The notes under the pieces: model-generated
The model's database searches: none
Seen by the model: the letters and a program-made list of their open reading frames with translations, nothing else
Told to the model about the DNA's origin: nothing
Shown here: positions 1 to 64,000 of the stretch, one piece after another
How positions within the stretch are numbered: the first letter of the stretch is position 1
How the letters are laid out: every line of letters starts with the position of its first letter
DNA from: Limobrevibacterium gyesilva
GTDB taxonomy: Bacteria > Pseudomonadota > Alphaproteobacteria > Acetobacterales > Acetobacteraceae
Length of the DNA stretch: 64,000 nucleotides
Assembly (NCBI RefSeq): GCF_025989185.1
Contig: NZ_JAPDNT010000004.1
Span: 186,001-250,000, forward strand
Reading direction: 5' to 3'
Translations under genes and position numbers: made by a program

Positions 1-2
1 AT

Positions 3-53
3 ATCGGCCTGTTCTTCTCCTGGCCGAAGAGCGCCATGGAAGCACAACCCTAG
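3..53 (+). CDS. C-terminal end of an unidentified protein (partial)
   Basis: An open frame entering from the left edge gives sixteen residues ending in KSAMEAQP before a TAG stop. The stretch starts with a hydrophobic patch (IGLFFSW), so it may be the tail of a membrane protein. Too little is visible to name a family. It lies 57 bp before the PPK2 gene on the same strand. Confidence 0.35.
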   Translation: MGLFFSWPKSAMEAQP

Positions 54-110
54 CCGGCCCGGCTGCGCAGCCGGGCGCGTCACGCAACGGCACAATCGCG
101 AGAACGCCCG

Positions 111-962
111 ATGAAAGCAACGAAGAAGCCGAAGAAAGCCGAGCAGAACGACAGCGAGGAGCTGCCGACGGGGAACGGGAAGCTCAAATTGAAGGCTTAC
201 GAGCGCGAGCTGGCCAGGTTGCATGTCGAGGTGGTCAGGCTGCAGCAATGGGTGGTGCAGAAGGGACTGAAGGTCTGCATCCTGTTCGAGGGGCGCGACG
301 GCGCGGGGAAGGGCGGTGTCATCAAGGCGATGATCGAGCGGGTGAGTCCGCGCGTGTTCCGCGTCGTCGCCCTGCCCGCGCCGACCGAGCGCGAGAAGTC
401 GCAGATGTACGTCCAGCGCTATATTCCGCACCTTCCTGCAGCCGGAGAAGTCGTGATCTTCGATCGAAGCTGGTACAACCGCGCCGGCGTCGAGCGGGTG
501 ATGGGTTTCTGCACGGAAGAGCAGGTGAAGCGGTTCCTCATGATGACCCCGGCGGTCGAGCGGGCAATCATCGAATCCGGGGTCATCCTGCTGAAATACT
601 GGCTTGAAGTGAGCGAATCGGAGCAGGCCCGCCGCCTTGAATCCCGCATCGATGATGGCAGGAAGGTCTGGAAGCTGTCACCGATGGATCTGAAGTCATA
701 CAGTCGTTGGTACGATTACTCCCGTGCGCGCGACGACATGTTCCAGGCCACCGATACCGCATGGGCCCCATGGTACGTCGTCCGTTCGGACGACAAGAGG
801 CGCGCCCGGCTCAACGTGATATCGCACCTGCTCCACCACATCCCCTATGAGGCATTGCCGCGGGAAAAGGTGAAGCTGCCAAAGCGGCAGGACCCTCACG
901 GATACCAGGAGCCGGACTATCCGTACAAGGTCGTGCCGGCGCTCACGTGGCCGTCGGGCTGA
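111..962 (+). CDS. ppk2: Polyphosphate kinase 2 family protein
   Basis: Predicted cytoplasmic PPK2-type kinase of 283 residues, which transfers phosphate between polyphosphate and nucleotides. A Walker A motif GRDGAGKG lies at residues 61-68, and the lid motif DRSWYNRAGVE, diagnostic of the family, begins at about residue 118. The WKLSPMDLKS and WYVVRSDDKRRARLN stretches are also typical of PPK2. The length fits a single-domain PPK2. The N-terminal 25 residues are lysine-rich and variable. Whether it makes GTP, ATP or polyphosphate cannot be told from the sequence. It stands alone, 121 bp before the next gene. Confidence 0.93.
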   Translation: MKATKKPKKAEQNDSEELPTGNGKLKLKAYERELARLHVEVVRLQQWVVQKGLKVCILFEGRDGAGKGGVIKAMIERVSPRVFRVVALPAPTEREKSQMYVQRYIPHLPAAGEVVIFDRSWYNRAGVERVMGFCTEEQVKRFLMMTPAVERAIIESGVILLKYWLEVSESEQARRLESRIDDGRKVWKLSPMDLKSYSRWYDYSRARDDMFQATDTAWAPWYVVRSDDKRRARLNVISHLLHHIPYEALPREKVKLPKRQDPHGYQEPDYPYKVVPALTWPSG

Positions 963-1083
963 GCACATTTGGGGGCATTCCATGGCACGTTGTGTCGACA
1001 ACATCAGATGTGCAGGACGTCATCGTCATGCGCATCCGGGGCGGACGATCATCACCACGAGCACTCTGTTACCGGGGCCAGAT

Positions 1084-1647
1084 ATGCAGACAACCAGACG
1101 CTCCATGCTTGCCGGGCTGACAACCCTGGCCGGCGCGATCGCGATGCGGACGACCGAGGCGTTGGCGGCGTCGGCGCGCGAGATCGATCAGGCCGCGAAC
1201 CGGGCGCTGCAAACCCTGTATTCGGCGCAGCCCAAGGCGCGCGACCTCGGCACGCGCGCCAAGGCCATCCTGGTGTTTCCGAAGATCATAAAGGCGGGCC
1301 TGCTGATCGGCGGCCAGGGGGGCGACGGTGCGCTGATGGTCCACGGCCGGACGGTTGGCTACTACAACATCTCTGCGGCATCGTTCGGGCTGCAGGCCGG
1401 GGCGCAGACGTTCAGCTACGCGCTGTTCTTCATGACCGACGCCGCGCTCAAATATCTGACTGACAGCGAGGGTTGGGCGATTGGCTCGGGCCCGAGCGTG
1501 GTGGTCCTGGACAAGGGGGCTGCCGCCAGCATGACGAGCACGACGCTGACGCAGGATGTCTATGCGATCCCCTTCGGCCAGGAGGGCCTCATGGCCGGGT
1601 TCGGCCTTGAAGGGTCCAAGATCACGCGCATCCGCCCGGGCGCGTGA
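1084..1647 (+). CDS. Tat-exported SYLF (Ysc84-type) lipid-binding protein
   Basis: Protein of 187 residues. The ATG at 1084 is preferred over upstream starts because it places a twin-arginine signal (TTRRSMLAGLTTLAGAIA) at the very N-terminus, ending near ALAASA. The rest is a SYLF domain: the AKAILVFPKIIKAGLLIGGQ stretch, the glycine-rich GDGALMVHG, and LQAGAQTFSYALFF near the middle. SYLF proteins bind phosphoinositide-like lipids in eukaryotes; bacterial members are periplasmic and poorly characterised. No operon partner is evident. Confidence 0.85.
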   Translation: MQTTRRSMLAGLTTLAGAIAMRTTEALAASAREIDQAANRALQTLYSAQPKARDLGTRAKAILVFPKIIKAGLLIGGQGGDGALMVHGRTVGYYNISAASFGLQAGAQTFSYALFFMTDAALKYLTDSEGWAIGSGPSVVVLDKGAAASMTSTTLTQDVYAIPFGQEGLMAGFGLEGSKITRIRPGA

Positions 1648-1956
1648 TTCGCCGGCGCGATCTTTTCGCCGCCCATCGTCCGACGCGCGCGGTGGGTCGC
1701 TGCCTGCCGCACCGTCGTCGACATCCCCCTTCAGGAGCGACCTGCTCGCGGGTCAAGCTTCCTGCATGGACTCATCGGTTCGTCCAGGGCGCGGGGAACC
1801 GGGCTGGTTGCCCAGGAATACGGCATATATCTCGACAGCCACGTCAAACCGCTATTCAATCGCGAGCCGCCGGCCCTGAGACCGGTCTCGAAAAACGAGA
1901 GCGCCTTTCCGTACGAGATCCATTGCGGGCCGCACGATATCGGGATGACGCAGTAG
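1648..1956 (+). other. Gap with an open frame lacking a start codon, possible gene remnant
   Basis: The 313 bp between the SYLF gene and the LysR gene hold no gene with a normal start. One frame stays open from the SYLF stop to a TAG at 1954-1956. Its later part reads like real protein (GTGLVAQEYGIYLDSHVKPL, then SAFPYEIHCGPHDIGM). This could be the tail of a decayed gene or of a fused ancestral frame, but I do not recognise a family and chance is possible in GC-rich DNA. A GAGACCGGTCTC palindrome lies within it. Confidence 0.25.
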
Positions 1957-1960
1957 CACG

Positions 1961-2977
1961 ATGCCAGCGCAGCGGTCGAAGACGGAACATCCGATGGCCG
2001 CGGCCGGTCGGGATGGAGGGGGTGGCGCCGATCCGCCGGCGCTGCGGGGCGGGCTGGATCACCAGCATCTGACCGTCTTCCGCGCAGTGATGCGGGCCGG
2101 CACGGTGACAGGGGCCGGTCTGTTGCTTGGCGTGACCCAGCCCGCGGTAAGCCGGTTCCTTGCCCAGACGGAGGTGCTGGCGGGATTCGCGCTGTTCGAA
2201 CGCGTCCGCGGCCGGCTTCTTCCCACGCCCAAGGCGAATGTGCTCTACGCCGAAACCGAACGGCTGTTCGCCGGCGCGGAGCAGGTGAACGCCCTGTGCC
2301 GGCGGCTGCGCAACGAAGAGCCGCGCCCGATCGCGCTGGCCACCGTGCCCACGCTCACCTTTGCGCTGCTGCCCGCGGTGGCGCGGTTGTGGCACGAAAC
2401 GGGGCACCCCGAGCCGTTCTCGATCCATTCTCGCCTTGTCGGCAACGTGCTGGGCCTCATCAGTTCCCGCCGCGCGGATCTCGGGCTGGTCATCGGCATC
2501 CCGCGCTCCCTTCCCGGGCTGCACAATGTGCTGCTGGCCCGCGCCCGCACGATCTGCGCCCTTCCCAAGGACCATGAGTTGGCGCAACGGCCGGTTATCT
2601 ATGCCCGCGACCTGCACGACCAGCCTTTCATCGCCCTGTCCCGTGAGGAAGGCCGCCAGGTGGCGATCGACCGCGCCCTGCAGGCCGCCGGTGCACGCCC
2701 AAGGGAGATGGTGGAGTGTCCCATGTCCACGGCGGCGGTCACCATGGCCGCGCAGGGCGTCGGCCTCACGCTGGCCGATGCGTTCACGGCACTGCCTTTT
2801 CTTTCAAGTGTTGCGCTGCGTCCGTTCGAACCATCTCTGGCTGTCGAGTACCGTATCCTTTGGCCCGAGGGTGTGCAGGCACCGTTCGACCGGCCTGCCC
2901 TGATCGCGTTGCTGCGCGCCGAGGCGCGCACCGTCCTGGGCCGTGTGCGCGCCGCCATGGCTGTCGCCCAGCCATAA
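1961..2977 (+). CDS. LysR-family transcriptional regulator
   Basis: LysR-type regulator of 338 residues. The winged helix-turn-helix lies at about residues 25-85 (HLTVFRAVMRAGTVTGAG, GVTQPAVSRFLAQTE, LFERVRGRLLPTPKA). A periplasmic-binding-like effector domain follows. It most resembles the OccR/NocR branch that senses opines. An alternative ATG at 1994 would remove eleven residues without touching the HTH. It precedes the oxidoreductase/ABC operon on the same strand with a 68 bp gap holding an ATAA-N7-TTAT site, so it probably controls that operon. Confidence 0.9.
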   Translation: MPAQRSKTEHPMAAAGRDGGGGADPPALRGGLDHQHLTVFRAVMRAGTVTGAGLLLGVTQPAVSRFLAQTEVLAGFALFERVRGRLLPTPKANVLYAETERLFAGAEQVNALCRRLRNEEPRPIALATVPTLTFALLPAVARLWHETGHPEPFSIHSRLVGNVLGLISSRRADLGLVIGIPRSLPGLHNVLLARARTICALPKDHELAQRPVIYARDLHDQPFIALSREEGRQVAIDRALQAAGARPREMVECPMSTAAVTMAAQGVGLTLADAFTALPFLSSVALRPFEPSLAVEYRILWPEGVQAPFDRPALIALLRAEARTVLGRVRAAMAVAQP

Positions 2978-2993
2978 CCTGGCTGCCGTCGCC

Positions 2994-3038
2994 ATAACCG
3001 AGACTTATGCTCCCATCGTGATACTTTCATGTCACGAT
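2994..3038 (+). promoter_or_regulatory. LysR-type binding site and adjacent inverted repeat before the catabolic operon
   Basis: The gap contains ATAA-N7-TTAT at 2994-3008, which fits the T-N11-A rule for LysR regulators and the form described for OccR. A second palindrome, ATCGTGA-N10-TCACGAT, lies at 3015-3038 just before the ATG at 3046. Both are exact by inspection; regulator binding is inferred. Confidence 0.5.
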
Positions 3039-3045
3039 CGGGTCG

Positions 3046-4368
3046 ATGAGCAGACCAGAGAACATTTTCGCACCCGGTTACGTGGAACATCCTTACTGGT
3101 GGGATGCCGCACCCCCTGCTCCCACCGGCGCAACGATTCCCGACGATGCCGAGGTGCTTGTGATCGGCGGCGGTATCGCAGGGCTGGCCACGGCGCTCGA
3201 ATTGGGGCGCAACGGGCAGCGCGCGGTGGTGCTGGACCGGGCGATGATCGGCTGGGGCGCGTCCACCCGCAACGGCGGCGCCCTCTCCGGCTCCGGCAGC
3301 CTGGGGCGGGCGAAGGCCGATCTGCAGAAGGCGGTGGACCCCGAAATCCTCCGCGCCATGCTGGACGAGGCCGAGGCCTCGTTCGAGGATTACGAGGAGC
3401 TGGTGCGGCGAGAAGGCATCGACTGCCATTACCGCCGCTGCGGCCGGTTCGTGGGCGCACACGCCCCGGCGGCCATGGAGACGCTGAAGCGCCGCGCCGA
3501 CATGCTGAACCGCGATGGCGGCAACCAGGCTGAAATCGTCCCCCGCACGCGCCTTGCCGATGAGCTGGCCACCGACCGGTATCATGGCGGCCTGATCATC
3601 GAGCGCGCCGGCTCCGTGCATCCCGGCGAATATGTGCGTGGCCTGGCTGCCGCCGCCGCGCGCCACGGGGCAATTCTGTGCGGTGGCGTGACGGTGGAGA
3701 GCTATGTGCGCGAAGCCGATGGCGGCTTCCGCGTCAAGACCAGTCGCGGCACGATCCGCGCCCGCGCGCTGATGGTCGCGACCAACGGCTACACCGGCGC
3801 CGCCACGCCCTGGCACCGTCGCCGGCTGGTGCCGGTCAGCAGCTACATGATCGCCACCGAGGCGCTGGGTGCGGACCGCGTGCGCAGGCTGTTGCCGAAG
3901 CTGCGGGTGTACGGGGACACGAAGAAGGTCCTGTACTATTTCCGCCCCTCGCCGGATGGGGAACGCATCCTGTTCGGCGGCCGAGCCAGTTTCGTTGACG
4001 CCGATGTCAAGCGGGCCGGCCTGCGCCTGCATCAGTTCCTGACCCATCTTCTGCCGGATCTCGCCGGCACGCGGATAACCCATGCCTGGAAGGGCAACGT
4101 CGCGTTCGCGCTGGACCTGCTGCCGCATGTCGGCCAGAAGGACGGCGTGCATTTCGCGCTCGGCTGCAATGGCAGCGGCGTGGTGACGATGACGCATCTC
4201 GGCCGCCAGGCCGCGCATCAGATCCTGGGTGATGCCAACCGGCCCTCGGCCTTCTCCCGCCTGCCTTTTCCCACCATGCCGCTGTACAACGGGACACCCT
4301 GGTTCATGCCGCTGATCGGGACGTACTACAAGTTGCGCGACCGCCTCGATGGCTGGCGCCAGCCATGA
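3046..4368 (+). CDS. FAD-dependent amine/amino-acid oxidoreductase (DAO family)
   Basis: Flavoprotein of 440 residues in the D-amino-acid-oxidase-like superfamily. The FAD dinucleotide fold begins with VLVIGGGIAGLATALELG at about residue 36, and the STRNGGALSGSG stretch is typical of gamma-glutamylputrescine oxidase and related amine oxidases. The C-terminal GCNGSGVVTMTHLGR closes the FAD site. It probably oxidises a secondary or primary amine to an imine plus a carbonyl product. It is the first gene of a tight operon and overlaps the following M24 gene by 4 bp. The substrate is unknown; an opine, polyamine or N-alkyl amino acid would fit the neighbours. Confidence 0.88.
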   Translation: MSRPENIFAPGYVEHPYWWDAAPPAPTGATIPDDAEVLVIGGGIAGLATALELGRNGQRAVVLDRAMIGWGASTRNGGALSGSGSLGRAKADLQKAVDPEILRAMLDEAEASFEDYEELVRREGIDCHYRRCGRFVGAHAPAAMETLKRRADMLNRDGGNQAEIVPRTRLADELATDRYHGGLIIERAGSVHPGEYVRGLAAAAARHGAILCGGVTVESYVREADGGFRVKTSRGTIRARALMVATNGYTGAATPWHRRRLVPVSSYMIATEALGADRVRRLLPKLRVYGDTKKVLYYFRPSPDGERILFGGRASFVDADVKRAGLRLHQFLTHLLPDLAGTRITHAWKGNVAFALDLLPHVGQKDGVHFALGCNGSGVVTMTHLGRQAAHQILGDANRPSAFSRLPFPTMPLYNGTPWFMPLIGTYYKLRDRLDGWRQP

Positions 4369-5516
4369 CCGCGCATCCTGCCTTCTCCGCCGAGGAGTTC
4401 GCCGCGCGCCTGTCCGCCGTGCGTGGGCGTTTGCGCGAAGCCGGCGTGCAATTGGCGCTGTTCGACGAGATCGAGGCGATGACCTGGATCTCTGGCTACG
4501 GCAATTCGGAGAATCGCTGGCGCTGCGTCGGCGTCCCGCTGGACGGCGCACCGTTCTTTCTGATCCGCGCGTTGGACGCGGCCCCGTGCCGGCAGCGGAG
4601 CTGCATCAGCGACATCGTGTCGTTCCTGGATTGGCAGGATCCGATGCCGGTGCTGGCGCGGGTTCTGGCCGAACGTGGGCTAGACCATGCGGTGATCGGC
4701 CTCGATTTCAACTCCTACTGCATGCCGCTGGCGCGGTTCGACGCGCTGCGCACTGCCTTGCCGCATGCACGCTTCGTCGACATCGGCCCGCTGGTGTGGG
4801 AGTTGCGGCTGCACAAGTCGCCGGCCGAGATCGCGCTGCTGAAGCGGGCCTCCGCCATCGCGGACGCGGCGATCCTGCGCGCGGCCGCCGCCTGCACCGC
4901 CGGCGCCACGAAGCGTGATGCCGCGCGGGAAGCGGTCGCCGCCTTCGTGGAGTTGGGCGCCGATCCCGGCCCGCCGGGACCGATCTCCGCGGGGCGCGGG
5001 TGGGATTTCCTGCACGGGCATCTCGATGACGAGCCGCTCGCCAACGGCGATGTCGTGCATATCGAACTGACCCCGCGCGTGCACGGCTACAGCGCGCGGG
5101 TCATGCGCTGCGCCGTCGTGGGCGAAGCGCCGGCCGCACTGGTCGAGGCCACCACCACATTGGCCGAGCTGCAGGATCGTCAGATCGCCGCCATGCTGCC
5201 CGGCGCCGCGGCGGCCGACGTCGATGCCATTCTGCGCGAGGGCCTGCTAAGCGCGGGCTTGCGCGACAGCTACGACAACATCACCGGCTACACGCTGGGC
5301 CTGTATGCCCCGGCCGGGCCGCGCACCAGCGATTTCACGCGCATCTTCCACCCGCGCGCCGATTGGCGGATCGAGCCGGGAATGGTGTTCCACATGTATG
5401 CCTCCGCTGCCGGCGCGTCGCTCAGCGAGACGGTGTTGACAACCGCAGACGGGCCGGAACGCCTGACCCGGCTGCCCCGCACGCTGATCGTCAATCACGA
5501 GAAGGATCTGGCTTGA
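4365..5516 (+). CDS. M24-family (Xaa-Pro aminopeptidase/creatinase-like) protein
   Basis: Protein of 383 residues with the two-part creatinase/prolidase layout: an N-terminal domain to about residue 130 and a pita-bread domain starting near LRLHKSPAEIALLKRAS. Expected metal ligands are partly replaced: the region with VVHIELTPRVHGYSARVMR has E/H where classical enzymes have D. It may therefore be a creatinase-type amidinohydrolase rather than a metal-dependent peptidase. It sits between two FAD oxidoreductases and RidA. Stop and start overlap on both sides indicate translational coupling. Confidence 0.85.
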   Translation: MTAHPAFSAEEFAARLSAVRGRLREAGVQLALFDEIEAMTWISGYGNSENRWRCVGVPLDGAPFFLIRALDAAPCRQRSCISDIVSFLDWQDPMPVLARVLAERGLDHAVIGLDFNSYCMPLARFDALRTALPHARFVDIGPLVWELRLHKSPAEIALLKRASAIADAAILRAAAACTAGATKRDAAREAVAAFVELGADPGPPGPISAGRGWDFLHGHLDDEPLANGDVVHIELTPRVHGYSARVMRCAVVGEAPAALVEATTTLAELQDRQIAAMLPGAAAADVDAILREGLLSAGLRDSYDNITGYTLGLYAPAGPRTSDFTRIFHPRADWRIEPGMVFHMYASAAGASLSETVLTTADGPERLTRLPRTLIVNHEKDLA

Positions 5517-5899
5517 TGTTTGAAGTCGTCGATACCGGCATCGCGCCATCGAAGGGCCCCATCAGCGGAACCGTCCGCAAGGGCAACCTGGTGATGACGG
5601 CGCAGATCCCGAAGGACCCCGTCACGGGCGCCATCGTGCCGGGCGACATCGCCACGCAGACGCGCCGTACGCTGGATAACCTGAAAATGGCGATGGAGGC
5701 GGCGGGCGGGTCGCTGGCGGACGTGATGCAGGTGCTGATCTATCTGATCGACGCCGCCGATGCGGCGGAGATGAACCGGGTCTACGCCGAAACCTTCAAG
5801 GCGCCCTTTCCCAACCGCGCCACGGTCGTCGTGAAGGAATTGCTGGCGCCCAACATGCGCGTCGAGATGGTGGCCACCGCCTGTCTCGGGCCCGTCTGA
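5516..5899 (+). CDS. RidA-family enamine/imine deaminase
   Basis: A 127-residue YjgF/YER057c/UK114 protein. RidA proteins hydrolyse reactive enamine/imine intermediates to ketones and ammonia. Family features seen are GPISGTVRKGNLVMTAQIPK near the start, QTRRTLDNLKMAMEAAGGS in the middle, and the C-terminal PNRATVVVKELLAPNMRVEM with the conserved arginine. The ATG at 5516 overlaps the preceding stop codon by one base. Its location between two imine-producing oxidoreductases fits a role in clearing their products. Confidence 0.92.
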   Translation: MFEVVDTGIAPSKGPISGTVRKGNLVMTAQIPKDPVTGAIVPGDIATQTRRTLDNLKMAMEAAGGSLADVMQVLIYLIDAADAAEMNRVYAETFKAPFPNRATVVVKELLAPNMRVEMVATACLGPV

Positions 5900-5900
5900 C

Positions 5901-7172
5901 ATGACGATGCCGGAGCGTCGCACCATCGTCGTCGGCGCGGGGGTCGCGGGCCTCTCCGCCGCGTTGTATCTGCGCCGCTCAGGCATCGCCGTGGACGTGA
6001 TCGATCCGTTGCCCTCGCCTGGCGGCGCCTCGTTCGGCAATGCCGGCCTGATCAGCGTGGATACGGTGGTGCCGATCGCGCTGCCCGGCATGCTGCGCAA
6101 GGTGCCGGGGTGGCTGCGCGATCCGCTCGGCCCGCTGACGGTGCGCCCGTCCTACCTGCCGCGGGCCGCGCCCTGGCTGATGCGCTGGATCCGCGCGGGG
6201 CGCATGGACCGCGTGCTGGCCATCTCCGACGCGTTGCGCGCCCTGCACACGCCGGCCTTCGATTGCTGGAAGGACCTGCTTGGGCCCGACCTGTTCCGCG
6301 ACCTGATGCGCCCGGTCGGGCAGGTGCAGGTGTGGGACAGCGACGCCGACACCGCCAGCGCGATCGTGGAACGCAAATTGCGCGAACGGCACGGCATTCG
6401 CGCGGACGCGTTGACCGCCGACGATCTGCGCCAGATGTTCCCGGGCATCGCGCGTGACGTGAAGCGTGGATTGCTGATCCCGGGCAACGGCTACACCGTC
6501 AGCTCGCCGCGGCTGGTGCGCACGCTGGCCGATCTCGCGCGTGCCGCCGGGGTCGTCATCGTCCCCGAGCGCGCGATGAAGCTGATCCCGCGCCACGGCG
6601 GCGGGTGGACCGTGATGACCAACATCGCCAATCGCCACGCGGCCAATATTGTCGTGGCGGGCGGCGCATGGTCGCGCGCGCTGCTCGATCCGCTCGGCGT
6701 GCGCGTGCCGCTGGAGACCGAGCGCGGCTATCACGCCACCATCCCGAACCCTTCGCTGCAAATGCGTCTGCCGCTACTGCACAAGAGCCGCGGCTTCGGC
6801 CTGACGCCGATGGAAGACGGGCTGCGCGTCGCGGGCACGGTGGAGATCGCCGGCCTGGATGCCCCGCCTGACGAGCGGCGCGCCCAGATGCTTGCCGACC
6901 ATGCCAGGCGTCTGTTCCCCGATCTTCGGGGCGACGAGCCGCGGCTGTGGATGGGCTTCCGTCCTTCCACCCCGGACAGCCTGCCGATCCTGGGCCCCGC
7001 ACCGGGCCGGCCCGGACTGTTCCTGTGTTTTGGCCACGGCCATTTCGGCATGACCGGCGGCCCGCCGAGCGGGCGGCTGGTGGCGCGGCTGGTGGCCGGC
7101 GAACGGCCGGAGCTGGACCCTTCGCCTTTCGCCGTTACGCGCTTCACCCGCCACACGCGGCCCGCCGCCTGA
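5901..7172 (+). CDS. FAD-dependent D-amino-acid dehydrogenase-like oxidoreductase
   Basis: Flavoprotein of 423 residues with an N-terminal FAD fold (TIVVGAGVAGLSAALYLRRS at about residues 8-27) and a DadA-like body, including SFGNAGLISVDTVVPIALPG. The C-terminal WMGFRPSTPDSLPILGPAPG and CFGHGHFGMTGGPPSGRLVA motifs are typical of the DadA/opine oxidase group. It is separate in sequence from the first oxidoreductase of the operon. A role in oxidising a D- or N-substituted amino acid is likely; the substrate cannot be read from sequence. Confidence 0.88.
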   Translation: MTMPERRTIVVGAGVAGLSAALYLRRSGIAVDVIDPLPSPGGASFGNAGLISVDTVVPIALPGMLRKVPGWLRDPLGPLTVRPSYLPRAAPWLMRWIRAGRMDRVLAISDALRALHTPAFDCWKDLLGPDLFRDLMRPVGQVQVWDSDADTASAIVERKLRERHGIRADALTADDLRQMFPGIARDVKRGLLIPGNGYTVSSPRLVRTLADLARAAGVVIVPERAMKLIPRHGGGWTVMTNIANRHAANIVVAGGAWSRALLDPLGVRVPLETERGYHATIPNPSLQMRLPLLHKSRGFGLTPMEDGLRVAGTVEIAGLDAPPDERRAQMLADHARRLFPDLRGDEPRLWMGFRPSTPDSLPILGPAPGRPGLFLCFGHGHFGMTGGPPSGRLVARLVAGERPELDPSPFAVTRFTRHTRPAA

Positions 7173-7227
7173 GGCGATGCCGGTACAGCGCGTGCTTCTT
7201 CCACACCGAATGCAAATGGAGAATGGG

Positions 7228-8310
7228 ATGAACGACCAGACAAAAGGCGCCTTCGCCCTGTCGCGCCGCCGGCTGCTGGCCGCCACCGCCGCTGGCGGGC
7301 TGGCCGCACCCTGGATCTGGCGCCGGCCCGCCGCGGCTGCCGGCCAGGTGATCATTCGCACGCCGGGCGGCGCTTATGACGATATCATGCGCAGGCATGT
7401 CTACGACCCGTTCACCAAGGCCACCGGCGTCCAGGTCACACCGGTCGCCGCGACCTCCGCCAAGCTGCTCGCCATGTTCAAGGCCAAGAGCGTGGAACTG
7501 GACGTGATCGACACCGGCGATGGCCAGTTGCTGACGCTGGAGCGCATGGGGGCGCTGGCCCCCATTGCCTATGACAGCTGGAAATGGAGCGACCCGAACG
7601 ACGTGGTGGCAGAGGTCAAGCAGGCCACCCGCGTCGGCAACTTCATCTATTCCACCGTGCTCGGCTACAACAAGGAAAGCTTCCCCGACGGCAAGCAGCC
7701 GAAAGGCTGGGCGCAATTCTGGGACGTGCAACGCTTCCCCGGCCCGCGCATGCTCACCGACATGGCCGCCGGCGCGCCAAGCCTCGAATTCGCGCTGCTG
7801 GCGGACGGTGTTCCGCGCGACAAGCTGTATCCGATCGACCTCGATCGCGCGCTTGCCATGATGACGCGCATCCGCCCGCAAATCCGCAAGTTCTGGGACA
7901 CCGGTGCCCTGTCCGCGCAGATGCTGTTCGACAAGGAAGTGGTTCTCGGGTCGATCTGGAACGGCCGCCTGCAGACGGTGATCGACAAGGGCGCGCCGCT
8001 TGGCATGGAGTGGCAGGAGAACATGATCCAGGTGCAGGCGTTGGCGATCTTCAAGGATTCGCCGAACATGGAAAACGCCCAGCGCCTCATCGACTTCCAG
8101 ATGCAGCCGCAGGTGCAGGCCGGATATTCGCGCGACCTGATGTATGGCCCAACTGTGAAGAAGGCGTTCAACCTGCTGCCGAAGGACGCGCTGGACCGCG
8201 CGCCCGGCGGTCCGCAATCGCGCGAGACCGGCTTCTATCAGAACGTCATCTGGTGGGAGGACAACCGCGAGCGGGTGAACCGTGCGTGGTCTCGTTGGTT
8301 GCTCGGATGA
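7228..8310 (+). CDS. ABC transporter substrate-binding protein (PotD-like), Tat signal
   Basis: Periplasmic binding protein of 360 residues in the spermidine/putrescine (PotD/PotF) group. A Tat signal with SRRRLLAATAAGG is followed by a cleavage region near AAAAGQ. The mature part starts VIIRTPGGAYDD. GGAGAATGGG just before 7228 supports this start; an in-frame ATG at 7210 is less likely. The gene overlaps the ATPase gene by 4 bp. Ligand identity is uncertain: polyamine, opine or amino acid. Confidence 0.9.
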   Translation: MNDQTKGAFALSRRRLLAATAAGGLAAPWIWRRPAAAAGQVIIRTPGGAYDDIMRRHVYDPFTKATGVQVTPVAATSAKLLAMFKAKSVELDVIDTGDGQLLTLERMGALAPIAYDSWKWSDPNDVVAEVKQATRVGNFIYSTVLGYNKESFPDGKQPKGWAQFWDVQRFPGPRMLTDMAAGAPSLEFALLADGVPRDKLYPIDLDRALAMMTRIRPQIRKFWDTGALSAQMLFDKEVVLGSIWNGRLQTVIDKGAPLGMEWQENMIQVQALAIFKDSPNMENAQRLIDFQMQPQVQAGYSRDLMYGPTVKKAFNLLPKDALDRAPGGPQSRETGFYQNVIWWEDNRERVNRAWSRWLLG

Positions 8311-9386
8311 AGCAGGCGGCCGACGGAGGTATCAGCCTCGACCAGATGACGAAGCGCTACGGGGCGGAAACGGTGGTGGACGGCGTGTCCATCACCATCG
8401 CCCCGGGCGAGTTCTTCACGCTGCTGGGCCCCTCCGGCAGCGGCAAGACCACCACGCTGTCGATGATCGCGGGCTTCGTCGAGCCCGATGGCGGGCGCAT
8501 CCTGTTCGGCGGGCGGGACGTGACGCGCACGCCCTCCCGCTTGCGCGGGCTTGGGATGGTGTTCCAGAACTACGCCATCTTCCCGCATCTGAACGTGTTC
8601 GAGAACGTGGCGTTCCCGTTGCGTGTGCGGCGTTCGCCGAAGGCGGAAATCACGCAGCGCGTCGGCGAAGTCATGGAGATGGTGAAGCTGCAGGGGTTCG
8701 AGCGGCGGTTCGGGCGCGAGCTCTCGGGTGGTCAGCAGCAGCGCGTCGCCCTGGCGCGCGCGATCGTGGCGCATCCGCCGATCATTTTGATGGACGAGCC
8801 GCTGGGCGCGCTCGACAAGAACCTGCGCTACCACATGCAGGTCGAGATCAAGGAGATTCAGCAGCGCCTCGGCCTGACCGTCGTCTACGTGACGCACGAC
8901 CAGGAAGAGGCGCTGACGATGTCGGACCGCATCGCCATCATGCAAGGCGGCCGCATCGCGCAGATGGGCCCGCCGCGGCAGGTGTACGAACAGCCGGACA
9001 GCACGTTTGTCGGCCGCTTCCTGGGCGAGGCGAACCTGATCGCCGCGCGCCGCCAGGGCGCCGACACGATCAGCAAGGCCGGTTCTTCGCTGCGCGCCGC
9101 GCAAGGCGCTCTGGGGCTCAACGGCAGCGGATGGATGTTCGTCCGGCCCGAGAAGATCTCGCTCACGGACGCCGGCGGCGCGCCGGGGCAGCGCGTGAAC
9201 ATGTTGACCGGCACCATTCGGCATGCGTCGTTCCTCGGCAACGTCGTCCGCTATGTGGTCGACGCGGGAGCGGACGGCCCGGTGGTTTGCGACGCGGCCA
9301 ACGCCGCTTCCTCTGCACTGCGGCCGGCCGGCGAGCGCGTCGCCCTGCAATGGCGGCCCGAAGACTGCCGGCTGCTGGCGCAATGA
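8307..9386 (+). CDS. ABC transporter ATP-binding protein (PotA-like)
   Basis: ATPase of 359 residues. Walker A GPSGSGKTT, Q-loop VFQNYAIFPH, signature LSGGQQQRVALARA, Walker B IILMDEPLGALD and the switch histidine in THDQEEAL are all present. A TOBE-type regulatory domain forms the last 110 residues, as in PotA. The ATG overlaps the TGA of the binding-protein gene. It energises import through the two permeases downstream. Confidence 0.96.
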   Translation: MKQAADGGISLDQMTKRYGAETVVDGVSITIAPGEFFTLLGPSGSGKTTTLSMIAGFVEPDGGRILFGGRDVTRTPSRLRGLGMVFQNYAIFPHLNVFENVAFPLRVRRSPKAEITQRVGEVMEMVKLQGFERRFGRELSGGQQQRVALARAIVAHPPIILMDEPLGALDKNLRYHMQVEIKEIQQRLGLTVVYVTHDQEEALTMSDRIAIMQGGRIAQMGPPRQVYEQPDSTFVGRFLGEANLIAARRQGADTISKAGSSLRAAQGALGLNGSGWMFVRPEKISLTDAGGAPGQRVNMLTGTIRHASFLGNVVRYVVDAGADGPVVCDAANAASSALRPAGERVALQWRPEDCRLLAQ

Positions 9387-9393
9387 GCGGCGC

Positions 9394-10233
9394 ATGAAGC
9401 TCGACCCGCTTGCATCGCTGCTTCTGATTCTGCCGGCGATCGCGCTGTTGGTGCTGGTGTTCCTGGTGCCGATCGGCTGGTTCCTGTGGGCATCCTTCGC
9501 CGAGCTCGGCTCGTTCGCCGATATCGTCGCCGAGACGCGGGCCACGCTCGGCTCCGGCGCCGTGGCGGGGGCGATCGTCAATACCAACCTGATCGCGTTG
9601 GAAGTGACCCTGCTGGTGCTTCTGATCGGCTATCCGCTCGCCTATGTCCTCAGCCGCGCACGCGGCCTTGCGTTCACGCTGATCCTGATCTGCATCGTGC
9701 TGCCGTATTTCACCAGCGTCATCGTGCGCACCTATGCGTGGATGGTGCTGTTGGGCCGCAATGGGCTCATCAATCAGATCCTGCTAGGGCTGGGGCTGGC
9801 CGGCGCGCCGGTGGACCTGCTGTATAACCGCACCGGCGTGGTCATCGGGATGACCTATGTCCTGCTGCCCTACATGGTGTTGACGCTGTACGCCGCCATG
9901 AAGGCTGTCGATCCACGTCTGCTGCAGGCGGCGGAGGGAATGGGGGCCGGGCCGCTGCGCGTGTTCCTGAAAGTATTCCTGCCGCTGACGCTGCATGGCG
10001 TGATCGCGGGTGTGTTGATCGTGTTCATCCTCGGGATCGGCTTCTTCGTGACACCCGCGCTGATGGGTGGTCCTGGCGACATCATGATCGCCACGCTGAT
10101 CGAGCGTGAGATCGAGTTGACGCAGAACTGGCCGGGGGCGGCGATGATGACACTCGTGCTGCTGGCCGTAACGCTGGTGCTGTACGCGCTCTACAGCCGC
10201 GTCGCCGATCTGCGGAAGGGATTCGGCGCATGA
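9394..10233 (+). CDS. ABC transporter permease (PotB-like)
   Basis: Inner-membrane permease of 279 residues with six predicted transmembrane helices. The first spans LASLLLILPAIALLVLVFLV. The EAA loop for ATPase contact is at QAAEGMGAGPLRVFLKVFLP. The ATG at 9394 is chosen because it starts just before the first helix and 7 bp after the ATPase stop. It overlaps the next permease gene by 4 bp. Confidence 0.93.
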   Translation: MKLDPLASLLLILPAIALLVLVFLVPIGWFLWASFAELGSFADIVAETRATLGSGAVAGAIVNTNLIALEVTLLVLLIGYPLAYVLSRARGLAFTLILICIVLPYFTSVIVRTYAWMVLLGRNGLINQILLGLGLAGAPVDLLYNRTGVVIGMTYVLLPYMVLTLYAAMKAVDPRLLQAAEGMGAGPLRVFLKVFLPLTLHGVIAGVLIVFILGIGFFVTPALMGGPGDIMIATLIEREIELTQNWPGAAMMTLVLLAVTLVLYALYSRVADLRKGFGA

Positions 10234-11042
10234 ACGGCAATGTTCTGCGCGCCACGCTGCTGCGGGTGCTGATTGTGCTGATCTGCATGGGCATGATCGC
10301 GCCGATCGTGATCGTTGCGGTCCTGTCCTTCAGCGGCGATGCCTACCTGCAGTTCCCGCCGCGCAGCCTGTCGGTCGCCTGGTACCAGCGCTTTTTGGGC
10401 GATGCCCGCTGGCGGACCGCGCTGCTGAACTCGACGATCATCGCGGGCATGACCAGCGTGTTGTCGACAGTGCTCGGGTTCCTGGCCGCCTATGTGATGG
10501 CGCGCGGCACCCTGGCCGGGAAGCGCACTTTGGCGGCGCTGCTCATGCTGCCATTGATCGTGCCGCATGTGGTGACGGCGGTGGCGGTGTATTTCCTCTC
10601 GGCACGGTTCATGCTGATCGGCTTCCAGCCCTGGATCGCGGTTGCGCATTCGGTTGTCGCATTGCCGGTGGTGTTCGTGATCCTGCAATCGGCGCTGCAG
10701 GTGGTGGACCCGAACCTTGAGCGCGCGGCCATGCTGTGCGGCTGCACGCGCTTCGGCGTTTTCCGCCGCGTGGTGATCCCGCTTGCGCTGCCGGCCGTGG
10801 TCTCGGCGGCGCTGTTCTCCTTCCTGACCTCGTTCGACGAGGTGGTGATCTCGTTGTTCCTCGCGGGCATTCGCTCCGAGACGCTGCCCGTGCGGATCTG
10901 GAACAGCCTGATGCTGGAGATCGAGCCAACCATCGCCGCCGTCAGCACGTTGCTGATTGCACTGACCACGCTCGCATTGGCGCTGGACGGGTTGGTGCGC
11001 CGCATCCGTGACCGCCGGGGCAGTCGGACAGCCGCTGCGTGA
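10230..11042 (+). CDS. ABC transporter permease (PotC-like)
   Basis: Second permease subunit, 270 residues, with six hydrophobic segments starting at LRVLIVLICMGMIAPIVIVA. The EAA loop lies around ERAAMLCGCTRFGVFRRVVI. SFDEVVISLFLAG is typical of PotC. It is the last gene of the operon; no clear terminator follows. The heterodimeric permease pair plus PotA/PotD-like partners define a complete importer. Confidence 0.93.
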   Translation: MNGNVLRATLLRVLIVLICMGMIAPIVIVAVLSFSGDAYLQFPPRSLSVAWYQRFLGDARWRTALLNSTIIAGMTSVLSTVLGFLAAYVMARGTLAGKRTLAALLMLPLIVPHVVTAVAVYFLSARFMLIGFQPWIAVAHSVVALPVVFVILQSALQVVDPNLERAAMLCGCTRFGVFRRVVIPLALPAVVSAALFSFLTSFDEVVISLFLAGIRSETLPVRIWNSLMLEIEPTIAAVSTLLIALTTLALALDGLVRRIRDRRGSRTAAA

Positions 11043-11373
11043 CGCTTGTCGCGCAGCGATCGGCAGGCTGATGAGGGTGCGTGCCCCAGGTCCCGTCCGT
11101 TCAGTTTGCGATGACGAGGCTGCTCGCCGGCCTTGACGGGTGCGGCCGATGAGGGCGGCACGGCTGCCCGTGGCCGGCCGATGGCTGCGGCCGGTATCGC
11201 ACGCCATGCCCTCGCGGCTGACGAAGCCGCCCTGGCCGTACATGACGGTCTGCGGACCTGCGCGCGGGTGGTTGGCGAACACCCGAAGATCAGAGACAGA
11301 AAATAAACCCCGACAGGAGTCTGACAGGCTCGCCTGAATTTCCGCCGCTTCGCTTCCAGCCCATTGAGCAGAC
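11043..11373. other. Intergenic stretch between the importer operon and the island, no gene seen
   Basis: I find no convincing gene here. The minus strand stays open and includes VFANHPRAGPQTVMYGQGGF, which might be a gene remnant, but no start, ribosome site or family match is evident. The left end of the island's tRNA duplication begins at 11374. Confidence 0.4.
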
Positions 11374-11418
11374 TGGTGCCGACGCCCGGGATTGAACCGG
11401 GACCTACTGATTACGAAT
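11374..11418 (-). repeat. attL: duplicated 3' half of tRNA-Thr
   Basis: Read on the minus strand, this is a tRNA 3' half from the anticodon loop to CCA, with a proper T arm (TTCAATC loop). It matches the intact tRNA at 39956-40001 except for two substitutions in the T loop/stem and one missing base in the variable region. The last 20 bases (11399-11418) are identical to 39982-40001 and are the likely crossover core. Similarity stops abruptly at 11419. Confidence 0.85.
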
Positions 11419-11572
11419 ACAGTGGTTGAGGGGGTCACCAAGTGTCCAGACCTGTCCCACAATATACGGCAACGTCCATCGAACATCCTGTTAAAGCTTG
11501 CATTTTGGTTTCTTAGAGCCGATCAATCCGTCTCCGAACGTCCCGGATTTTCCCGAGGTGTCTCGGCTTCGC

Positions 11573-11593
11573 TGAAGCCCCATTGAAGCCCCG
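11573..11593 (+). repeat. Island-end direct repeat, left copy
   Basis: A 21 bp sequence identical to 39879-39899 and in the same orientation. It contains two tandem TGAAGCCCC units spaced 11 bp apart. It lies between attL and the integrase start. In a circular form the two copies would flank the core, as arm-type integrase sites do. Confidence 0.6.
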
Positions 11594-11616
11594 TGTGAGC
11601 AGGAAGGTAGATTGAA

Positions 11617-12885
11617 ATGCCGGTGCGGTTGACCGAGCCAGCGATCAACAAGGCGGCACGTGAGGCAGCGGAACACGGCCAGCGCCGCGACCTGGCGGAC
11701 ACCGGCTGCCCCGGGCTGCGGTTGCGGTTGACCCCTGCAGGCAGCAAGACATGGGTGCTCGCGTGCCGGGACCGGGAGGGGAGGATGCGGCGGTTCCCCT
11801 TGGGCTCCTTCCCCGACAAGGGCATCAGTGAGGCCCGTGATGAAGCCCGGGCGCTACGCACAAAGGTCAAGCACGAAGGGGCGGACCCCGTGGCCCAGCG
11901 GCGTCGCGAGCGTTCCATCGGCAAGGCTGCGAAGGAGGGTATCGGCACCCTGCAGGCCTTGCTCGACCTCTACGGCAAGCAGCGTGGTGCGGAACTGCGT
12001 TCCTGGGATGAGGCGAAGCGCCGGATCGAAGTGGTGTTCAAACCCTTCCTTGCGCGCCCGCTGGCAATGCTGCGGTCAGCGGACCTCCAGATGACCGCGG
12101 ATGGATACTCGGCTAAGCATGCGGCCGCAGCAGGGGTGCGCTACCTGCGCCCGATACTCAAATGGGCGGCGGCGCCTGGCCGTGCCTATGCGCCGCCAGA
12201 TCTGGCCAGCCTCTACCCTCCGGTAACAGTCCGGCGCCGGGACCGCGTGTTGGCGCGCGATGAACTGGCGGCCCTGTTGCCCGTGTTGAGGAAGTCAGAC
12301 CGCCCCTACGCGGCGGCGTTGCGGTTCATGTTGCTGACCCTTGCCCGCCGGGAGGAAGTCGGGCGTGCCCGCTGGCGCGACATCGACATGGACGCGGGCA
12401 CCTGGACGATCCCGGGCGAGCAGAGCAAGAACGGCCAGTCGCACGTGGTCCCTCTTGCGCCGCAAGCACTGGAACTGCTCCGCACCCGGATGCCCGACAA
12501 GCCGAAGCCGGCGGCGCTGGTGTTCGCGACCGGGACTGGCGCAGCGCTCGGAAACTGGGATCGGGAGACGAAGGCGCTGCAGGAGGACAGCAAGACCGCC
12601 GGCTGGACCCGCCACGATCTGCGCCGCACCGGGGCAACGATGCTGGGCGAGATGGGCGAACTGCCGGACATCATCGAGGCCGCATTGAATCATGTCTCCA
12701 TCCGGTCCCCGTTGGCCGCGACGTACAATCGAAGCCGCTACCGACCGCAGGTAGCAGTAGCATTACAGCGGCTCGCTGATGTGTTGGACGGGATCGAAAT
12801 GGGTGCTGGTGCGGTTGTGCCGCTGCGGCGACCGCCAGCCGGTTGGTCCGGCCGGAGGGACCATGATCTCAACCGGGCGGGATGA
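11617..12885 (+). CDS. int: P4-type tyrosine integrase
   Basis: Site-specific recombinase of 422 residues. The N-terminal 90 residues are the DUF4102-type arm-binding domain (LRLTPAGSKTWVLACRDREG). A SAM-like core-binding domain follows, then the catalytic domain. Catalytic residues visible are Arg244 (LTLARREEVG), the H-x-x-R box His333/Arg336 (TRHDLRRTGATML) and Tyr370 (LAATYNRSRY). The last 35 residues are arginine/proline rich. It lies just inside attL and reads into the island, the usual position for tRNA-targeting P4 integrases. Confidence 0.95.
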   Translation: MPVRLTEPAINKAAREAAEHGQRRDLADTGCPGLRLRLTPAGSKTWVLACRDREGRMRRFPLGSFPDKGISEARDEARALRTKVKHEGADPVAQRRRERSIGKAAKEGIGTLQALLDLYGKQRGAELRSWDEAKRRIEVVFKPFLARPLAMLRSADLQMTADGYSAKHAAAAGVRYLRPILKWAAAPGRAYAPPDLASLYPPVTVRRRDRVLARDELAALLPVLRKSDRPYAAALRFMLLTLARREEVGRARWRDIDMDAGTWTIPGEQSKNGQSHVVPLAPQALELLRTRMPDKPKPAALVFATGTGAALGNWDRETKALQEDSKTAGWTRHDLRRTGATMLGEMGELPDIIEAALNHVSIRSPLAATYNRSRYRPQVAVALQRLADVLDGIEMGAGAVVPLRRPPAGWSGRRDHDLNRAG

Positions 12886-13057
12886 TGCAGACCTCAAGAT
12901 GTCCGCCTCCCTGACACTGGCCGCCACAAGCGAATGCGCGGAGCGCTTCACCGCTGCCGGTCGATGTCCCAGCTTCTTGCGTCTCATCCTATCTTGAGTT
13001 ACTGCTTACTTAGGTTTCTTGCTTGTCCCATTCGGGACCCAGAGTGCGCCCATGGTC

Positions 13058-13070
13058 GGTGCGCTATAAC
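13058..13070 (+). promoter_or_regulatory. Promoter-like motif shared with the right end of the island
   Basis: The 13-mer GGTGCGCTATAAC matches 39174-39186 at 12 of 13 positions. TATAAC could be a -10 element. It lies 15 bp before the HTH gene, as the second copy lies upstream of the DUF5681 gene. No good -35 is visible, so an activator or a phage-type promoter is possible. Confidence 0.35.
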
Positions 13071-13085
13071 CCCAGGTGGCTGCCC

Positions 13086-13391
13086 ATGAGGCAGCCGGAG
13101 TTATTGCGCATGGCTGCAAACCCCCGTTACGCAAATCTGGTTGGATCGCCGCGCGACTCGGAGCCGGGTGCACTGTCGCCCGAATACGGGCGCATCCCCG
13201 AAACGTGCCGCCGCTACGGTCTGTCGAGAAGCCGACTCTATCTGTTGGCTGGCGAGGGGCTGATCCGCTTTGTCAAAGTCGGCGGCGCGACTCTGGTCGA
13301 CCTGGCCAGCGTACGCGTTTATCTGGCGAATTGCCCGCCTGCGATCATCCGAGCGCCAAAGCCCGCAATCAAGACCAAAGCTTCCGTCTGA
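13086..13391 (+). CDS. Small helix-turn-helix DNA-binding protein (AlpA/excisionase-like)
   Basis: Protein of 101 residues from the ATG at 13086. The second half is a MerR/excisionase-like HTH: IPETCRRYGLSRSRLYLLAG followed by EGLIRFVKVGGATLVDLASV. Such proteins control integrase expression or excision in P4-like elements. The start is uncertain: ATG at 13110 also has a good ribosome site (CCGGAG) and would fit better if 13065-13070 is a -10; a TTG at 13023 is less likely. It lies between integrase and primase, as expected for the class. Confidence 0.7.
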   Translation: MRQPELLRMAANPRYANLVGSPRDSEPGALSPEYGRIPETCRRYGLSRSRLYLLAGEGLIRFVKVGGATLVDLASVRVYLANCPPAIIRAPKPAIKTKASV

Positions 13392-13509
13392 ACGCAACCG
13401 CCGGCCCGGCGGAGTGCGCTCAGACCGGCGTATTATGCGAGATGCTTGGCAGCAGTCGCATGATGCCTGATCGGACGTCAGCACGCAAAGGCTCGGGCCG
13501 GTATCTCAC

Positions 13510-13848
13510 ATGGTGATGCCGAACATGGGAACCGATGCCCAACCAACTTCCGAAGCTGCGATTTCTCCGCCTACGCTCAATCTGCTGCGGAGAGACAATC
13601 GAACAAACGCTGTAACCGAAGTCCTGGCGAGTGAGGTGAGGTCGGGCGAGGCGATGATTGCTATTCTCCCCGACACGACGATCGGACCAGCCAACGAACG
13701 CAAAGCTGGCCGATTCCAACATGCGGCAGGTGCTCCACGCAGCCGTCCGCGCCGCAGGAAAAAAGAGCCCGCCGAAATCGACAACATGATTTCGTGGGCC
13801 GCAGCACATCCGTCAGGCACAACTCCTCAGGCGCGCCATGTCCAATGA
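13510..13848 (+). CDS. Hypothetical protein upstream of the primase-helicase
   Basis: Open frame of 112 residues with an arginine/lysine-rich patch (SRPRRRKKEP) and no recognised domain. Its stop overlaps the start of the primase-helicase gene by 11 bp, which suggests coupling. Start choice between 13510 and 13516 is open. It could also be a chance frame. Confidence 0.4.
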   Translation: MVMPNMGTDAQPTSEAAISPPTLNLLRRDNRTNAVTEVLASEVRSGEAMIAILPDTTIGPANERKAGRFQHAAGAPRSRPRRRKKEPAEIDNMISWAAAHPSGTTPQARHVQ

Positions 13849-15193
13849 TCTAACGGATCGCGCCGCAGAGATCGTCAATGGTGCACTGCAAAGCAATCAC
13901 TTGCCGACGTCTTCAGACGACGCCTTGGCGTTGGCATTCACGGAAAAATATAGCGGGCAGTATCTTTACGTGCCCGCATGGTCAAGCTGGGTGCGCTGGG
14001 ACGGTTGCCGCTGGGCCCGCGACGAAACACTGGTCGTTTTCGATCTTGTCCGTCGACTATGCCGAGAGAAGTCTGCGCTGTTGAGAGGTAACGACGCATC
14101 CCGGCTGGCCAGCGCGGGCACGATTGCGGCGGTGGAGCGGCTTGCTCGGTCTGATCGCCGTCATGTGCGACGTGCCGATGACTTCGACGCCGATCCTTGG
14201 GTCCTAAATACGCCTGGGGGCGTTATCAACCTGCAAACTGAAGAGATGCGTCCCCATCGGCTGAGCGACCTGCACACCAAAGTCGCGGGCGCGATACCTG
14301 GTGGCGGGTGTCCACGATGGCTGACGTTTCTGCGCGAAATTACCCACGGCGATGTCGACCTTATCGCTTACCTCCAGCGCTGGGCAGGATACAGCCTGAC
14401 AGGGATCATCCGGGAAAATGCTTTTCTGTTCGCCTGGGGACCGGGCGGAAACGGCAAATCCGTCCTGCTGGATACGCTCGCTGCTGTCCTGGGGGACTAC
14501 GCCACAACTGCCATGGCCGACGTGTTCACGGTCGGGCGGAACGAACAACACCCGACGCATGTGGCTAGCCTGCGCGGCGCGCGGATGGTGGTCGTGCCAG
14601 AGACGGAGGAAGGCCGTCCCTGGGCGGAGTCCCGGATCAAGTCGATGACCGGGGGAGACCGAATATCGGCGCGCGTGATGCGTGGCGACCCGTTTGAATT
14701 TTCACCGCAATTCAAACTGTGGATCGCCGGCAATCATCGGCCATTGCTCCGCAATCCCGATCCGGCAATGCGACGGCGGTTGCATCTAATTCCGATGACC
14801 TTTGTGCCCGATAAGCCAGATCGTGGGCTTCCAGAGGCCCTGAAGGCCGAGTTACCCGGCATCCTGGCCTGGGCAATTAAAGGTTGCGTTGCATGGCAAC
14901 GGGAGGGGCTTGGGGAGCCTGCCATAGTGCGTGACGCAGGGGCAGAATACTTCGCGGAACAGGACAGCATCGCGTCGTGGTTTGACGAACAATGCGTTCG
15001 CGACGCCAACGCTACGGCATCCGCCCGCGCCCTTTTCAATGATTGGTCCGACTACGCGAAGGCGCGAGGCGAGGAAGCAGGGACAGAAAAGCGGTTTTCG
15101 GAGCGGCTACAACGTCACGCCGCAAAGAAGCGGACGAACAAAGGGGTCGTGTTTCCTGGCATCAAGCTACGATCTTCGGAGAGTGGTGCATGA
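13838..15193 (+). CDS. Phage/plasmid primase-helicase, P4/D5 family (SF3 helicase)
   Basis: Protein of 451 residues. The N-terminal 130 residues match the D5 N-terminal region (SWVRWDGCRWARDETLVV, then DADPWVLNTPGGVINL). The SF3 ATPase follows with Walker A GPGGNGKS, VVVPETEEGR as Walker B-like and the sensor GNHRPLLRNPDPAMRRRLHL. A separate primase active-site domain is not obvious, so it may act as a helicase loader with a host primase. It probably drives autonomous replication of the excised element. Confidence 0.9.
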   Translation: MSNDLTDRAAEIVNGALQSNHLPTSSDDALALAFTEKYSGQYLYVPAWSSWVRWDGCRWARDETLVVFDLVRRLCREKSALLRGNDASRLASAGTIAAVERLARSDRRHVRRADDFDADPWVLNTPGGVINLQTEEMRPHRLSDLHTKVAGAIPGGGCPRWLTFLREITHGDVDLIAYLQRWAGYSLTGIIRENAFLFAWGPGGNGKSVLLDTLAAVLGDYATTAMADVFTVGRNEQHPTHVASLRGARMVVVPETEEGRPWAESRIKSMTGGDRISARVMRGDPFEFSPQFKLWIAGNHRPLLRNPDPAMRRRLHLIPMTFVPDKPDRGLPEALKAELPGILAWAIKGCVAWQREGLGEPAIVRDAGAEYFAEQDSIASWFDEQCVRDANATASARALFNDWSDYAKARGEEAGTEKRFSERLQRHAAKKRTNKGVVFPGIKLRSSESGA

Positions 15194-15206
15194 TAGCGGG
15201 AGGCAG

Positions 15207-15302
15207 AGTGTAGGGTTGTGTATGGTTCACTATTTGGACCGTTATACGCGCGTGCGCTTGCGCGGAGCGTCTGAAATAGCAGACCCTACACAAGCCTACA
15301 CT
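15207..15302. repeat. Inverted repeat pair downstream of the primase-helicase, possible origin
   Basis: AGTGTAGGGTTGTGTA at 15207-15222 is matched on the opposite strand at 15287-15302 with a single mismatch. A third partial copy (ACCCTACA, the complement of TGTAGGGT) lies at 15283-15290. The repeats flank a GC-alternating stretch. The location after a D5-type helicase suggests an origin or a control site; function is inference. Confidence 0.4.
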
Positions 15303-15445
15303 GCCCCAACGGCAAACTGTTCGATCACGTCAACGTCCGCGCCTCTGTCGTCCACTCGCCGGGAGCGGCGGCCGTTGGACTTGCCACACTTTAGAATGCC
15401 CTTCAAAAGCCCTGTACTTACGCGCGGGGTGATTCATGAAGGGGA

Positions 15446-15751
15446 ATGGCTACTCCTGTGGTATCTGACGCGCTTTGGTCGATCATCGAACCGCCACTGC
15501 CGCCCCCTGCGGCATAGCTAAGGGGCGGTCACCCGGCGGTGCCGGCGCGTGCAGCGCCCACCGGCATCCTGTTCATTCTTCGCGCGGGCATCCCTTTGGA
15601 AATGCTGCCTGCGGAGATGGGGTGTGGATCCGGCGAGACGTGCTGACGGCGGCTGCGCGATTGGCGGGCCGCCGGGGTGCGGGGCCGGCTGCATCGTGAG
15701 TTACTCCACAGGCTGCGCGATGCCCAGCGGATCGACTGGAGCCGGGCCTGC
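15446..15751 (+). pseudogene. Decayed IS5-family transposase fragment (N-terminal part)
   Basis: The frame begins MATPVVSDALWSIIEPPLPP, as in IS1031-like IS5 transposases, and hits a TAG at once. Homology continues in shifted frames as PTGILFILRAGIPLEMLPAE, then the stretch ending RDAQRIDWSRAC, with a further in-frame stop. It then runs into an inverted copy of the same gene. Non-functional. Confidence 0.75.
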
Positions 15752-15993
15752 TTCGGTCGGTCGGGTTCGGTCCTGTCGCCGCTCCTCCTTTTTTGGCTGC
15801 AATGGACGAACTGTCCATGCAGGCCCGGCTCCAGTCAATCCGGTCCGCATCCCGTAAGCGGCGTAGAACTTCGTGGTGCAGGCGTTCCCACACACCGGCC
15901 GCCTGTCAGTCCCGCAAGCGCCGCCAGCGAGCGACGCCCGAGCCGCAGCCCATTTCTCGCGGCAGCATCTCCCAAGGGATGCGCGCCGGCTCG
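15752..15993 (-). pseudogene. Decayed IS5-family transposase fragment, inverted relative to the previous one
   Basis: On the minus strand, IPWEMLPREMGCGSGVARWR, then VWERLHHEVLRRLRDADRID and SRACMDSSSIAAKKGGAATG, all standard for IS1031-like transposases, are interrupted by a stop after RRLRD. The two fragments meet head to head through an 18 bp perfect inverted repeat (15734-15751 and 15819-15836). I see no gene in 15994-16291. Confidence 0.72.
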
Positions 15994-16291
15994 ATTTCGC
16001 TATAGAAATGCAGTCGAGCGACTCCATCGAGATCGTCGCCCGCTCTTTCGATATACCCCGGTCGTGAGAAGTTCGGGCTAACCCGTGAGGCAGGGAACAT
16101 TCGCAGCTGTCCAATTCACCTCCGCCGACTCCCATCGCTGAGCTTCACGCCGGCGATGTGGTGTAGCGGCGTTAACCCTTCATCGGGGTGAGTTGAGCGG
16201 GCGGCGCGTGACGTGACCGGGCCGAACCATTCCTGCGAATACGGCGCTCTTGCCTCTTGCAAACTGCCGGAAATCTGCGAACTTTGTCGGA

Positions 16292-19200
16292 ATGGACGAG
16301 AAACGAAATGCAGACGATGTGACTGATACCTGCGAGGATTTCGGCGCCGCGGAAGGCTGCTTGGATCATGACAAGCCGGCCTCACTGGCGGTCGGCCTCC
16401 AACCGGCTCTGAATGCCGCGCTCTGGCAGAACCATGTGCCCGTCATCTCGGAGTTGACGTTCATCGCGGGTGGCGGGGCGGATCTAGGCGATGTGACGCT
16501 GGAGTTGGCTTGCGAGCCGCCGCTGATCCATCCGCGGACGTGGCGGCTCCAAGATGTTTCTGCCGGCCAGATCCGGGTGGTCCCGGACCTGGATGTGATG
16601 GTTGACGGAGCCAAGCTGACCGCGCTGACTGAGGCCATCCGTGCGACGGTGGTGCTGACTGCGCGACGAGATGGGACTGACAGCCCGCCGGTTGCCGTGT
16701 TGCAGCGCGATCTTCGCGTGCTGGCGCATAATGAATGGGGCGGCACGGGCGGCATCCCGGACGTGTTGGCGGCCTTCGTAGAACCAAATGATCCGGAGGT
16801 CGCGACACTCCTCCGTCAAACTTCGGATCACTTGCGTGCGCTCGGCAAACCGGATGCGCTGGAGGGCTACCAGGCCACCAGCAAGACGCGGATCTGGGAA
16901 CAGGTGGAGGCGCTCTGGCGGGCGATCTGTGCGCTCGACATTCGCTATGTGAATCCGCCGCCCTCCTTCGAGGAGACGGGGCAACGCATCCGACCGCCCC
17001 GGCAAGTCGTGAAGGACCGGCTGGCGACGTGCCTCGATCTGGCCGTGCTGTTCGCCGCCTGTATTGAGGCGATGGGACTGCGCCCGGTGATCGTGGTTGT
17101 GAAGGGACATGCCTTCACGGGGCTGTGGCTAACGAGGCACGATTTCGGATCCTCGGTCGCCGACGACGCCCCTGGTCTGCGCACGCGACTGGCGCTGGAC
17201 GATCTGCTGCTGTTCGAGACTACGCTGGTTTGTGGCCGCGGCCGCACCGGCTTCACCCGCGCCTGTGAGGCCGGCGCCGAGCATGTGGTGGCAGACAAGG
17301 ATGCGGCATTCGAAGCAGTGATCGACGTGCACCGAGCCCGGCAGCGTCGCATCCGGCCGCTCGCAACGGTCGCCGACGGCTACGCGCGCCAGCCAAATAC
17401 GATGGCGGAGGGGGCGGCGCTGCCGGAGCTGCCCGTGGAGGAGCCGCCGCCGTTGCGCGACGAGCCGCTCGCGGAGGCGCAGGATGAAGCGACCACCCCG
17501 GCCGATCGATTGGCGCGCTGGCGCAAGCGTCTGCTAGACATCTCTGGGCGCAACCGGTTGCTGAACCTGCGCACCGGCGGCAAGCAAGCGCTCGCCATTG
17601 ACTGTCCCGAGCCCGCAAAGCTGGAGGACTTACTGGCGCAGATGCGCGGCCGGAGCAGGCCGGCGCCGCTGCGCTTCCGTTCCTGGCCAGAGCTCATGAC
17701 TGGCGCCGATCCGCGCAGCGCCGGCCTGCACCGCTCGCGCCTACAGGAGCCGGCGGATCGTGCGTTCGCGCGCGACGCTTTGGCGCGCAGAGAGCTGGTG
17801 GCCGGGCGTGACGAGGCGTCGCTGCTGGCGGTGCTGACCGAGATCTATCGTGCGGCACGAGCGGCCCAGCAGGAAGGCGGCTCCAACACGCTGTTCCTGA
17901 CCATTGGCACGCTGCTTTGGCGCCAGAAGGGCAAGGACGCGCCCTATCGCGCCCCTATCATCCTGGTGCCGGTGGTGTTGGAGCGCCCGAGTGTGCGTTC
18001 AGGCTTCTCCCTTCGGGTGCATGACGACGAGACTCGAATCAATGCCACCCTGCTAGAAATGCTGAAGCAGGAGTTCGCCCTGCGTTTCCCGACACTCGAA
18101 GCCGAACGGCCGCCGGAGGATGACGCCGGGGTGGATGTCCAGGGCGTGCTCGATACGTTCCGCGGTAAGCTGCGCGACGTGCCGGGATGGGAAGTGACCG
18201 ACGACGTCACACTGACGAACCTTTCGTTCACGAAATTCCTGATGTGGAAGGACCTTGGCGACCGTGCCGACGCACTGCGCCAGAGCGAGATAGCGCGTCG
18301 ATTGATGGACGGATCGGAGGACCGCACACAAGCTCGGGGAGACCATACGGCGACGAAACAGGCGGCGCCGGACATCGACGCGGCTATGGGCGATCTGGTC
18401 TGTCCGCTGGAGGCTGACAGCTCTCAGCTCCGTGCGGTCGCAGCTGCGGCCGGCGGCAAGAGCTTCGTCCTGATCGGGCCGCCCGGCACTGGTAAGAGCC
18501 AGACGATTGCCAACATCATCGCCAACACGTTGGCGCAGGGCCGCAGCGTTCTATTCGTGGCCGAGAAGCGCTCGGCGCTTGAGGTCGTACAGCGACGTCT
18601 ACGCAAGGTGAAGTTGGACGATTTCTGCCTCGATCTTTTCTCCGCCAAGACCAGCAAGGTGGCGGTACTGGAGCAGTTGAATCGCACCCAGCAGGCGCGA
18701 GAAACGTTCGATGCCCAAGAGTGGCATACTGCCAACGCGGAAGCCGCAGCCTTGCGTGCAGAGTTGAACGGCTACGTACGAGAGTTGCACCAGCGCGGCC
18801 ACAATGGCTGGACGCCGTTTCGGGCGATCGGTTGCGTGCTGCGCGCAGAGACCGGCGGGGTGCCGGAGGTGTCCTTTGCCTGGCCGGACCCAGACACCCA
18901 CGATGCGGGCGGCTACCAGCGCCTCGTCGAGCAGGTGGAAGAGGCCGCGGCGACTCTTGCGCAGCTGGGCGACGTTGTCTCGGCGGCCTCGCTGTCCGGC
19001 ATCGAGATCACGGAGTGGACGCCGCCCTGGCAGGCGCGCCTGTTTGAGGCCGCCGGCGGAACCGCGGCGCGGCTGCTGGTGCTGGCAGACGCCGCTGGCG
19101 CGGCAGCGCGGGCGATCGGGCTGGCAACACCTTCATTGTCGCGTTCCTCGATCTTGGCCCTCGACGTCCTGGCGAGTGTACTGCTCGAACCGGCTGCGAT

Positions 19201-22200
19201 CGATGGGGCATGGGCCCTGACCGCCGATGCGGAAGTCACCATGGACGCGGTGCGGGCCGAGGCCAGCCGGATCACTCGTTATCGCGACATTCGGACCACG
19301 CTCGAAACCTCCTGGCGGCCTGGCGCAACGGCACTGCCGCTCGCTGAGCTGCAGGAAGCATGGCGGATTGCAACCGATCGCTGGGCGATAGGCCGCGCAA
19401 TAGCGCAGCGCGCCCTACGCCGCCGCCTTGGCGTTGAGGCCCTTGGGCCGGTGCCAAAGGAGTGTGGGGCCGAGATTGGACGGCTCATCGAGATGCAGCG
19501 GATCGAGGCGGCTGCAACTGCTGCTGGTCCTCGCCTTGCGGCATCGCTGGGGCAGCGTTGGTCGGGGATGGAGACCGATTTTGCCCGCATCGAGGCTGGC
19601 TTTGCCTGGGCACGGCGGCTGCGTGCCGCTGCTGCGGCCTGCGCTATCGATCCGGTGTCGCTGCTGAAGCTGCGTGAACACCTGCATCGGCTTGTGAGCG
19701 ACGGCGCCGACCTGCTGGCTCCGACTGGAACGGTCGGGACCGTGCTCGAGAGGTTGCGGGCCGCGTCGGCCGAGGCACATGCGTCCCTGGAGCTACTTGC
19801 GTCGCTATGTGGCTCGGACCCAACCACCATTCTCGACCCAGCGCGGGAAGACTGGGCAACGGCATTGGCGACCCATCTGCAGGATTGGACGGGAGCGGCC
19901 CGGCTGCTGCGCGATTGGTGCAACTGGCGCGGTGTCGCCCAGCGGATGGATATTGTTGGCCTGACGCCACTGCTGCGGGCGCTGGAAGCCGGTTTGGTTG
20001 CTCCCGCGGATGCGGCACGGACATTCGAGGCGAATTACGCCCGCTGGTGGATCGGTCTGGCGGTCGCCAATGCTCCAAGGCTCCGCAGCTTCGTTGCCGC
20101 TCAGCATGCGACGCGTATCGAACGCTTCCGGGCTTTGGACGCACGGCTGGTGGCACTGGCGGCACGGCTTACGCGAGCGCGGCTCACCGACGGCATTCCA
20201 GATTCGACGCAGCGCGAGCGCGATCCGGAATATACCGTGCTAGCGCGGGAGCTGGCAAAACGCCAACGCCATCTCCCGGTTCGTCAGCTTGCTGCGCGGA
20301 TGCCGAAGGCCCTCCGGCGTCTCACCCCGTGCCTGATGATGAGCCCGCTCTCGGTGGCGCAGTATCTGCCGACGGAAGCCGAGCCGTTTGATCTCGTGAT
20401 CTTCGATGAGGCGTCGCAGATTGCCACCTGGGATGCAATCGGGGTGATCGGCCGCGGCCGACAGGTAGTAGTGGTGGGAGATCCGAAGCAACTACCGCCG
20501 ACACGATTCTTTGAGCGACAGCTGCCTGACGGCGACGCGGGCGGCGAGACGGTCGACGTCGAGGTGCAGGATCTCGAATCTATCCTCGATGAGTGCCTCG
20601 GTGTAGGCGTACCCGCGGTCGAGCTGAACTGGCACTACCGTAGCCGGCACGAGAGCCTGATCGCATTCTCCAACCAGGCCTATTATGGCGGGCGGTTGGT
20701 AACCTTTCCCTCGCCGGCGACGCACGATACGGCGGTATCATTCCGCTATGTCGTGGATGGTGTCTATGCGCGTGCCGGCGCACGTACCAACCAGGCAGAG
20801 GCGCGAGCCGTGGTTGCCGAAGCGCTCGCGGTGCTGCGGGAAACGCTGGCGGGCGGGCCGACACGTTCGGTCGGCATCGTCACATTCAATGCCGAGCAGC
20901 AGGGTCTGATAGAGGATCTGCTGGATGCCGCGCGGCGCGATGATCCGGCGCTAGAGCCGTTCTTCTCGGACGACGCACCTGACCCGGTGCTTGTGAAGAA
21001 TCTCGAAGGCGTGCAGGGCGAGGAACGCGACGTTATGTTGTTCTCGCTTACCTATGGACCGGACGCCACGAGGCGGGTGGCAATGAATTTTGGCCCGCTG
21101 AACCAGGCTGGCGGCGAGCGGCGACTGAATGTCGCGGTGACACGGGCCCGGCAGTCGTTGATCGTATTCGGCAGCCTGCGCCCCGACCAGATCGATCTGT
21201 CGCGGACCTCGGCGATCGGGGTCGCCCACCTCAAACAGTTTCTTGCCTTCGCTGACCAGGGTGCCCGCGCATTTGCTGCCACTGCGACAGGACCGCTTGG
21301 CGATCATGAAAGCCCATTCGAGGTGGCGGTCGCCGAGCGTCTTCGGGGACGTGGCTGGACGGTACATTCGCAGATCGGAGTGTCGGGCTTCCGGATCGAC
21401 CTCGGCGTGGTAGACCCCGACGCCTCCGGCGCGTTCCTCGCCGGCGTGGAATGTGACGGCGCCACCTATCACCGAGGCGCTACTGCACGAGATCGCGACC
21501 GGCTGCGGCAGTCTGTCTTGGAGGACCTTGGCTGGAAGATCCTGCGGATATGGTCCACAGATTGGTGGACGAATGCCGCTCGGGAGACAGAACGCCTGCA
21601 CGCGGCGTTGGGGTTCGCCCTGGCAGAAGCCAGGGCTCGCCGCGACGAGGAGGTGCCTGCACCCGTCGTGAATAGTGAGCGCATCGCCGGGCCTGATGGT
21701 CTCGCGCCGGGAGTCCCGTCTTACGAACGTGTCGGGGCAGCCGGGAACGCAGATGCCAGCGCCGTGGACGACAGCGAAGGGGGCCGGACAGGCGCGTTGC
21801 CCGAGCCGGAGCGGTTTTACGACGACGCATATAGGTCGCGTCTTACTGAGTTGGTCAGGCTTGAGCTCAGAGCCGACGGGCCGCTTCGTCAGGATCGGCT
21901 AATCCAACGGATCGCGCGCGCGCATGGGTTCCAACGTGCCGGGCGTGAGATCCAGGAGCGGATCATCGCGTCGATACCCGAGGGATCTGCGCGGAGCCGC
22001 GATGCCGCCGGGACCTTCGTGTGGCCAACTAACTCGGATCCAGGCGCATGGAATCGCTTCCGCCGACCGTCTCCTGGGGCCAATCGAGATCCAAACGAAA
22101 TCCCGATTGAGGAGCTTGCCGTGCTGGCTCGTGACTGCCTTCACGAGGCGCAGGACGACGAAATGGTCCTTATGCGCATGCGCGACGCCTGTGGCCTGCA

Positions 22201-22264
22201 GCAGCTTCGGGAAGTGTCGCGAGAGCGATGTAAACAGGCTATCGCCATCGCACGTTCTGCCTGA
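16292..22264 (+). CDS. DUF4011-type SF1 helicase with Vsr-like nuclease domain (putative anti-phage protein, Hhe-like)
   Basis: Protein of 1990 residues from ATG 16292; a TTG at 16250 is an alternative. Order of parts: an N-terminal region with a transglutaminase-like signature (Cys247 in LATCLDLAVLFAACIEAMGL, His273 in VVKGHAFTGLWL); a DUF4011 region around RWRKRLLDISGRNRLLNLRT; an SF1 ATPase with Walker A GPPGTGKS at 729-736; a long helical insertion; DEAS at 1372-1375; VVGDPKQLPPT; and LNVAVTRARQ. A PD-(D/E)XK/Vsr-like domain follows at about 1670-1760 (FRIDLGVVD, AGVECDGATYHRG), then a DUF3320-like tail near 1840-1920. The architecture matches the single-gene DUF4011-helicase-Vsr defence class. 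It probably recognises and cuts invading nucleic acid. Confidence 0.85.
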   Translation: MDEKRNADDVTDTCEDFGAAEGCLDHDKPASLAVGLQPALNAALWQNHVPVISELTFIAGGGADLGDVTLELACEPPLIHPRTWRLQDVSAGQIRVVPDLDVMVDGAKLTALTEAIRATVVLTARRDGTDSPPVAVLQRDLRVLAHNEWGGTGGIPDVLAAFVEPNDPEVATLLRQTSDHLRALGKPDALEGYQATSKTRIWEQVEALWRAICALDIRYVNPPPSFEETGQRIRPPRQVVKDRLATCLDLAVLFAACIEAMGLRPVIVVVKGHAFTGLWLTRHDFGSSVADDAPGLRTRLALDDLLLFETTLVCGRGRTGFTRACEAGAEHVVADKDAAFEAVIDVHRARQRRIRPLATVADGYARQPNTMAEGAALPELPVEEPPPLRDEPLAEAQDEATTPADRLARWRKRLLDISGRNRLLNLRTGGKQALAIDCPEPAKLEDLLAQMRGRSRPAPLRFRSWPELMTGADPRSAGLHRSRLQEPADRAFARDALARRELVAGRDEASLLAVLTEIYRAARAAQQEGGSNTLFLTIGTLLWRQKGKDAPYRAPIILVPVVLERPSVRSGFSLRVHDDETRINATLLEMLKQEFALRFPTLEAERPPEDDAGVDVQGVLDTFRGKLRDVPGWEVTDDVTLTNLSFTKFLMWKDLGDRADALRQSEIARRLMDGSEDRTQARGDHTATKQAAPDIDAAMGDLVCPLEADSSQLRAVAAAAGGKSFVLIGPPGTGKSQTIANIIANTLAQGRSVLFVAEKRSALEVVQRRLRKVKLDDFCLDLFSAKTSKVAVLEQLNRTQQARETFDAQEWHTANAEAAALRAELNGYVRELHQRGHNGWTPFRAIGCVLRAETGGVPEVSFAWPDPDTHDAGGYQRLVEQVEEAAATLAQLGDVVSAASLSGIEITEWTPPWQARLFEAAGGTAARLLVLADAAGAAARAIGLATPSLSRSSILALDVLASVLLEPAAIDGAWALTADAEVTMDAVRAEASRITRYRDIRTTLETSWRPGATALPLAELQEAWRIATDRWAIGRAIAQRALRRRLGVEALGPVPKECGAEIGRLIEMQRIEAAATAAGPRLAASLGQRWSGMETDFARIEAGFAWARRLRAAAAACAIDPVSLLKLREHLHRLVSDGADLLAPTGTVGTVLERLRAASAEAHASLELLASLCGSDPTTILDPAREDWATALATHLQDWTGAARLLRDWCNWRGVAQRMDIVGLTPLLRALEAGLVAPADAARTFEANYARWWIGLAVANAPRLRSFVAAQHATRIERFRALDARLVALAARLTRARLTDGIPDSTQRERDPEYTVLARELAKRQRHLPVRQLAARMPKALRRLTPCLMMSPLSVAQYLPTEAEPFDLVIFDEASQIATWDAIGVIGRGRQVVVVGDPKQLPPTRFFERQLPDGDAGGETVDVEVQDLESILDECLGVGVPAVELNWHYRSRHESLIAFSNQAYYGGRLVTFPSPATHDTAVSFRYVVDGVYARAGARTNQAEARAVVAEALAVLRETLAGGPTRSVGIVTFNAEQQGLIEDLLDAARRDDPALEPFFSDDAPDPVLVKNLEGVQGEERDVMLFSLTYGPDATRRVAMNFGPLNQAGGERRLNVAVTRARQSLIVFGSLRPDQIDLSRTSAIGVAHLKQFLAFADQGARAFAATATGPLGDHESPFEVAVAERLRGRGWTVHSQIGVSGFRIDLGVVDPDASGAFLAGVECDGATYHRGATARDRDRLRQSVLEDLGWKILRIWSTDWWTNAARETERLHAALGFALAEARARRDEEVPAPVVNSERIAGPDGLAPGVPSYERVGAAGNADASAVDDSEGGRTGALPEPERFYDDAYRSRLTELVRLELRADGPLRQDRLIQRIARAHGFQRAGREIQERIIASIPEGSARSRDAAGTFVWPTNSDPGAWNRFRRPSPGANRDPNEIPIEELAVLARDCLHEAQDDEMVLMRMRDACGLQQLREVSRERCKQAIAIARSA

Positions 22265-22300
22265 CCGATATCTGTCGGCCCATCGAGATCAGCAACCTAC

Positions 22301-22317
22301 TCGGCGCTGCGCGCCGA
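22301..22317 (+). terminator. Short hairpin after the DUF4011 helicase gene
   Basis: A 7 bp perfect stem TCGGCGC/GCGCCGA with a 3-base loop lies 37 bp past the stop. It lacks a T-run, so termination is only possible. The rest of 22265-22530 shows no gene. Confidence 0.3.
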
Positions 22318-22589
22318 CTAGATCATGATGCAAAGGGTGGTATCGGAAGTGCCGATGTCACCGGGGGGCGAGAATCAGCCCACCATCATTCGATCTTGAG
22401 TCCGAGCCCTGTTCGCGGCAGTGGACGCCCGCCGCATTCGCACTGTCGGCGGTTTAGCATTTAGCATGCCACGATGGCGTGCAGTCTCCCGGCACGATGG
22501 GAGCACAGCATCGCCACCGTCGGCCCCCTCGTAAGCGTCGCGAGGCTGACACATTGCGGCGCGGTGTTCGTCTGTGATGCAAGTCGGCG

Positions 22590-23082
22590 ATGGACGAAGT
22601 TTTGCCGCCGCTCGGAACGGATGAGAGCGCTCGTACGAGCAGTCGTACGAGCGGTCGTAACGCGCGGGTGGAAATCATCACGCGCGGCGAGCCGCGGCGA
22701 CGTTGGACGCCGGAGCAGAAGCGCGAGATCGTTGCGGAGAGCCTGGGTCCCGAGCTGACGCCGACGGAGGTCGCCCGCAAGCACGCCATCAGCTCTGGAC
22801 AGCTCTATACGTGGCGCCGGGAATTGCTGAACGTGCAGAGCGCGATGGTCACGCGCTCTATGCCGCGATTTGCCGAGGTCGAGCTGGAGGCGGATTCATC
22901 GCAGCCGGCGGCCCCCGATCCAACACCCGTGGAGGCATCGCCACCGCCTGCGCCCTCGCTGCCCGTTCGGCCTGATGGGCTGATCGAGCTTGTACCGTCG
23001 GGGCGGGGTGGTGGTGCGCGTGGATGCGCATGTTGATGGCCGCGCGCTTCGCCGGGTTTTGGGTGCGCTGGAATGGCGATGA
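22590..23082 (+). pseudogene. tnpA: IS66 accessory protein TnpA, frameshifted near the end
   Basis: HTH-containing IS66 OrfA: RRRWTPEQKREIVAESLGPE and SSGQLYTWRRELL. After DGLIELV the frame is lost in a G-rich run near 23000; the expected ending (VVRVDAHVDGRALRRVLGAL) continues in the next frame to the stop at 23080-23082, overlapping tnpB by 10 bp as usual. The N-terminus holds a 12 bp near-tandem repeat (22631-22654). Confidence 0.75.
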
Positions 23083-23429
23083 TCGCGCTTGCGTCCGGCC
23101 TGCGCGTTTATCTGGCGTGCGGGGTCACCGACATGTGCAAAGGCATGACCGGGCTGGCGATGCTGGTGCAGCAGTACCTGGCGGAGGATCCGTTCGGCGG
23201 CGCCGTGTTCGCCTTCCGCGGTCGGCGCGCCGGGCTGATCAAGCTGCTGTGGCATGACGGCGTGGGGCTGTGCATGCTGATCAAACGGCTGGAGCAGGGG
23301 CAGTTCGTTTGGCCTTCAGCCACCACGACTGGCCGGATTGCGCTGACGTCGGTGCAACTGGCCGCCTTGCTCGACGGATGCGAGTGGCGGGCCCCGGCGC
23401 GGCCCCGTAGGCCGGAGCTGGCCGGGTAA
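23073..23429 (+). CDS. tnpB: IS66 accessory protein TnpB
   Basis: Intact 118-residue IS66 OrfB (PF05717 type): LRVYLACGVTDMCKGMTGLA, EDPFGGAVFAFRGRRAGLIK, KRLEQGQFVWP. It is required with TnpA for IS66 transposition by an unknown mechanism. It is the only undamaged core gene of this element. Confidence 0.9.
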   Translation: MAMIALASGLRVYLACGVTDMCKGMTGLAMLVQQYLAEDPFGGAVFAFRGRRAGLIKLLWHDGVGLCMLIKRLEQGQFVWPSATTTGRIALTSVQLAALLDGCEWRAPARPRRPELAG

Positions 23430-23502
23430 AACCACTCCCAGGTCGCGATAAACGCTGGCTCCGGCGCGACGGCATTGTTCATCATTGGGGCGTGCAGATT
23501 GA

Positions 23503-25127
23503 CCTGACACCCTGCCGGACGACCCCACCTTGCTGCAGCAAATGCTGCGCGCGGTGCTGCATCAACAGGGTGAGTTGCACGCCGAGAACGACAAATTTCG
23601 CCTGCTGATCCGGCGCCTGACGCGCCGCCAGTTCGGCCGCCGGTCCCAGCCGTTCACGGCAGATTAGTTGCAATTCGGGCTGGAGGATCTGGAGCAGACG
23701 ATCGCCGAGAACCAGGCTGGGAAAGAGGCGGCAACGCCCGCGGCTGCCAAGCCCCGCGCCGAGCGGCTGAGCTGCAATCACGGTGCGCTCCCTGCCCATC
23801 TCCCCCGGTATGAGGTGGTGCTCGATGCCGAGCCCGCCGCCTGCCCCTGCTGTGGCGACGCCATGCACAACATCGGCGAGCTGCGCGCCGAGCAACTCGA
23901 CATCGTGCCTGCTTAGTTGCGCGTGCGTGTCACGCGTCGTCCGCGCTATGCCTGCCGCGCCTGCGAAGGCGCCGTGATATTGGCACCGGCGCCGGAGCGG
24001 CCGATCGATGGCGGCATGGCAACCGAAGCACTGATCGCGCATGTGTTGGTCAGCAAATTCTGTGACTCCCTGCCGCTGTATCGCCAGGCGCAGATGCTTG
24101 CACGTCAGGGTGTCAGCCTCGACCGCTCGACGCTGAGCAACTGGGTCGGCCGCGCCTGCTGGTGGCTGACGCCGGTCTATGACCTGGTGGTCAGCACGGT
24201 GCTGTCCTCCACCAAGCTGTTCGCCGACGACACCAGCCTGCCGGTGCTGGACCCTGGCCGTGGCCGGATCAAAACGGGCCGCCTGTGGTGCTACACGGTT
24301 GACGATCGGCCCTGGTGCGGCCCCAGCCACCGGCCGCTGCCTATGTCTACGCAGAGGATCGCCGCAGCATCCGACCGGCGGCCCCTCTGGCGGGGTTCAA
24401 CGGGGTGCTGCAGGTGGACGGCTATGCCGGGTTCAAACGGCTGACTGGCGATCGTGGCCGACGGCGCGGTGTGCGTGGCCTTTTGCTGGGCGGAGCTGCC
24501 CAAGGTTCCGCGTACGCAGCGCGTAGAATGGCAGCGGAGGGACATGCACGCCGGAATTTCTACGAAATCTACCAGTCCACAGGCTCGTTGCTCGCCGCCG
24601 ATGTGCTGGGGCGCATCCGGACGCTCTACGAGATCGAGGCCGACATACGCGGTCGACCCGCCGAACATCGCCGCGACGTGCGGCAGGGGCGTAGCCGACC
24701 GATCGTGGAGGCCGTGCATGACTGGCTGCAGGATCATCTGCCACGTGTCTCCGGCGCGTCGGACTTGGCGGAGGCGATGCGCTACGCGATCCGTCACTGG
24801 TCCGGCCTGATCGTGTTCCTTGATGACGGCCGCGTGGAGATGGATACGAACGCTGTGGAACGCGCGATCCGGCCCGTGGCCCTCCGCCGTAAGAACGCAC
24901 TGTTCGCGGGCCCGGATGGCGGTGCCCGGCACTGGTCGATCGCAATGACGCTGATCAACACGGCGAAGCTGAACGGTGTTGAGCCGATGTCCCACCTGGC
25001 CGACGTGTTGGGGCGCATCGTGTCCGGGCGGACCAAAGCTCATGAATTGCCGGCATTGCTGCCCTGGAACTGGCAACCCGAGCACGTGCTGGCAGTGAAC
25101 GCAGAGCCGTCCGCCATGGCCGCCTGA
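23503..25127 (+). pseudogene. tnpC: IS66 transposase TnpC, disrupted by two TAG codons and frameshifts
   Basis: IS66 DDE transposase remains in pieces. An N-terminal part runs to QPFTAD and a TAG (23666-23668), a zinc-finger part (ACPCCGDAMHNIGELRAEQL) runs to a second TAG (23914-23916), then the DDE core (LFADDTSLPVLDPGRGRIKT) is lost by a frameshift near 24310. A scrambled stretch follows around 24450-24560. The C-terminal part (MDTNAVERAIRPVALRRKNA) is intact to 25127. Both TAG codons stand where related proteins have Gln, consistent with CAG to TAG changes. Confidence 0.85.
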
Positions 25128-25456
25128 TGATCGACAATCCCATCACGGCGATGGACCTGCTCGACAAGCTGATCGAGGCGCTGCCGTTCCCCGCCCGCCT
25201 GACACCGGAACTCCAGGCATCACTCCGCGAGCAAAATCACAGCGGCTCCATTCCGACAAGCCGCCAGGTCATCCTGCTCCACTACATGGGCAACGAGGGC
25301 GGCATCCTTTGCAAACTGGATCTCGGGCCGGATGTCGAAAAGACAGCCTTCGTCTCCATCACCCATCTGCGCTTCGACGCCCGCCTGCCTTCGGCGCGAG
25401 AAATCACCGCATACCAAAAGCGCCGGGTCAAAAACCTGCAGCGTCAGCCGCGCTGA
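25127..25456 (+). CDS. IS66-associated passenger protein of unknown function
   Basis: A 109-residue protein whose ATG overlaps the tnpC stop (TGATG). It lies within the IS ends, and similar small proteins are carried after tnpC in several alphaproteobacterial IS66 elements. No catalytic motif is recognised. The RQVILLHYMGNEGGILCKLD stretch and a basic tail are visible. Confidence 0.6.
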   Translation: MIDNPITAMDLLDKLIEALPFPARLTPELQASLREQNHSGSIPTSRQVILLHYMGNEGGILCKLDLGPDVEKTAFVSITHLRFDARLPSAREITAYQKRRVKNLQRQPR

Positions 25457-25700
25457 CCTACTGACGTGCTCACCCGTCAATGAAAACGTGACGTGTCGGG
25501 GCCGCGACGCTTACGCAGATAGCTGGGGAGTTGATCTCTATGCGGCGCAGGGCTTTGGCCAAAGAGTATCCTCGCGGTCCATTCGCACGATGATGCGGCT
25601 TTCGATATCCTGGGCCTGGTCGGGCTGGCTCCTACGGGCGGGGCGAAGAGAGGCGCCTGGCGCAGACGGTCTACACCGGCTTTTAACATCCGCTCGCGCG

Positions 25701-25754
25701 TTGACGTTTCGTGCGCGTGCGATATATCATGTTTGAAAATCGAACGTGAAACGT
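25701..25754 (+). promoter_or_regulatory. Promoter and possible operator of the ACP/nucleotide operon
   Basis: TTGACG (25701-25706) and TATATC (25723-25728) are separated by 16 bp. ACGTTTC (25704-25710), overlapping the -35, is repeated in inverted form as GAAACGT at 25748-25754, just before the ATG at 25759. The operon encodes an XRE regulator, which could bind this pair. Spacing and sequences are seen; function is inferred. Confidence 0.5.
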
Positions 25755-25758
25755 ACAT

Positions 25759-26130
25759 ATGGACGCGACCAAGGATCAATTGGAGGAGATCTTCAACGCA
25801 AAGACTCCTCTTCTCATCAGTGCGCTTGAGGCTTGGTTCGAGGAAGAGACCGCATCGATCGACGGCACTGTCCCGGCTGGCGCGCCATCCGGCAGCGGCG
25901 GTTCGATCATTGCCATGCGTCCGGCGATCGACTCCAAGCGCGTAATCGATGCGACGTCTGTCACCAAGGAGGTGCTTGGCATTGAACTGCCGCCCGAGAT
26001 CATCAAGGCGGGGGGCTACGCTAGTTGCGACGAGATGATTGCGGACATCGTGCCCAAGCTTCAGAAGGTATTCGCGGGCGAGATCAAAGTGAAGAAGCGC
26101 AAGACGATTAGAGAGCCGGAGAAGGTATGA
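25759..26130 (+). CDS. Acyl-carrier-protein-like protein
   Basis: Protein of 123 residues. From about residue 55 it has the ACP pattern: Asp58-Ser59 in PAIDSKRVIDA as the candidate phosphopantetheine site, a helix, then LGIELPPEIIKAGGYASCDE and MIADIVPKL, resembling helices II-III of carrier proteins. About 50 N-terminal residues form an extra segment with a Gly/Ser-rich linker, and the C-terminus is lysine-rich. An AcpS-type transferase is encoded at the other end of the same operon, which supports the reading. It is the first gene, with a 10 bp gap to the XRE gene. It could instead be an unrelated helical protein. Confidence 0.55.
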   Translation: MDATKDQLEEIFNAKTPLLISALEAWFEEETASIDGTVPAGAPSGSGGSIIAMRPAIDSKRVIDATSVTKEVLGIELPPEIIKAGGYASCDEMIADIVPKLQKVFAGEIKVKKRKTIREPEKV

Positions 26131-26140
26131 AAGTGATCTC

Positions 26141-26497
26141 ATGAGCGACGAAACCGAGAGGTGGCGCCAGATCGGCGATCGGCTTCGGCAAGCCCGTGAG
26201 TATCTTGAACTTAAGCAGGAGGAGGCCGCCAAGGCGGTAAGCCTCTCGCGCTCAGCACTTTCGCTGGTGGAGAACGGCCGCCGCAAGGTGGATGCAGTCG
26301 AACTCGCTCGCTTCGCTCAGATTTATGGTCAGTCAATCGAGGCGCTCACCGGCGTTGCCGAGACGCGGCCATTGCCTGAAAGTGTAAAAGCGCTCGCGCG
26401 CGCCGCCACGGAACTGTCGGCCGAAGATCGCGACGAGCTTTTACGTTTTGCCAAGTTCCTCCAGGCGCGCAGTCCACGGGGTGCCAGCCGTGGCTAG
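26141..26497 (+). CDS. XRE-family helix-turn-helix regulator
   Basis: Protein of 118 residues with an N-terminal Cro/CI-type HTH (LRQAREYLELKQEEAAKAVS, then LSRSALSLVENGRRKVD). The C-terminal half is helical and acidic. It overlaps the next gene, an ImmA/IrrE metallopeptidase, by 8 bp. XRE plus ImmA/IrrE is a standard pair in which the peptidase cleaves the repressor after a stress or phage signal, so this operon is probably induced by repressor cleavage. Confidence 0.9.
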   Translation: MSDETERWRQIGDRLRQAREYLELKQEEAAKAVSLSRSALSLVENGRRKVDAVELARFAQIYGQSIEALTGVAETRPLPESVKALARAATELSAEDRDELLRFAKFLQARSPRGASRG

Positions 26498-27509
26498 GTC
26501 GCCCGCCGCCGCCGTACGCTTGGACGCCATCGCCGCAGCAAAGCGCGTGCATCGCGAGCTGGACCTACAGCGGCGGGTGACCGGCGACGCCGGGCAGATC
26601 GACGTATTCGAGACGATCGGGGAACTTGATATTCCGCTGGTGTTCAAGCCGCTCACCTCGGCGTTAGGGCTGTGCCTGCCGGCACCGCTTCGCGGCATCA
26701 TGGTGACAACCCGTCGCGGCCTCCACATCCAGCGCTTCACCGCGGCGCATGAGCTGGGCCATGTCATCCTGGAGCACCATGGGAGCGTCGACTGCGAGAT
26801 CCTGGAGCGAGGCCCGTTCGCGCCGACCGGTAGTCGAGATCTACAGGAGGTTGCGGCCGACGCCTTCGCCGCCGAGTTTCTACTGCCCCGCTGGCTGTAT
26901 CGGCACCATATCCGGTCGCAGGGCTGGACAGTTAACGGCCACCTCCGCAACCCCGATGTCGTCTATCAGCTCTCCCTTCGCATGGGGGCGAGCTATGAGG
27001 CGACCTGCTGGGGACTCGTCAGCCACCAGATTCTGCCACAGGGCGAGGTGGACGCACTGCGCAAGGTGCCCGTTGCGCGGCTGAAATCGAAGCTTGGCGG
27101 CGAGTTCAAGCCAAGGAATTCCTGGGCGGATGTCTGGCGGCTCACTAACAAGGATAACGGGGCCCGTGTCGTCGGCAACCCGGACGACCTGCTTCGCATC
27201 GAGCTCGAGGAGGCCGCCGGCAGCGGCTACCAATGGGAAGTTGAGGCCCTCCGGGGGGCGGGCTACCTAATCCTGTCCGACGAGTCGGCCTTCTCCCGCG
27301 ATCCGCTTCTTTACGGCGCGCGGGCGGTGCGCATCCTTATCGCCCGGCCGCCAGCGGCCGGTGTTGGCACCGTGACCCTGCGCGAGACCCAGTTGTGGGG
27401 GAACGGTGCAGCGGACGATCCTGCCTTCTCGGTCGCACTGGCGCTGCAGGGCCCTGAACTCGGCGGCCTGTCGCGCGCCGACCGCCGTCGCTTGGGACTG
27501 CAGCCTTGA
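26490..27509 (+). CDS. ImmA/IrrE metallopeptidase with C-terminal chagasin-like domain
   Basis: Protein of 339 residues from a GTG at 26490. The N-terminal half is an ImmA/IrrE peptidase with the zinc motif HELGH (FTAAHELGHVILEHH) and the third-ligand stretch EVAADAFAAEFLLP. After about residue 225 comes an extra domain with LEEAAGSGYQWEVEAL and AGVGTVTLRETQLWG, resembling the loops of chagasin/I42 inhibitors of papain-type peptidases. The next gene encodes a papain-like peptidase, and the two overlap at TTGA. The peptidase call is firm; the inhibitor call is by motif only. Confidence 0.8.
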   Translation: MARSPAAAVRLDAIAAAKRVHRELDLQRRVTGDAGQIDVFETIGELDIPLVFKPLTSALGLCLPAPLRGIMVTTRRGLHIQRFTAAHELGHVILEHHGSVDCEILERGPFAPTGSRDLQEVAADAFAAEFLLPRWLYRHHIRSQGWTVNGHLRNPDVVYQLSLRMGASYEATCWGLVSHQILPQGEVDALRKVPVARLKSKLGGEFKPRNSWADVWRLTNKDNGARVVGNPDDLLRIELEEAAGSGYQWEVEALRGAGYLILSDESAFSRDPLLYGARAVRILIARPPAAGVGTVTLRETQLWGNGAADDPAFSVALALQGPELGGLSRADRRRLGLQP

Positions 27510-28141
27510 TCGTTCCGACCGTCGATCTCCGTCCCGACTTGCTGCCGATCCGACACCAGAGGCGCCGCCAGTCATGTCTGGCTTTCGCCAGTTCGACCGC
27601 ACACGAGCATCAGGCCAGGCCCGGCGAGCATTTTTCGGTCGAGTTTCTTTTTTACCACGCTGTCGCGCGCACCCCGGGTTCGGACCCGTCGGCCGGGACG
27701 ACGATGGCGGCGACCGCCTCGGCCCTGGCCGATGCGGGGCAGCCGGTCGAGACCGCTTGGCCCTATAGCCCCATCCAGGTCGCGCCCTGGGCGCCACCGG
27801 CGGTCACCACAACGCTCCACAAGGCAACGATCGTGCCCGGCAAGTTCATCTTTGGCGACATCATCGCCGCGCTCGATCAGGGGCGGCCGATCATCCTCGG
27901 TCTCGTCATTACCGACGCCTTCTACCGCCCCGACGTCTTCGGCCGGGTTCGGGATGAAAATCCTGACACCGAGCGGGGCGGTCACGCCGTACTCGCCATT
28001 GGCCACAACGTCGGCGCCGGCGGCACACCCGCTCTGCTCATCCGAAACAGTTGGGGTGAGAGCTGGGGGCTTGGCGGCTACGCCTGGCTCTCTCGTGCCT
28101 ATGTCGACCGCCAGCTTCATGAAACCGCTGTACTGACCTAG
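27506..28141 (+). CDS. Papain-like (C1-type) cysteine peptidase
   Basis: Protein of 211 residues from a TTG overlapping the previous stop. The C1 catalytic set is visible: Gln18 for the oxyanion hole and Cys24 (IRHQRRRQSCLAFASSTAHE), the histidine in GGHAVLAIGHN, and asparagine in IRNSWGESWGLGGYAWLS. There is no propeptide or signal sequence, so it should act in the cytoplasm, where an active peptidase would need restraint. The adjacent chagasin-like domain is the obvious candidate. It could alternatively catalyse acyl or amide transfer. A strong AGGAGG site follows its stop, serving the next gene. Confidence 0.82.
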   Translation: MIVPTVDLRPDLLPIRHQRRRQSCLAFASSTAHEHQARPGEHFSVEFLFYHAVARTPGSDPSAGTTMAATASALADAGQPVETAWPYSPIQVAPWAPPAVTTTLHKATIVPGKFIFGDIIAALDQGRPIILGLVITDAFYRPDVFGRVRDENPDTERGGHAVLAIGHNVGAGGTPALLIRNSWGESWGLGGYAWLSRAYVDRQLHETAVLT

Positions 28142-28150
28142 GAGGTTGCG

Positions 28151-28963
28151 ATGGAATTGATCAAGGGCCAAACGGTTCCCGCAGTTTGGCTCGCCGCGGT
28201 TGAGCATCTGACCGGCTGCCCAGACGGGGAAGACTTCGACGTCTTCCTGCACGTGGCCGAACCTACCAAGCTGTCCGAACAGGACGCCGCCGTCTACAAC
28301 GAGGTGGATGGCTTCTTGAAGTCGCGGGGGGCTTTTGGCGTCCACACCGTCGCGGAAACCATCTTCCCGCTCGACGAGTATCTGCATGGCGGCGCGCGAG
28401 GCGTCTTTGACGACTTTCCGCCGAAGATCCGTGCCATTCATAATGCGCGCGACGACGGTAACTGGGGCAGTTACGCGCTGCGAATCCTGCGCCAGAAAGA
28501 TTTCAATGGCGCAACCTTCAACCCGCTTGAGCAGATGGTTGAGAAGATCAAGAACTACGGTAAGTACCGGGCGTCATTCGAGCTTGGCCAGGGCCGCTTG
28601 TTCGAGGACGACATCCCGATCTACGACCCGGCGACGGATCGCAAGCGCCTTTACGGCGGCCCCTGCCTCAGCCACCTCAGCATCAAGGTGCATGACGGCA
28701 AGGTCCGGTTCAATGCGACCTACCGCTCGCACTACTATGTTCGGCGTCTCCTCGGCAACCTGGTCGGCCTTGGCCGGCTCCAATACTTCCTCGCGCGGGA
28801 AACCGGGCTCGAACTCGGGCCGCTGACCATCAATTCAACCTTTGCTCGCCTCGATACCGGATCTGGCACCGGCATCGGTGGCCACTGGGGCAAGCGGGAC
28901 GTCGATGGGCTGATCGCGCGGTGCCGCGCAATCTACGACGCGACACGCGCGGCTGCGGCCTGA
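28151..28963 (+). CDS. Thymidylate-synthase-fold protein (putative pyrimidine C5-modifying enzyme)
   Basis: Protein of 270 residues. Cys172 in GGPCLSHLSIKV, Arg192-Ser193 in YRSHYY and Asn203 in LLGNLVGL keep exactly the spacing of E. coli ThyA Cys146, Arg166-Ser167 and Asn177. The ETGLELGPLTINS stretch also follows the family. The ThyA HxY pair (His207, Tyr209) is replaced (Arg233, Asp235), and Asp169 is Tyr. So it keeps the nucleophile and the uracil-contacting Asn but has a changed substrate pocket. Related phage enzymes make 5-hydroxymethyl-dUMP or -dCMP; that role, or use of another nucleotide, is inferred from the neighbours. Confidence 0.7.
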   Translation: MELIKGQTVPAVWLAAVEHLTGCPDGEDFDVFLHVAEPTKLSEQDAAVYNEVDGFLKSRGAFGVHTVAETIFPLDEYLHGGARGVFDDFPPKIRAIHNARDDGNWGSYALRILRQKDFNGATFNPLEQMVEKIKNYGKYRASFELGQGRLFEDDIPIYDPATDRKRLYGGPCLSHLSIKVHDGKVRFNATYRSHYYVRRLLGNLVGLGRLQYFLARETGLELGPLTINSTFARLDTGSGTGIGGHWGKRDVDGLIARCRAIYDATRAAAA

Positions 28964-28976
28964 AGGGGCGACTGTC

Positions 28977-29573
28977 ATGACCGTCAGGGACCAACTTCTC
29001 GCGCTTCAATGGACACAGCTCAAGCATGACGAGGCCTATCACAAGGACGTCGTCATCCTGCCGCTCGCGCAGCGCATCAAGCACATGGCACTGCATAACG
29101 CGAAATACACCGCCCATCTCTTCGAAGTGGCGGAGACGGGCGATGAGGCTCGGCTCATCAAGACGCTCACAGACGCCTTCATCATTTCGCTCGCTAGCGC
29201 CAACACCCTGAACCAGGACCTCGGCGGCGAGCTCGGTGAGGCTGCCGTCGCTGCCACGTCCCTTCCGGCCCTGGGCGCCGATCTGACCGTAGAGCTCGCG
29301 CGGAGCGACGCCGACCCGCTCTGGCTGGTGCGGGCGTTTGCCCGGCAAAATGGTCAACTCGCCAAGGCCTGCGAGTCCTGGGACCATCTGGAGAGCGTGC
29401 CGTTTCGCGACTTGATGCGGAGTTGCAATGTCGCCATTTTGAAGGCCGTATTGGTTGAAGCCAGCGCTCGTGAACTCGATCTCGCCGAAGCTTACAGGGC
29501 GCGCATCCGCGAGGTGGAGACCCGCTCGATCTTCGATGGCCACTATCGGGAAGGTGCGGGAGGGGAGGCCTAA
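28977..29573 (+). CDS. MazG-like all-helical protein (putative nucleotide pyrophosphohydrolase)
   Basis: A 198-residue helical protein. The middle part (ALHNAKYTAHLFEVAETGDE, then TLTDAFIISLASANTLNQDL) has the look of the MazG/dUTPase-like four-helix fold, with a late D-x-F-I-I-x-L-A-x-A-N pattern. The usual ExxE metal site is not clear, so activity is doubtful. It lies 13 bp after the TS-fold gene and its TAATG overlaps the next start. In modified-base phages such enzymes remove unwanted dNTPs, which would fit here. Confidence 0.45.
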   Translation: MTVRDQLLALQWTQLKHDEAYHKDVVILPLAQRIKHMALHNAKYTAHLFEVAETGDEARLIKTLTDAFIISLASANTLNQDLGGELGEAAVAATSLPALGADLTVELARSDADPLWLVRAFARQNGQLAKACESWDHLESVPFRDLMRSCNVAILKAVLVEASARELDLAEAYRARIREVETRSIFDGHYREGAGGEA

Positions 29574-30388
29574 TGTTCTGGGGCGGCGAGCGCCTGAAGG
29601 CGCAGCTGGGCGCGCTGATCAGCGACTATGATCCCCAGCGTGTGGATCGGGCCGCCTATCGCCTCCGAATCGGTTCTGAGGTCTATGTCTCGCCGACCGG
29701 CGAGCCTAATGATCCCCGTAATAAGCCGAAGACCCAACTCACTTTCAGCCAAGGCTTCACCATTCCGGCCGGTCAGTTCGGCTTCGTCCTGACCGAAGAG
29801 CGGGTCAAGGTACCCAAGGAGGCGATCGCCTTCATCTCGATCCGAGCCAAGTATAAGTTCCGTGGGCTGGTCAATGTGTCGGGGTTCCACGTTGATCCCG
29901 CCTATGAGGGACGGCTGCTCTTCTCCATCTTCAATGCCGGGCCTGGACCAGTGCATTTGTCGCAAGGTGAGGAGTGCTTCCTGATTTGGTACGCGGACCT
30001 GGACCAGCCATCGGATCTCCCTATAAAGAACGGGTTCGACAGCATCCCCTCAGAGCTGACTGGCCCGATCGCTGGCGGCCTACAGTCCTTCGCGAGCCTG
30101 CTGTCCAAGATTAACGAGAACGACAAGAAGGTGGGCGACCGCGTCAGCGTGGTCGAGCGCGAGCAGGCGGTGCTGAAATGGGCGACGGCGCTCGTGGTAG
30201 GTGCGGTGCTGACGCTTGGGCTTAAAGACTGTTCCTTGAGCCGGGCCAGCACTGCTTTGCAGACCAGCGCGACCAGTGCGGTCCCCGCCCCGCCGACGGG
30301 TACGCCGCCCGCCGCGCGACCACTTGGCGCGACGACCCCGCAGGGGAATACCTCTGCGCCCCCACCTCATGCCGGGGGCAAACCCTGA
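29573..30388 (+). CDS. dCTP deaminase/dUTPase-fold protein with C-terminal membrane anchor
   Basis: Protein of 271 residues. Residues 20-165 match the DCD/dUTPase fold: YRLRIGSEVYVSP, ISIRAKYKFRGLVNVSG, FHVDPAYEGRLLFSIFNAGP, LSQGEECFLIWYADL. The Asp of motif 3 (VDPAYEG) is kept, but the glutamate that is catalytic in E. coli Dcd (Glu138, in LEFYN) is Ser (FSIFN), so deaminase activity is unlikely. A coiled region and one transmembrane helix (WATALVVGAVLTLGL, about 203-218) follow, then a Pro/Ala/Thr-rich tail. Membrane attachment is unusual for this fold. Confidence 0.72.
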   Translation: MFWGGERLKAQLGALISDYDPQRVDRAAYRLRIGSEVYVSPTGEPNDPRNKPKTQLTFSQGFTIPAGQFGFVLTEERVKVPKEAIAFISIRAKYKFRGLVNVSGFHVDPAYEGRLLFSIFNAGPGPVHLSQGEECFLIWYADLDQPSDLPIKNGFDSIPSELTGPIAGGLQSFASLLSKINENDKKVGDRVSVVEREQAVLKWATALVVGAVLTLGLKDCSLSRASTALQTSATSAVPAPPTGTPPAARPLGATTPQGNTSAPPPHAGGKP

Positions 30389-30522
30389 CGCGATGGCCGT
30401 CATCGAAGAGTTAACGGCGTCTCCAAAGCCCGCTAGGTTGAGCCGACTTTTAGTTCGGCGTATGGGCGATGCACCATCAGGCCGCTCGCCGGGCCGCCTC
30501 GCGCGCACCAGTTTAGGGACTT

Positions 30523-31527
30523 ATGGATCCGACACCTGTCTTCAACAGCTATTGGCGGTTTGCGGCCGAACGCCAGGCCATGTTCTTCCGGCGACTGAGC
30601 GACCCTGTCGGTCCCTGGACGGACGATCCGGTTCTGGCGATGTATCGTTTCACTAACGCCTATCGCGCCAGCGATCGGGTGAGCCAGTATCTGATCCGCG
30701 AGGTGCAGTATCACCCGGATCGGCCGGCGACGCCGCCAGAGCTCTTCTTTCGCACGCTCCTGTTCAAGTTGTTCAATCGAGTCGAGACCTGGGAAGCGCT
30801 GGAGCGCCAGCTTGGCCCGATCGTGTGGGAGACCACCGACCTTAACGCCGTGGCGCGAACGCTCGACGAGTTGATGGCGCAGGGCAAGCGGATTTACTCG
30901 GCAGCCTATATCATGCCTGCCCCGGCGTTCGGCCACCCGCGCAAGCACGCCAACCATCTGGCGCTGTTGGCTCAGATGATGGAGGACCGGCTGCCCGAGC
31001 GGGTCCGTCAGGCCCCCACGCTGCGCGTCGTCTATGAGCAGCTGGCGCGCTATTCCGGCATCGGGCGGTTTTTGGCGTTCCAGTACACGATCGACCTCAA
31101 TTACTCGACGCTGCTGACGCGCTCGGAAGACGACTTTGTGGTCGCCGGTCCGGGCGCGCTCGACGGCATCGCCAAATGCTTCTCGAACACGGGGGGGCGT
31201 GACGCGGAAGCGGTGATCTTTTGGGCGTGCGACCAGCAGGAACGTGCCTTCGCCGCGGCCAATCTGGCGTTTTCGACCCTGTACGGGCGTCGCCTGAAGC
31301 CGATTGATTGTCAGAATCTGTTCTGTGAAATCTCAAAATATGCGCGTGTCGCCCACCCAGACCATCCGGGGCTGTCGGGTCGCACCCGCATCAAGCAGAG
31401 CTATCGGCGCGATCCGCAACCTCTGCCTGTCCCAATGTATCCACCGCGCTGGGGCTTGAAGGTGGGCGATCACGAAACGGCGGGCGCGTCCGCGGCGACC
31501 CGCCGCAAAATGGGTCTCTTGTTATGA
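30523..31527 (+). CDS. 5-hmdU DNA kinase helical-domain / thymine hypermodification family protein
   Basis: Protein of 334 residues. The signature near the N-terminus, FFRRLSDPVGPWTDDPVLAM then YRFTNAYRASDRVSQYLIRE and LFFRTLLFKLFNRVETWEAL, is that of the helical domain found in phage 5-hydroxymethyl-dU DNA kinases and related alpha-glutamyl/putrescinyl-thymine enzymes, a DNA-glycosylase-like fold. I see no P-loop, so it is probably not a kinase itself. It would bind DNA or a modified nucleotide. A 134 bp gap with a small hairpin precedes it; its stop overlaps the next gene (ATGA). The family call rests on recalled motifs. Confidence 0.65.
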   Translation: MDPTPVFNSYWRFAAERQAMFFRRLSDPVGPWTDDPVLAMYRFTNAYRASDRVSQYLIREVQYHPDRPATPPELFFRTLLFKLFNRVETWEALERQLGPIVWETTDLNAVARTLDELMAQGKRIYSAAYIMPAPAFGHPRKHANHLALLAQMMEDRLPERVRQAPTLRVVYEQLARYSGIGRFLAFQYTIDLNYSTLLTRSEDDFVVAGPGALDGIAKCFSNTGGRDAEAVIFWACDQQERAFAAANLAFSTLYGRRLKPIDCQNLFCEISKYARVAHPDHPGLSGRTRIKQSYRRDPQPLPVPMYPPRWGLKVGDHETAGASAATRRKMGLLL

Positions 31528-31886
31528 GCCAGACCGACTCGACCCCGCCGATCCCACCTGCTCAACCACAGCTGGGCTGGTTAGTTCGCATTGCCTTCAG
31601 CGGGTTGGCGGCAATCGGCTTGGTCGTCCTCTGGCGGCTGTGGCGCTTGGCCGCCGAGGTGCCCGCCATGGAATTGGGGGGCCTCGTCGCGCGACATGGG
31701 GCCGTCCTGATCGGAGTTCCCGCGGCGGCAGTGCTCGCCTTATTCCTGATTGGCATTGTACGCGCGATCGATGGGCCAATAGAGTTCGACGTGCTTGGTC
31801 TGCGGGCCAGAGGTGCGGGGGCGGCAATCATTCTCTGGATCGCGGCCTTTGTGGCGATTGGCCTGTCGATTCGAGCGGTTTGGTAG
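31524..31886 (+). CDS. Small membrane protein of the operon
   Basis: A 120-residue protein with three predicted membrane segments: LVRIAFSGLAAIGLVVLWRL, ARHGAVLIGVPAAAVLALFL and GAAIILWIAAFVAIGLSIRA. A proline-rich N-terminus precedes them. No family recognised. Start and stop overlaps with both neighbours show it belongs to the operon. It could partner the membrane-anchored DCD-fold protein. Confidence 0.7.
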   Translation: MSQTDSTPPIPPAQPQLGWLVRIAFSGLAAIGLVVLWRLWRLAAEVPAMELGGLVARHGAVLIGVPAAAVLALFLIGIVRAIDGPIEFDVLGLRARGAGAAIILWIAAFVAIGLSIRAVW

Positions 31887-31894
31887 TGGGCTCA

Positions 31895-32284
31895 GTGATC
31901 ATTGGCGCTGGTACGGACCTTTGCTATATCGAACGGATCAGGCGTTCGTTGCGCCGCTTCGGTGACGCGTACCTCGAGCAGCTATTCACGAAAGATGAGC
32001 GAGCACCGCACGGGTCCGGCGTCGATCTCGCCACTTTCTATACCCGCGCTTTCTGTGGCAAGGAGGCGTGCGCTAAGGCGCTGGGCACCGGGCTCGCGAA
32101 CGGAGTTGGTTGGCGCGACATCGAAGTCTTGCAGACCCAGAACTGCGCTACGCTGCGGCTCTCTAATGGTGCGTTCGAGCGGCTGCGGCAGCTGACCCCA
32201 ACAGGGCGTCGCGCGACGCTTCACGTCACTTGCGCGAGTGATCAGCAAATGGCGCAGGCCTTTGTGGTCATCTCGGCATTCTAG
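31895..32284 (+). CDS. AcpS-type 4'-phosphopantetheinyl transferase
   Basis: Protein of 129 residues from a GTG at 31895; GTG 31886 would add three residues. AcpS features: the N-terminal Asp motif IIGAGTDLCYIERIRR and the Mg-binding TRAFCGKEACAKALGTGLAN with its conserved Glu. Length matches holo-ACP synthase. It would move phosphopantetheine from CoA to a carrier-protein serine; the ACP-like product at the start of the operon is the likely target. An IS5 element begins directly after its TAG stop, leaving the frame intact. Confidence 0.85.
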   Translation: MIIGAGTDLCYIERIRRSLRRFGDAYLEQLFTKDERAPHGSGVDLATFYTRAFCGKEACAKALGTGLANGVGWRDIEVLQTQNCATLRLSNGAFERLRQLTPTGRRATLHVTCASDQQMAQAFVVISAF

Positions 32285-32334
32285 CAGAATGCGGAAATTC
32301 GGCTTCCCGGCGCAAACGATAATCTGAGTCGCTC

Positions 32335-33447
32335 ATGTCGGGAGCGATGGACGGTGTCGGCATGCGCGGAGCGGATGAGCAGAGCGTGGCGCTGTTCAGC
32401 TACTTAAGCCCTGACGTGCTGGCGCCGCGGGACCATCCACTGCGGTCGATCTGGCCGCTGGTGAATGCGGCGCTGGCGCAGTTCTCGCCCAAGTTCGACG
32501 CGCTCTACGCTGGCAGTGGCCGGAACTCGATCGCCCCGGAGAAACTGCTGCGGGCGCTGCTCCCGCAAGCCTTCTACGGCGTTCGGTCGGGACGCCAGCT
32601 GATGGAGCAGGTCATCTACAATATGCTGTTCCGCTGGTTCATCGGCCTGTCAATGGACGCGCCGGTGTGGGACGTGACGGTGTTCACCAATAACTGCGAG
32701 CGCCTGCTGGCCTGCGATATCGCGGTGTCGTTCCTGCTGGCGGTGATGGGCGATCCGGCGGTCAAGCAGCTGCTGTTGACCGAGCATTTCTCGGTGGGCG
32801 GTCCGCTGATCGAGGCGTGGGCCTCGATGAAGAACTTTCGGCGCAAGCACGGCAGCGACGATGATCCGTCTGGACCCGGCCGCAACGCCGAGCGTGACTT
32901 CCGCGGCGAGAAGCGGAGCAACGAGACGCACGCCCCGACCACCGACCCGGACGCCCGGCTCTATCGCAAGTCGGATGGCCAGCCGTCGCGGCTGTGCTTC
33001 ATGGGGAACCTGCTGATCGAGAACCGCCACGGGCTAATCATCGATGTCCGCACCACGCATGCGACCGGGCGGGCGGAGCACGAGACGGTTGAAGCGATTA
33101 TCCAGGCTGCCAAGCGCGGGCGACGGGCGACGCTGGGCGCGGACAAGGCCTATGACGCGGCCGAGCACATTGCCCGCTTGCGCGCCATCGGCGTCATGCC
33201 GCTCGTGACCCAGCACGGGTCCGGGCGGCGCTCAGCGATCGATGGCCGCACCACACGGCATGCCGGGTATGGGATCAGCCAGCACCTGCGCAAGCGGATC
33301 GAGAAGTCGGTCGGCTGGATCCGGGCGACGGCCGGGCTGCGCCACACCCGGCATCGCCGCCTGGCGCGGGTCGGCTGGGTCGTCACGCTGACGGCAGCGG
33401 CCTGCAACCTGGTGCGCCTGCCCAAGCTGCTGGCGAGCGCGGCGTGA
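32335..33447 (+). CDS. IS5-family transposase
   Basis: DDE transposase of 370 residues: ADEQSVALFSYLSPDVLAPR and DHPLRSIWPLVNAALAQFSP at the N-terminus, then SVGGPLIEAWASMKNFRRKH, VRTTHATGRAEHETV and LGADKAYDAAEHIARLR of the catalytic core. The C-terminal region with GYGISQHLRKRIEKSVGWIR is normal for the group. No frame damage is seen, so it may be active. Confidence 0.93.
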   Translation: MSGAMDGVGMRGADEQSVALFSYLSPDVLAPRDHPLRSIWPLVNAALAQFSPKFDALYAGSGRNSIAPEKLLRALLPQAFYGVRSGRQLMEQVIYNMLFRWFIGLSMDAPVWDVTVFTNNCERLLACDIAVSFLLAVMGDPAVKQLLLTEHFSVGGPLIEAWASMKNFRRKHGSDDDPSGPGRNAERDFRGEKRSNETHAPTTDPDARLYRKSDGQPSRLCFMGNLLIENRHGLIIDVRTTHATGRAEHETVEAIIQAAKRGRRATLGADKAYDAAEHIARLRAIGVMPLVTQHGSGRRSAIDGRTTRHAGYGISQHLRKRIEKSVGWIRATAGLRHTRHRRLARVGWVVTLTAAACNLVRLPKLLASAA

Positions 33448-33664
33448 CCAAGCGGCAGGTCCGCAAGGTGCTGGGCCGGTGGCGGACCACCGGCATGAAC
33501 CTGTGGGAGGCCGGCTATCTCGACATACTCGGCCCGGCCCACTTCCGGCTCGGCCGCGATGGTGGCCACATCGCGTTCGGCCCGATCTCGAGCCGGATGG
33601 CACATTGAGCGGCGAAATCCGCTTAAACAATGGTGGCGAGGCGACATTTACCGCTTGGTGTTAG
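33444..33664 (+). pseudogene. Broken small passenger gene inside the IS5 element
   Basis: A GTG overlapping the transposase stop opens a 54-codon frame (KVLGRWRTTGMNLWEAGYLD, then PAHFRLGRDGGHIAFGPISS). After about 33598 sequence of the same protein type continues in another frame (GTLSGEIRLNNGGEATFTAW) to a stop at 33664. The pattern suggests a conserved small protein that lost its middle and its frame. Family recognition is from memory and tentative. Confidence 0.35.
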
Positions 33665-33706
33665 TGATTTTCCGCAACCTGTTAGATTTCCAATCTGGAG
33701 CGCTGC

Positions 33707-36700
33707 ATGGTCTTAAGTCCCGCTGACCTAATCCATCTGGCCAACCTGAAGGCCGCGCTGCAGGAGGAAAAGCAGGCAGCAAAGTTCGAACAGTTGGTGG
33801 CCGCCCTCATCGGTCGACTGCTCGGGGTCGGCGTTGCCGTGGCCAAGGCCAGTTTCCAGCACGGCGGCGACGCGGGCACTGCTGGGCGTCAGGGCCGGCG
33901 CCTGCGCATCGAGTGCAAGAAGTACGCGGACACGACCGACCTAAGTGATCGCGAACTACTGGGCGAGGTTGACCAGGCGCTGGACCGTGATCCTGCCCTG
34001 GAGGCCTGGATCTTGGCAGCCACCCGCGAAGCGCCCGAGCAACTCGAGCAGATGCTGGCTCAGAAGGCGCTGAGGATTGGCGTTCCGATCGTCATAGTCG
34101 ATTGGAAGGGCAGTGGCGTCACCGCTCTGGCGGCGCTCTGCGCCTTCGCTCCCGACCTCGTTGAAGTGCTGTTCTCCGCAAAGGCCGCCGGCCACGCCCA
34201 CGCGCTGCAGGCCGTCGCGGCCGACGCTGTCGAACGCCTTCGTCGCGACTTCCAGGCTTGGACCCTGGGTTTTGAAAGCCTTCGCACCCTGACTCACGGC
34301 CAGCTTCAGAATATTTGGACGTCTCCACGGGCCTCGGCGGCCGCGCTAAATCAGAACGCCGCAGGGGCGTCCGCCAAGCTGATCGCCCGACCGTCGGTCT
34401 CGTCGGCGCTCAATGCTTGGTGGTCGGGGTCAGCTACTGGCGATGCACCCGCCACTGTGCTGGGTCCACACGGCGTGGGCAAGACCTGGGCCACACTGGC
34501 CTGGTTGGTGGACAGTGCTGACGCACAACCTATCGTGCTGGTGATCGCCTCCTCCGCCGCCAAGGAACTAGTCTCTACTTCCGAACTCTCAGTTAAGCGC
34601 TTCCTGGCAGCGCGCCTCTATGAACTCTCCGGCGGCGTCCGCGACGTTGAACACTGGCTGCAACGCCTGGAGCATCTCCTGAAACGGCCGGCCGAAGAAG
34701 GTCCGGTGATGACGGTCTTCTTCGATGGGATGAACCAGGAGCCGTCCGTCCCCTGGATCGGCCTCCTCAAGACCCTGCAGGCCGCTCCTTTTGCAGGCCG
34801 GATCCGCGTGATCGTCAGCACGCGCAATTTGCATTTTGAGGACAAGCTCGGCCGCCTGCGCGGCCTGATCGTCCAGCCCGCCGAGACACCGGTCCGCGTA
34901 TATGACGATGCGCCGGGCGGCGAACTCGATCAGCGGCTTGCCCTCGAGGGCCTGACGCGCGGCCAACTCCATTCTGACCTACTGGAACTGGCCCGTACGC
35001 CGCGCCTGTTCAATCTGGTGGTTCGCCTGAAGGATCGCCTGGTGGAGACGGGCGAGGTCACCCTCCACCGGCTGCTTTGGGAATATGGCCGCGACGCCTG
35101 GGGCGAACGGTCCGGATCATCCTTCAGTGAGGCGGACTGGCGCGCCTGGCTCAGCGAGATCGCCACGCGCTATCGAGACGGAGCCCGCAACTTCTCGATG
35201 AGAACCCTGGCCGAAACCGCCAGCCGGCCCGATTTGTCCGAGGGCGAGGTGTTCGCCCGGCTCAGCGACATCATCGATGGCCAGCTGACGACACCAGGAC
35301 CGGGGGGTGTTCATCGCTTCAGACCGAATGTGGTCGCCCATGCGCTGGGCGCGGCGCTGTTGGCCCAACTCGGTGAGCGTGGAAACGTGCACTTTGATGA
35401 GCTCGACGCGGAACTGGCTCAGTGGCTCGACCCGATCGCCGGCTACGACGAGCGGGCGGAGATCCTGCGCGCGTCCGTCTCCATCCTGGTGGAGCTGGGC
35501 GAACCCGCCGCCACGCCGCTGGCCGGGGTCCTGGTCACCGCATGGCTCCAAACGCAGAACCTCACTGATGCCCACCGACAGGAATTGGCTGGCCTGGCGG
35601 TCCGTCTGCCCGGCGCCCTGCTGGATGCGATCGAACACTCGGCCGACTACTCCCAGGCCTCGACGCGCCTGTGGGCGGTCAACGCTCTGCGGACCATCCG
35701 TCGGCAGCCTGGTGAGGTGTTCGACCAACTCGTCGCCCGGTCCAGGGCATGGCTGAGCGAAGTGTCGCGCGACGTCCAGCCAGCCCATCGGACCTCGGAA
35801 GACATCGAACGCCACCGGGCCGCGCGATTTATGGATCGGGTCGGTATCGACAACTCGGGACCGATTCGAGTGCTGGGTGTCGATCTCATGCTGGTGGACC
35901 GGACCGACGGCGCGGTTGCCCAGACGGTCCCGTCGATCCTGGAAGGTTTTCCCCTGGCAGGAGCCTTACCGGTCTTCGAAGCCGCGGCTGTCGCTCTGGC
36001 TGCGGGTGGCCGGAGCCCTGCCTGGGATGGCCTCAAATGGCTGTGCCTACTGAACGAGGTTGATCCGGTGAAGACGACGGAAGCCCTGCGGTCGCTCTCG
36101 GCCTCGGTCGCAGCGCGGACAACCGAGCCCGGCATTAACGGCGCCCTGCCAGCCAGGGCCGCCGCATTGCTGCTGTGGCTGACCGGCGTAGAGGACGACG
36201 ACGTCGCGGCCTCGGCGCTCGATCCCGGCCTCGACCGCATACTCACATACGAGACCGACTACCTCCCGAACCCGGGCCGCAGCGTCTTCACTCTGGAGCG
36301 ACGCCATGCGGAGAGAGTGCTATGCGATACGAGCCTGCCGCTGCTATGGCGGGTCAAGCGAACGTGCGAGCTTTGGCTGGATCCGCACTTCGAACCGCCG
36401 GCGGCGTTCGTGGGCGAGGTACGGACCCTCGCCGCGTCCTTCGACGTCACGAAGCTCGACCACGGTGGCGGCGTCACGATCGAGGATCATAATTTTGAGA
36501 TCTTCGAACTGGCCTTGGCCCGCTGCGCGGCTGAGCAGTTGGGCAAGATGACGCGCGCGAAACTCACCCAGGCCGATGTTCCCGCCGAGTCTCGTTATCG
36601 GCGCGCCATCAGAGCCGCCGAACACTTGATCCTCGCGGGCCCTGCCGAGGCGGCGGCGGCCCGCACGTTGCGATTGTCATCGCGCGAACTCCAGAGTGAC

Positions 36701-38377
36701 AACGAGCTGTTCGCCTCCACTCAGCTCCTGCTGCTCGAACTTCAATCCGAGGGCGCAGCGCGCCAGGTCGAGGCTCTGATGGAGGCCCAGCTCCAGCATA
36801 TTCTTCTCGATGTTGCCCGGATCCAACACCCGTTGACACGGGAAGAGGCTGAAGCGCTGCTTGCACGTTGGCGGACCGGCTCGCTGGCGCAGCGGAGCAA
36901 TCTTATCTGCCTACTGCAGGGAGCCCCGATCGAGACAAGTGAACTTCTGTGGAACTGGTTGAAGGCGATCGCCGACGGACCTGAGGGTGAACTTCACGGA
37001 GTGGCATTCCGGGCGCTGGCGAGCGCAGACGGTGCTCGCTTTGGCCGCTCCCTACTGGCCCAAAGCTGGTCTTGGTCGCCGGGCGGGGACTACTGGGTGA
37101 ACCACTACGGATCTGGGGCCCTCATCAAGGCGACCGCTGCGACACCTTTCGATCAGGTGGCGCCGAGCGTGGCGCCCTGGCGGCTGCTGGAAGCGGCGCG
37201 CGCCCGCGGCGAAGACCCCACCGAAGTGCGGTTGGCGGCTGATATCCTGAGCAGTGTGCTCGCTGCCGACGGCCTCGTTGCGCCCGATCCTGGCGCCCTC
37301 CTGACCATTGACCGGACGCTTGAGGTCGCAGGCCCCTGTGTTTTCTCGGTCACACCGATAGATGCGCAGCAGGACCCCGATGATCCCGCGGGCAACCTGC
37401 GGCGTGCCATGGATGCGGAGGCGCAGCTTGAAGCTCGGCGCCGCTCTTACGATACGGCGGTTGAACGAATCCGCCGAGCGCGAGCCTCGGGGGCGAGCCT
37501 CTATCTCGCTAACCTGGACACCGGGGACATGGTGCCGGTCCTGCGTTGCGCGTCCGACATCGTAGATCTTTGGCTGCAGGGCGCTGCCACGCAAACCGCC
37601 GACTTCCGCCGGCGTGTCATCCTCGCCGAGTCGGCCTTCCTGGCGCTCTGCGAAGCGCTCTTGCGCCATGACCCCGACCGGGGCGTCCTTCTCTGGCGCG
37701 GGCTGAAGCGCACCCTAAGCACCCGCTTCATCGGCGAGGCCAAGATCGACGATATGATCCACATGGTCTTTCGGGCGCCGACCACCCCGGCGCTCGCCGC
37801 CTTGCGCGAAGAACTATTGAGTCTGGAGCACAGCTGCACCGACAAGGATCTGTTCGACCTGGCGATCGCAGCCAGCCTGAACGGCGAGGGCGAGTGGCTG
37901 GCGGCCGTGATTGCCGCGGACTTGGCGTCACCGTTCGCCTGGCGGCGGAAACGGGCACTGTTTCTGGAAGGTCTCACCGCGGAAAATACCCTGCCACAGC
38001 CTCTGGCTTGGCCGGACGGTCCCCTTTCTACGTCATACGATGATCTGAGGCACCGCTCAGCGCGCTTTCGCTATTTGGAGGCCTGCGCCCACTATTGGTG
38101 GGGACGCTATTTGGCCGCGCCGGACGCCGAGACTGCTTATGCCACATGGATCCTTTTCGTTCGAGCCGCGGATCGGCGCGCCTGGGTCTGGGTTCAGCGA
38201 GACGCTGATGCGGTTAGCAATAAGGACGCGTTCCATGGCCTGAAGATGAGGCATGCGATAATCAATTACGATGGCCTCATTCGGTCGATGCAAAAGCACG
38301 AAGACACGCTTGAAAGGAGCTTTCTGCATCGCGCAGTCCAGAATGGCGTCGGTCCATGGGGCAAGGCGATCAGCTGA
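33707..38377 (+). CDS. Restriction-endonuclease-fold / STAND-like NTPase, putative defence protein
   Basis: Protein of 1556 residues. The N-terminus has a Mrr-like PD-(D/E)XK nuclease: FEQLVAALIGRLLGVGV, then Asp55 (HGGDAGTAG) and Glu69-x-Lys71 (LRIECKKY). A P-loop NTPase follows with Walker A GPHGVGKT at 253-260 and Walker B VMTVFFDGMN near 335. About 1000 residues of helical, repeat-like sequence fill the C-terminus, with no recognised sensor. Effector-NTPase-repeat order is that of STAND/Avs-type immune proteins, but I do not recognise a named family. GGAG lies 7 bp before the start. Without the upstream IS5 it would follow the transferase gene by about 21 bp. Confidence 0.75.
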   Translation: MVLSPADLIHLANLKAALQEEKQAAKFEQLVAALIGRLLGVGVAVAKASFQHGGDAGTAGRQGRRLRIECKKYADTTDLSDRELLGEVDQALDRDPALEAWILAATREAPEQLEQMLAQKALRIGVPIVIVDWKGSGVTALAALCAFAPDLVEVLFSAKAAGHAHALQAVAADAVERLRRDFQAWTLGFESLRTLTHGQLQNIWTSPRASAAALNQNAAGASAKLIARPSVSSALNAWWSGSATGDAPATVLGPHGVGKTWATLAWLVDSADAQPIVLVIASSAAKELVSTSELSVKRFLAARLYELSGGVRDVEHWLQRLEHLLKRPAEEGPVMTVFFDGMNQEPSVPWIGLLKTLQAAPFAGRIRVIVSTRNLHFEDKLGRLRGLIVQPAETPVRVYDDAPGGELDQRLALEGLTRGQLHSDLLELARTPRLFNLVVRLKDRLVETGEVTLHRLLWEYGRDAWGERSGSSFSEADWRAWLSEIATRYRDGARNFSMRTLAETASRPDLSEGEVFARLSDIIDGQLTTPGPGGVHRFRPNVVAHALGAALLAQLGERGNVHFDELDAELAQWLDPIAGYDERAEILRASVSILVELGEPAATPLAGVLVTAWLQTQNLTDAHRQELAGLAVRLPGALLDAIEHSADYSQASTRLWAVNALRTIRRQPGEVFDQLVARSRAWLSEVSRDVQPAHRTSEDIERHRAARFMDRVGIDNSGPIRVLGVDLMLVDRTDGAVAQTVPSILEGFPLAGALPVFEAAAVALAAGGRSPAWDGLKWLCLLNEVDPVKTTEALRSLSASVAARTTEPGINGALPARAAALLLWLTGVEDDDVAASALDPGLDRILTYETDYLPNPGRSVFTLERRHAERVLCDTSLPLLWRVKRTCELWLDPHFEPPAAFVGEVRTLAASFDVTKLDHGGGVTIEDHNFEIFELALARCAAEQLGKMTRAKLTQADVPAESRYRRAIRAAEHLILAGPAEAAAARTLRLSSRELQSDNELFASTQLLLLELQSEGAARQVEALMEAQLQHILLDVARIQHPLTREEAEALLARWRTGSLAQRSNLICLLQGAPIETSELLWNWLKAIADGPEGELHGVAFRALASADGARFGRSLLAQSWSWSPGGDYWVNHYGSGALIKATAATPFDQVAPSVAPWRLLEAARARGEDPTEVRLAADILSSVLAADGLVAPDPGALLTIDRTLEVAGPCVFSVTPIDAQQDPDDPAGNLRRAMDAEAQLEARRRSYDTAVERIRRARASGASLYLANLDTGDMVPVLRCASDIVDLWLQGAATQTADFRRRVILAESAFLALCEALLRHDPDRGVLLWRGLKRTLSTRFIGEAKIDDMIHMVFRAPTTPALAALREELLSLEHSCTDKDLFDLAIAASLNGEGEWLAAVIAADLASPFAWRRKRALFLEGLTAENTLPQPLAWPDGPLSTSYDDLRHRSARFRYLEACAHYWWGRYLAAPDAETAYATWILFVRAADRRAWVWVQRDADAVSNKDAFHGLKMRHAIINYDGLIRSMQKHEDTLERSFLHRAVQNGVGPWGKAIS

Positions 38378-39004
38378 CGATCAATTCCGTCAGTAATCCC
38401 TGCTTGCGTACGGGCAGCAGCGCGTATTCTGTCCAGGCGGTGGCGATATCGGTCACCACCAGTGTCTGGATAAAGCTGCCGCTCACGCTTGGGCCGCAGT
38501 GCGCCACCAGATCGGTTTCGAAGAACCCGGGGCGGATCCTGCCAGTCGGAAAAGGAGCGAATCGGCACGTTGTGGCGCACCGAGGCCGAAGGTAACGAGC
38601 GGCGGCGGGTTCAACCGCCCGATCGCCCTCTCATCTCACGCATGGCACGGCCGATGATCGCCGGGTTGATCGGCGGCTGGCCCCTTCGCACCTTGGAGGC
38701 GAGTTGCATATGGCCGTGTCGTTCCATCGCTTCGACCAGAATGGGAACCAGCTGCTTGAGCCACTTGCCGTAAATCTGATTGGGTCCCTCCCCGATCACG
38801 ATGAGCGCCTTGCGCATTACGTCATCATAGACGCGGCGGCCTGGGCACGGATCGGGCCGCCGGTAAGGCGGGCCGCCGCCGAGCAGTGCGCTGCATGCTT
38901 CCGGTGGAAGCTGGTCACGGCGACTAACTCGTCCAAAATACGTCCCCGTTCGGCGCGATCGCCGCTAGCAGTTCGTTCCGTGTCGCGATGCTGGCCCGCC
39001 TCAT
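38376..39004 (-). pseudogene. Remnant of an integrase-core transposase
   Basis: On the minus strand, pieces of one transposase occur in several frames: MRRASIATRNELLAAIA at the start, then RGRILDELVAVTSFHRKHA, MRKALIVIGEGPNQIYGKWL, VPILVEAMERHGHMQLASKV, VPIRSFSDWQDPP, and LVAHCGPSVSGSFIQTLVVT. The frame breaks several times and the C-terminal part is missing next to the end of the nuclease-NTPase gene. Start and order follow the ISNCY-like integrase-core group; assignment to a named IS family is uncertain. Confidence 0.65.
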
Positions 39005-39173
39005 CTTTGACCCCGCCACTTAGCTTCGATGGGTAACAAATCAGATGAGGCAGCAGGACGACCTTCAGCAGAATTTCAGACGAGGCACTCCGGCGTCCCG
39101 TATTGATTGTCACACTACGTCCCGAGGCACTTCATGATGTAAGTAAATTTGGATCGTGGGCGTGTCGTGGCTG

Positions 39174-39186
39174 GGTCCGCTATAAC
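39174..39186 (+). promoter_or_regulatory. Promoter-like motif shared with the left end of the island
   Basis: GGTCCGCTATAAC, twelve of thirteen bases as at 13058-13070. It lies 53 bp before the DUF5681 start. It may be a common control point for the backbone genes. Confidence 0.35.
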
Positions 39187-39239
39187 AAGGTTCTTTGATT
39201 CGATCTGATCACTGTTCGGACTGAGAAAGAGGCACGTAC

Positions 39240-39722
39240 ATGAGCGACAAATCACTGCGTTCAGTGAATCGCGCAGCGAAGCCGGGGTATGTGATCCCGC
39301 CGCATGGACGGGGTGCCCTCAGGCCGTTCCAACCGGGCCAGTCCGGCAACCCTGCAGGCAAGGGCGGTCTTTACCAAGAGGCCCAGCGTATTTGCCGTGA
39401 AGCCACGCCAGCCGCGGCGCGCAGGATGGTGGAGTTGATGAACAGCAAAGATGAGCGAGTCGCCTTGATGGCCGCGGACAAGGTGTATGAACGGGCGTGG
39501 GGCAAGTCGAAGGTCGCACCCGACGATGACATCGACCCAGCAGTTATCGAGCGGCGTCAAACTCTCCGCGCAGAATTGATGGACTTTCTACAGGAAATGG
39601 CGAAGCCCGAAGCCCTCAACCAGGCCGAAACGCCTGAGCGCGGTTGCGCACCCAGCCGCAGAGAGGTTCGCGGCACCGATACGGCCTCCGATCCGATTTC
39701 ATCTGCGGAACGGACCCGTTAA
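39240..39722 (+). CDS. DUF5681 domain protein
   Basis: Protein of 160 residues with the DUF5681 signature FQPGQSGNPAGKGG at about residues 30-43, followed by a helical part (EAQRICREATPAAARRMVEL). Such proteins are common on phages and islands, often near terminase genes, and may bind DNA. AAAGAGG 9 bp upstream supports the start. It is the last gene of the island. I see no gene in 39723-39955. Confidence 0.8.
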   Translation: MSDKSLRSVNRAAKPGYVIPPHGRGALRPFQPGQSGNPAGKGGLYQEAQRICREATPAAARRMVELMNSKDERVALMAADKVYERAWGKSKVAPDDDIDPAVIERRQTLRAELMDFLQEMAKPEALNQAETPERGCAPSRREVRGTDTASDPISSAERTR

Positions 39723-39878
39723 TACCGATCAATACACTCACTGTCCCATTACGGCGACGGTGGAGCGCCCCGCGCTGCTGGAGACGTTCAGGCGGTAGCC
39801 AGTGCGGGCAGGATTGTGCTCATAGGGGTGTTCTTGAGGCGGCATTATCGTGCTTGGCCCCTTCAGTCAGGCGGAAGA

Positions 39879-39899
39879 TGAAGCCCCATTGAAGCCCCG
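39879..39899 (+). repeat. Island-end direct repeat, right copy
   Basis: Exact 21 bp copy of 11573-11593, same orientation, 83 bp from the tRNA core. See the left copy for structure. Confidence 0.6.
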
Positions 39900-39958
39900 A
39901 GCCGATCGCCTTCGTGACGGCCACGGCGATTCGACCGCCAACATATTGATTTTAATGG

Positions 39959-40030
<72 letters not shown>

Positions 40031-40122
40031 TAGCCTGAACCACAGGCCGGCTGCGATCATCCGTGCAGCCGATCGCGGCCATATACCGTCCCCTCGGCGC
40101 CACCGCAACTGCGCCGATCGGC

Positions 40123-41040
40123 CTATGCCGCCGGCGGAGACACTTGCTGCTTCGGCGGCGGCCTGCGGATCGCGCCGATCAGGCTGCGCAGCTCGGCCCG
40201 CGCGGCCACATGGCTCATGCCCATCTGGATGCCGAGGCCGGCCTCCTTCACATCCATCAGGGTCAGGCCTTGCAGGTACAGCTCGCGGAAGATCACCCGT
40301 TCGCCGAATCCCTTCACGGTGCGGAAGCCGATCCGCTTGGCCAGTGCCTCCAGCGCGGCGCCGACGTCGCGCTTGTTGCGCGCCTCGCTGGCACCCAGGC
40401 GGTTGCGCATCACGATCCAGTCGATCCGCCCGCGATCGCGCGAGAACCGCCGCTTGCGCGCCTCCCATACCATCTCGCTGTAGATGCTGGGATGCACCAC
40501 CTCGTGGTTCTCGGGGTCGACCTTCGCCAGCATGGCGAAGTCCACGAAGCTGTCGTTGATCGGCGTCACCAGCGTGTCCGCCTGGGCGTGACCGAGGCGG
40601 CTGAGGAACGTGTCCGATCCAGGGCAGTCGATCACCACGATGTCGCAGCTTCGGCCAAGCTCACCCATCGCCGCCGCGAAGCGCTCGCTTTCCTCGGCCT
40701 CGGCGGCGGCGCGGCTATCGTTGTTGCTGCGATGCACGGCCGCCCGGCGCGGCAGCGGCAGGGCGATGCCGCGCCCCGCAGCGAACGCCTCGCGGGCCGC
40801 CAGATAGGCGGTCAGAGTGGCCTGGCGCGCATCCAGGTCGATGGCGCCGACGCGATAGCCGTCGCGCAGCAGGCCAACGATCAGATGCATGGCGCAGGTC
40901 GACTTGCCGGACCCGCCCTTCTCGTTGCCCAGGACGATCACCTGGGCGCGCTGCTCTACCGTGACGCTGGCCAACCCGATGCCGCCCCCCGACGCATTCA
41001 GACCGGGGTCGTTATGCCAACCCGCCCGCCTTGCGTCCAT
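40123..41040 (-). CDS. mipZ: MipZ-type ParA-family division-site ATPase
   Basis: Protein of 305 residues. The deviant Walker A GNEKGGSGKST lies at about residues 38-48, with IDLDARQATLTAYLAAREAF and the Walker B-like IVVIDCPGSDTF after it. These and VMRNRLGASEARNKRDVGAA are hallmarks of MipZ, which forms gradients from the poles and blocks FtsZ assembly in alphaproteobacteria. The ATG at 41040 gives an N-terminus longer than usual; a TTG at 40974 would match the usual length better. Confidence 0.88.
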   Translation of the reverse strand: MDARRAGWHNDPGLNASGGGIGLASVTVEQRAQVIVLGNEKGGSGKSTCAMHLIVGLLRDGYRVGAIDLDARQATLTAYLAAREAFAAGRGIALPLPRRAAVHRSNNDSRAAAEAEESERFAAAMGELGRSCDIVVIDCPGSDTFLSRLGHAQADTLVTPINDSFVDFAMLAKVDPENHEVVHPSIYSEMVWEARKRRFSRDRGRIDWIVMRNRLGASEARNKRDVGAALEALAKRIGFRTVKGFGERVIFRELYLQGLTLMDVKEAGLGIQMGMSHVAARAELRSLIGAIRRPPPKQQVSPPAA

Positions 41041-41062
41041 CGCCGGGCGGGCGGCCGGGGGC

Positions 41063-42475
41063 CTACCTGCCCGTCAGGATCCGCTCGACCAGCTGGCGCA
41101 CGGTGGGGATGAAGCCGTTGCTGTAGAACGGGTCGGAGGCGAACCGGTAGGCATTATGGCCGGAGAACATCAGGTTGTGCTCCACCGCCTCCTCATCGTC
41201 GGCGCGGTGGGCGATGTCCTGCAGAGTCTTCTGGATGCAGAAGCTGCGTGGATCGGCCTTCTTGCCGTTGGAATAGTCCGGCTCGTGCTGCGCCCAGTTG
41301 GAGAAGCGGCAGGTGCTGAGGCAGCCCATGCAGGCCACCTGGTCGGCGGTGATTTCCTGCGCCTTCTCGGGGGTCACGAAGATCAACGTACTGTCCGGGG
41401 TGCGCAGCGCCTCGGTGTAGCCCTCCGCCTCCCATGACAGTACGCGCTGCAGGTCAGTGGGGGTGAGATAGACGGTGCGCTTGCGCGGGCCCACGCCGAA
41501 TGTCGCCTGGTGCTCGCCGATCGCCTCGGTGGTGAACGCCACCTGGCGGTCGTTGCGGTCACGCAGCTCGTGGATGAAGCTGTTGTTCACTGCCGAGGAA
41601 TAGAAGCCGGTCGGGCTGAACCGGTTGAGGAACACGTCCCCTTCCTTCAGCGTCAGCAGGCGGCGCTTCCAGGCATTGCCGATCGGGCTCTCCTGGGTCA
41701 GCAACGGGCGGGTGCCGAACTGGAAGGCGATCGGGCCCAGATCGGGGTTGTCGATCCAGTCCTCCCATTCCTCCAGCCACCACACGCCGCCGGCCATGAT
41801 GATCGGAGTCTCGCCCAGGCCGAACTCGCGCATCAGCTTGCGCAGCGTCAGCACGCGCGGGAACGGGTCTTCCGGCTTGGTCGGATCTTCGCTGTTGGAC
41901 AGGCCGTTATGGCCGCCGGCCAGCCACGGGTCCTCATAGACCACGCCGCCCAGCAGGGAGGCGGCCTTGTGATAGGCGCGTTTCCACAACGCGGCGAAGG
42001 CGCGGCCCGAGGAGACGATGGGGTAGTAGTGGACGTTGAATTTCGCGGCGATGTCGGACAGGCGATAGGGCATGCCGGCACCGCAGGTGATGCCGTGGAT
42101 CAGGCCCTTGGCACCTTCCAGAATCCCGGCCGCGACACGCTCCGCACCGCCCATTTCCCACAGGATGTTGGCGTGGATGCGCCCCTTGCCGCCGGCGATG
42201 TCGTGCGCCCGCTGGGCCTGGATGATGCCGCCGTTGATGCCGTAGGCCACCAGCTCCTCATGCCGCTCGCGTCGCGTGCGGCCATGGTAGAGCTGCGGAA
42301 TATATTTGCCGTTTTCGTCATAGTTGTCGGCATTGACGGCACTGAGCGTGCCGGCGCCACCGCCCGCGGCCCAGTGGCCGGAGGTGATGCCGTTGGAGAT
42401 GGCAACTCCCTTGCCACCTTCGACAAGCGGCAGGATGTCCACGCCGCCCATGCGGATCGCATTGATCGCCTTCAT
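41063..42475 (-). CDS. FMN-dependent nitronate monooxygenase-like oxidoreductase
   Basis: TIM-barrel flavoprotein of 470 residues in the NPD/2-nitropropane dioxygenase group: NGITSGHWAAGGGAGTLSAV near the start, GLIHGITCGAGMPYRLSDIA, and PIIMAGGVWW as the FMN phosphate loop. The C-terminal third is an extension with CMGCLSTCRFSNW plus another Cys in SFCIQKTLQD, which could bind a metal or an iron-sulfur cluster. The start MKAINAIRMGG at 42475 is the first sensible ATG. Substrate unknown. Confidence 0.82.
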   Translation of the reverse strand: MKAINAIRMGGVDILPLVEGGKGVAISNGITSGHWAAGGGAGTLSAVNADNYDENGKYIPQLYHGRTRRERHEELVAYGINGGIIQAQRAHDIAGGKGRIHANILWEMGGAERVAAGILEGAKGLIHGITCGAGMPYRLSDIAAKFNVHYYPIVSSGRAFAALWKRAYHKAASLLGGVVYEDPWLAGGHNGLSNSEDPTKPEDPFPRVLTLRKLMREFGLGETPIIMAGGVWWLEEWEDWIDNPDLGPIAFQFGTRPLLTQESPIGNAWKRRLLTLKEGDVFLNRFSPTGFYSSAVNNSFIHELRDRNDRQVAFTTEAIGEHQATFGVGPRKRTVYLTPTDLQRVLSWEAEGYTEALRTPDSTLIFVTPEKAQEITADQVACMGCLSTCRFSNWAQHEPDYSNGKKADPRSFCIQKTLQDIAHRADDEEAVEHNLMFSGHNAYRFASDPFYSNGFIPTVRQLVERILTGR

Positions 42476-42573
42476 GGTCCCCCACGCCTCGTCGTCACTA
42501 TCGGCCGAACCAGCCCACCCGGTCCGGCCGAGGCGGGCTTTCGGCCCAATACCACACAAATTGTAATGGAAAC

Positions 42574-42604
42574 GGCGCCCGCGTGCATCAATGCCGCGGG
42601 CGCC
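42574..42604 (-). terminator. Terminator-like hairpin after pnp
   Basis: A perfect 10 bp stem GGCGCCCGCG/CGCGGGCGCC with an 11-base loop lies 9 bp past the pnp stop. On the transcribed strand it is followed by GTTTCC, a weak T-run. It probably ends the pnp transcript before the flavin oxidoreductase gene. Confidence 0.6.
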
Positions 42605-42612
42605 CCCCATCC

Positions 42613-44832
42613 TTACTCCGCGGCCGCTTCCGGCTCGCGGGGGTGGCGGTCGCCGCGCTCGCGGTCGCCCCGGTCCCGACCGCCCTCGCGCCCACCTTCA
42701 CGGCCGCCGCCGGATTTCGGGCCGACCTTGTCGGTGATGTCCTCGCCGGTGGCCTGGTCGACCACCCGCATGGACAGCTTCACCTTGCCGCGGTCGTCGA
42801 AGCCCAGCACCTTCACCTTCACGGCGTCGCCCACATTGACCACGTCGGTGGTCTTGTTGACGCGGCCCTGGGTCAGCTCGCTGATGTGCACCAGGCCGTC
42901 GCGCGAGCCCAGGAAGTTCACGAAAGCGCCGAAATCGGCGGTTTTCACCACCTTGCCGGTATAGATCACGCCAATCTCCGGCTCGGCCACGATGCCGCGG
43001 ATCCAGTCGATCGCGGCCTGCGCCTTCTCCGCCTCGCTGGACGCGATCTTGATGGTGCCGTCGTCCTCGATGTCGATCTTCGCCCCGGTCTGCTCGACGA
43101 TCTCGCGGATCACCTTGCCGCCGGTGCCGATCACGTCGCGGATCTTCTCCTTGGGGATATTGATCACGGTGATCCGCGGCGCCGTGGCGGCCACGTCGTC
43201 GCGCGCCCCGGTGATGGCCTTGGCCATCTCGCCCAGGATGTGCAGACGGCCGTCGCGTGCCTGGCCCAGGGCCACCTGCATGATCTCCGGCGTGATGGAC
43301 GTGATCTTGATGTCCATCTGCAGGCTGGTCACGCCGACCTCGGTGCCCGCCACCTTGAAGTCCATGTCGCCCAGGTGGTCCTCGTCGCCGAGGATGTCGG
43401 ACAGCACGGCGTAGCCGCGGTCTTCCTTGATCAGGCCCATGGCGATGCCGGCCACCGGGCGCAGCAGCGGCACCCCGGCGTCCATCAGCGCAAGCGAGCT
43501 GCCGCAGACCGTCGCCATGGACGAGCTGCCGTTGCTCTCGGTGATCTCGCTGACGATGCGCAGGGTGTACGGAAACTTGTCCTTGGCCGGCAGCAGCGGA
43601 TGCACGGCGCGCCAGGCCAGCTTGCCGTGGCCGATCTCGCGGCGGCCAGGGCTGCCCATGCGGCCGGCTTCACCCACGGAGTAGGGGGGGAAGTTGTAGT
43701 GCAGCATGAAATGCTCGCGGTACTCGCCTTCGAGCGCGTCGATCACCTGCTCGTCCTGCGCGGTGCCCAGCGTCAGCACGCACAGCGCCTGCGTCTCGCC
43801 GCGGGTGAACAGGGCGCTGCCATGGGCGCGCGGCAGCACGCCCACCTCGGCCACGATCGGGCGCACGGTCCTGGTGTCGCGGCCGTCGATGCGCAGGCCG
43901 GTGTCCAGGATGGCGTTGCGGACGATGTCCGCCTCCAGCTCCTTGAACAGTCCCTTCGCCTTCTCGGGCTCCAGACCCTCGGCGGCGAGTGCCGCGGCAG
44001 CGGCCTTCTTGGCGGCCGAGACCATCTCCTGGCGGACCTGCTTCTGCGGCTGCTGGTAGGCCGCGGTCAGCGGGGCGCGCGCCAGCGCGTCCACGCGCGC
44101 GGCCAGGGCCTTCTCCTCCTCGGAGGGCTCGGGCAGCGCCCAGGGCTCCTTCGCGGCCGCTTCGGCGAGCTCGATGATCGCCTGGATCACCGGCTGGAAA
44201 TGGGCGTGGCCGAAGGTCACGGCGCCGAGCATCACGTCCTCGGCCAGTTCCTGCGCCTCGGACTCCACCATCAGCACGCCTTCGGTGGTGCCCGCGACCA
44301 CCAGGTCCAGCTTCGTATTCTCAAGCTGGTCGGCGGTCGGGTTCAGCACGTACTGGCCATCGATATAGGCCACGCGCGCCGCGCCCACCGGGCCGAAGAA
44401 CGGAATGCCGGACAGCGTCAGCGCCGCCGAGCAGCCGATCATGGCGACGACGTCGGGGTCGTTCTCCAGGTCATGGCTCAGCACCGTGGCGATCACCTGG
44501 ACCTCGTTGCGGAACCCCTGCGGGAACAGCGGACGGATCGGCCGGTCGATCAGGCGCGAGACCAGGGTCTCCTTCTCGGTCGGGCGCCCTTCGCGCTTGA
44601 AGAACCCGCCCGGGATCTTGCCGGCGGCGAAGGTCTTCTCCTGGTAGTTCACGGTCAGCGGGAAGAAATCCTGGCCCGGCTTGGCGGTCTTGGCGCCGAC
44701 CGCCGTGCACAGCACGATGGTGTCGCCATAGCTGACCATCACGGCGCCGTCGGCCTGGCGGGCGATCTTGCCGGTCTCGAGAACGAGCTTGCGCCCGCCC
44801 CAGTCGAGTTCCTTGCGGAAGTAGTTGAACAT
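42613..44832 (-). CDS. pnp: Polyribonucleotide nucleotidyltransferase (PNPase)
   Basis: Protein of 739 residues with two RNase PH domains, a helical linker, KH and S1 domains. The start is [60 protein letters not shown] and the KH motif [20 protein letters not shown] are all in place. It degrades RNA 3'-5' by phosphorolysis and is part of the degradosome. The C-terminal tail is Arg/Glu/Gly-rich. It lies downstream of rpsO as usual. Confidence 0.98.
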
Positions 44833-45175
44833 CACGTCAGTCCCTTGTGGCTGCGCGACGTGGCGGGCGATCAGGGGCGATCCGTAACTTCCGGTGCGGG
44901 AGACGGCGTCTCGGGCGGCATGGGGCGGACTGCACCCGACGAGGCCGGGATACAGCCGCGGTGTGGTCCGTGCCTGGCACGGGCCACGACCATGTGGCCG
45001 GAGGCGCCGTCGCAACTCCCCTCTTCAGCCGGGGGTGCCGGATCGGCCGTCTGTCATCCCGCCGCTGCCGCGGCGACCGGGGCGGATGCCCCGGCTTCGG
45101 CGTTACCCCGCACCACCATGGCGCGGGGACGCGCCGGAGACCGTCATATAGGGGCGGCCTCCGGCAAAACCATTG
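44833..45175. other. pnp-rpsO intergenic region, no gene seen
   Basis: 343 bp that hold no convincing gene. Several GC-rich inverted repeats occur, including GCCGGAG/CTCCGGC arms around 45135-45162 just after the rpsO stop, which may form part of an rpsO terminator or a pnp leader structure. PNPase autoregulation through such leaders is known in enterobacteria but cannot be asserted here. Confidence 0.4.
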
Positions 45176-45445
45176 CTAGCGGCGCAGGTTCAGGCGCCCG
45201 ATCAGGGCTTCGTAACGGCCCCGGTCCTTCTTCTTCAGATAGTCCAGCAGGCGGCGGCGACGGCCCACCAACATCAGCAGGCCACGGCGGCTGTGGAAAT
45301 CCTTGGCGTGCGTCTTGAGATGTTCGGTCAGGTTGCTGATCCGCTCGGAGAGCAGGGCCACCTGGACCTCGGGGCTGCCGGTGTCGCCCGGCTGCGTGGC
45401 GTGTTCGCCAATGAGCGCCGTGCGGCGCTCCGCGGTGATCGACAT
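45176..45445 (-). CDS. rpsO: 30S ribosomal protein S15
   Basis: 89 residues, the standard length. [20 protein letters not shown] and [20 protein letters not shown] are invariant S15 features. It binds 16S rRNA helix 22 early in 30S assembly. It lies 38 bp downstream of truB in the same orientation. Confidence 0.98.
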
Positions 45446-45483
45446 CGGATGTACTCCTGGTTCGGGTTGAAGCGGCGCGCGGG

Positions 45484-46410
45484 CTACAGCAGCCGTTCGG
45501 GCTTCAGCATGCCGTCCTGCAGACGGCACAGCCCGATCACGCGGTCCCCCGCCATGGCGCGGGCCAATCCGCCATCGGGATCGGCCGCCCGTGGAATGCG
45601 GCCCATCAACGTGACCAGGCTGATCGCCTGGCCATGCGAGAGGCCGAAGGCTTCCGCCTCGGTCAAGGCCAGCGCCGGGATGTCGGCCAGCGCGGTCGCG
45701 ACCGGAAGCAGGAAGTCCGGGGAAACGGGCGGGGTATCCTCCGCCCGGTGCAGTTTGTCCAGCATAATCGCCTGCGCTTCGGTGAACGGGCCCACGCGCA
45801 GGCGGCGCAGCGCCGCCACGTGGCCCACCGTGCCGCAGGCGATGGCGATGTCGCGGGCCAGGCTGCGCATATAGACGCCCTTGCCCGACTGCACCTCGAA
45901 CACCGCCGTATCGGCGTCCGGGCGCTCGATCAGCTCGAAGCGGTCTACCCGGGCCGGGCGGGGCTCCAGCACCGGCGGCGCGCCGGCGCGGGCCAGGTCA
46001 TAGGCCCGCTCGCCCGCCACCTTGATGGCCGAGAACGCCGGCGGCACCTGCATGATGTCGCCCAGGAAGGCGGGCAGGGCGGCGCGGATCTGTTCGTCGG
46101 TGGGGCGCACGTCCGAGGTCGCCGTGGTCTTGCCGTCGGCGTCGTCGGTGTCGCGCGCATCGCCCAGGCGCAGGGTGAAGCGGTAGACCTTGGTGCCGTC
46201 CATCACGTAGGGCACGGTCTTGGTCGCGGCACCGAAGGCGATCGGCAGCAGGCCGGTGGCCAGCGGGTCCAGTGTGCCGCCATGGCCTGCCTTCTGCGCG
46301 TCGAACCAGCGGCGCACGCGGTTCACCACATCCGTGCTGGTCAGTCCCTGCGGCTTGTCAACGATCAGCCAGCCGTCCAGGGGACGGCCGCGCGGGCGGC
46401 GATGGCGCAT
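45484..46410 (-). CDS. truB: tRNA pseudouridine(55) synthase
   Basis: 308 residues. The catalytic motif [19 protein letters not shown] contains the essential Asp. [20 protein letters not shown] and [20 protein letters not shown] are typical. It makes pseudouridine 55 in tRNAs. Fourteen bp separate it from rbfA upstream. Confidence 0.97.
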
Positions 46411-46423
46411 CTGGCGGGTTCTT

Positions 46424-46828
46424 TTAGTTGGATTTGTCGAGGTCGCGCGCCACTTCGGGGGCACGCAGCAGGGCATCGACATGCATGGCGTAGTCGATGC
46501 TGGTATCGGCCTGGAACGACAGGTCGGGGGCGGCGCGAAGGCGCAACGAGCGGGCGATGATGCCGCGCAGGAACGGCGCGGCCCGGCGCAGCGCCGGCAG
46601 CTTGTCGGCAATGTCGGACCGGCCCAGCCGGGTCACGAACGCGGTCGCCCGCTTCAGGTCCGGCCCGATACGCACTTCGGTGACGGTGATCTGCACGTCG
46701 GCGAGCTCCGGATCGCGGATCTCGCCGCGCAGGAACACCCCGGCGAGCACGTGGCGGATCTCTTCCGCCACGCGCAGCTGCCGCTGGCTGGGTGCCTTGG
46801 CCGCGTGATGCGTGGTGCCGTGCTTCAA
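46424..46828 (-). CDS. rbfA: Ribosome-binding factor A
   Basis: 134 residues from a TTG start whose bases overlap the infB stop (TTGA), a clear coupling. [20 protein letters not shown] and [20 protein letters not shown] match the KH-like RbfA fold. It helps 30S maturation, especially in the cold. A longer frame up to 46909 exists but would overlap infB heavily. Confidence 0.94.
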
Positions 46829-49491
46829 CCCGGCACCATCTCGATCTCGAAGCACTCGACCACGTCGCCTTCCTTGATGTCGCTGAAGTTGGCGAAGGAC
46901 AGGCCGCACTCGTAGCCGCGGGCCACTTCCTTGACATCGTCCTTGAAGCGCTTGAGCTGGGTCAGGTCGCCGGAATGGATCACCACGCCGTCGCGCAGCA
47001 GGCGCACGCCGGCGCCACGCCGGACCACACCTTCCGTGACCATGCAGCCGGCGACCTTGCCGGCCTTGGTGATCTCGAACACCTTGCGGATCTCGGCGTA
47101 GCCCAGGAACTTCTCGCGGGCCTTCGGCGCGACCTTGCCCTTGATCAGCTTCTCGATGTCGTCGGCGACGTCGTAGATGATGCTGTAGTAGCGGATATCG
47201 ACGTTCTCGCGCTGCGCCAGGTCACGCGCCTGGCTGGTGGCGCGCACATTGAACGCCACGATCACCGCGTTGGACGCCTTGGCAAGCTGCACGTCGCTCT
47301 CGGTGATCTGGCCGACGCCCGACAGCAGCACGCGCACCTTCACTTCCTCATGCGCCAGCTTCAGCACGGTGGCCTGGATGGCCTCGCTGCTGCCCTGCAC
47401 GTCGGCCTTGATGACGACCGCCACCTCTTTCTGCTCGCCGGCCTGGATGCGGGCCAGCATCTGGTCGAGGGTGCCGCGCGCGGCGGTCATCACGCCGGCC
47501 GCCTTGTCGCGCAGCTTGCGCTGGCGGAACTCGCTGATCTCGCGGGCGCGGCTTTCGCTGTCCACGACCACGAACGGCTCGCCCGCGGTGGGCACGCCGG
47601 CCAGGCCGAGGATCTCGACCGGCGCGGACGGGCCCGCGTCCTTCAGCTGGCGGCCCTTGTCGTCGAGCATGGCGCGCACGCGGCCCCATTCGGCGCCGGC
47701 GACAACGATGTCGCCCTGCTTGAGGGTGCCCTTCTGCACCAGCACCGTGGCCACCGGGCCGCGGCCGCGGTCCAGCCGGCTTTCGATCACCGAGCCTTCG
47801 GCCGGGCGGTCGGGGTTCGCCTTCAGGTCCAGGATCTCGGCCTGCAGCAGGATCGCTTCCTGCAGCTTGTCGAGACCGGTGCGCTTGGTCGCGGAAACCT
47901 CCACGTCCTGCGTCTCGCCGCCCATCTCCTCGACGACGACCTCGTACTGCAGCAACTCCTGGCGCACCCGATTCGGGTTGGCGTCCGCCTTGTCCATCTT
48001 GTTGATGGCAATGATCAGCGGCGCATTCGCTGCCTTGGCGTGGCGGATCGCTTCCACGGTCTGCGGCATCACGCCGTCATCGGCCGCCACCACCAGCACC
48101 ACGATGTCGGTCACGCTGGCGCCGCGCGAACGCATCGCCGTGAACGCTTCGTGGCCCGGCGTGTCGATGAAGGTGATCCGCTCGCCGGTGCCCAGCTTCA
48201 CCTGGTAGGCGCCGATATGCTGGGTGATGCCGCCGGCCTCGCCGGCCGCGACATCGGTGGCGCGCAGGGCATCGAGCAGCGAGGTCTTGCCGTGGTCGAC
48301 ATGGCCCATGACCGTCACGACCGGCGGGCGCGGCTGCAGCTCGGTCTCGACGTCGACCGCGCCGACCAGGCCCAGCTCCACGTCGTCCTCGGACACGCGC
48401 TTCACGCGGTGGCCGAATTCCTGCACCACCAGCTCGGCGGTGTCGGCATCGAGGCTCTGGGTGATGGTGGCCATCACGCCGAGCTTCATCAGGGCCTTGA
48501 TCACCTCGGGCGCACGGGCGGCCATACGGTTGGCCAGCTCCTGGACCGTGATGTTGTCCGGGAGAACGACTTCGCGCACGACTTTCACCTGATCGGAGCG
48601 CAACCGCTCCAGTTCCGCCTGACGGCGCTCACGTTCACGCTGACGGCGCACCGACGCGAGGCTGCGGACGCGGTCGTCCTCGCCCTCGATCGCGGCCTGC
48701 ACGTCGATCCTGCCGGCACGGCGACGGTCGTCCACGCCCTTCTTGGGGGTAGCGACCTGTGGCTTGCGCGCGGGCAGGGCGGCGCCACCGCCGCCGGGGC
48801 GGCGGGCCGGGCGGGCCTCTTCGTCCTCTTCGGCGGCGCGCGCCGGCTTCAGGCGCAGTGTCTCGCCCGGCGGCGTCGCCGGCGGGGTCCCGGGAGCGGG
48901 GCGGGCCGGGCGGCGCGGTTCCTCGGCGCCGGTGCGCGGAGCCGCGGGAGCGGCACGCGCCACCGCCTCGGCTGCCTCGGCGGCCTTGCGGGCCTCTTCC
49001 TCGGCGCGGGCCTTGGCTTCTTCCTCGATCTTGCGACGGGCTTCCTCTTCGGCGGCCTTGCGGGCCTCCTCCTCACGGCGCCGCGCTTCCTCGGCGGCGG
49101 AGAGGATCGAAATCTTTTCCTGTTCGCGTCGTTCGGCCTCGCGCCGCGCGGCGTCGCGCTGCTGCTCCAGCAACGCACGCTGACGGGCGGCCAGTTCGGT
49201 CTGCGTCAGCGCACGGCCGGCGCCGGCGGGCGGGCGGCCCACCGTGCTGGGCGGGCGCGCCGCAGGGGCGCCACCGCCGATCGGCGGCGCCACGGGGGCA
49301 GGGGCCGCGGAGGCAGGGGTCGGGCCGGGCGCACGCTTCTTGCGCACCTCCACCTGCACCACCTTGGACCGGCCGTGGCTGAAACTCTGTCGTACGGATC
49401 CGGCATCCACGGTGCGGCCAAGTTCCAGACGGCCCGCTGGCCGCAGTGAAAGCCGGCTCTTGCCCGCGTCCTGATCGTTGCCTTCGCTCAT
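46825..49491 (-). CDS. infB: Translation initiation factor IF-2
   Basis: 888 residues. The long N-terminal region is low in complexity, with Glu/Ala/Arg coiled-coil repeats. The GTPase domain follows with G1 [30 protein letters not shown] and NKMDKAD, then domains II-IV to the end. It places initiator tRNA on the ribosome. It follows ylxR directly (stop and start are adjacent). Confidence 0.98.
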
Positions 49492-50199
49492 CTACTCGCC
49501 TGCACCTTCATCCGCATTTCTGGCACCTGACCCGTCCGGATGCCCCGGAGGATCGCCAATCCGCCCGCCATGGCCGGGCGGTGAAGTCCTTTCGCGGCGA
49601 CGTGCCGCGCCGTTTCCGCTCGCGTGGGCCGGTTCCGTGGCATCCGTCGCGATGACCTGTTCCACGCCCGCCAGCCGCTCCGCCTCGATCCGCAGCGTCT
49701 CGGCCAACCGGCCGGACGCCACCGCCACATGCACGACGTGGTCGCGGCCGAACACCGCACCCAGGCTCGCCGCATCCAACGGCGCCACGACCGGAAGCCG
49801 CTGCCCCCAGCCACCCAGAAAACGTGCCCGCTCGTCGGCACTGCCGTCGCGGGCCTGAACAACCAGCGCCGCCCGGCCGGTATCCAGCCACTCCCGCGCT
49901 TTCGCAAAGCCGCAAACAGCCTGCCCGGCGCGACGGGCCAGCCCAAGGGTATCGACGATCCGACGCGCCAGCGCTACCTGCAGGCCAGACGTGAGATCGG
50001 GGGGCACCGTTACCGGACCACGGGCCGCCTTGGCGAAGGCGCCCCTGGTACGGGCGGTTTCTATCACATCCCCCCGCGCGCTCAACCATATTCCCCGTCC
50101 GGGCAGCCTTGCGGCCAGGTCGGGAACGATCCGGCGATCCGGTCCCACCACGAACCGGATCATTTTGTCTTTGGCAAGCCGCTCGCGCGTCACCACGCA
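49492..50199 (-). CDS. YlxR/DUF448 RNA-binding protein with L7Ae-like C-terminal part
   Basis: About 235 residues. The N-terminus has the YlxR core ([20 protein letters not shown], then [15 protein letters not shown]), the second part is an L7Ae-like domain ([20 protein letters not shown]), and the tail is basic and Gly/Pro-rich. The frame is open upstream and includes the conserved GPLRRC residues, but no ATG, GTG or TTG is found before GTG 50199. The real start may be a CTG or ATC. Standard nusA-ylxR-infB order. Confidence 0.85.
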
Positions 50200-50263
50200 G
50201 CGACGCAGCGGACCCGTCTCCGGCGCGTCATCGGCGTCGTTCTGTTCGGCGATGGGGCCGGTG

Positions 50264-51832
50264 TCAGGCGTGGCCTTCCTCCTTGCCGGCCGCCGGCTGG
50301 CCGGGGGCGGGCTGGTCCGAAGCGGGGGCGTTCTCCTCCGAGAACCAGTGTGCGCGCGCGCCCATGATCACGTCGTTGGCGGTCGCCTCGTCCATGTTGG
50401 CCTCGCCGACGATCTCCACAAGCTCATCGCTGGCCAGGTCGGCCAGATCATCCAGCGTCTTCACGCCCTTTTCGCCCAGCGCCACCAGCATGGCCGGCGT
50501 CAGCGTCTCGATGGCGGCGACATCGTCGGTCACGCCCAGCGCCACGCGCCGCTCGTTCAGTTCGTTGTCGCGCTTGATCAAGTGCTGCTCGGCGCGGCGA
50601 ATCAGCTCTTCGGCAACGGTCTCGTCAAAGCCCTCGATTTCAGCCAATTCTTCCAACGGCACGAACGCCAGCTCCTCGATCGTATTGAATCCCTCGGTCA
50701 CCAGCAGGCCGGCGATCACATCGTCCACGTCCAACGCCTCGACGAACAGGCCGGTGCGGCGGCGGAATTCCTCCTGCCGGCGCTCGCTCTCCTCGGCCTC
50801 GGTCAGGATGTCGATGTCCCAGCGGGTCAGCTGGCTGGCCAGCCGCACGTTCTGGCCGCGGCGGCCGATGGCCAGCGACAGCTGGTCGTCCGGCACCACC
50901 ACCTCGACGCGCCCAGCCTCCTCGTCCATCACCACCTTGGTCACCTCGGCCGGCGCCAGCGCGTTCACCACGAAGGTGGCGGCCTGGGGCGACCAGGGGA
51001 TGATGTCGATCTTCTCGCCCTGCAGTTCCTGCACCACTGCCTGCACGCGCGAGCCGCGCATGCCCACACAGGCGCCGACCGGGTCGATCGAGGCGTCGCG
51101 GCTGATCACCGCCATCTTGGCGCGGCTGCCGGGGTCGCGGGCCACCGCCTTGATCTCGATGATGCCGTCATAGATCTCCGGCACTTCCTGGGCGAACAGC
51201 TTGGCCAGGAAGCCCGGATGCGTGCGCGACAGGAAGATCTGCGGGCCGCGCGGCTCCTCGCGCACGTCGTAGATATAGGCGCGCACCCGGTCGCCGTTGC
51301 GGAAGCTCTCGCGCGGGATCAGCTCGTCGCGGCGCAGCAGCGCCTCCGCCCGGCCGATCTCGACCATCAGGTTGCCGTACTCGGTGCGCTTGACCACCCC
51401 GTTGACGACCTCGCCGACGCGGTCCTTGAACTCGTCGTACTGCTTCCTGCGCTCGTATTCGCGCACGCGCTGCACGATCACCTGCTTGGCGGTCTGGGCG
51501 GCGATGCGGCCGAAATCGATCGGCGGCAGCGGGTCGACGATGTGCTCGCCCACATTGATCTCCGGCTTGAACTTCCGGGCGATGTGGACGGGGATCTGCG
51601 TCTCCTCGTTCTCGACGGTCTCGACCGCCTCGGTCCAGCGCGACAGGCGCACATCGCCGGTCTTGCGGTCGATGGTGGCGCGGATGTCCTTCTCGTGGCC
51701 GTATTTGGCGCGGCCGGCCTTCTGGATGGCCTGCTCCATCGCCTCGAGCACTTCTTCGCGATCGATGGATTTCTCGCGGGCCACGGCATCGGCCACCAGG
51801 AGCAGCTCGGGACGGGCGATGGCGGTATCCAT
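50264..51832 (-). CDS. nusA: Transcription termination/antitermination factor NusA
   Basis: 522 residues: N-terminal RNAP-binding domain ([20 protein letters not shown]), S1 domain, two KH domains ([20 protein letters not shown], then [20 protein letters not shown]) and two C-terminal helix-hairpin-helix acidic repeats, as in alphaproteobacteria. The ATG at 51832 is the usual [14 protein letters not shown] start. 11 bp after rimP. Confidence 0.98.
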
Positions 51833-51843
51833 GGGTGGACCTC

Positions 51844-52383
51844 TCAATTGGTCTTTTCAGGAGGCGTCGTGTCGGCGCTGTGCGTGGTTGCCGCGATCAG
51901 GGCATCGGTCAGCACCAGCTTGGCGCGGCGGATGTCCTGCCACGGCAGGGCGATTTCCGCGCCGTCGTCCAGGCGCATGCGGGCATGGGTCTCGTCCGCC
52001 CCCAGCACCACGCCGGAGACGCGCTTGCGGCCGTCGATGGGCAGGTTCAGCTCGGCGCGGGCCAGATGCCCGGCGAAGCGGTTCCAGTCCTTGCGGCGGG
52101 TCAGCGGCCGGTCGATCCCGGCGGAGCTGACCTCCAGGACCCACTGGCCGGGGATCGGGTCGGCCACGTCCAGCACCGCGCCCACCGCGTGGCTGATCCG
52201 CTCGCAGTCCTCGACGGCGATCAGGTTGCCGTCGGCCCGGTCCGCCATGATCTGCACGGTCGGCCGCTCGCGGCCCAGCACGGCGACGCGGACGAGCTCG
52301 TAGCCGAGATCGGCCAATGTCGGCGCGATCGCGTCGGCGACGCGGGCTTCCAGACCGGTATGATGCGGCAGGTCCTGATCCAA
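51844..52383 (-). CDS. rimP: Ribosome maturation factor RimP
   Basis: 179 residues from a TTG at 52383; no ATG is available in the right place. [20 protein letters not shown], then [20 protein letters not shown] and [20 protein letters not shown] define RimP. It is needed for 30S maturation and opens the nusA-infB operon. The frame continues open upstream with no homology, so the TTG is the best choice. Confidence 0.93.
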
Positions 52384-52527
52384 AACAAAAAAGGCGGCCC
52401 GCAAAGGCCACCCCCCATACGCGCGGAAGATGTTGTATGCGTGATAAGTAGCGCAGGGGGTGCGCGGTTGCAAGGGGCGCGGCGGCAATCGTTGCCGCGG
52501 CGCGACCTGCGAGGATAATGAGGCAGC

Positions 52528-53652
52528 ATGAACGACAGCAACCCCGTGCAGCCACGCCCCGCCACGGCCCCCGACCTCTGCGTCGTCATTCCGGTCCTGA
52601 ACGAGCGCGGCAATATCGGCCCGCTGATCGACCGGCTGCGCACGGTGCTCGACGGCATCGCCTGGGAAGTGATCTTCGTCGACGACGATTCCCGCGACGG
52701 CACCCGCGATGCCGTGGCCGCCATCGGCCGCGCCGACCCGCGCGTGCGCCTGCTGCACCGCATCGGTCGCCGCGGCCTGTCCTCGGCATTCATCGAAGGC
52801 GCGCAGGCCACCCTCGCCCCGTATATCGCGGCCATGGACGGCGACCTGCAACACGACGAGCGGGTGCTGCCCCGCATGTTCAGCGCCCTGCGCGACGACG
52901 GCATCGAGCTCGCCATCGGCAGCCGTTACGTCGAAGGCGGCGGCACCGGCGACTGGGATGCCAGGCGCGCCGGCATGTCCAGCCTGGCCACGCGGCTGTC
53001 GCAACTGGTGCTGCGCACCCCGGTGGCCGACCCGATGAGCGGCTTCTTCATGATCCGCCGCGACACGTTCGACCGCGCGGTGCGGCACCTGTCCGCCATG
53101 GGCTTCAAGATCCTGCTCGACATCGTGGCCTCGCTGCCCGAGCCGCCGCGCATCCGCGAGCTCCCCTACGAGTTCCGCTCCCGCGTCTCCGGCGAGAGCA
53201 AGCTCGATGCCGGCGTGCTGCGCGACTACCTGATGCTGATCCTGGACAAGCTGATCGGCCATATCGTGCCGGTGCGCTTCGTGCTGTTCGCCGGCGTCGG
53301 CGCGCTCGGCATCGCCGCGCATCTGGTGGTGCTGCGCCTGGGTCTGGAGCTGGGCCGCCTGCCGTTCCCGGATGCCCAGGCCCTGGCGACGGCCTGCGCC
53401 ATCGTGGGCAATTTCACCCTCAACAACATCTTCACCTTCCGCGAGCGCCGGCTGCGCGGCTGGGGCCTCGTGCGCGGGCTGATCACCTTCTCGGCGATCT
53501 GCAGCGTCGGCGCCGCCGGCAATATCGGCGTGTCGTCGTTCCTGTTCGGCTCCGCCCATTCGTCGTGGTGGCTGGCGGGCATCGCCGGGGCGGTGATGAG
53601 CCTGGTCTGGAACTACGCGGTGTCGTCGGTGATCACCTGGCGGCGCGGATAG
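52528..53652 (+). CDS. Family 2 glycosyltransferase with GtrA-like membrane domain
   Basis: 374 residues. The GT2 domain shows [29 protein letters not shown] and MDGDLQHDE (nucleotide-sugar/metal site), resembling dolichol-phosphate mannosyltransferase. After about residue 245 a GtrA-like domain with four membrane helices begins. It would load a sugar onto polyprenyl phosphate for surface glycans. Divergent from rimP by 144 bp. Confidence 0.9.
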
Positions 53653-55046
53653 CGCGCGGCCCGTTCGGCACTCCCGGTCAGCGGCACGCGGTCCATGCCG
53701 GGGGCGATCCCGATGCCCACCAGCAGCAGGCCGGCGACGTAATAATACCGGTGCAGATACGGGTTGAACGAGATCACCACGAGATAAGCCAACCCGGCCG
53801 TGGCGACGATCCGGCCGGTGCCGATGCGGCCGGCCATCCAGGCCAGCGGCAGGAACGCGGCGGCGGCGAGGGCTTCGAGCAGGACCGCCGACCCCGCCGC
53901 GCCGAACCGATACAGGAAATTGGAGACCGCCACCTGATCGAGCGGATTGCCGTCAGGAGGCCGCCGGGCCAAGGCCAGCGCCGGGCCATCGATGAAGATG
54001 TGGTGCAGCGATGCCGGCGAGAGCAGCGCAACCGGCACGAGCTCGATCCCGAGGATGAGCGCCGCGGCAAGGCCTGCGCGCAGCCAATCCCGTGGCGCAG
54101 TGCCGGCAATGAGCGCCACCAGAATGATGATGATGGGAATGAGCGCGGTCTGACGCATCCCGGCGGCCGCGGCGAGCGCGGCAACGGCGCCGACCCAGCT
54201 TCCGCGCAACGCCAGAATCCCCGCGACGGTGATCGCCAGCCAATAGGGCCACACCTGGCCGGAATGCATCATCGGCAGGGCCATGGCCGAGAACATCACC
54301 GGATAGATGCCCGCCCGAAGCCCGTCATGGCCGCCGTTCCGCCGACAGGCGCGCTCGACGAAAGCAACCATGGCGGCGGCGCAAAGCAGGTTGACGATCC
54401 GCACATCGAGGCCGAGCAGGCGCGGCGGCGCGAACGCCAGCCACTGATAGGGCGGATAGAAGAACGGGTTCGCGGTGATGCTCTGGTAGCTGACCGCATA
54501 TGGATTCCGGCCCGCAACGAACGCATCGATGGCAAAGGCGATGGCCGGAAGCATGTCGGCGCGCGCCGGATCGAGCGGCGTCACCAGGATCGAGGTGGCG
54601 AACAGCGCGAATCCACTTGCCACCACCACGGCGTATTGCCCGCCCGCCCCCCAGCGCCGGCGGGCCATCCAGCCCGCCGCACCCAATGCGGCGCCGGCGA
54701 TGACGGCGCTACGCGACGGCAGGAAGAAGAACAGCGTGATGACGAGTTGGCAGGTGGCCAGCCAGGCTCCGGCACGGTCCAAGTGCGCTGGCGTGGCCCT
54801 GGGCCCGACGGCGTCGGACCACCTGAGCCATGACAGCAGGACCAGGCCGACCAGCCAGACGGTCGTTCCGGCCCGGAAGACCGCGCCCTGCCAGGCGGCC
54901 GGGTACTTGTATTCGAACCCGTACAGAAAACCGAGGGCGGCGATCAGGCCGTTGATCAGCAGCAACGAAACCAGCGCGTTCCTGTCAGATACGAAACGAG
55001 CGACAGGCGACATCGATCTGCGCGCTTCCGTGATCGCCGACACCAA
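53613..55046 (-). CDS. Polytopic membrane protein, probable GT-C type glycosyltransferase (DUF2029/GT87-like)
   Basis: 477 residues with ten or more hydrophobic segments. The motif [20 protein letters not shown], then [10 protein letters not shown], is the usual GT87-like lumenal loop. It probably transfers a sugar from a polyprenyl-phosphate donor, which would couple with the neighbouring GT2. Its 3' end overlaps that gene by 40 bp tail to tail. M12 (55013) is another possible start. Confidence 0.75.
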
Positions 55047-55141
55047 CCCCGCGCGTTTCCCCGCAAAACGCTCCCGGTTGGACCGACGGTTACGGTAGCG
55101 GCACGAAACCGCTGCGACAATAACAAAAAGTTGAAGTTAGC

Positions 55142-55858
55142 TCATGTCCCGGAGCGGATGAGTGCCCAGTACAGCGGTGCCCGCCCGGCCGCCAGCGCCT
55201 TGGCCTCGTAGCGCGTCGGCGGCCATCCGGCGGGGCGGGAAGTTGCCGGCGGCGGCATCATGAACAGCCTCTGCCCGGCCAGCACCTCCGTTACCCAGGC
55301 CTGATAGGTCGGATCGTCGCTGGCGATGCGCCACTCGCCGCCCGGCTTCAGCACCCGGGCCACCTCCGGCAACTGGCCGGGATGGACGAAACGGCGCTTG
55401 GCGTGACGCGCCTTCGGCCAGGGGTCGGGGAACAGCAGGAACAGCCGGTCGAGGCAGGCGTCCGGCAGCAGGCGCAGCAGCGCGCGGGCGTCGTCGTCCC
55501 ACAGGCGCAGGTTGCCAGGCAGGGGGGCATCGGCCTCGCCGCCCTCGGGCACCAGGCGCGACAGCAGCGAGCAGATGCCGTTTTCGAACACTTCGCAGGC
55601 GATCAGGCCGGCATCGGGATTTGCCGCAGCCTGCGCCAGCGCGTGCTCGCCGCCGCCGAAGCCGACTTCCAGCCACAGCTGCGCGGGGCGGGGCGAGAAG
55701 GCCGACAATGGATCGCCGGCCCGCGTCGCGTCGAGGCGCAGGCGCGGCAGGGTTTCCGCGATCAGCTTGTGCTGCCGCGGCCGCAGCGGATGGCTTCGCT
55801 GGCGGCCGTACAGCCGGTCCGGCGGCGGCTTGAGCGGCCGCAGGCTGGCGTCGCTCAG
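55142..55858 (-). CDS. trmB: tRNA (guanine-N7-)-methyltransferase
   Basis: About 238 residues. [19 protein letters not shown] is the SAM motif, [20 protein letters not shown] the TrmB signature, and [20 protein letters not shown] the C-terminal one. It makes m7G46 in tRNA. No ATG, GTG or TTG is present before the conserved N-terminal residues; a CTG at 55858, overlapping the metK stop, is the most likely start. Coupled to metK, which supplies its SAM. Confidence 0.9.
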
Positions 55859-57042
55859 CGGTTGAACGCCGCCTTCAGCGCCGGCACCAGGTCGGTTCTC
55901 TCCCAGGTGAAGGTGCCCTTCTCCTCGTCCGGCTCGCGGCCGAAATGGCCGTAGGCCGAGGTCACCGCATAGATCGGGCGGTTCAGGTGCAGATGCTCGC
56001 GAATGCCGCGCGGACGCAGGTTCATCAGCTCGCGCAACGTCTTCTCCAGCCTGCCCTCGTCCACCTCGTACGGGTTGCCGTGCAACTCGACATAGACCGA
56101 CAGCGGGTCGGACACGCCGATCGCATAGCTGAGCTGCAGCGTGCAACGCTCGGCCAGGCCGGCGGCGACCACGTTCTTCGCGAGGTAGCGGCAGGCATAG
56201 GCGGCGGAGCGGTCCACCTTGGTGGGGTCCTTGCCGCTGAACGCGCCGCCGCCATGCGGGGCCGCGCCGCCATAGGTGTCGACGATGATCTTCCGCCCGG
56301 TGAGGCCGCAATCGCCGTCCGGCCCGCCGATGACGAACTTGCCGGTCGGGTTGATATAGATCTCGCTGTCCGGCGGCATCCAGCCCTTCGGCAGGCTGCT
56401 GCTGATCAGCGGCATCAGCTTCTGCTTGATCTGCGCCTGCTCCATGCCTTCGACATGCTGGGTGGACACCACCACCGAGGTGGCGCCGACCGGCTTGCCG
56501 TCGATATAGCGCAGCGTCACCTGGCTCTTGGCGTCCGGCAGCAGGCCGGCCACGCTGAGGTCGTTATTGCGGCGCAATTCGCTGATGCGGCGCAGGATCA
56601 GGTGGGCATAGTACAGCGGCGCCGGCATCAGCGACGGGGTCTCGGTGCAGGCATAGCCGAACATGATGCCCTGGTCGCCGGCGCCCTCGTCCTTGTTCCC
56701 CGCGGAATCCACGCCCTGGGCGATGTCCGAGGACTGGGCGTGCAGGTGCACCGCAATGTCGGCGTGCTTCCAGCTGAAGCCTTCCTGGTCATAGCCGATG
56801 TCGTGCACGGCCATCCGCGCCAGATGCGCGAGCTGGTCATGCGTCACCGTGTCGGGGCCGCGGGTCTCGCCGGCCAGCACGATGCGGTTGGTGGTCACCA
56901 GGGTCTCGCAGGCGACGCGCGCATAGGGGTCGGCGGCCAGGAACGCATCCAGCACCGTGTCGCTGATGCGGTCGGCCACCTTGTCGGGATGGCCCTCCGA
57001 GACCGACTCGGAGGTGAACAGGAATTCGCCCTTGTCGCGCAT
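55855..57042 (-). CDS. metK: S-adenosylmethionine synthetase
   Basis: 395 residues. [20 protein letters not shown] (ATP-binding), [15 protein letters not shown], and the [20 protein letters not shown] loop are complete. It makes SAM from methionine and ATP. The 147 bp upstream contains a GC-rich hairpin but nothing I can identify as a SAM riboswitch. Confidence 0.98.
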
Positions 57043-57189
57043 GATTCTTCCCGTACTGGCGGAGAGTGGCTGGGACCGTAAGGATGGCGCCCCCGGAAAA
57101 AGGGGCGGGGGGTGTGTGGCGGAAAGGTTTCCGGGGGTCAAGCCTTGTCCCGGCCGGGGGCGCACCCATGGGATGCCCGCCGGCGCGAC

Positions 57190-58059
57190 TCAGCCGGCTG
57201 GCATGTCCTGAGGTCCGAGCAGCACCAGATCGACCGCCGCATGCTCGCCCCCGTCGCGCACGACCGCCATCAGCGCGGCTTCGAGAGCCGCCATGTCGAG
57301 CGGCGCGCCGGCGGGCTCGCCATGCCGGAGCACGTGGCCATGGCGGCCGGTGCTGCGTATGAACGCCAGGATCGGATCGGGCGAGAGGCCCATCCGGCGC
57401 ATCCCCCAGGGCCAGAATTCGCAGATGATCAGATCCGCGGCGCCCAGGGTCCGGCCGCCGCCTGCGAAAATCGCCGGCTCGGCGCCCTGGGTGTCGATCT
57501 TCACGGCAAACCGGCCGGGCGGCGGCGGGTAATCGTCCAGCCGGACCGTCTGCACGACGATCTCGCCCTCCGGCGACAGCCGGTGGTCGCCGCTGTTGTA
57601 GCCGCTGCGCGTGAAGCGGAGCTGACCCGCCTCTCCGGCAACCGCCGCATTGATCAGCTCGACAGTGTCACCGGTCGCGCTCGCCGCAACGTTCGCGCGC
57701 AGCAGGCGGAAATTGCCGGGATCTGGCTCGAAGGCAACGCATCTCACCTGGCGGTGCCGCGACACGGATGCGGTGACGAGGCCGATATTGGCCCCGATGT
57801 CGTAGAAGGCGCCGCGCTCGCACGTCTCGAAGAACGCATCCAGCAGGCCGGCGATGTTCGGCGACCATGATCCGCGGCGCAGATAGGTCTTGATGACCGT
57901 CTGGTCATAGAGCGGCCCGAAAAACGAGCCGTTCTCGCCCCGCACCTCATAGCTGCGAACGCCCAGGGCGCGCGCCGACTGGTAGAATACTTCATACAGC
58001 AGCGGGAACGGCAGCTGCCTCACCAGAGAAACAGCATATTTCTGAAGAGCATGTCGCAT
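57190..58059 (-). CDS. FkbM-family methyltransferase
   Basis: 289 residues. GAFYDIGANIGLVTASVSRH is the SAM motif I, then VAFEPDPGNFRLLRANVAAS and VKIDTQGAEPAIFAGGGRTL are FkbM hallmarks. Such enzymes O-methylate sugars or other small molecules, often on surface glycans. No operon partner is clear, though two glycosyltransferase-like genes lie 2 kb away. Confidence 0.87.
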   Translation of the reverse strand: MRHALQKYAVSLVRQLPFPLLYEVFYQSARALGVRSYEVRGENGSFFGPLYDQTVIKTYLRRGSWSPNIAGLLDAFFETCERGAFYDIGANIGLVTASVSRHRQVRCVAFEPDPGNFRLLRANVAASATGDTVELINAAVAGEAGQLRFTRSGYNSGDHRLSPEGEIVVQTVRLDDYPPPPGRFAVKIDTQGAEPAIFAGGGRTLGAADLIICEFWPWGMRRMGLSPDPILAFIRSTGRHGHVLRHGEPAGAPLDMAALEAALMAVVRDGGEHAAVDLVLLGPQDMPAG

Positions 58060-58182
58060 TTGTTATTTGGCGCCGTCCTTGATTTCCTGCCGCCAGGCCG
58101 GCCAGCTCGCGCCGAATAGTAACGGCAATAATCAATGCCGAAAAATCACGACTTGTTTTGCGATTGCCGCCGAAAGCGCGCC

Positions 58183-58950
58183 TCAGCGCATGCCGAGCAC
58201 GTCCATCATGCTGTAGAGCCCCGGCGGCCGGCCCTGGGTCCACAGCGCCGCCCGGATCGCGCCGGTCGCGAAGGCCCTCCGGTCGAAGGCGCGATGGCTC
58301 AGCGCGATATGCTCGGTGGCGGCGGCGAACAGCAGCGTGTGCTCGCCGACCACCTGCCCGCCGCGCAAGGCCGCGAAGCCGATGGCGCCGGTCTTGCGCG
58401 GGCCGGTGTGCCCGTCGCGGCCGCTTTCCGCCACATCCTCCAGCCGGACGCCGCGTCCCTTGGCCACCGCCCGGCCCATGCCGATGGCGGTGCCGGACGG
58501 CGCGTCCACCTTCTGGCGGTGGTGCATCTCGACGATCTCGGCATCGTACTGCTCGGCCGGCAGCGCGGCCGCCAGCTTTTCCGCCAGGGCCAGGACGAGG
58601 TTCACGCCGGGCGCGAAATTGGGCGCGTAGACCACCGGCACATGCCTCGCCGCCTCGGCCACCGCCGTCTCGTCGGCGGCCGACAAACCGGACGTGCCCA
58701 ACACCCAGGCCGTTCCCGCGGCAGCGACGGCACGGGCATGGGGGATCGCCGTGCTGGCATGGGTGAAGTCCACCACCACGTCCGACCCGGCCGCCAGGGC
58801 GGCGATGTCGGGGAACAATGCCGCGCCTGCCACGCCACTCCCGGAGCGGTCGATGCCGCCGGCAAGGCGCGCCCCGGCAGCCGCCACCTCCTCGGTCAGC
58901 AGACGCCCCATGCGGCCGGCAATGCCGGCAATCCCGATGCCTTTGTCCAT
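58183..58950 (-). CDS. dapB: 4-hydroxy-tetrahydrodipicolinate reductase
   Basis: 255 residues. GIAGIAGRMGRLLTEEVAAA (NAD(P)H fold), VVVDFTHASTAIPHARAVAA, EIVEMHHRQKVDAPSGTAIG (catalytic His and Lys) all match. It catalyses the second committed step of lysine/diaminopimelate synthesis. Start MDKGIGIAGIAGRMG at 58950. Confidence 0.97.
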   Translation of the reverse strand: MDKGIGIAGIAGRMGRLLTEEVAAAGARLAGGIDRSGSGVAGAALFPDIAALAAGSDVVVDFTHASTAIPHARAVAAAGTAWVLGTSGLSAADETAVAEAARHVPVVYAPNFAPGVNLVLALAEKLAAALPAEQYDAEIVEMHHRQKVDAPSGTAIGMGRAVAKGRGVRLEDVAESGRDGHTGPRKTGAIGFAALRGGQVVGEHTLLFAAATEHIALSHRAFDRRAFATGAIRAALWTQGRPPGLYSMMDVLGMR

Positions 58951-59031
58951 GGGCACGTTTCTCGGCTGCCCACCGGTTGCGCGCAAGAGCCTTCCCGCGC
59001 GATGCTCCCCGGCTACCAGAGGGGACAGGTC

Positions 59032-59643
59032 ATGGACGCCATTACCGACGCGGAGGCCCTGCGCGTCCATTACGGCCCGGTCAGCACGCTCGCCGCGAAC
59101 AAGGTCCTCACCCGGCTCGACGCGCATTGCCGCGCCTTCATCGGCCTGTCGCCCTTCCTGGTGCTGGCCACCGCCGACGGGCAGGGCGGCGCCGATGCCA
59201 GCCCGCGTGGCGATGCGCCCGGGTTCGTCGCCGTGCTGGACGACACCACGCTGCTGCTGCCCGACCGTCCCGGCAACAAGCGGGTGGACAGCTACCGCAA
59301 CATCCTCGCCCATCCCGGCGTCGGCCTGATCTTCTTCGTGCCGGGCGTCGACGAGACCGTGCGCGTGAATGGCACCGCCCGCGTCGTCACCGGCGCCGAG
59401 CTGCTGGCGCAGGTGCCGGCCCAGGGCAAGATCCCCGCCACCGGCCTGCTGATCACCGTGCAGGAGGCGTTCTTCCACTGCGGCAAGGCGCTGATCCGCT
59501 CGAAGCTCTGGGACCCCGCCAGCCGCATCGAGCGCAAGAGCTTCCCGACGCTGGGCCGCATCATCGCCGACCAGACCCGGCTGATGAGCAGCGAGGACGC
59601 CGAAACCCGGATCGCCGACGGCTATCGCAACAACCTGTACTGA
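59032..59643 (+). CDS. Pyridoxamine 5'-phosphate oxidase-like flavoprotein
   Basis: 203 residues of the MSMEG_1061-type PNPOx-fold group: FLVLATADGQGGADASPRGD at the beginning of the split barrel and LLLPDRPGNKRVDSYRNILA after it. These bind FMN, F420 or heme; the cofactor is unclear. AGGGGACAGG before 59032 supports the start. Its stop lies within a large inverted repeat. Confidence 0.85.
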   Translation: MDAITDAEALRVHYGPVSTLAANKVLTRLDAHCRAFIGLSPFLVLATADGQGGADASPRGDAPGFVAVLDDTTLLLPDRPGNKRVDSYRNILAHPGVGLIFFVPGVDETVRVNGTARVVTGAELLAQVPAQGKIPATGLLITVQEAFFHCGKALIRSKLWDPASRIERKSFPTLGRIIADQTRLMSSEDAETRIADGYRNNLY

Positions 59644-59694
59644 TACCTACGGCCCTTGACGATGAGCCTTCCGTCGTCAAGGGCCGTAGGTATC
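59642..59694. repeat. Perfect 21 bp inverted repeat at the end of the PNPOx-like gene
   Basis: Arms 59642-59662 and 59674-59694 are exact complements, with an 11-base loop. The arm reads GATACCTACGGCCCTTGACG plus one base, starting inside the TGA stop. No T-run follows, so it is not a classic terminator. A second hairpin lies 80 bp downstream. Confidence 0.85.
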
Positions 59695-59773
59695 GCGCGC
59701 CGATCCGCTTGCGGCACGCAAGCGCGTGCCTGTCGCGGGCTTGGTGGGCGGCGGCGCGCAAAATAACGACTCG

Positions 59774-59804
59774 TACCAGCGGTCATTCTTCATGGCCGCT
59801 GGTA
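59774..59804. terminator. Hairpin between convergent genes
   Basis: TACCAGCGGTCAT and ATGGCCGCTGGTA pair over 13 positions with one G-U type pair and a 5-base loop. It stands 13 bp from the stop of the minus-strand hydrolase gene and may end both transcripts. No clear T-run. Confidence 0.45.
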
Positions 59805-59816
59805 TGAGGGCGGAGG

Positions 59817-60530
59817 TCAGTCCCTGCCGTCCAGGAACGCCGCCAGCCGATCCCCGAACACGCGGTCGAACGTTGGGTCGTAGCCGCCCATGTGGCCCGT
59901 CGGCGCCGGCGGCCGGTCGATCAACAGCAGCGTGAGATGCGCGCGCCTGGCGGCCGCCCGGGCCGCGTCGGCGCGCAGGGCGGCGTCGGGATCGAACGGG
60001 TCGTCCGCCAGTTGCACGAACGCGAAGCGCATCGGGCCGGCCGCGGCATCGAGGCGGTCGCGGAAATCGGCGACGGCCTGGGCGCGGCGCTCCGGGCGGG
60101 TGCCGTGCGCAGCCGGCGAGATGGCGGCCACGGCGTCGACCAGTCCGGGGTGGGCCAGCGCCGACAGGCCGATGAAGGCGCCGCGGGAATGCCCGGCGAC
60201 AATGAGGCGGTGATAGCCGGCGGCCCGCAACGCGGTCAGGCCGCGGGTGAGCGCCGCGGCGCCGGGGACCAGCGGGTCCTGGCCGGGCGTGCGGTCGAAC
60301 CGCCAGATGTCATAGCCGCGGGCGGCCAGACGGCCGATCCACGCCGGCTCGGACGGCGGCGTCGGCTGCGCGCCGGTGTCGTAGCCGCCGTGCAGCCAGA
60401 CCACGGCGCCGCGCGCGGCCTGCGGCCCGGTTTGCGTATAGGAAGGGGAGGGATGCAACGGCGGCGCCTCCGGCAACGCCGCCAGGGCGGGGGCCGCTAA
60501 GGCCAGAAACAGCAGGATCAGGCGAAGCAT
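59817..60530 (-). CDS. Secreted alpha/beta-hydrolase-fold protein
   Basis: 237 residues with a signal peptide ([16 protein letters not shown]). [15 protein letters not shown] provides the oxyanion region and [20 protein letters not shown] the nucleophile elbow G-H-S-R-G. A late His ([10 protein letters not shown]) could complete the triad. Substrate unknown. ATG 60530 overlaps the rdgB end by 13 bp. Confidence 0.8.
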
Positions 60531-61117
60531 GCCGCCAGAAGCTGGGCGAAGGCGCGGGCGCGGTGGCTGGTCGCGTGCTTCTCCGCCGGATCGGTCTCGC
60601 CATAGGTCAGCGTGCCGCCGGCCGGCACGAACATCGGGTCGTAGCCGAAACCCTTTGTCCCGCGCGGCGGCCAGACCAGGCTGCCTTCGGCGCGACCGAG
60701 GAAGGTTTCGGTATGCCCGTCCGGCCAGGCGAGGCACAGCGCACAGGTGAACCAGGCGCGGCGGTCGGGATTGGCGCCGACCTCCCGGTTCACCCGGGCC
60801 ATGGCGGCGGCGAAATCCTTGTCCGGCCCGGCCCAGCGCGCCGAGTAGATGCCGGGCGCGCCGCCCAGGGACGCCACGCAGAACCCGGAATCGTCGGACA
60901 GCGCGGGCAGGCCGGTGGCGGTTGCCGCCGCCACGGCCTTGAGGCGCGCATTGCCGACGAAATCGGGCGCCGTCTCCTCCGGCTCGGGCAGGCCCAGCGC
61001 CCCGGCAGAAACCACATCCACCCCGTGCGGCGCCAACAGCTCGGCGATCTCGCACAGCTTGCCGTTGTTGTGGCTGGCCAGCACCAGCCGCGCGCCGGGG
61101 GCGAGGCGGCGTGCCAT
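60518..61117 (-). CDS. rdgB: RdgB/HAM1-family non-canonical purine NTP pyrophosphatase
   Basis: 199 residues. [40 protein letters not shown] and [15 protein letters not shown] are family signatures. It hydrolyses dITP/XTP to keep them out of DNA and RNA. Its ATG overlaps the rph stop by one base (TGATG), the usual pairing. Confidence 0.96.
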
Positions 61118-61848
61118 CAGGCCGCTTCCACCGCCTGGCGCTGGATCTCGAACAGCTTCCGGGTGCCGAGCTTGGCGAGGACCATGAGCTCGTGGAACTG
61201 CGGCTCGGTGAACGGCGCCTTCTCGGCGGTGCCCTGGATTTCCACGATCCCGCCGCCGTCAGTCAGCACGAAATTGGCGTCGGCGTCGGCACTGCTGTCT
61301 TCGGCGTAATCGAGGTCGAGCACGGCCTGCCCGCCGACCAGGCCGCAAGACACCGCGGCCACCTGGCCGGTCAGCGGCAGGGTCTTCAGCACGTTCATGC
61401 GCATCAGGTGGCGCAGGGCGAGGTTCAGGGCCACCCAGGCGCCGGTGATGCCGGCGCAGCGGGTGCCGCCATCGGCATTGATGACGTCGCAGTCCAGCGT
61501 GATGGTCATCTCGCCCAGGGCGGCGCGATCAACCACGGCGCGCAGGCTGCGGCCGATCAGGCGCTGGATCTCCTGGGTGCGGCCGGACTGCTTGCCGCGG
61601 GCGGCCTCACGGTCGCCGCGGGTGTGGGTGGCGCGCGGCAGCATGCCGTATTCGGCGGTGACCCAGCCCTGGCCGGAATTGCGCAGGAACGGCGGCACGC
61701 GTGCCTCCACGCTGGCCGCGCACAGCACCTCGGTGCCGCCCATCCTGATCAGGCACGAGCCTTCCGCGTGGCGGGCGAAGCCCGGGATGATGGCGACGTC
61801 GCGCAGTGCGTCTGGCGCGCGACCGGATGGGCGCGGGGAGGCTGACAT
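61117..61848 (-). CDS. rph: Ribonuclease PH
   Basis: 243 residues. [37 protein letters not shown] and the phosphate-binding [20 protein letters not shown] are complete. It trims tRNA 3' ends phosphorolytically. It is divergent from the Gfo/Idh/MocA gene by 98 bp. Confidence 0.97.
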
Positions 61849-61946
61849 GGGGCAATACCGTCTGGTTCGTGGGCGCCCGCTATGGCGGTCCGCGCCGTCT
61901 CGCGCAAGAGTGGGGCGGCATGTGTGCGGGACGTTGGAGTGACGGC

Positions 61947-62906
61947 ATGATCGGTCTTGGGATTATCGGCGCGGGCATCATGGGCGAGCGGCTGGTGCGC
62001 GCGGCGCTGGAGCAGGCGGCGGACAGCGTGCGGATCGTGGGGATCTGGGACCCCGCGCCGGCGGCCATGGCGCGGATGGCGCAGGAATTTCCCGCGATCG
62101 CCCGGGCGGCCTCGCCCGAGGCGCTGACCGCGGCGGCCGATTGCGTCTACGTGGCGTCCCCGCCCGCCTCGCATCTGGAGCATGCCGGGCGGACTGTGGC
62201 GGCGGGCAAGGCGCTGTTCTGCGAGAAGCCGCTGGCGGTCGATGTGGCCGCGGCGCGCGCCTTCGTTGCCGGTGCGGCGGGCAAGCGGGCCGCGGTGAAC
62301 TTCCCCTTCGCCTCGTCCTTCGCGGTGCAGCGGCTGCGCGAATGGATCGACCAGGGGGTCATCGGCACACCGCGAAGCCTTGTCATCGAGGTGGCGTTCG
62401 CCGCGTGGCCGCGCTCCTGGCAGCGCGACGCCGCCGGCTGGCTGGACGGGCGGGCCCAGGGCGGGTTCACCCGCGAGGTCGTCTCCCATTTCCTGTTCCT
62501 GTCGCGCCGCGCGTTGGGGGCGCTGGCCCTGCACGCCCATACCGCCAGCTTCCCCGAGGCCGGGCGCAGCGAGCGGGCGATCACCGCCACGCTCTCGGCC
62601 GGCGGCCTGCCGGCGACGCTGACAGGCGGCGTCGGCACCACCGGGAAGGACGACCACAACACCTGGACGCTGACCGGCGACAAGGGCGCGATCCGGTTGC
62701 GCGACTGGTCCATCGCCGAGCGACTGGTCGACGGCGCCTGGCAGCCCGACCCGGAGGCGCTGCCGAACGAACGGATGCGACCGCTGGTGCTGAAGCGCCA
62801 GCTTGCCGGCGTGGCCGCGATGACCCGCGGCGAGCCGCACCATTTGGCCACGCTGGAGGAGGCGTTCGAGGTGCAGAGCGTGGTGGAGGCCATCCTCGCG
62901 CCATGA
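61947..62906 (+). CDS. Gfo/Idh/MocA-family oxidoreductase
   Basis: 319 residues with an N-terminal NAD(P) fold ([20 protein letters not shown]) and the EKPLA motif ([20 protein letters not shown]). The C-terminal half is the usual alpha/beta substrate domain. Substrate unknown: sugar, inositol or similar. ATG 61947 begins directly at the Rossmann fold. Overlaps the following small gene by 4 bp. Confidence 0.88.
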
Positions 62907-63217
62907 CCGCGCCCTCGCCCCCGCCGATCGACCGGGCCGACGTGATCCTGGCGGTCAACCGGGCGTTGTGGGGCGAGGTGATGCCGGTCATGCGTGCGGT
63001 GCAGGTGGCGTGGACGGCGGGCCATCTCGAGCTGCATTTCTTCATCGACGGGGAGGTGCCCGACGAAGCCCGCGATTCCGCCCGCGTCGTGGCCGAAGAG
63101 ATGGTGGCCGACTTTCCCTTCATGGTGGTGGCGGAGCGCTGCATCCGCCTCGACGCGCCGGCGCCGGTGCCGCACGCCCCCGGCTGGCACACCGTCTATG
63201 CTCGCAAGGAACGCTGA
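62903..63217 (+). CDS. Hypothetical protein coupled to the oxidoreductase gene
   Basis: 104 residues with no domain I recognise. It has an even mix of hydrophobic and acidic residues (HLELHFFIDGEVPDEARDSA), no signal peptide, and ends YARKER. The ATGA overlap with the upstream stop indicates co-translation. It lies between this gene and hrcA. Confidence 0.7.
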   Translation: MTAPSPPPIDRADVILAVNRALWGEVMPVMRAVQVAWTAGHLELHFFIDGEVPDEARDSARVVAEEMVADFPFMVVAERCIRLDAPAPVPHAPGWHTVYARKER

Positions 63218-63237
63218 GTTATCGCGATGAGCTGATG

Positions 63238-63274
63238 TATAATATTAAATAGTGCGGCCGGATTGACCGGCCGC
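63238..63274 (+). promoter_or_regulatory. Possible hrcA promoter -10 and leader hairpin
   Basis: TATAAT at 63238-63243 lies in an AT-rich patch; no good -35 is seen. An 8 bp stem GCGGCCGG/CCGGCCGC (63254-63274) with 5-base loop follows. The hairpin might instead end the upstream transcript. I see no CIRCE inverted repeat. Confidence 0.4.
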
Positions 63275-63316
63275 GGGAATGCCCTAACTGCCTTGAAAAC
63301 TGTCATATCATTGTCA

Positions 63317-64000
63317 ATGGACCAGCCGGCTTCTCCCCCCGCCGGCCGCCCCACCCTGGGCAGCCGGCCCCATCTCCTCCCGTCGGGGCTCGATGCGCGC
63401 TCGGCGGCGGTTCTGCGCGAAATCGTCGAGCAGTATGTCGAGACCGGCGAGCCGGTCGGCAGCCGCACGATCTCGCGCCGCCTGCCGATGAACCTGTCGC
63501 CCGCCACCATCCGCAACGTGATGGCGGACATGACCGATGCCGGGCTGCTGTTCGCACCCCACACCTCGGCCGGCCGGCTGCCGACCGAGCAGGGGCTGCG
63601 GCTGTTCGTGGACGGGCTGCTGCAGTTCGGCGAGCTGACCGAGGACGAGCGCGAGGCGATCAGCGCCAAGCTGGCCGCCTCCGGCCGCAGCATCGAGGAG
63701 ACGCTGGCCGAGGCCTCCACCATGCTCTCGGGCCTTTCGGCCGCGGCCGGGCTGGTGCTGGCGCCCAAGTCCGAGGGCCCGCTGCGGCACATCGAATTCG
63801 TGCCGCTGGGGCCGGGCCGGGCGCTGGTGATCCTGGTGAACGCCGACGGCCATGTGGAGAACCGGGTGATCGAAACCCCGCCCGGGCTGCCGCCATCCGC
63901 GTTGCAGCAGGCCGGCAACTACCTCAATGCCAGGCTCGCCGGCCGCCCGCTGGACGAGCTGCGTCAGATTGTCGCCACTGAGATGGCCGCCGACCGCACC
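63317..64000 (+). CDS. hrcA: Heat-inducible transcription repressor HrcA (5' part)
   Basis: 228 codons to the right edge, stop not included. SAAVLREIVEQYVETGEPVG, then SRTISRRLPMNLSPATIRNV and TDAGLLFAPHTSAGRLPTEQ are the HrcA winged-helix signature. It represses chaperone genes through CIRCE. The ATG at 63317 adds a variable 24-residue leader before the conserved part. Confidence 0.95.
   Translation, partial: MDQPASPPAGRPTLGSRPHLLPSGLDARSAAVLREIVEQYVETGEPVGSRTISRRLPMNLSPATIRNVMADMTDAGLLFAPHTSAGRLPTEQGLRLFVDGLLQFGELTEDEREAISAKLAASGRSIEETLAEASTMLSGLSAAAGLVLAPKSEGPLRHIEFVPLGPGRALVILVNADGHVENRVIETPPGLPPSALQQAGNYLNARLAGRPLDELRQIVATEMAADRT

Follow-up and report, generated by a model that had tools for sequence, protein, structure and literature searches.

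Why would an operon of nucleotide enzymes open with a gene for an acyl-carrier-like protein and close with one for a phosphopantetheinyl transferase (PPTase)? The question is raised by positions 25759-32284 of a 64,000-nucleotide stretch of Limobrevibacterium gyesilva DNA (hereafter the window), where all of the genes claimed by the original prediction were found at their coordinates on the plus strand, encoding 10 products. To our knowledge, carriers with a phosphopantetheine arm serve solely to make lipids, polyketides, peptides and metabolites of similar kinds. Searches of the ten products with Pfam, NCBIfam, PADLOC and PHROGs recognised no ketosynthase, no adenylation domain and nothing else that would load a carrier, and the carrier and its transferase keep the company of nucleotide and base enzymes instead of fatty-acid or peptide synthesis, as had been proposed. 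That earlier interpretation is supported in part; it did not mention a switch formed by an HTH protein and an M78 metalloprotease, an operator-like site or the fact that the module is conserved as a whole. In the literature covered we found no paper describing the operon, though an earlier description may exist.

A module shared by bacteria and archaea

We surveyed 99 loci (the window and L004-L101), 96 of which have the carrier gene; the others are an isolated fragment of the thymidylate-synthase-like (TS-like) gene (L017) and two contigs that begin inside the operon (L031 and L035). Loci were merged into 57 clusters at 80% TS identity, near-identical copies being counted once, including one cluster of 25 loci; 54 clusters have the carrier, and counts out of 54 omit the other three. 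Of 199 relatives, the best 80 supplied the genome loci, and calls of PPTase, UDG, HMUDK_hel and other genes across loci were made with in-house profiles built from few members (E <= 1e-3). Within this sample the carrier, HTH, M78 and TS-like genes occur together in 54 of 57 clusters and a papain-like (C1) peptidase in 52, with a range extending from Proteobacteria to Streptomyces and archaea.

Upstream of the first gene, a promoter-like -35 TTGACG (25701-25706) and -10 TATATC (25723-25728) can be read on the plus strand, and six close relatives have the TTGAC box upstream as well. Next to this promoter lies a palindromic operator-like site recognised by conservation, TGTTTGAAAATCGAACG (25730..25746, plus strand), one mismatch away from the family pattern TGTNNGANNNTCNNACA. 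Allowing at most one mismatch, this palindrome is found near the carrier start in 44/54 clusters, compared with 0.19% of control windows (2 of 1041).

A diverged carrier protein and its transferase

The 123-aa product of the first gene (25759..26130), which carries Asp58-Ser59, by itself matched nothing in Pfam (E up to 1) and nothing in NCBIfam, PADLOC or PHROGs (E up to 0.1), and its assignment as an ACP was therefore made through the family profile of its homologues, together with their alignment and a fold model. The serine proposed to bear phosphopantetheine is present in 96/96 homologues, preceded by Asp in 91, Glu in 4 and Ser in 1; these homologues were collected with a profile from 17 members that all have the Ser, and each of the 96 is encoded immediately ahead of the HTH gene. 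No column of the 17-member alignment other than D58 and S59 is invariant, in a family whose mean column identity is 21-33%. Searched against PDB sequences, the family profile retrieves ACPs (best E 3.3e-4): it gives three matches at E <= 0.001, a 'putative uncharacterized protein' besides two ACPs, and of the 58 rows at E <= 10 a hand count assigns a carrier-type name to 55. PF00550 (PP-binding) is matched by 2 of 38 family members, the window protein not among them. The original claim that the operon begins with a carrier is confirmed through the conserved Asp-Ser site, for a diverged acyl-carrier-type protein.

Structure prediction, the check that had been suggested for this protein, is mildly supportive. 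In the model a helix (59-73), corresponding to helix II of carriers, begins at Ser59, at a mean pLDDT of 74.1; the top 8 Foldseek matches are carrier proteins or complexes with them, none of them significant (E >= 0.84), with TM by query length of about 0.3-0.4 (0.30-0.36 for the top 8) and rmsd mostly 8-13. In VIA the model reaches Z 5.6 with AcpM and up to 6.1 with EF-hand kinases. As in ACPs of fatty-acid and polyketide synthesis, there is an Asp-Ser, here at the predicted start of helix II, a similar hydrophobic pattern and an AcpS partner; unlike them, the protein falls below Pfam thresholds and sits in an operon with no recognised ketosynthase or acyltransferase, and carriers of the window's clade have Lys after the Ser where those ACPs have Leu.

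The last gene (31886..32284) encodes an AcpS-type PPTase, as originally stated (TIGR00516, 64.6 bits, cut-off 59.8; PF01648, 47.9 bits, cut-off 25). Its mechanical ORF (31640-32284) starts too early, the likely start being a GTG at 31886 that overlaps the preceding stop. Across an alignment of 16 AcpS proteins including the window's, the Glu, Lys-Glu-Ala and Lys are invariant and the Asp nearly so. In the draft genome from which the window comes, two PPTases were found, of which this is one.

Covariation of the two genes, also proposed at the outset, is seen in part. A PPTase lies within the fetched stretch in 27/54 clusters, 15 of AcpS type by in-house profiles and 12 of Sfp type confirmed with Pfam, against about 0.7% expected per 20 kb from 80 matches in 40 whole genomes (about 221 Mb). 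Because these enzymes belong to two subfamilies, they were acquired at least twice; the tree has at least 5 changes of presence or type, which may be losses, and the certain acquisitions number two. In the other 27 clusters, half of the total, the fetched stretch contains no PPTase, and the host's enzyme presumably serves instead. In the archaeal genome of L040, a bin of uncertain completeness, the sole PF01648 match, itself below the curated cut-off, is by position the in-locus one. We dropped the Lys after the carrier Ser as independent evidence of co-evolution with the PPTase: an in-locus PPTase accompanies 19/21 carriers with Lys and 8/33 others (Fisher p 3e-6), but on the tree the association comes down to 2 changes of the trait, and the paired test lends it no support (p 1).

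A putative two-protease switch

The second and third genes encode a CapH-like HTH repressor (26141..26497; PF13560, 50.1 bits; PADLOC CapH, 43.5 bits) and an M78 (ImmA/IrrE, CapP-like) metalloprotease with a C-terminal chagasin/I42 inhibitor domain (26490..27509; PF06114, 37.3 bits; PF09394, 28.1 bits; PADLOC CapP, 61 bits), the latter probably starting at a GTG at 26490 within a mechanical ORF of 26448-27509. Its HExxH is kept in 55/55 relatives. The pair thus has the features of CapH/CapP, namely an HTH protein, an M78 protein with HExxH and an operator, the last deduced from conservation, and with PADLOC supplying no cut-offs; within the operon PADLOC matches these two proteins only. CapH and CapP are reported to control immune operons in response to ssDNA, CapP cutting CapH upon ssDNA binding (PMC13373217), and in another such pair PprI is described as cutting DdrO (PMC10904395).

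The fourth gene (27506..28141), assigned by family profile and alignment, encodes a papain-family C1 peptidase with active-site Cys, His and Asn, residues that are kept across its family. The original prediction had suggested that this enzyme might be an acyl or amide transferase working on the carrier. The M78 protein speaks rather for a protease: it has the chagasin-type inhibitor motif in 53/53 clusters that have both C1 and M78, and a Pfam I42 match (E <= 0.01) in 11 of 12 scanned proteins from C1 loci (the exception being L060) as compared with 0 of 4 from loci without C1. Two of the loci lacking C1 (L016 and L101) keep part of the inhibitor region with the motif lost. Owing to this coupling of inhibitor and peptidase we rank the transferase reading second, and the papain-like enzyme looks, from its sequence associations, like a regulated protease. 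As a side result, a fused chagasin-type domain may serve as the built-in inhibitor of a bacterial papain-family peptidase.

Like the immune operons governed by CapH/CapP (CBASS and others), the operon has an HTH repressor gene followed by one for an M78 metalloprotease beside effector genes (PMC13373217). It differs from them in that the carrier gene precedes the repressor gene, the M78 protein has a chagasin-type motif coupled to a papain-type peptidase, repressor cleavage here being putative, and the output consists of nucleotide and base enzymes.

Nucleotide and base enzymes

The TS-like enzyme (28151..28963; Cys172, Arg192, Asn203), assigned by profile and alignment, aligns to a solved thymidylate synthase (E 0.0061). 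Its family retains the Cys in 57/57 clusters, the Arg in 57/57 and the dUMP-type Asn in 56/57, which we take to be the nucleophile, phosphate and dUMP residues. With thymidylate synthases of the TIGR03283 type it shares these three residues; it is unlike them in scoring far below the family cut-off (36.1 bits, cut-off 174.55) and in having mostly replaced the residue aligned with an Asp that presumably contacts folate, this being Tyr in the window protein and Asp in 6/57 of the family. When viral proteins were scanned, the single TS-like protein returned no relative and the TS-like alignment returned one.

Two further products follow, a 198-aa protein of unassigned function (28977..29573; a PHROGs match to phrog_19333), with profile matches in loci L004, L009, L011, L021-L026 and L029, and a protein of the dCTP-deaminase/dUTPase fold (29573..30388; PF22769, 45.8 bits; TIGR02274, 58.9 bits, cut-off 92.8) with a C-terminal hydrophobic segment seen by eye. 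A small protein (31524..31886), judged by eye to be a membrane protein and assigned to no family in four libraries, precedes the PPTase.

Between the deaminase-fold and the small membrane protein lies an HMUDK_hel protein (30523..31527), which has the helical domain only (PF18723, 343.3 bits, cut-off 25). Its model (pLDDT 91.8) predicts a helix-hairpin-helix, glycosylase-like fold: of 285 chains chosen by Foldseek, VIA ranks highest a phage 5-phosphomethyl-dU glycinyltransferase (Z 11.5, rmsd 3.8, 230 residues, 10% identity), followed by queuine-salvage DUF2419 and helix-hairpin-helix DNA glycosylases. Foldseek alone gave no significant match for the model, and the HMUDK_hel profile gave chance-level matches only against PDB sequences. 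HMUDK_hel is found in 25/57 clusters and UDG in 26/57, both together in 0 of 99 loci, and the tree shows 6 or more switches from one to the other; this swapping with UDG suggests, as a second side result, that the 'HMUDK helical domain' may be read as a glycosylase fold. The association of the PPTase with HMUDK_hel as opposed to UDG (20/25 versus 5/26, p 2e-5) was set aside as clade-bound; independent pairs, too few for a test, never run against it. In 385 genomes of the class HMUDK_hel has 8 matches, 4 near HTH/M78/TS-type genes (the window, G012, G196 and G108) and 4 not (L114-L117), 2 of the 8 lying on contigs shorter than 10 kb. The window protein was rejected as a kinase, Pfam finding no P-loop kinase domain in it. 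L034 does have a fused thymidylate-kinase domain.

A proposed carrier-dependent pathway and its alternatives

Our best explanation, to which we give slightly better than even credence, is that the operon encodes an inducible, horizontally mobile and probably defensive pathway that acts on dUMP or thymine-type bases and depends on the carrier. The sequences themselves show which parts there are, that these are conserved together, the carrier site, the operator-like site and the coupling of peptidase and inhibitor motif; we infer the chemistry, trigger and anti-phage effect as follows. At rest, the HTH protein would sit on the palindrome near the promoter and silence the operon, and the M78 protein, through its chagasin domain, would keep the papain-like peptidase inactive. 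By analogy with CapP/CapH and PprI/DdrO, the M78 protease would be switched on by DNA damage or by single-stranded DNA from phages, the repressor would be cut, and the freed peptidase would act on some protein substrate. The operon's AcpS, or a host PPTase where none is encoded, would load phosphopantetheine onto Ser59, while the deaminase-fold and MazG-type enzymes would supply dUMP. The TS-like enzyme may then activate C5 of dUMP via its conserved Cys, the carrier thiol or thioester may help to build a C5-modified uracil nucleotide, and the glycosylase-fold enzyme (HMUDK_hel or UDG) would act on the modified base, in DNA or in the nucleotide.

A bolder version, which we put forward tentatively and hold to be well short of probable, is that the carrier replaces folate for the TS-like enzyme, so that a modified DNA base would be made with the help of a carrier protein, under an immune switch that senses damage and comprises two proteases, in bacteria and archaea alike. 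Either the C5 carbanion of Cys-bound dUMP would attack a phosphopantetheine thioester, yielding a C5-acyl uracil, or the free carrier thiol would capture a C5-methylene intermediate, yielding a carrier-tethered nucleotide. We know of no carrier protein in phage thymine-hypermodification pathways. What makes the possibility worth pursuing is that the carrier is a constant partner of the TS-like enzyme in a mobile operon with damage-type regulators, across bacteria and archaea; should it take part in nucleotide or DNA modification, both the base-modification chemistry and the type of inducible conflict system would be new.

The operon might instead serve anti-restriction, a plasmid-borne pathway decorating the thymines of its own or its host's DNA, as some phages do, to escape nucleases in conjugation, with the glycosylase-fold enzyme installing or editing the mark. 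Plasmid locations agree with this (11 of 19 PLSDB plasmid matches are typed conjugative, the operon of L005 sits between relaxase and T4SS genes, and members of the 25-locus cluster come from many sphingomonad genera), but many genome loci lie on long contigs and are possibly chromosomal. The likeness in predicted fold between HMUDK_hel and a transferase of phage thymine hypermodification (the glycinyltransferase gp46/PUGT of PaMx11) also agrees with it. The two proteins have 10% sequence identity, and the window protein lacks a kinase domain. The UDG present in 26/57 clusters would be expected to remove bases. Since damage-type repressor and protease control and a papain-type protease are also unexpected for a constitutive protective mark, we regard anti-restriction as unlikely.

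Less likely again is that the carrier belongs to the switch and not to the chemistry, its phosphopantetheine or acyl state reporting the condition of the cell to the HTH, M78 and C1 proteins, with the TS-like and base enzymes as output. The carrier gene adjoins the repressor gene in 96/96 carrier loci, and the HTH and M78 genes are as constant as TS; against this, TS persists equally, even in loci without C1 (L010, L016, L101 and L112), and we know of no precedent for such a sensor.

The operon might also make a diffusible toxin or antibiotic of nucleoside type, its carrier bearing an acyl or amino acid tailoring group; nucleoside antibiotic pathways contain carrier proteins, PPTases and TS-like enzymes. 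We think this improbable, given that no transporter, resistance gene or adenylation enzyme was recognised in the window operon and that the glycosylase-fold and MazG enzymes suggest a role in DNA and nucleotide pools. Finally, Asp-Ser and AcpS might be there by coincidence or as decayed remnants, the first product being a plain helical protein with no cofactor. This would suit its lack of a Pfam match and modest fold confidence, but is highly improbable given a Ser conserved in every homologue despite such low column identity, in-locus PPTases of two subfamilies and the ACP matches of the family profile.

Relation to known defence systems

For the favoured, probably defensive pathway, a parallel in domain content lies among anti-phage systems validated in E. 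coli, which include thymidylate synthase and 5-hmdU-kinase domains (PMC13092281). The systems found there with DefensePredictor (thymidylate synthase, dNMP kinase, 5-hmdU kinase, NMAD) share the same kinds of nucleotide domains with our operon, and its predicted, unvalidated set adds MazG and MazG-C domains, UDG appearing in the legend of that figure (PMC13092281). In the main text of that report neither 'acyl carrier' nor 'ACP' occurs, and a relative of the operon may be among its systems (PMC13092281). Among the few loci whose defence neighbours were viewed, one gene neighbouring the window operon matches a PADLOC candidate family.

A probably inducible operon led by a carrier-type protein

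The operon at 25759-32284 most likely encodes an inducible, mobile pathway that makes and handles a uracil nucleotide or DNA base modified at C5 and requires a carrier arm to do so. It comprises ten plus-strand genes with short gaps or overlaps between most of them, the sole larger gap (134 bases) lying before the gene for the helical-domain protein HMUDK_hel (30523-31527). The 123-aa first product (25759-26130) fell into no family in the scans; for the genes behind it these give, on the same strand, an HTH repressor as second product, an M78 (ImmA/IrrE) protease with a C-terminal chagasin/I42 domain, a papain-family C1 peptidase, a thymidylate-synthase-like (TS-like) protein (28151-28963; TIGR03283 at 36.1 bits, under cut-off), a phrog_19333 protein, a dCTP-deaminase-like protein, HMUDK_hel (PF18723, 343 bits), a small next-to-last protein with no family over cut-off and, last, AcpS. 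The HTH and M78 products recall the CapH/CapP system, matching the PADLOC CapH and CapP models at 43.5 and 61 bits. As none of the operon's products was recognised as an adenylating or acyl-loading enzyme, the cargo of the carrier would be either host-derived or the thiol itself.

Sequence evidence for the carrier-type identity of the first product is strong. The first three relatives were reached by a carrier search and all others through their TS-like neighbour, so that the carrier played no part in choosing most loci; a profile search found it in 96 of 99 loci (the window and L004-L101), always one position before the HTH gene on the same strand (96/96). The putative phosphopantetheine Ser is kept in all 96 aligned carriers, preceded by Asp in 91, Glu in 4 and Ser in 1, with I, L, V or M two residues before it in every case, although the profile was built from 17 members that all have Asp-Ser and is biased toward such proteins. 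Asp58 and Ser59 are the only invariant columns among those 17 members, and Ser59 alone among 38 (mean column identity 21%), of which two match Pfam PP-binding; the relative in a Rhizobium plasmid is 54.9% identical. Searched against solved structures, the family profile returns acyl carrier proteins as its top matches (best E 3.3e-4), and in two Streptomyces plasmids the PLSDB annotation names the gene 'acyl carrier protein'. In the divergent alphaproteobacterial locus L112, an ORF of 101 aa, read by eye and containing a GFDSK motif, precedes the HTH gene.

The predicted fold would not by itself suffice for this identity. The AlphaFold2 model (pLDDT 74.1, pTM 0.58) has three long helices, the second beginning at Ser59; Foldseek gave no significant match (best E 0.84, TM by query about 0.3), its eight best non-significant matches all being carrier proteins or complexes containing one, and VIA-align gave AcpM at Z 5.6 (rmsd 3.1, 69 residues), with EF-hand kinases reaching Z 6.1. 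The original prediction of a carrier serine at Ser59 is supported by the conserved Ser and the profile matches, and mildly by the structure prediction it proposed as a check.

Phosphopantetheinyl transferases

Covariation of the carrier with a phosphopantetheinyl transferase (PPTase), proposed as a further check, holds in part: 27 of the 54 carrier clusters (loci merged at 80% TS identity) have one in the fetched stretch, AcpS-type in 15 and Sfp-type in 12, but none was found in the other half, where some contigs stop nearby. The Sfp-type proteins match PF01648 in 12/12 and the PPTase N-terminal domain in 11/12, and a Lys-Glu-Ala motif is common to the AcpS-type set. Two subfamilies imply at least two acquisitions; on the TS tree the states AcpS, Sfp and none require at least five changes (the Sfp group fits one, the AcpS group five), gains and losses not being distinguished. 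Loci without their own PPTase can use the host's, since each of 40 genomes searched whole has at least one (80 matches in all). PF01648 matches the window's genome, a draft 98.5% complete, at two places, contig C8 and the operon. The Thermoplasmata genome bin of locus L040 (G313) has a single match, by position at the locus and below the curated cut-off; a bacterial bin (G311, locus L038) likewise has just one, so incomplete bins can yield such a result.

Spread and mobility of the module

All four of carrier, HTH, M78 and TS-like genes are present in 54 of the 57 clusters, and 52 have C1 as well. The module ranges over Alpha-, Beta- and Gammaproteobacteria, Myxococcota, Acidobacteriota, Nitrospinota, Planctomycetota and Streptomyces, with one Thermoplasmata archaeon and one Haloarcula plasmid. 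These two archaeal members branch on the tree with Acidobacteriota and one gammaproteobacterial bin (100/99; the L009 branch is long), a placement that points to horizontal transfer, and 11 of 19 plasmid matches are typed conjugative.

Transposase-type ORFs, identified by eye, lie close on both sides of the operon (IS66-like at 22590-25127, left; IS5-like at 32335-33447, right), suggesting mobility. A 25-locus cluster at 80% TS identity (L005, L061, L068-L070, L073-L083, L085, L087-L094) comprises closely related, near-identical modules across many sphingomonad genera; the L005 copy lies on a conjugative plasmid, flanked by relaxase and T4SS genes. Two Rhizobium plasmids have the TS-like gene annotated as two successive ORFs (L004:11378-12212, L018:7736-8495), which suggests decay.

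A probable proteolytic switch

In 44 of 54 clusters (29 perfect; archaeal L040 included) the palindrome TGTNNGANNNTCNNACA occurs close to the start of the carrier gene at ≤1 mismatch, versus 2 of 1041 same-length control windows from those loci, and at ≤2 mismatches in 47 of 54 versus 5.7%, a contrast somewhat flattered because the pattern was derived from the tested loci. The window's copy directly follows a -10-like box. CapH and CapP are described in PMC13373217 as an ssDNA-responsive pair controlling immune operons, and PprI/DdrO works alike (PMC10904395).

The M78 HExxH is kept in 55/55, and the C1 active site retains Cys in 53/54 (one gap) and His and Asn in 54/54. The chagasin motif, defined after viewing the alignment, is present in M78 of 53/53 clusters with C1 and 0/2 without. 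Pfam I42 (E ≤ 0.01) matched 11 of 12 C1-bearing proteins scanned, 7 over the curated cut-off and L060 missing, and 0/4 from loci without C1 (L010 and its near relative L016, L101, L112); L016 and L101 retain part of the inhibitor region, the motif gone. Because chagasin-family proteins inhibit papain-family peptidases, the fused domain would most simply be the inhibitor of the operon's own C1.

C1 is missing from Streptomyces (L010, L016), viral-collection contig L101 and L112. On contig L101 the module consists of carrier, HTH, TS, HMUDK_hel, a MazG-type gene and an M78 gene whose product has no inhibitor motif; L112:3955-6371 is a divergent minimal module of carrier-like ORF, HTH, M78 without a recognised inhibitor, TS-like gene, HMUDK_hel, MazG-type gene and AcpS.

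Nucleotide and base enzymes

Carrier and TS-like protein persist together even without C1, making the TS-like enzyme most likely the carrier's partner. Around the nucleophile Cys, this enzyme family can be aligned to TS proteins of solved structure (E 0.0061), and the key TS residues are kept (Cys and Arg 57/57, uracil-type Asn 56/57), whereas the presumed folate-contact position is Asp in 6/57 and Tyr in the window protein; dUMP chemistry is thus likely and ordinary folate use doubtful.

Accessory enzymes divide the 57 clusters into 25 with HMUDK_hel, 26 with UDG and 6 with neither; the first two co-occur in 0/99 loci, and their swap requires at least six changes on the tree. Loci with HMUDK_hel and loci with UDG commonly have a MazG/MazG_C-type protein, and HMUDK_hel is fused once to a MazG-type protein (L047) and, in L034, to a thymidylate-kinase domain. 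The HMUDK_hel model (pLDDT 91.8) found no significant match by Foldseek alone; VIA-align placed first a phage PaMx11 5-phosphomethyl-dU glycinyltransferase (Z 11.5, rmsd 3.8, 230 residues), then queuine-salvage DUF2419 (9.8) and helix-hairpin-helix glycosylases (8.4 and below), values that, by the tool's own caution, helical proteins can reach from a common arrangement. Agreement of these matches on base-handling enzymes, with the UDG swap, makes the reading as a glycosylase-like, base-handling protein more likely. The Asp of its hairpin motif is kept in 24/24 clusters with residues there. At L114:9012 and L115:9539, HMUDK_hel adjoins a MazG-type gene in a simpler, separate context where profiles found no carrier, TS, HTH or M78.

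Proposed function and genomic neighbourhood

The proteolytic switch would turn on the nucleotide and base enzymes, these would make and handle the C5-modified uracil product, and the carrier arm would be needed for its chemistry. In PMC13092281, E. coli systems with TS and 5-hmdU-kinase domains are validated as anti-phage, with MazG and MazG-C in the predicted set and UDG in a figure legend; 'acyl carrier' and 'ACP' are absent from its main text, and literature searches on the combined key terms gave either nothing or one or two papers that, judged by title or passages, deal with another subject (PMC7824862 among them). We rate regulated nucleotide-modifying conflict systems as known and the proposed carrier-protein dependence, within these sources, as new.

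The operon lies near a candidate defence gene: the 2004-aa helicase-type product of 16250-22264 scores 1214 bits against PADLOC candidate family PDC-S37. At 33707-38377, a 1556-aa protein with, by eye, a nuclease-like N-terminus and a P-loop has no Pfam match at 0.001 and no PADLOC match at 1e-5. Module neighbours in L004, L007, L012, L014 and L018 include some annotated as caspase-family, pYEATS, Shedu and CHAT-domain genes.
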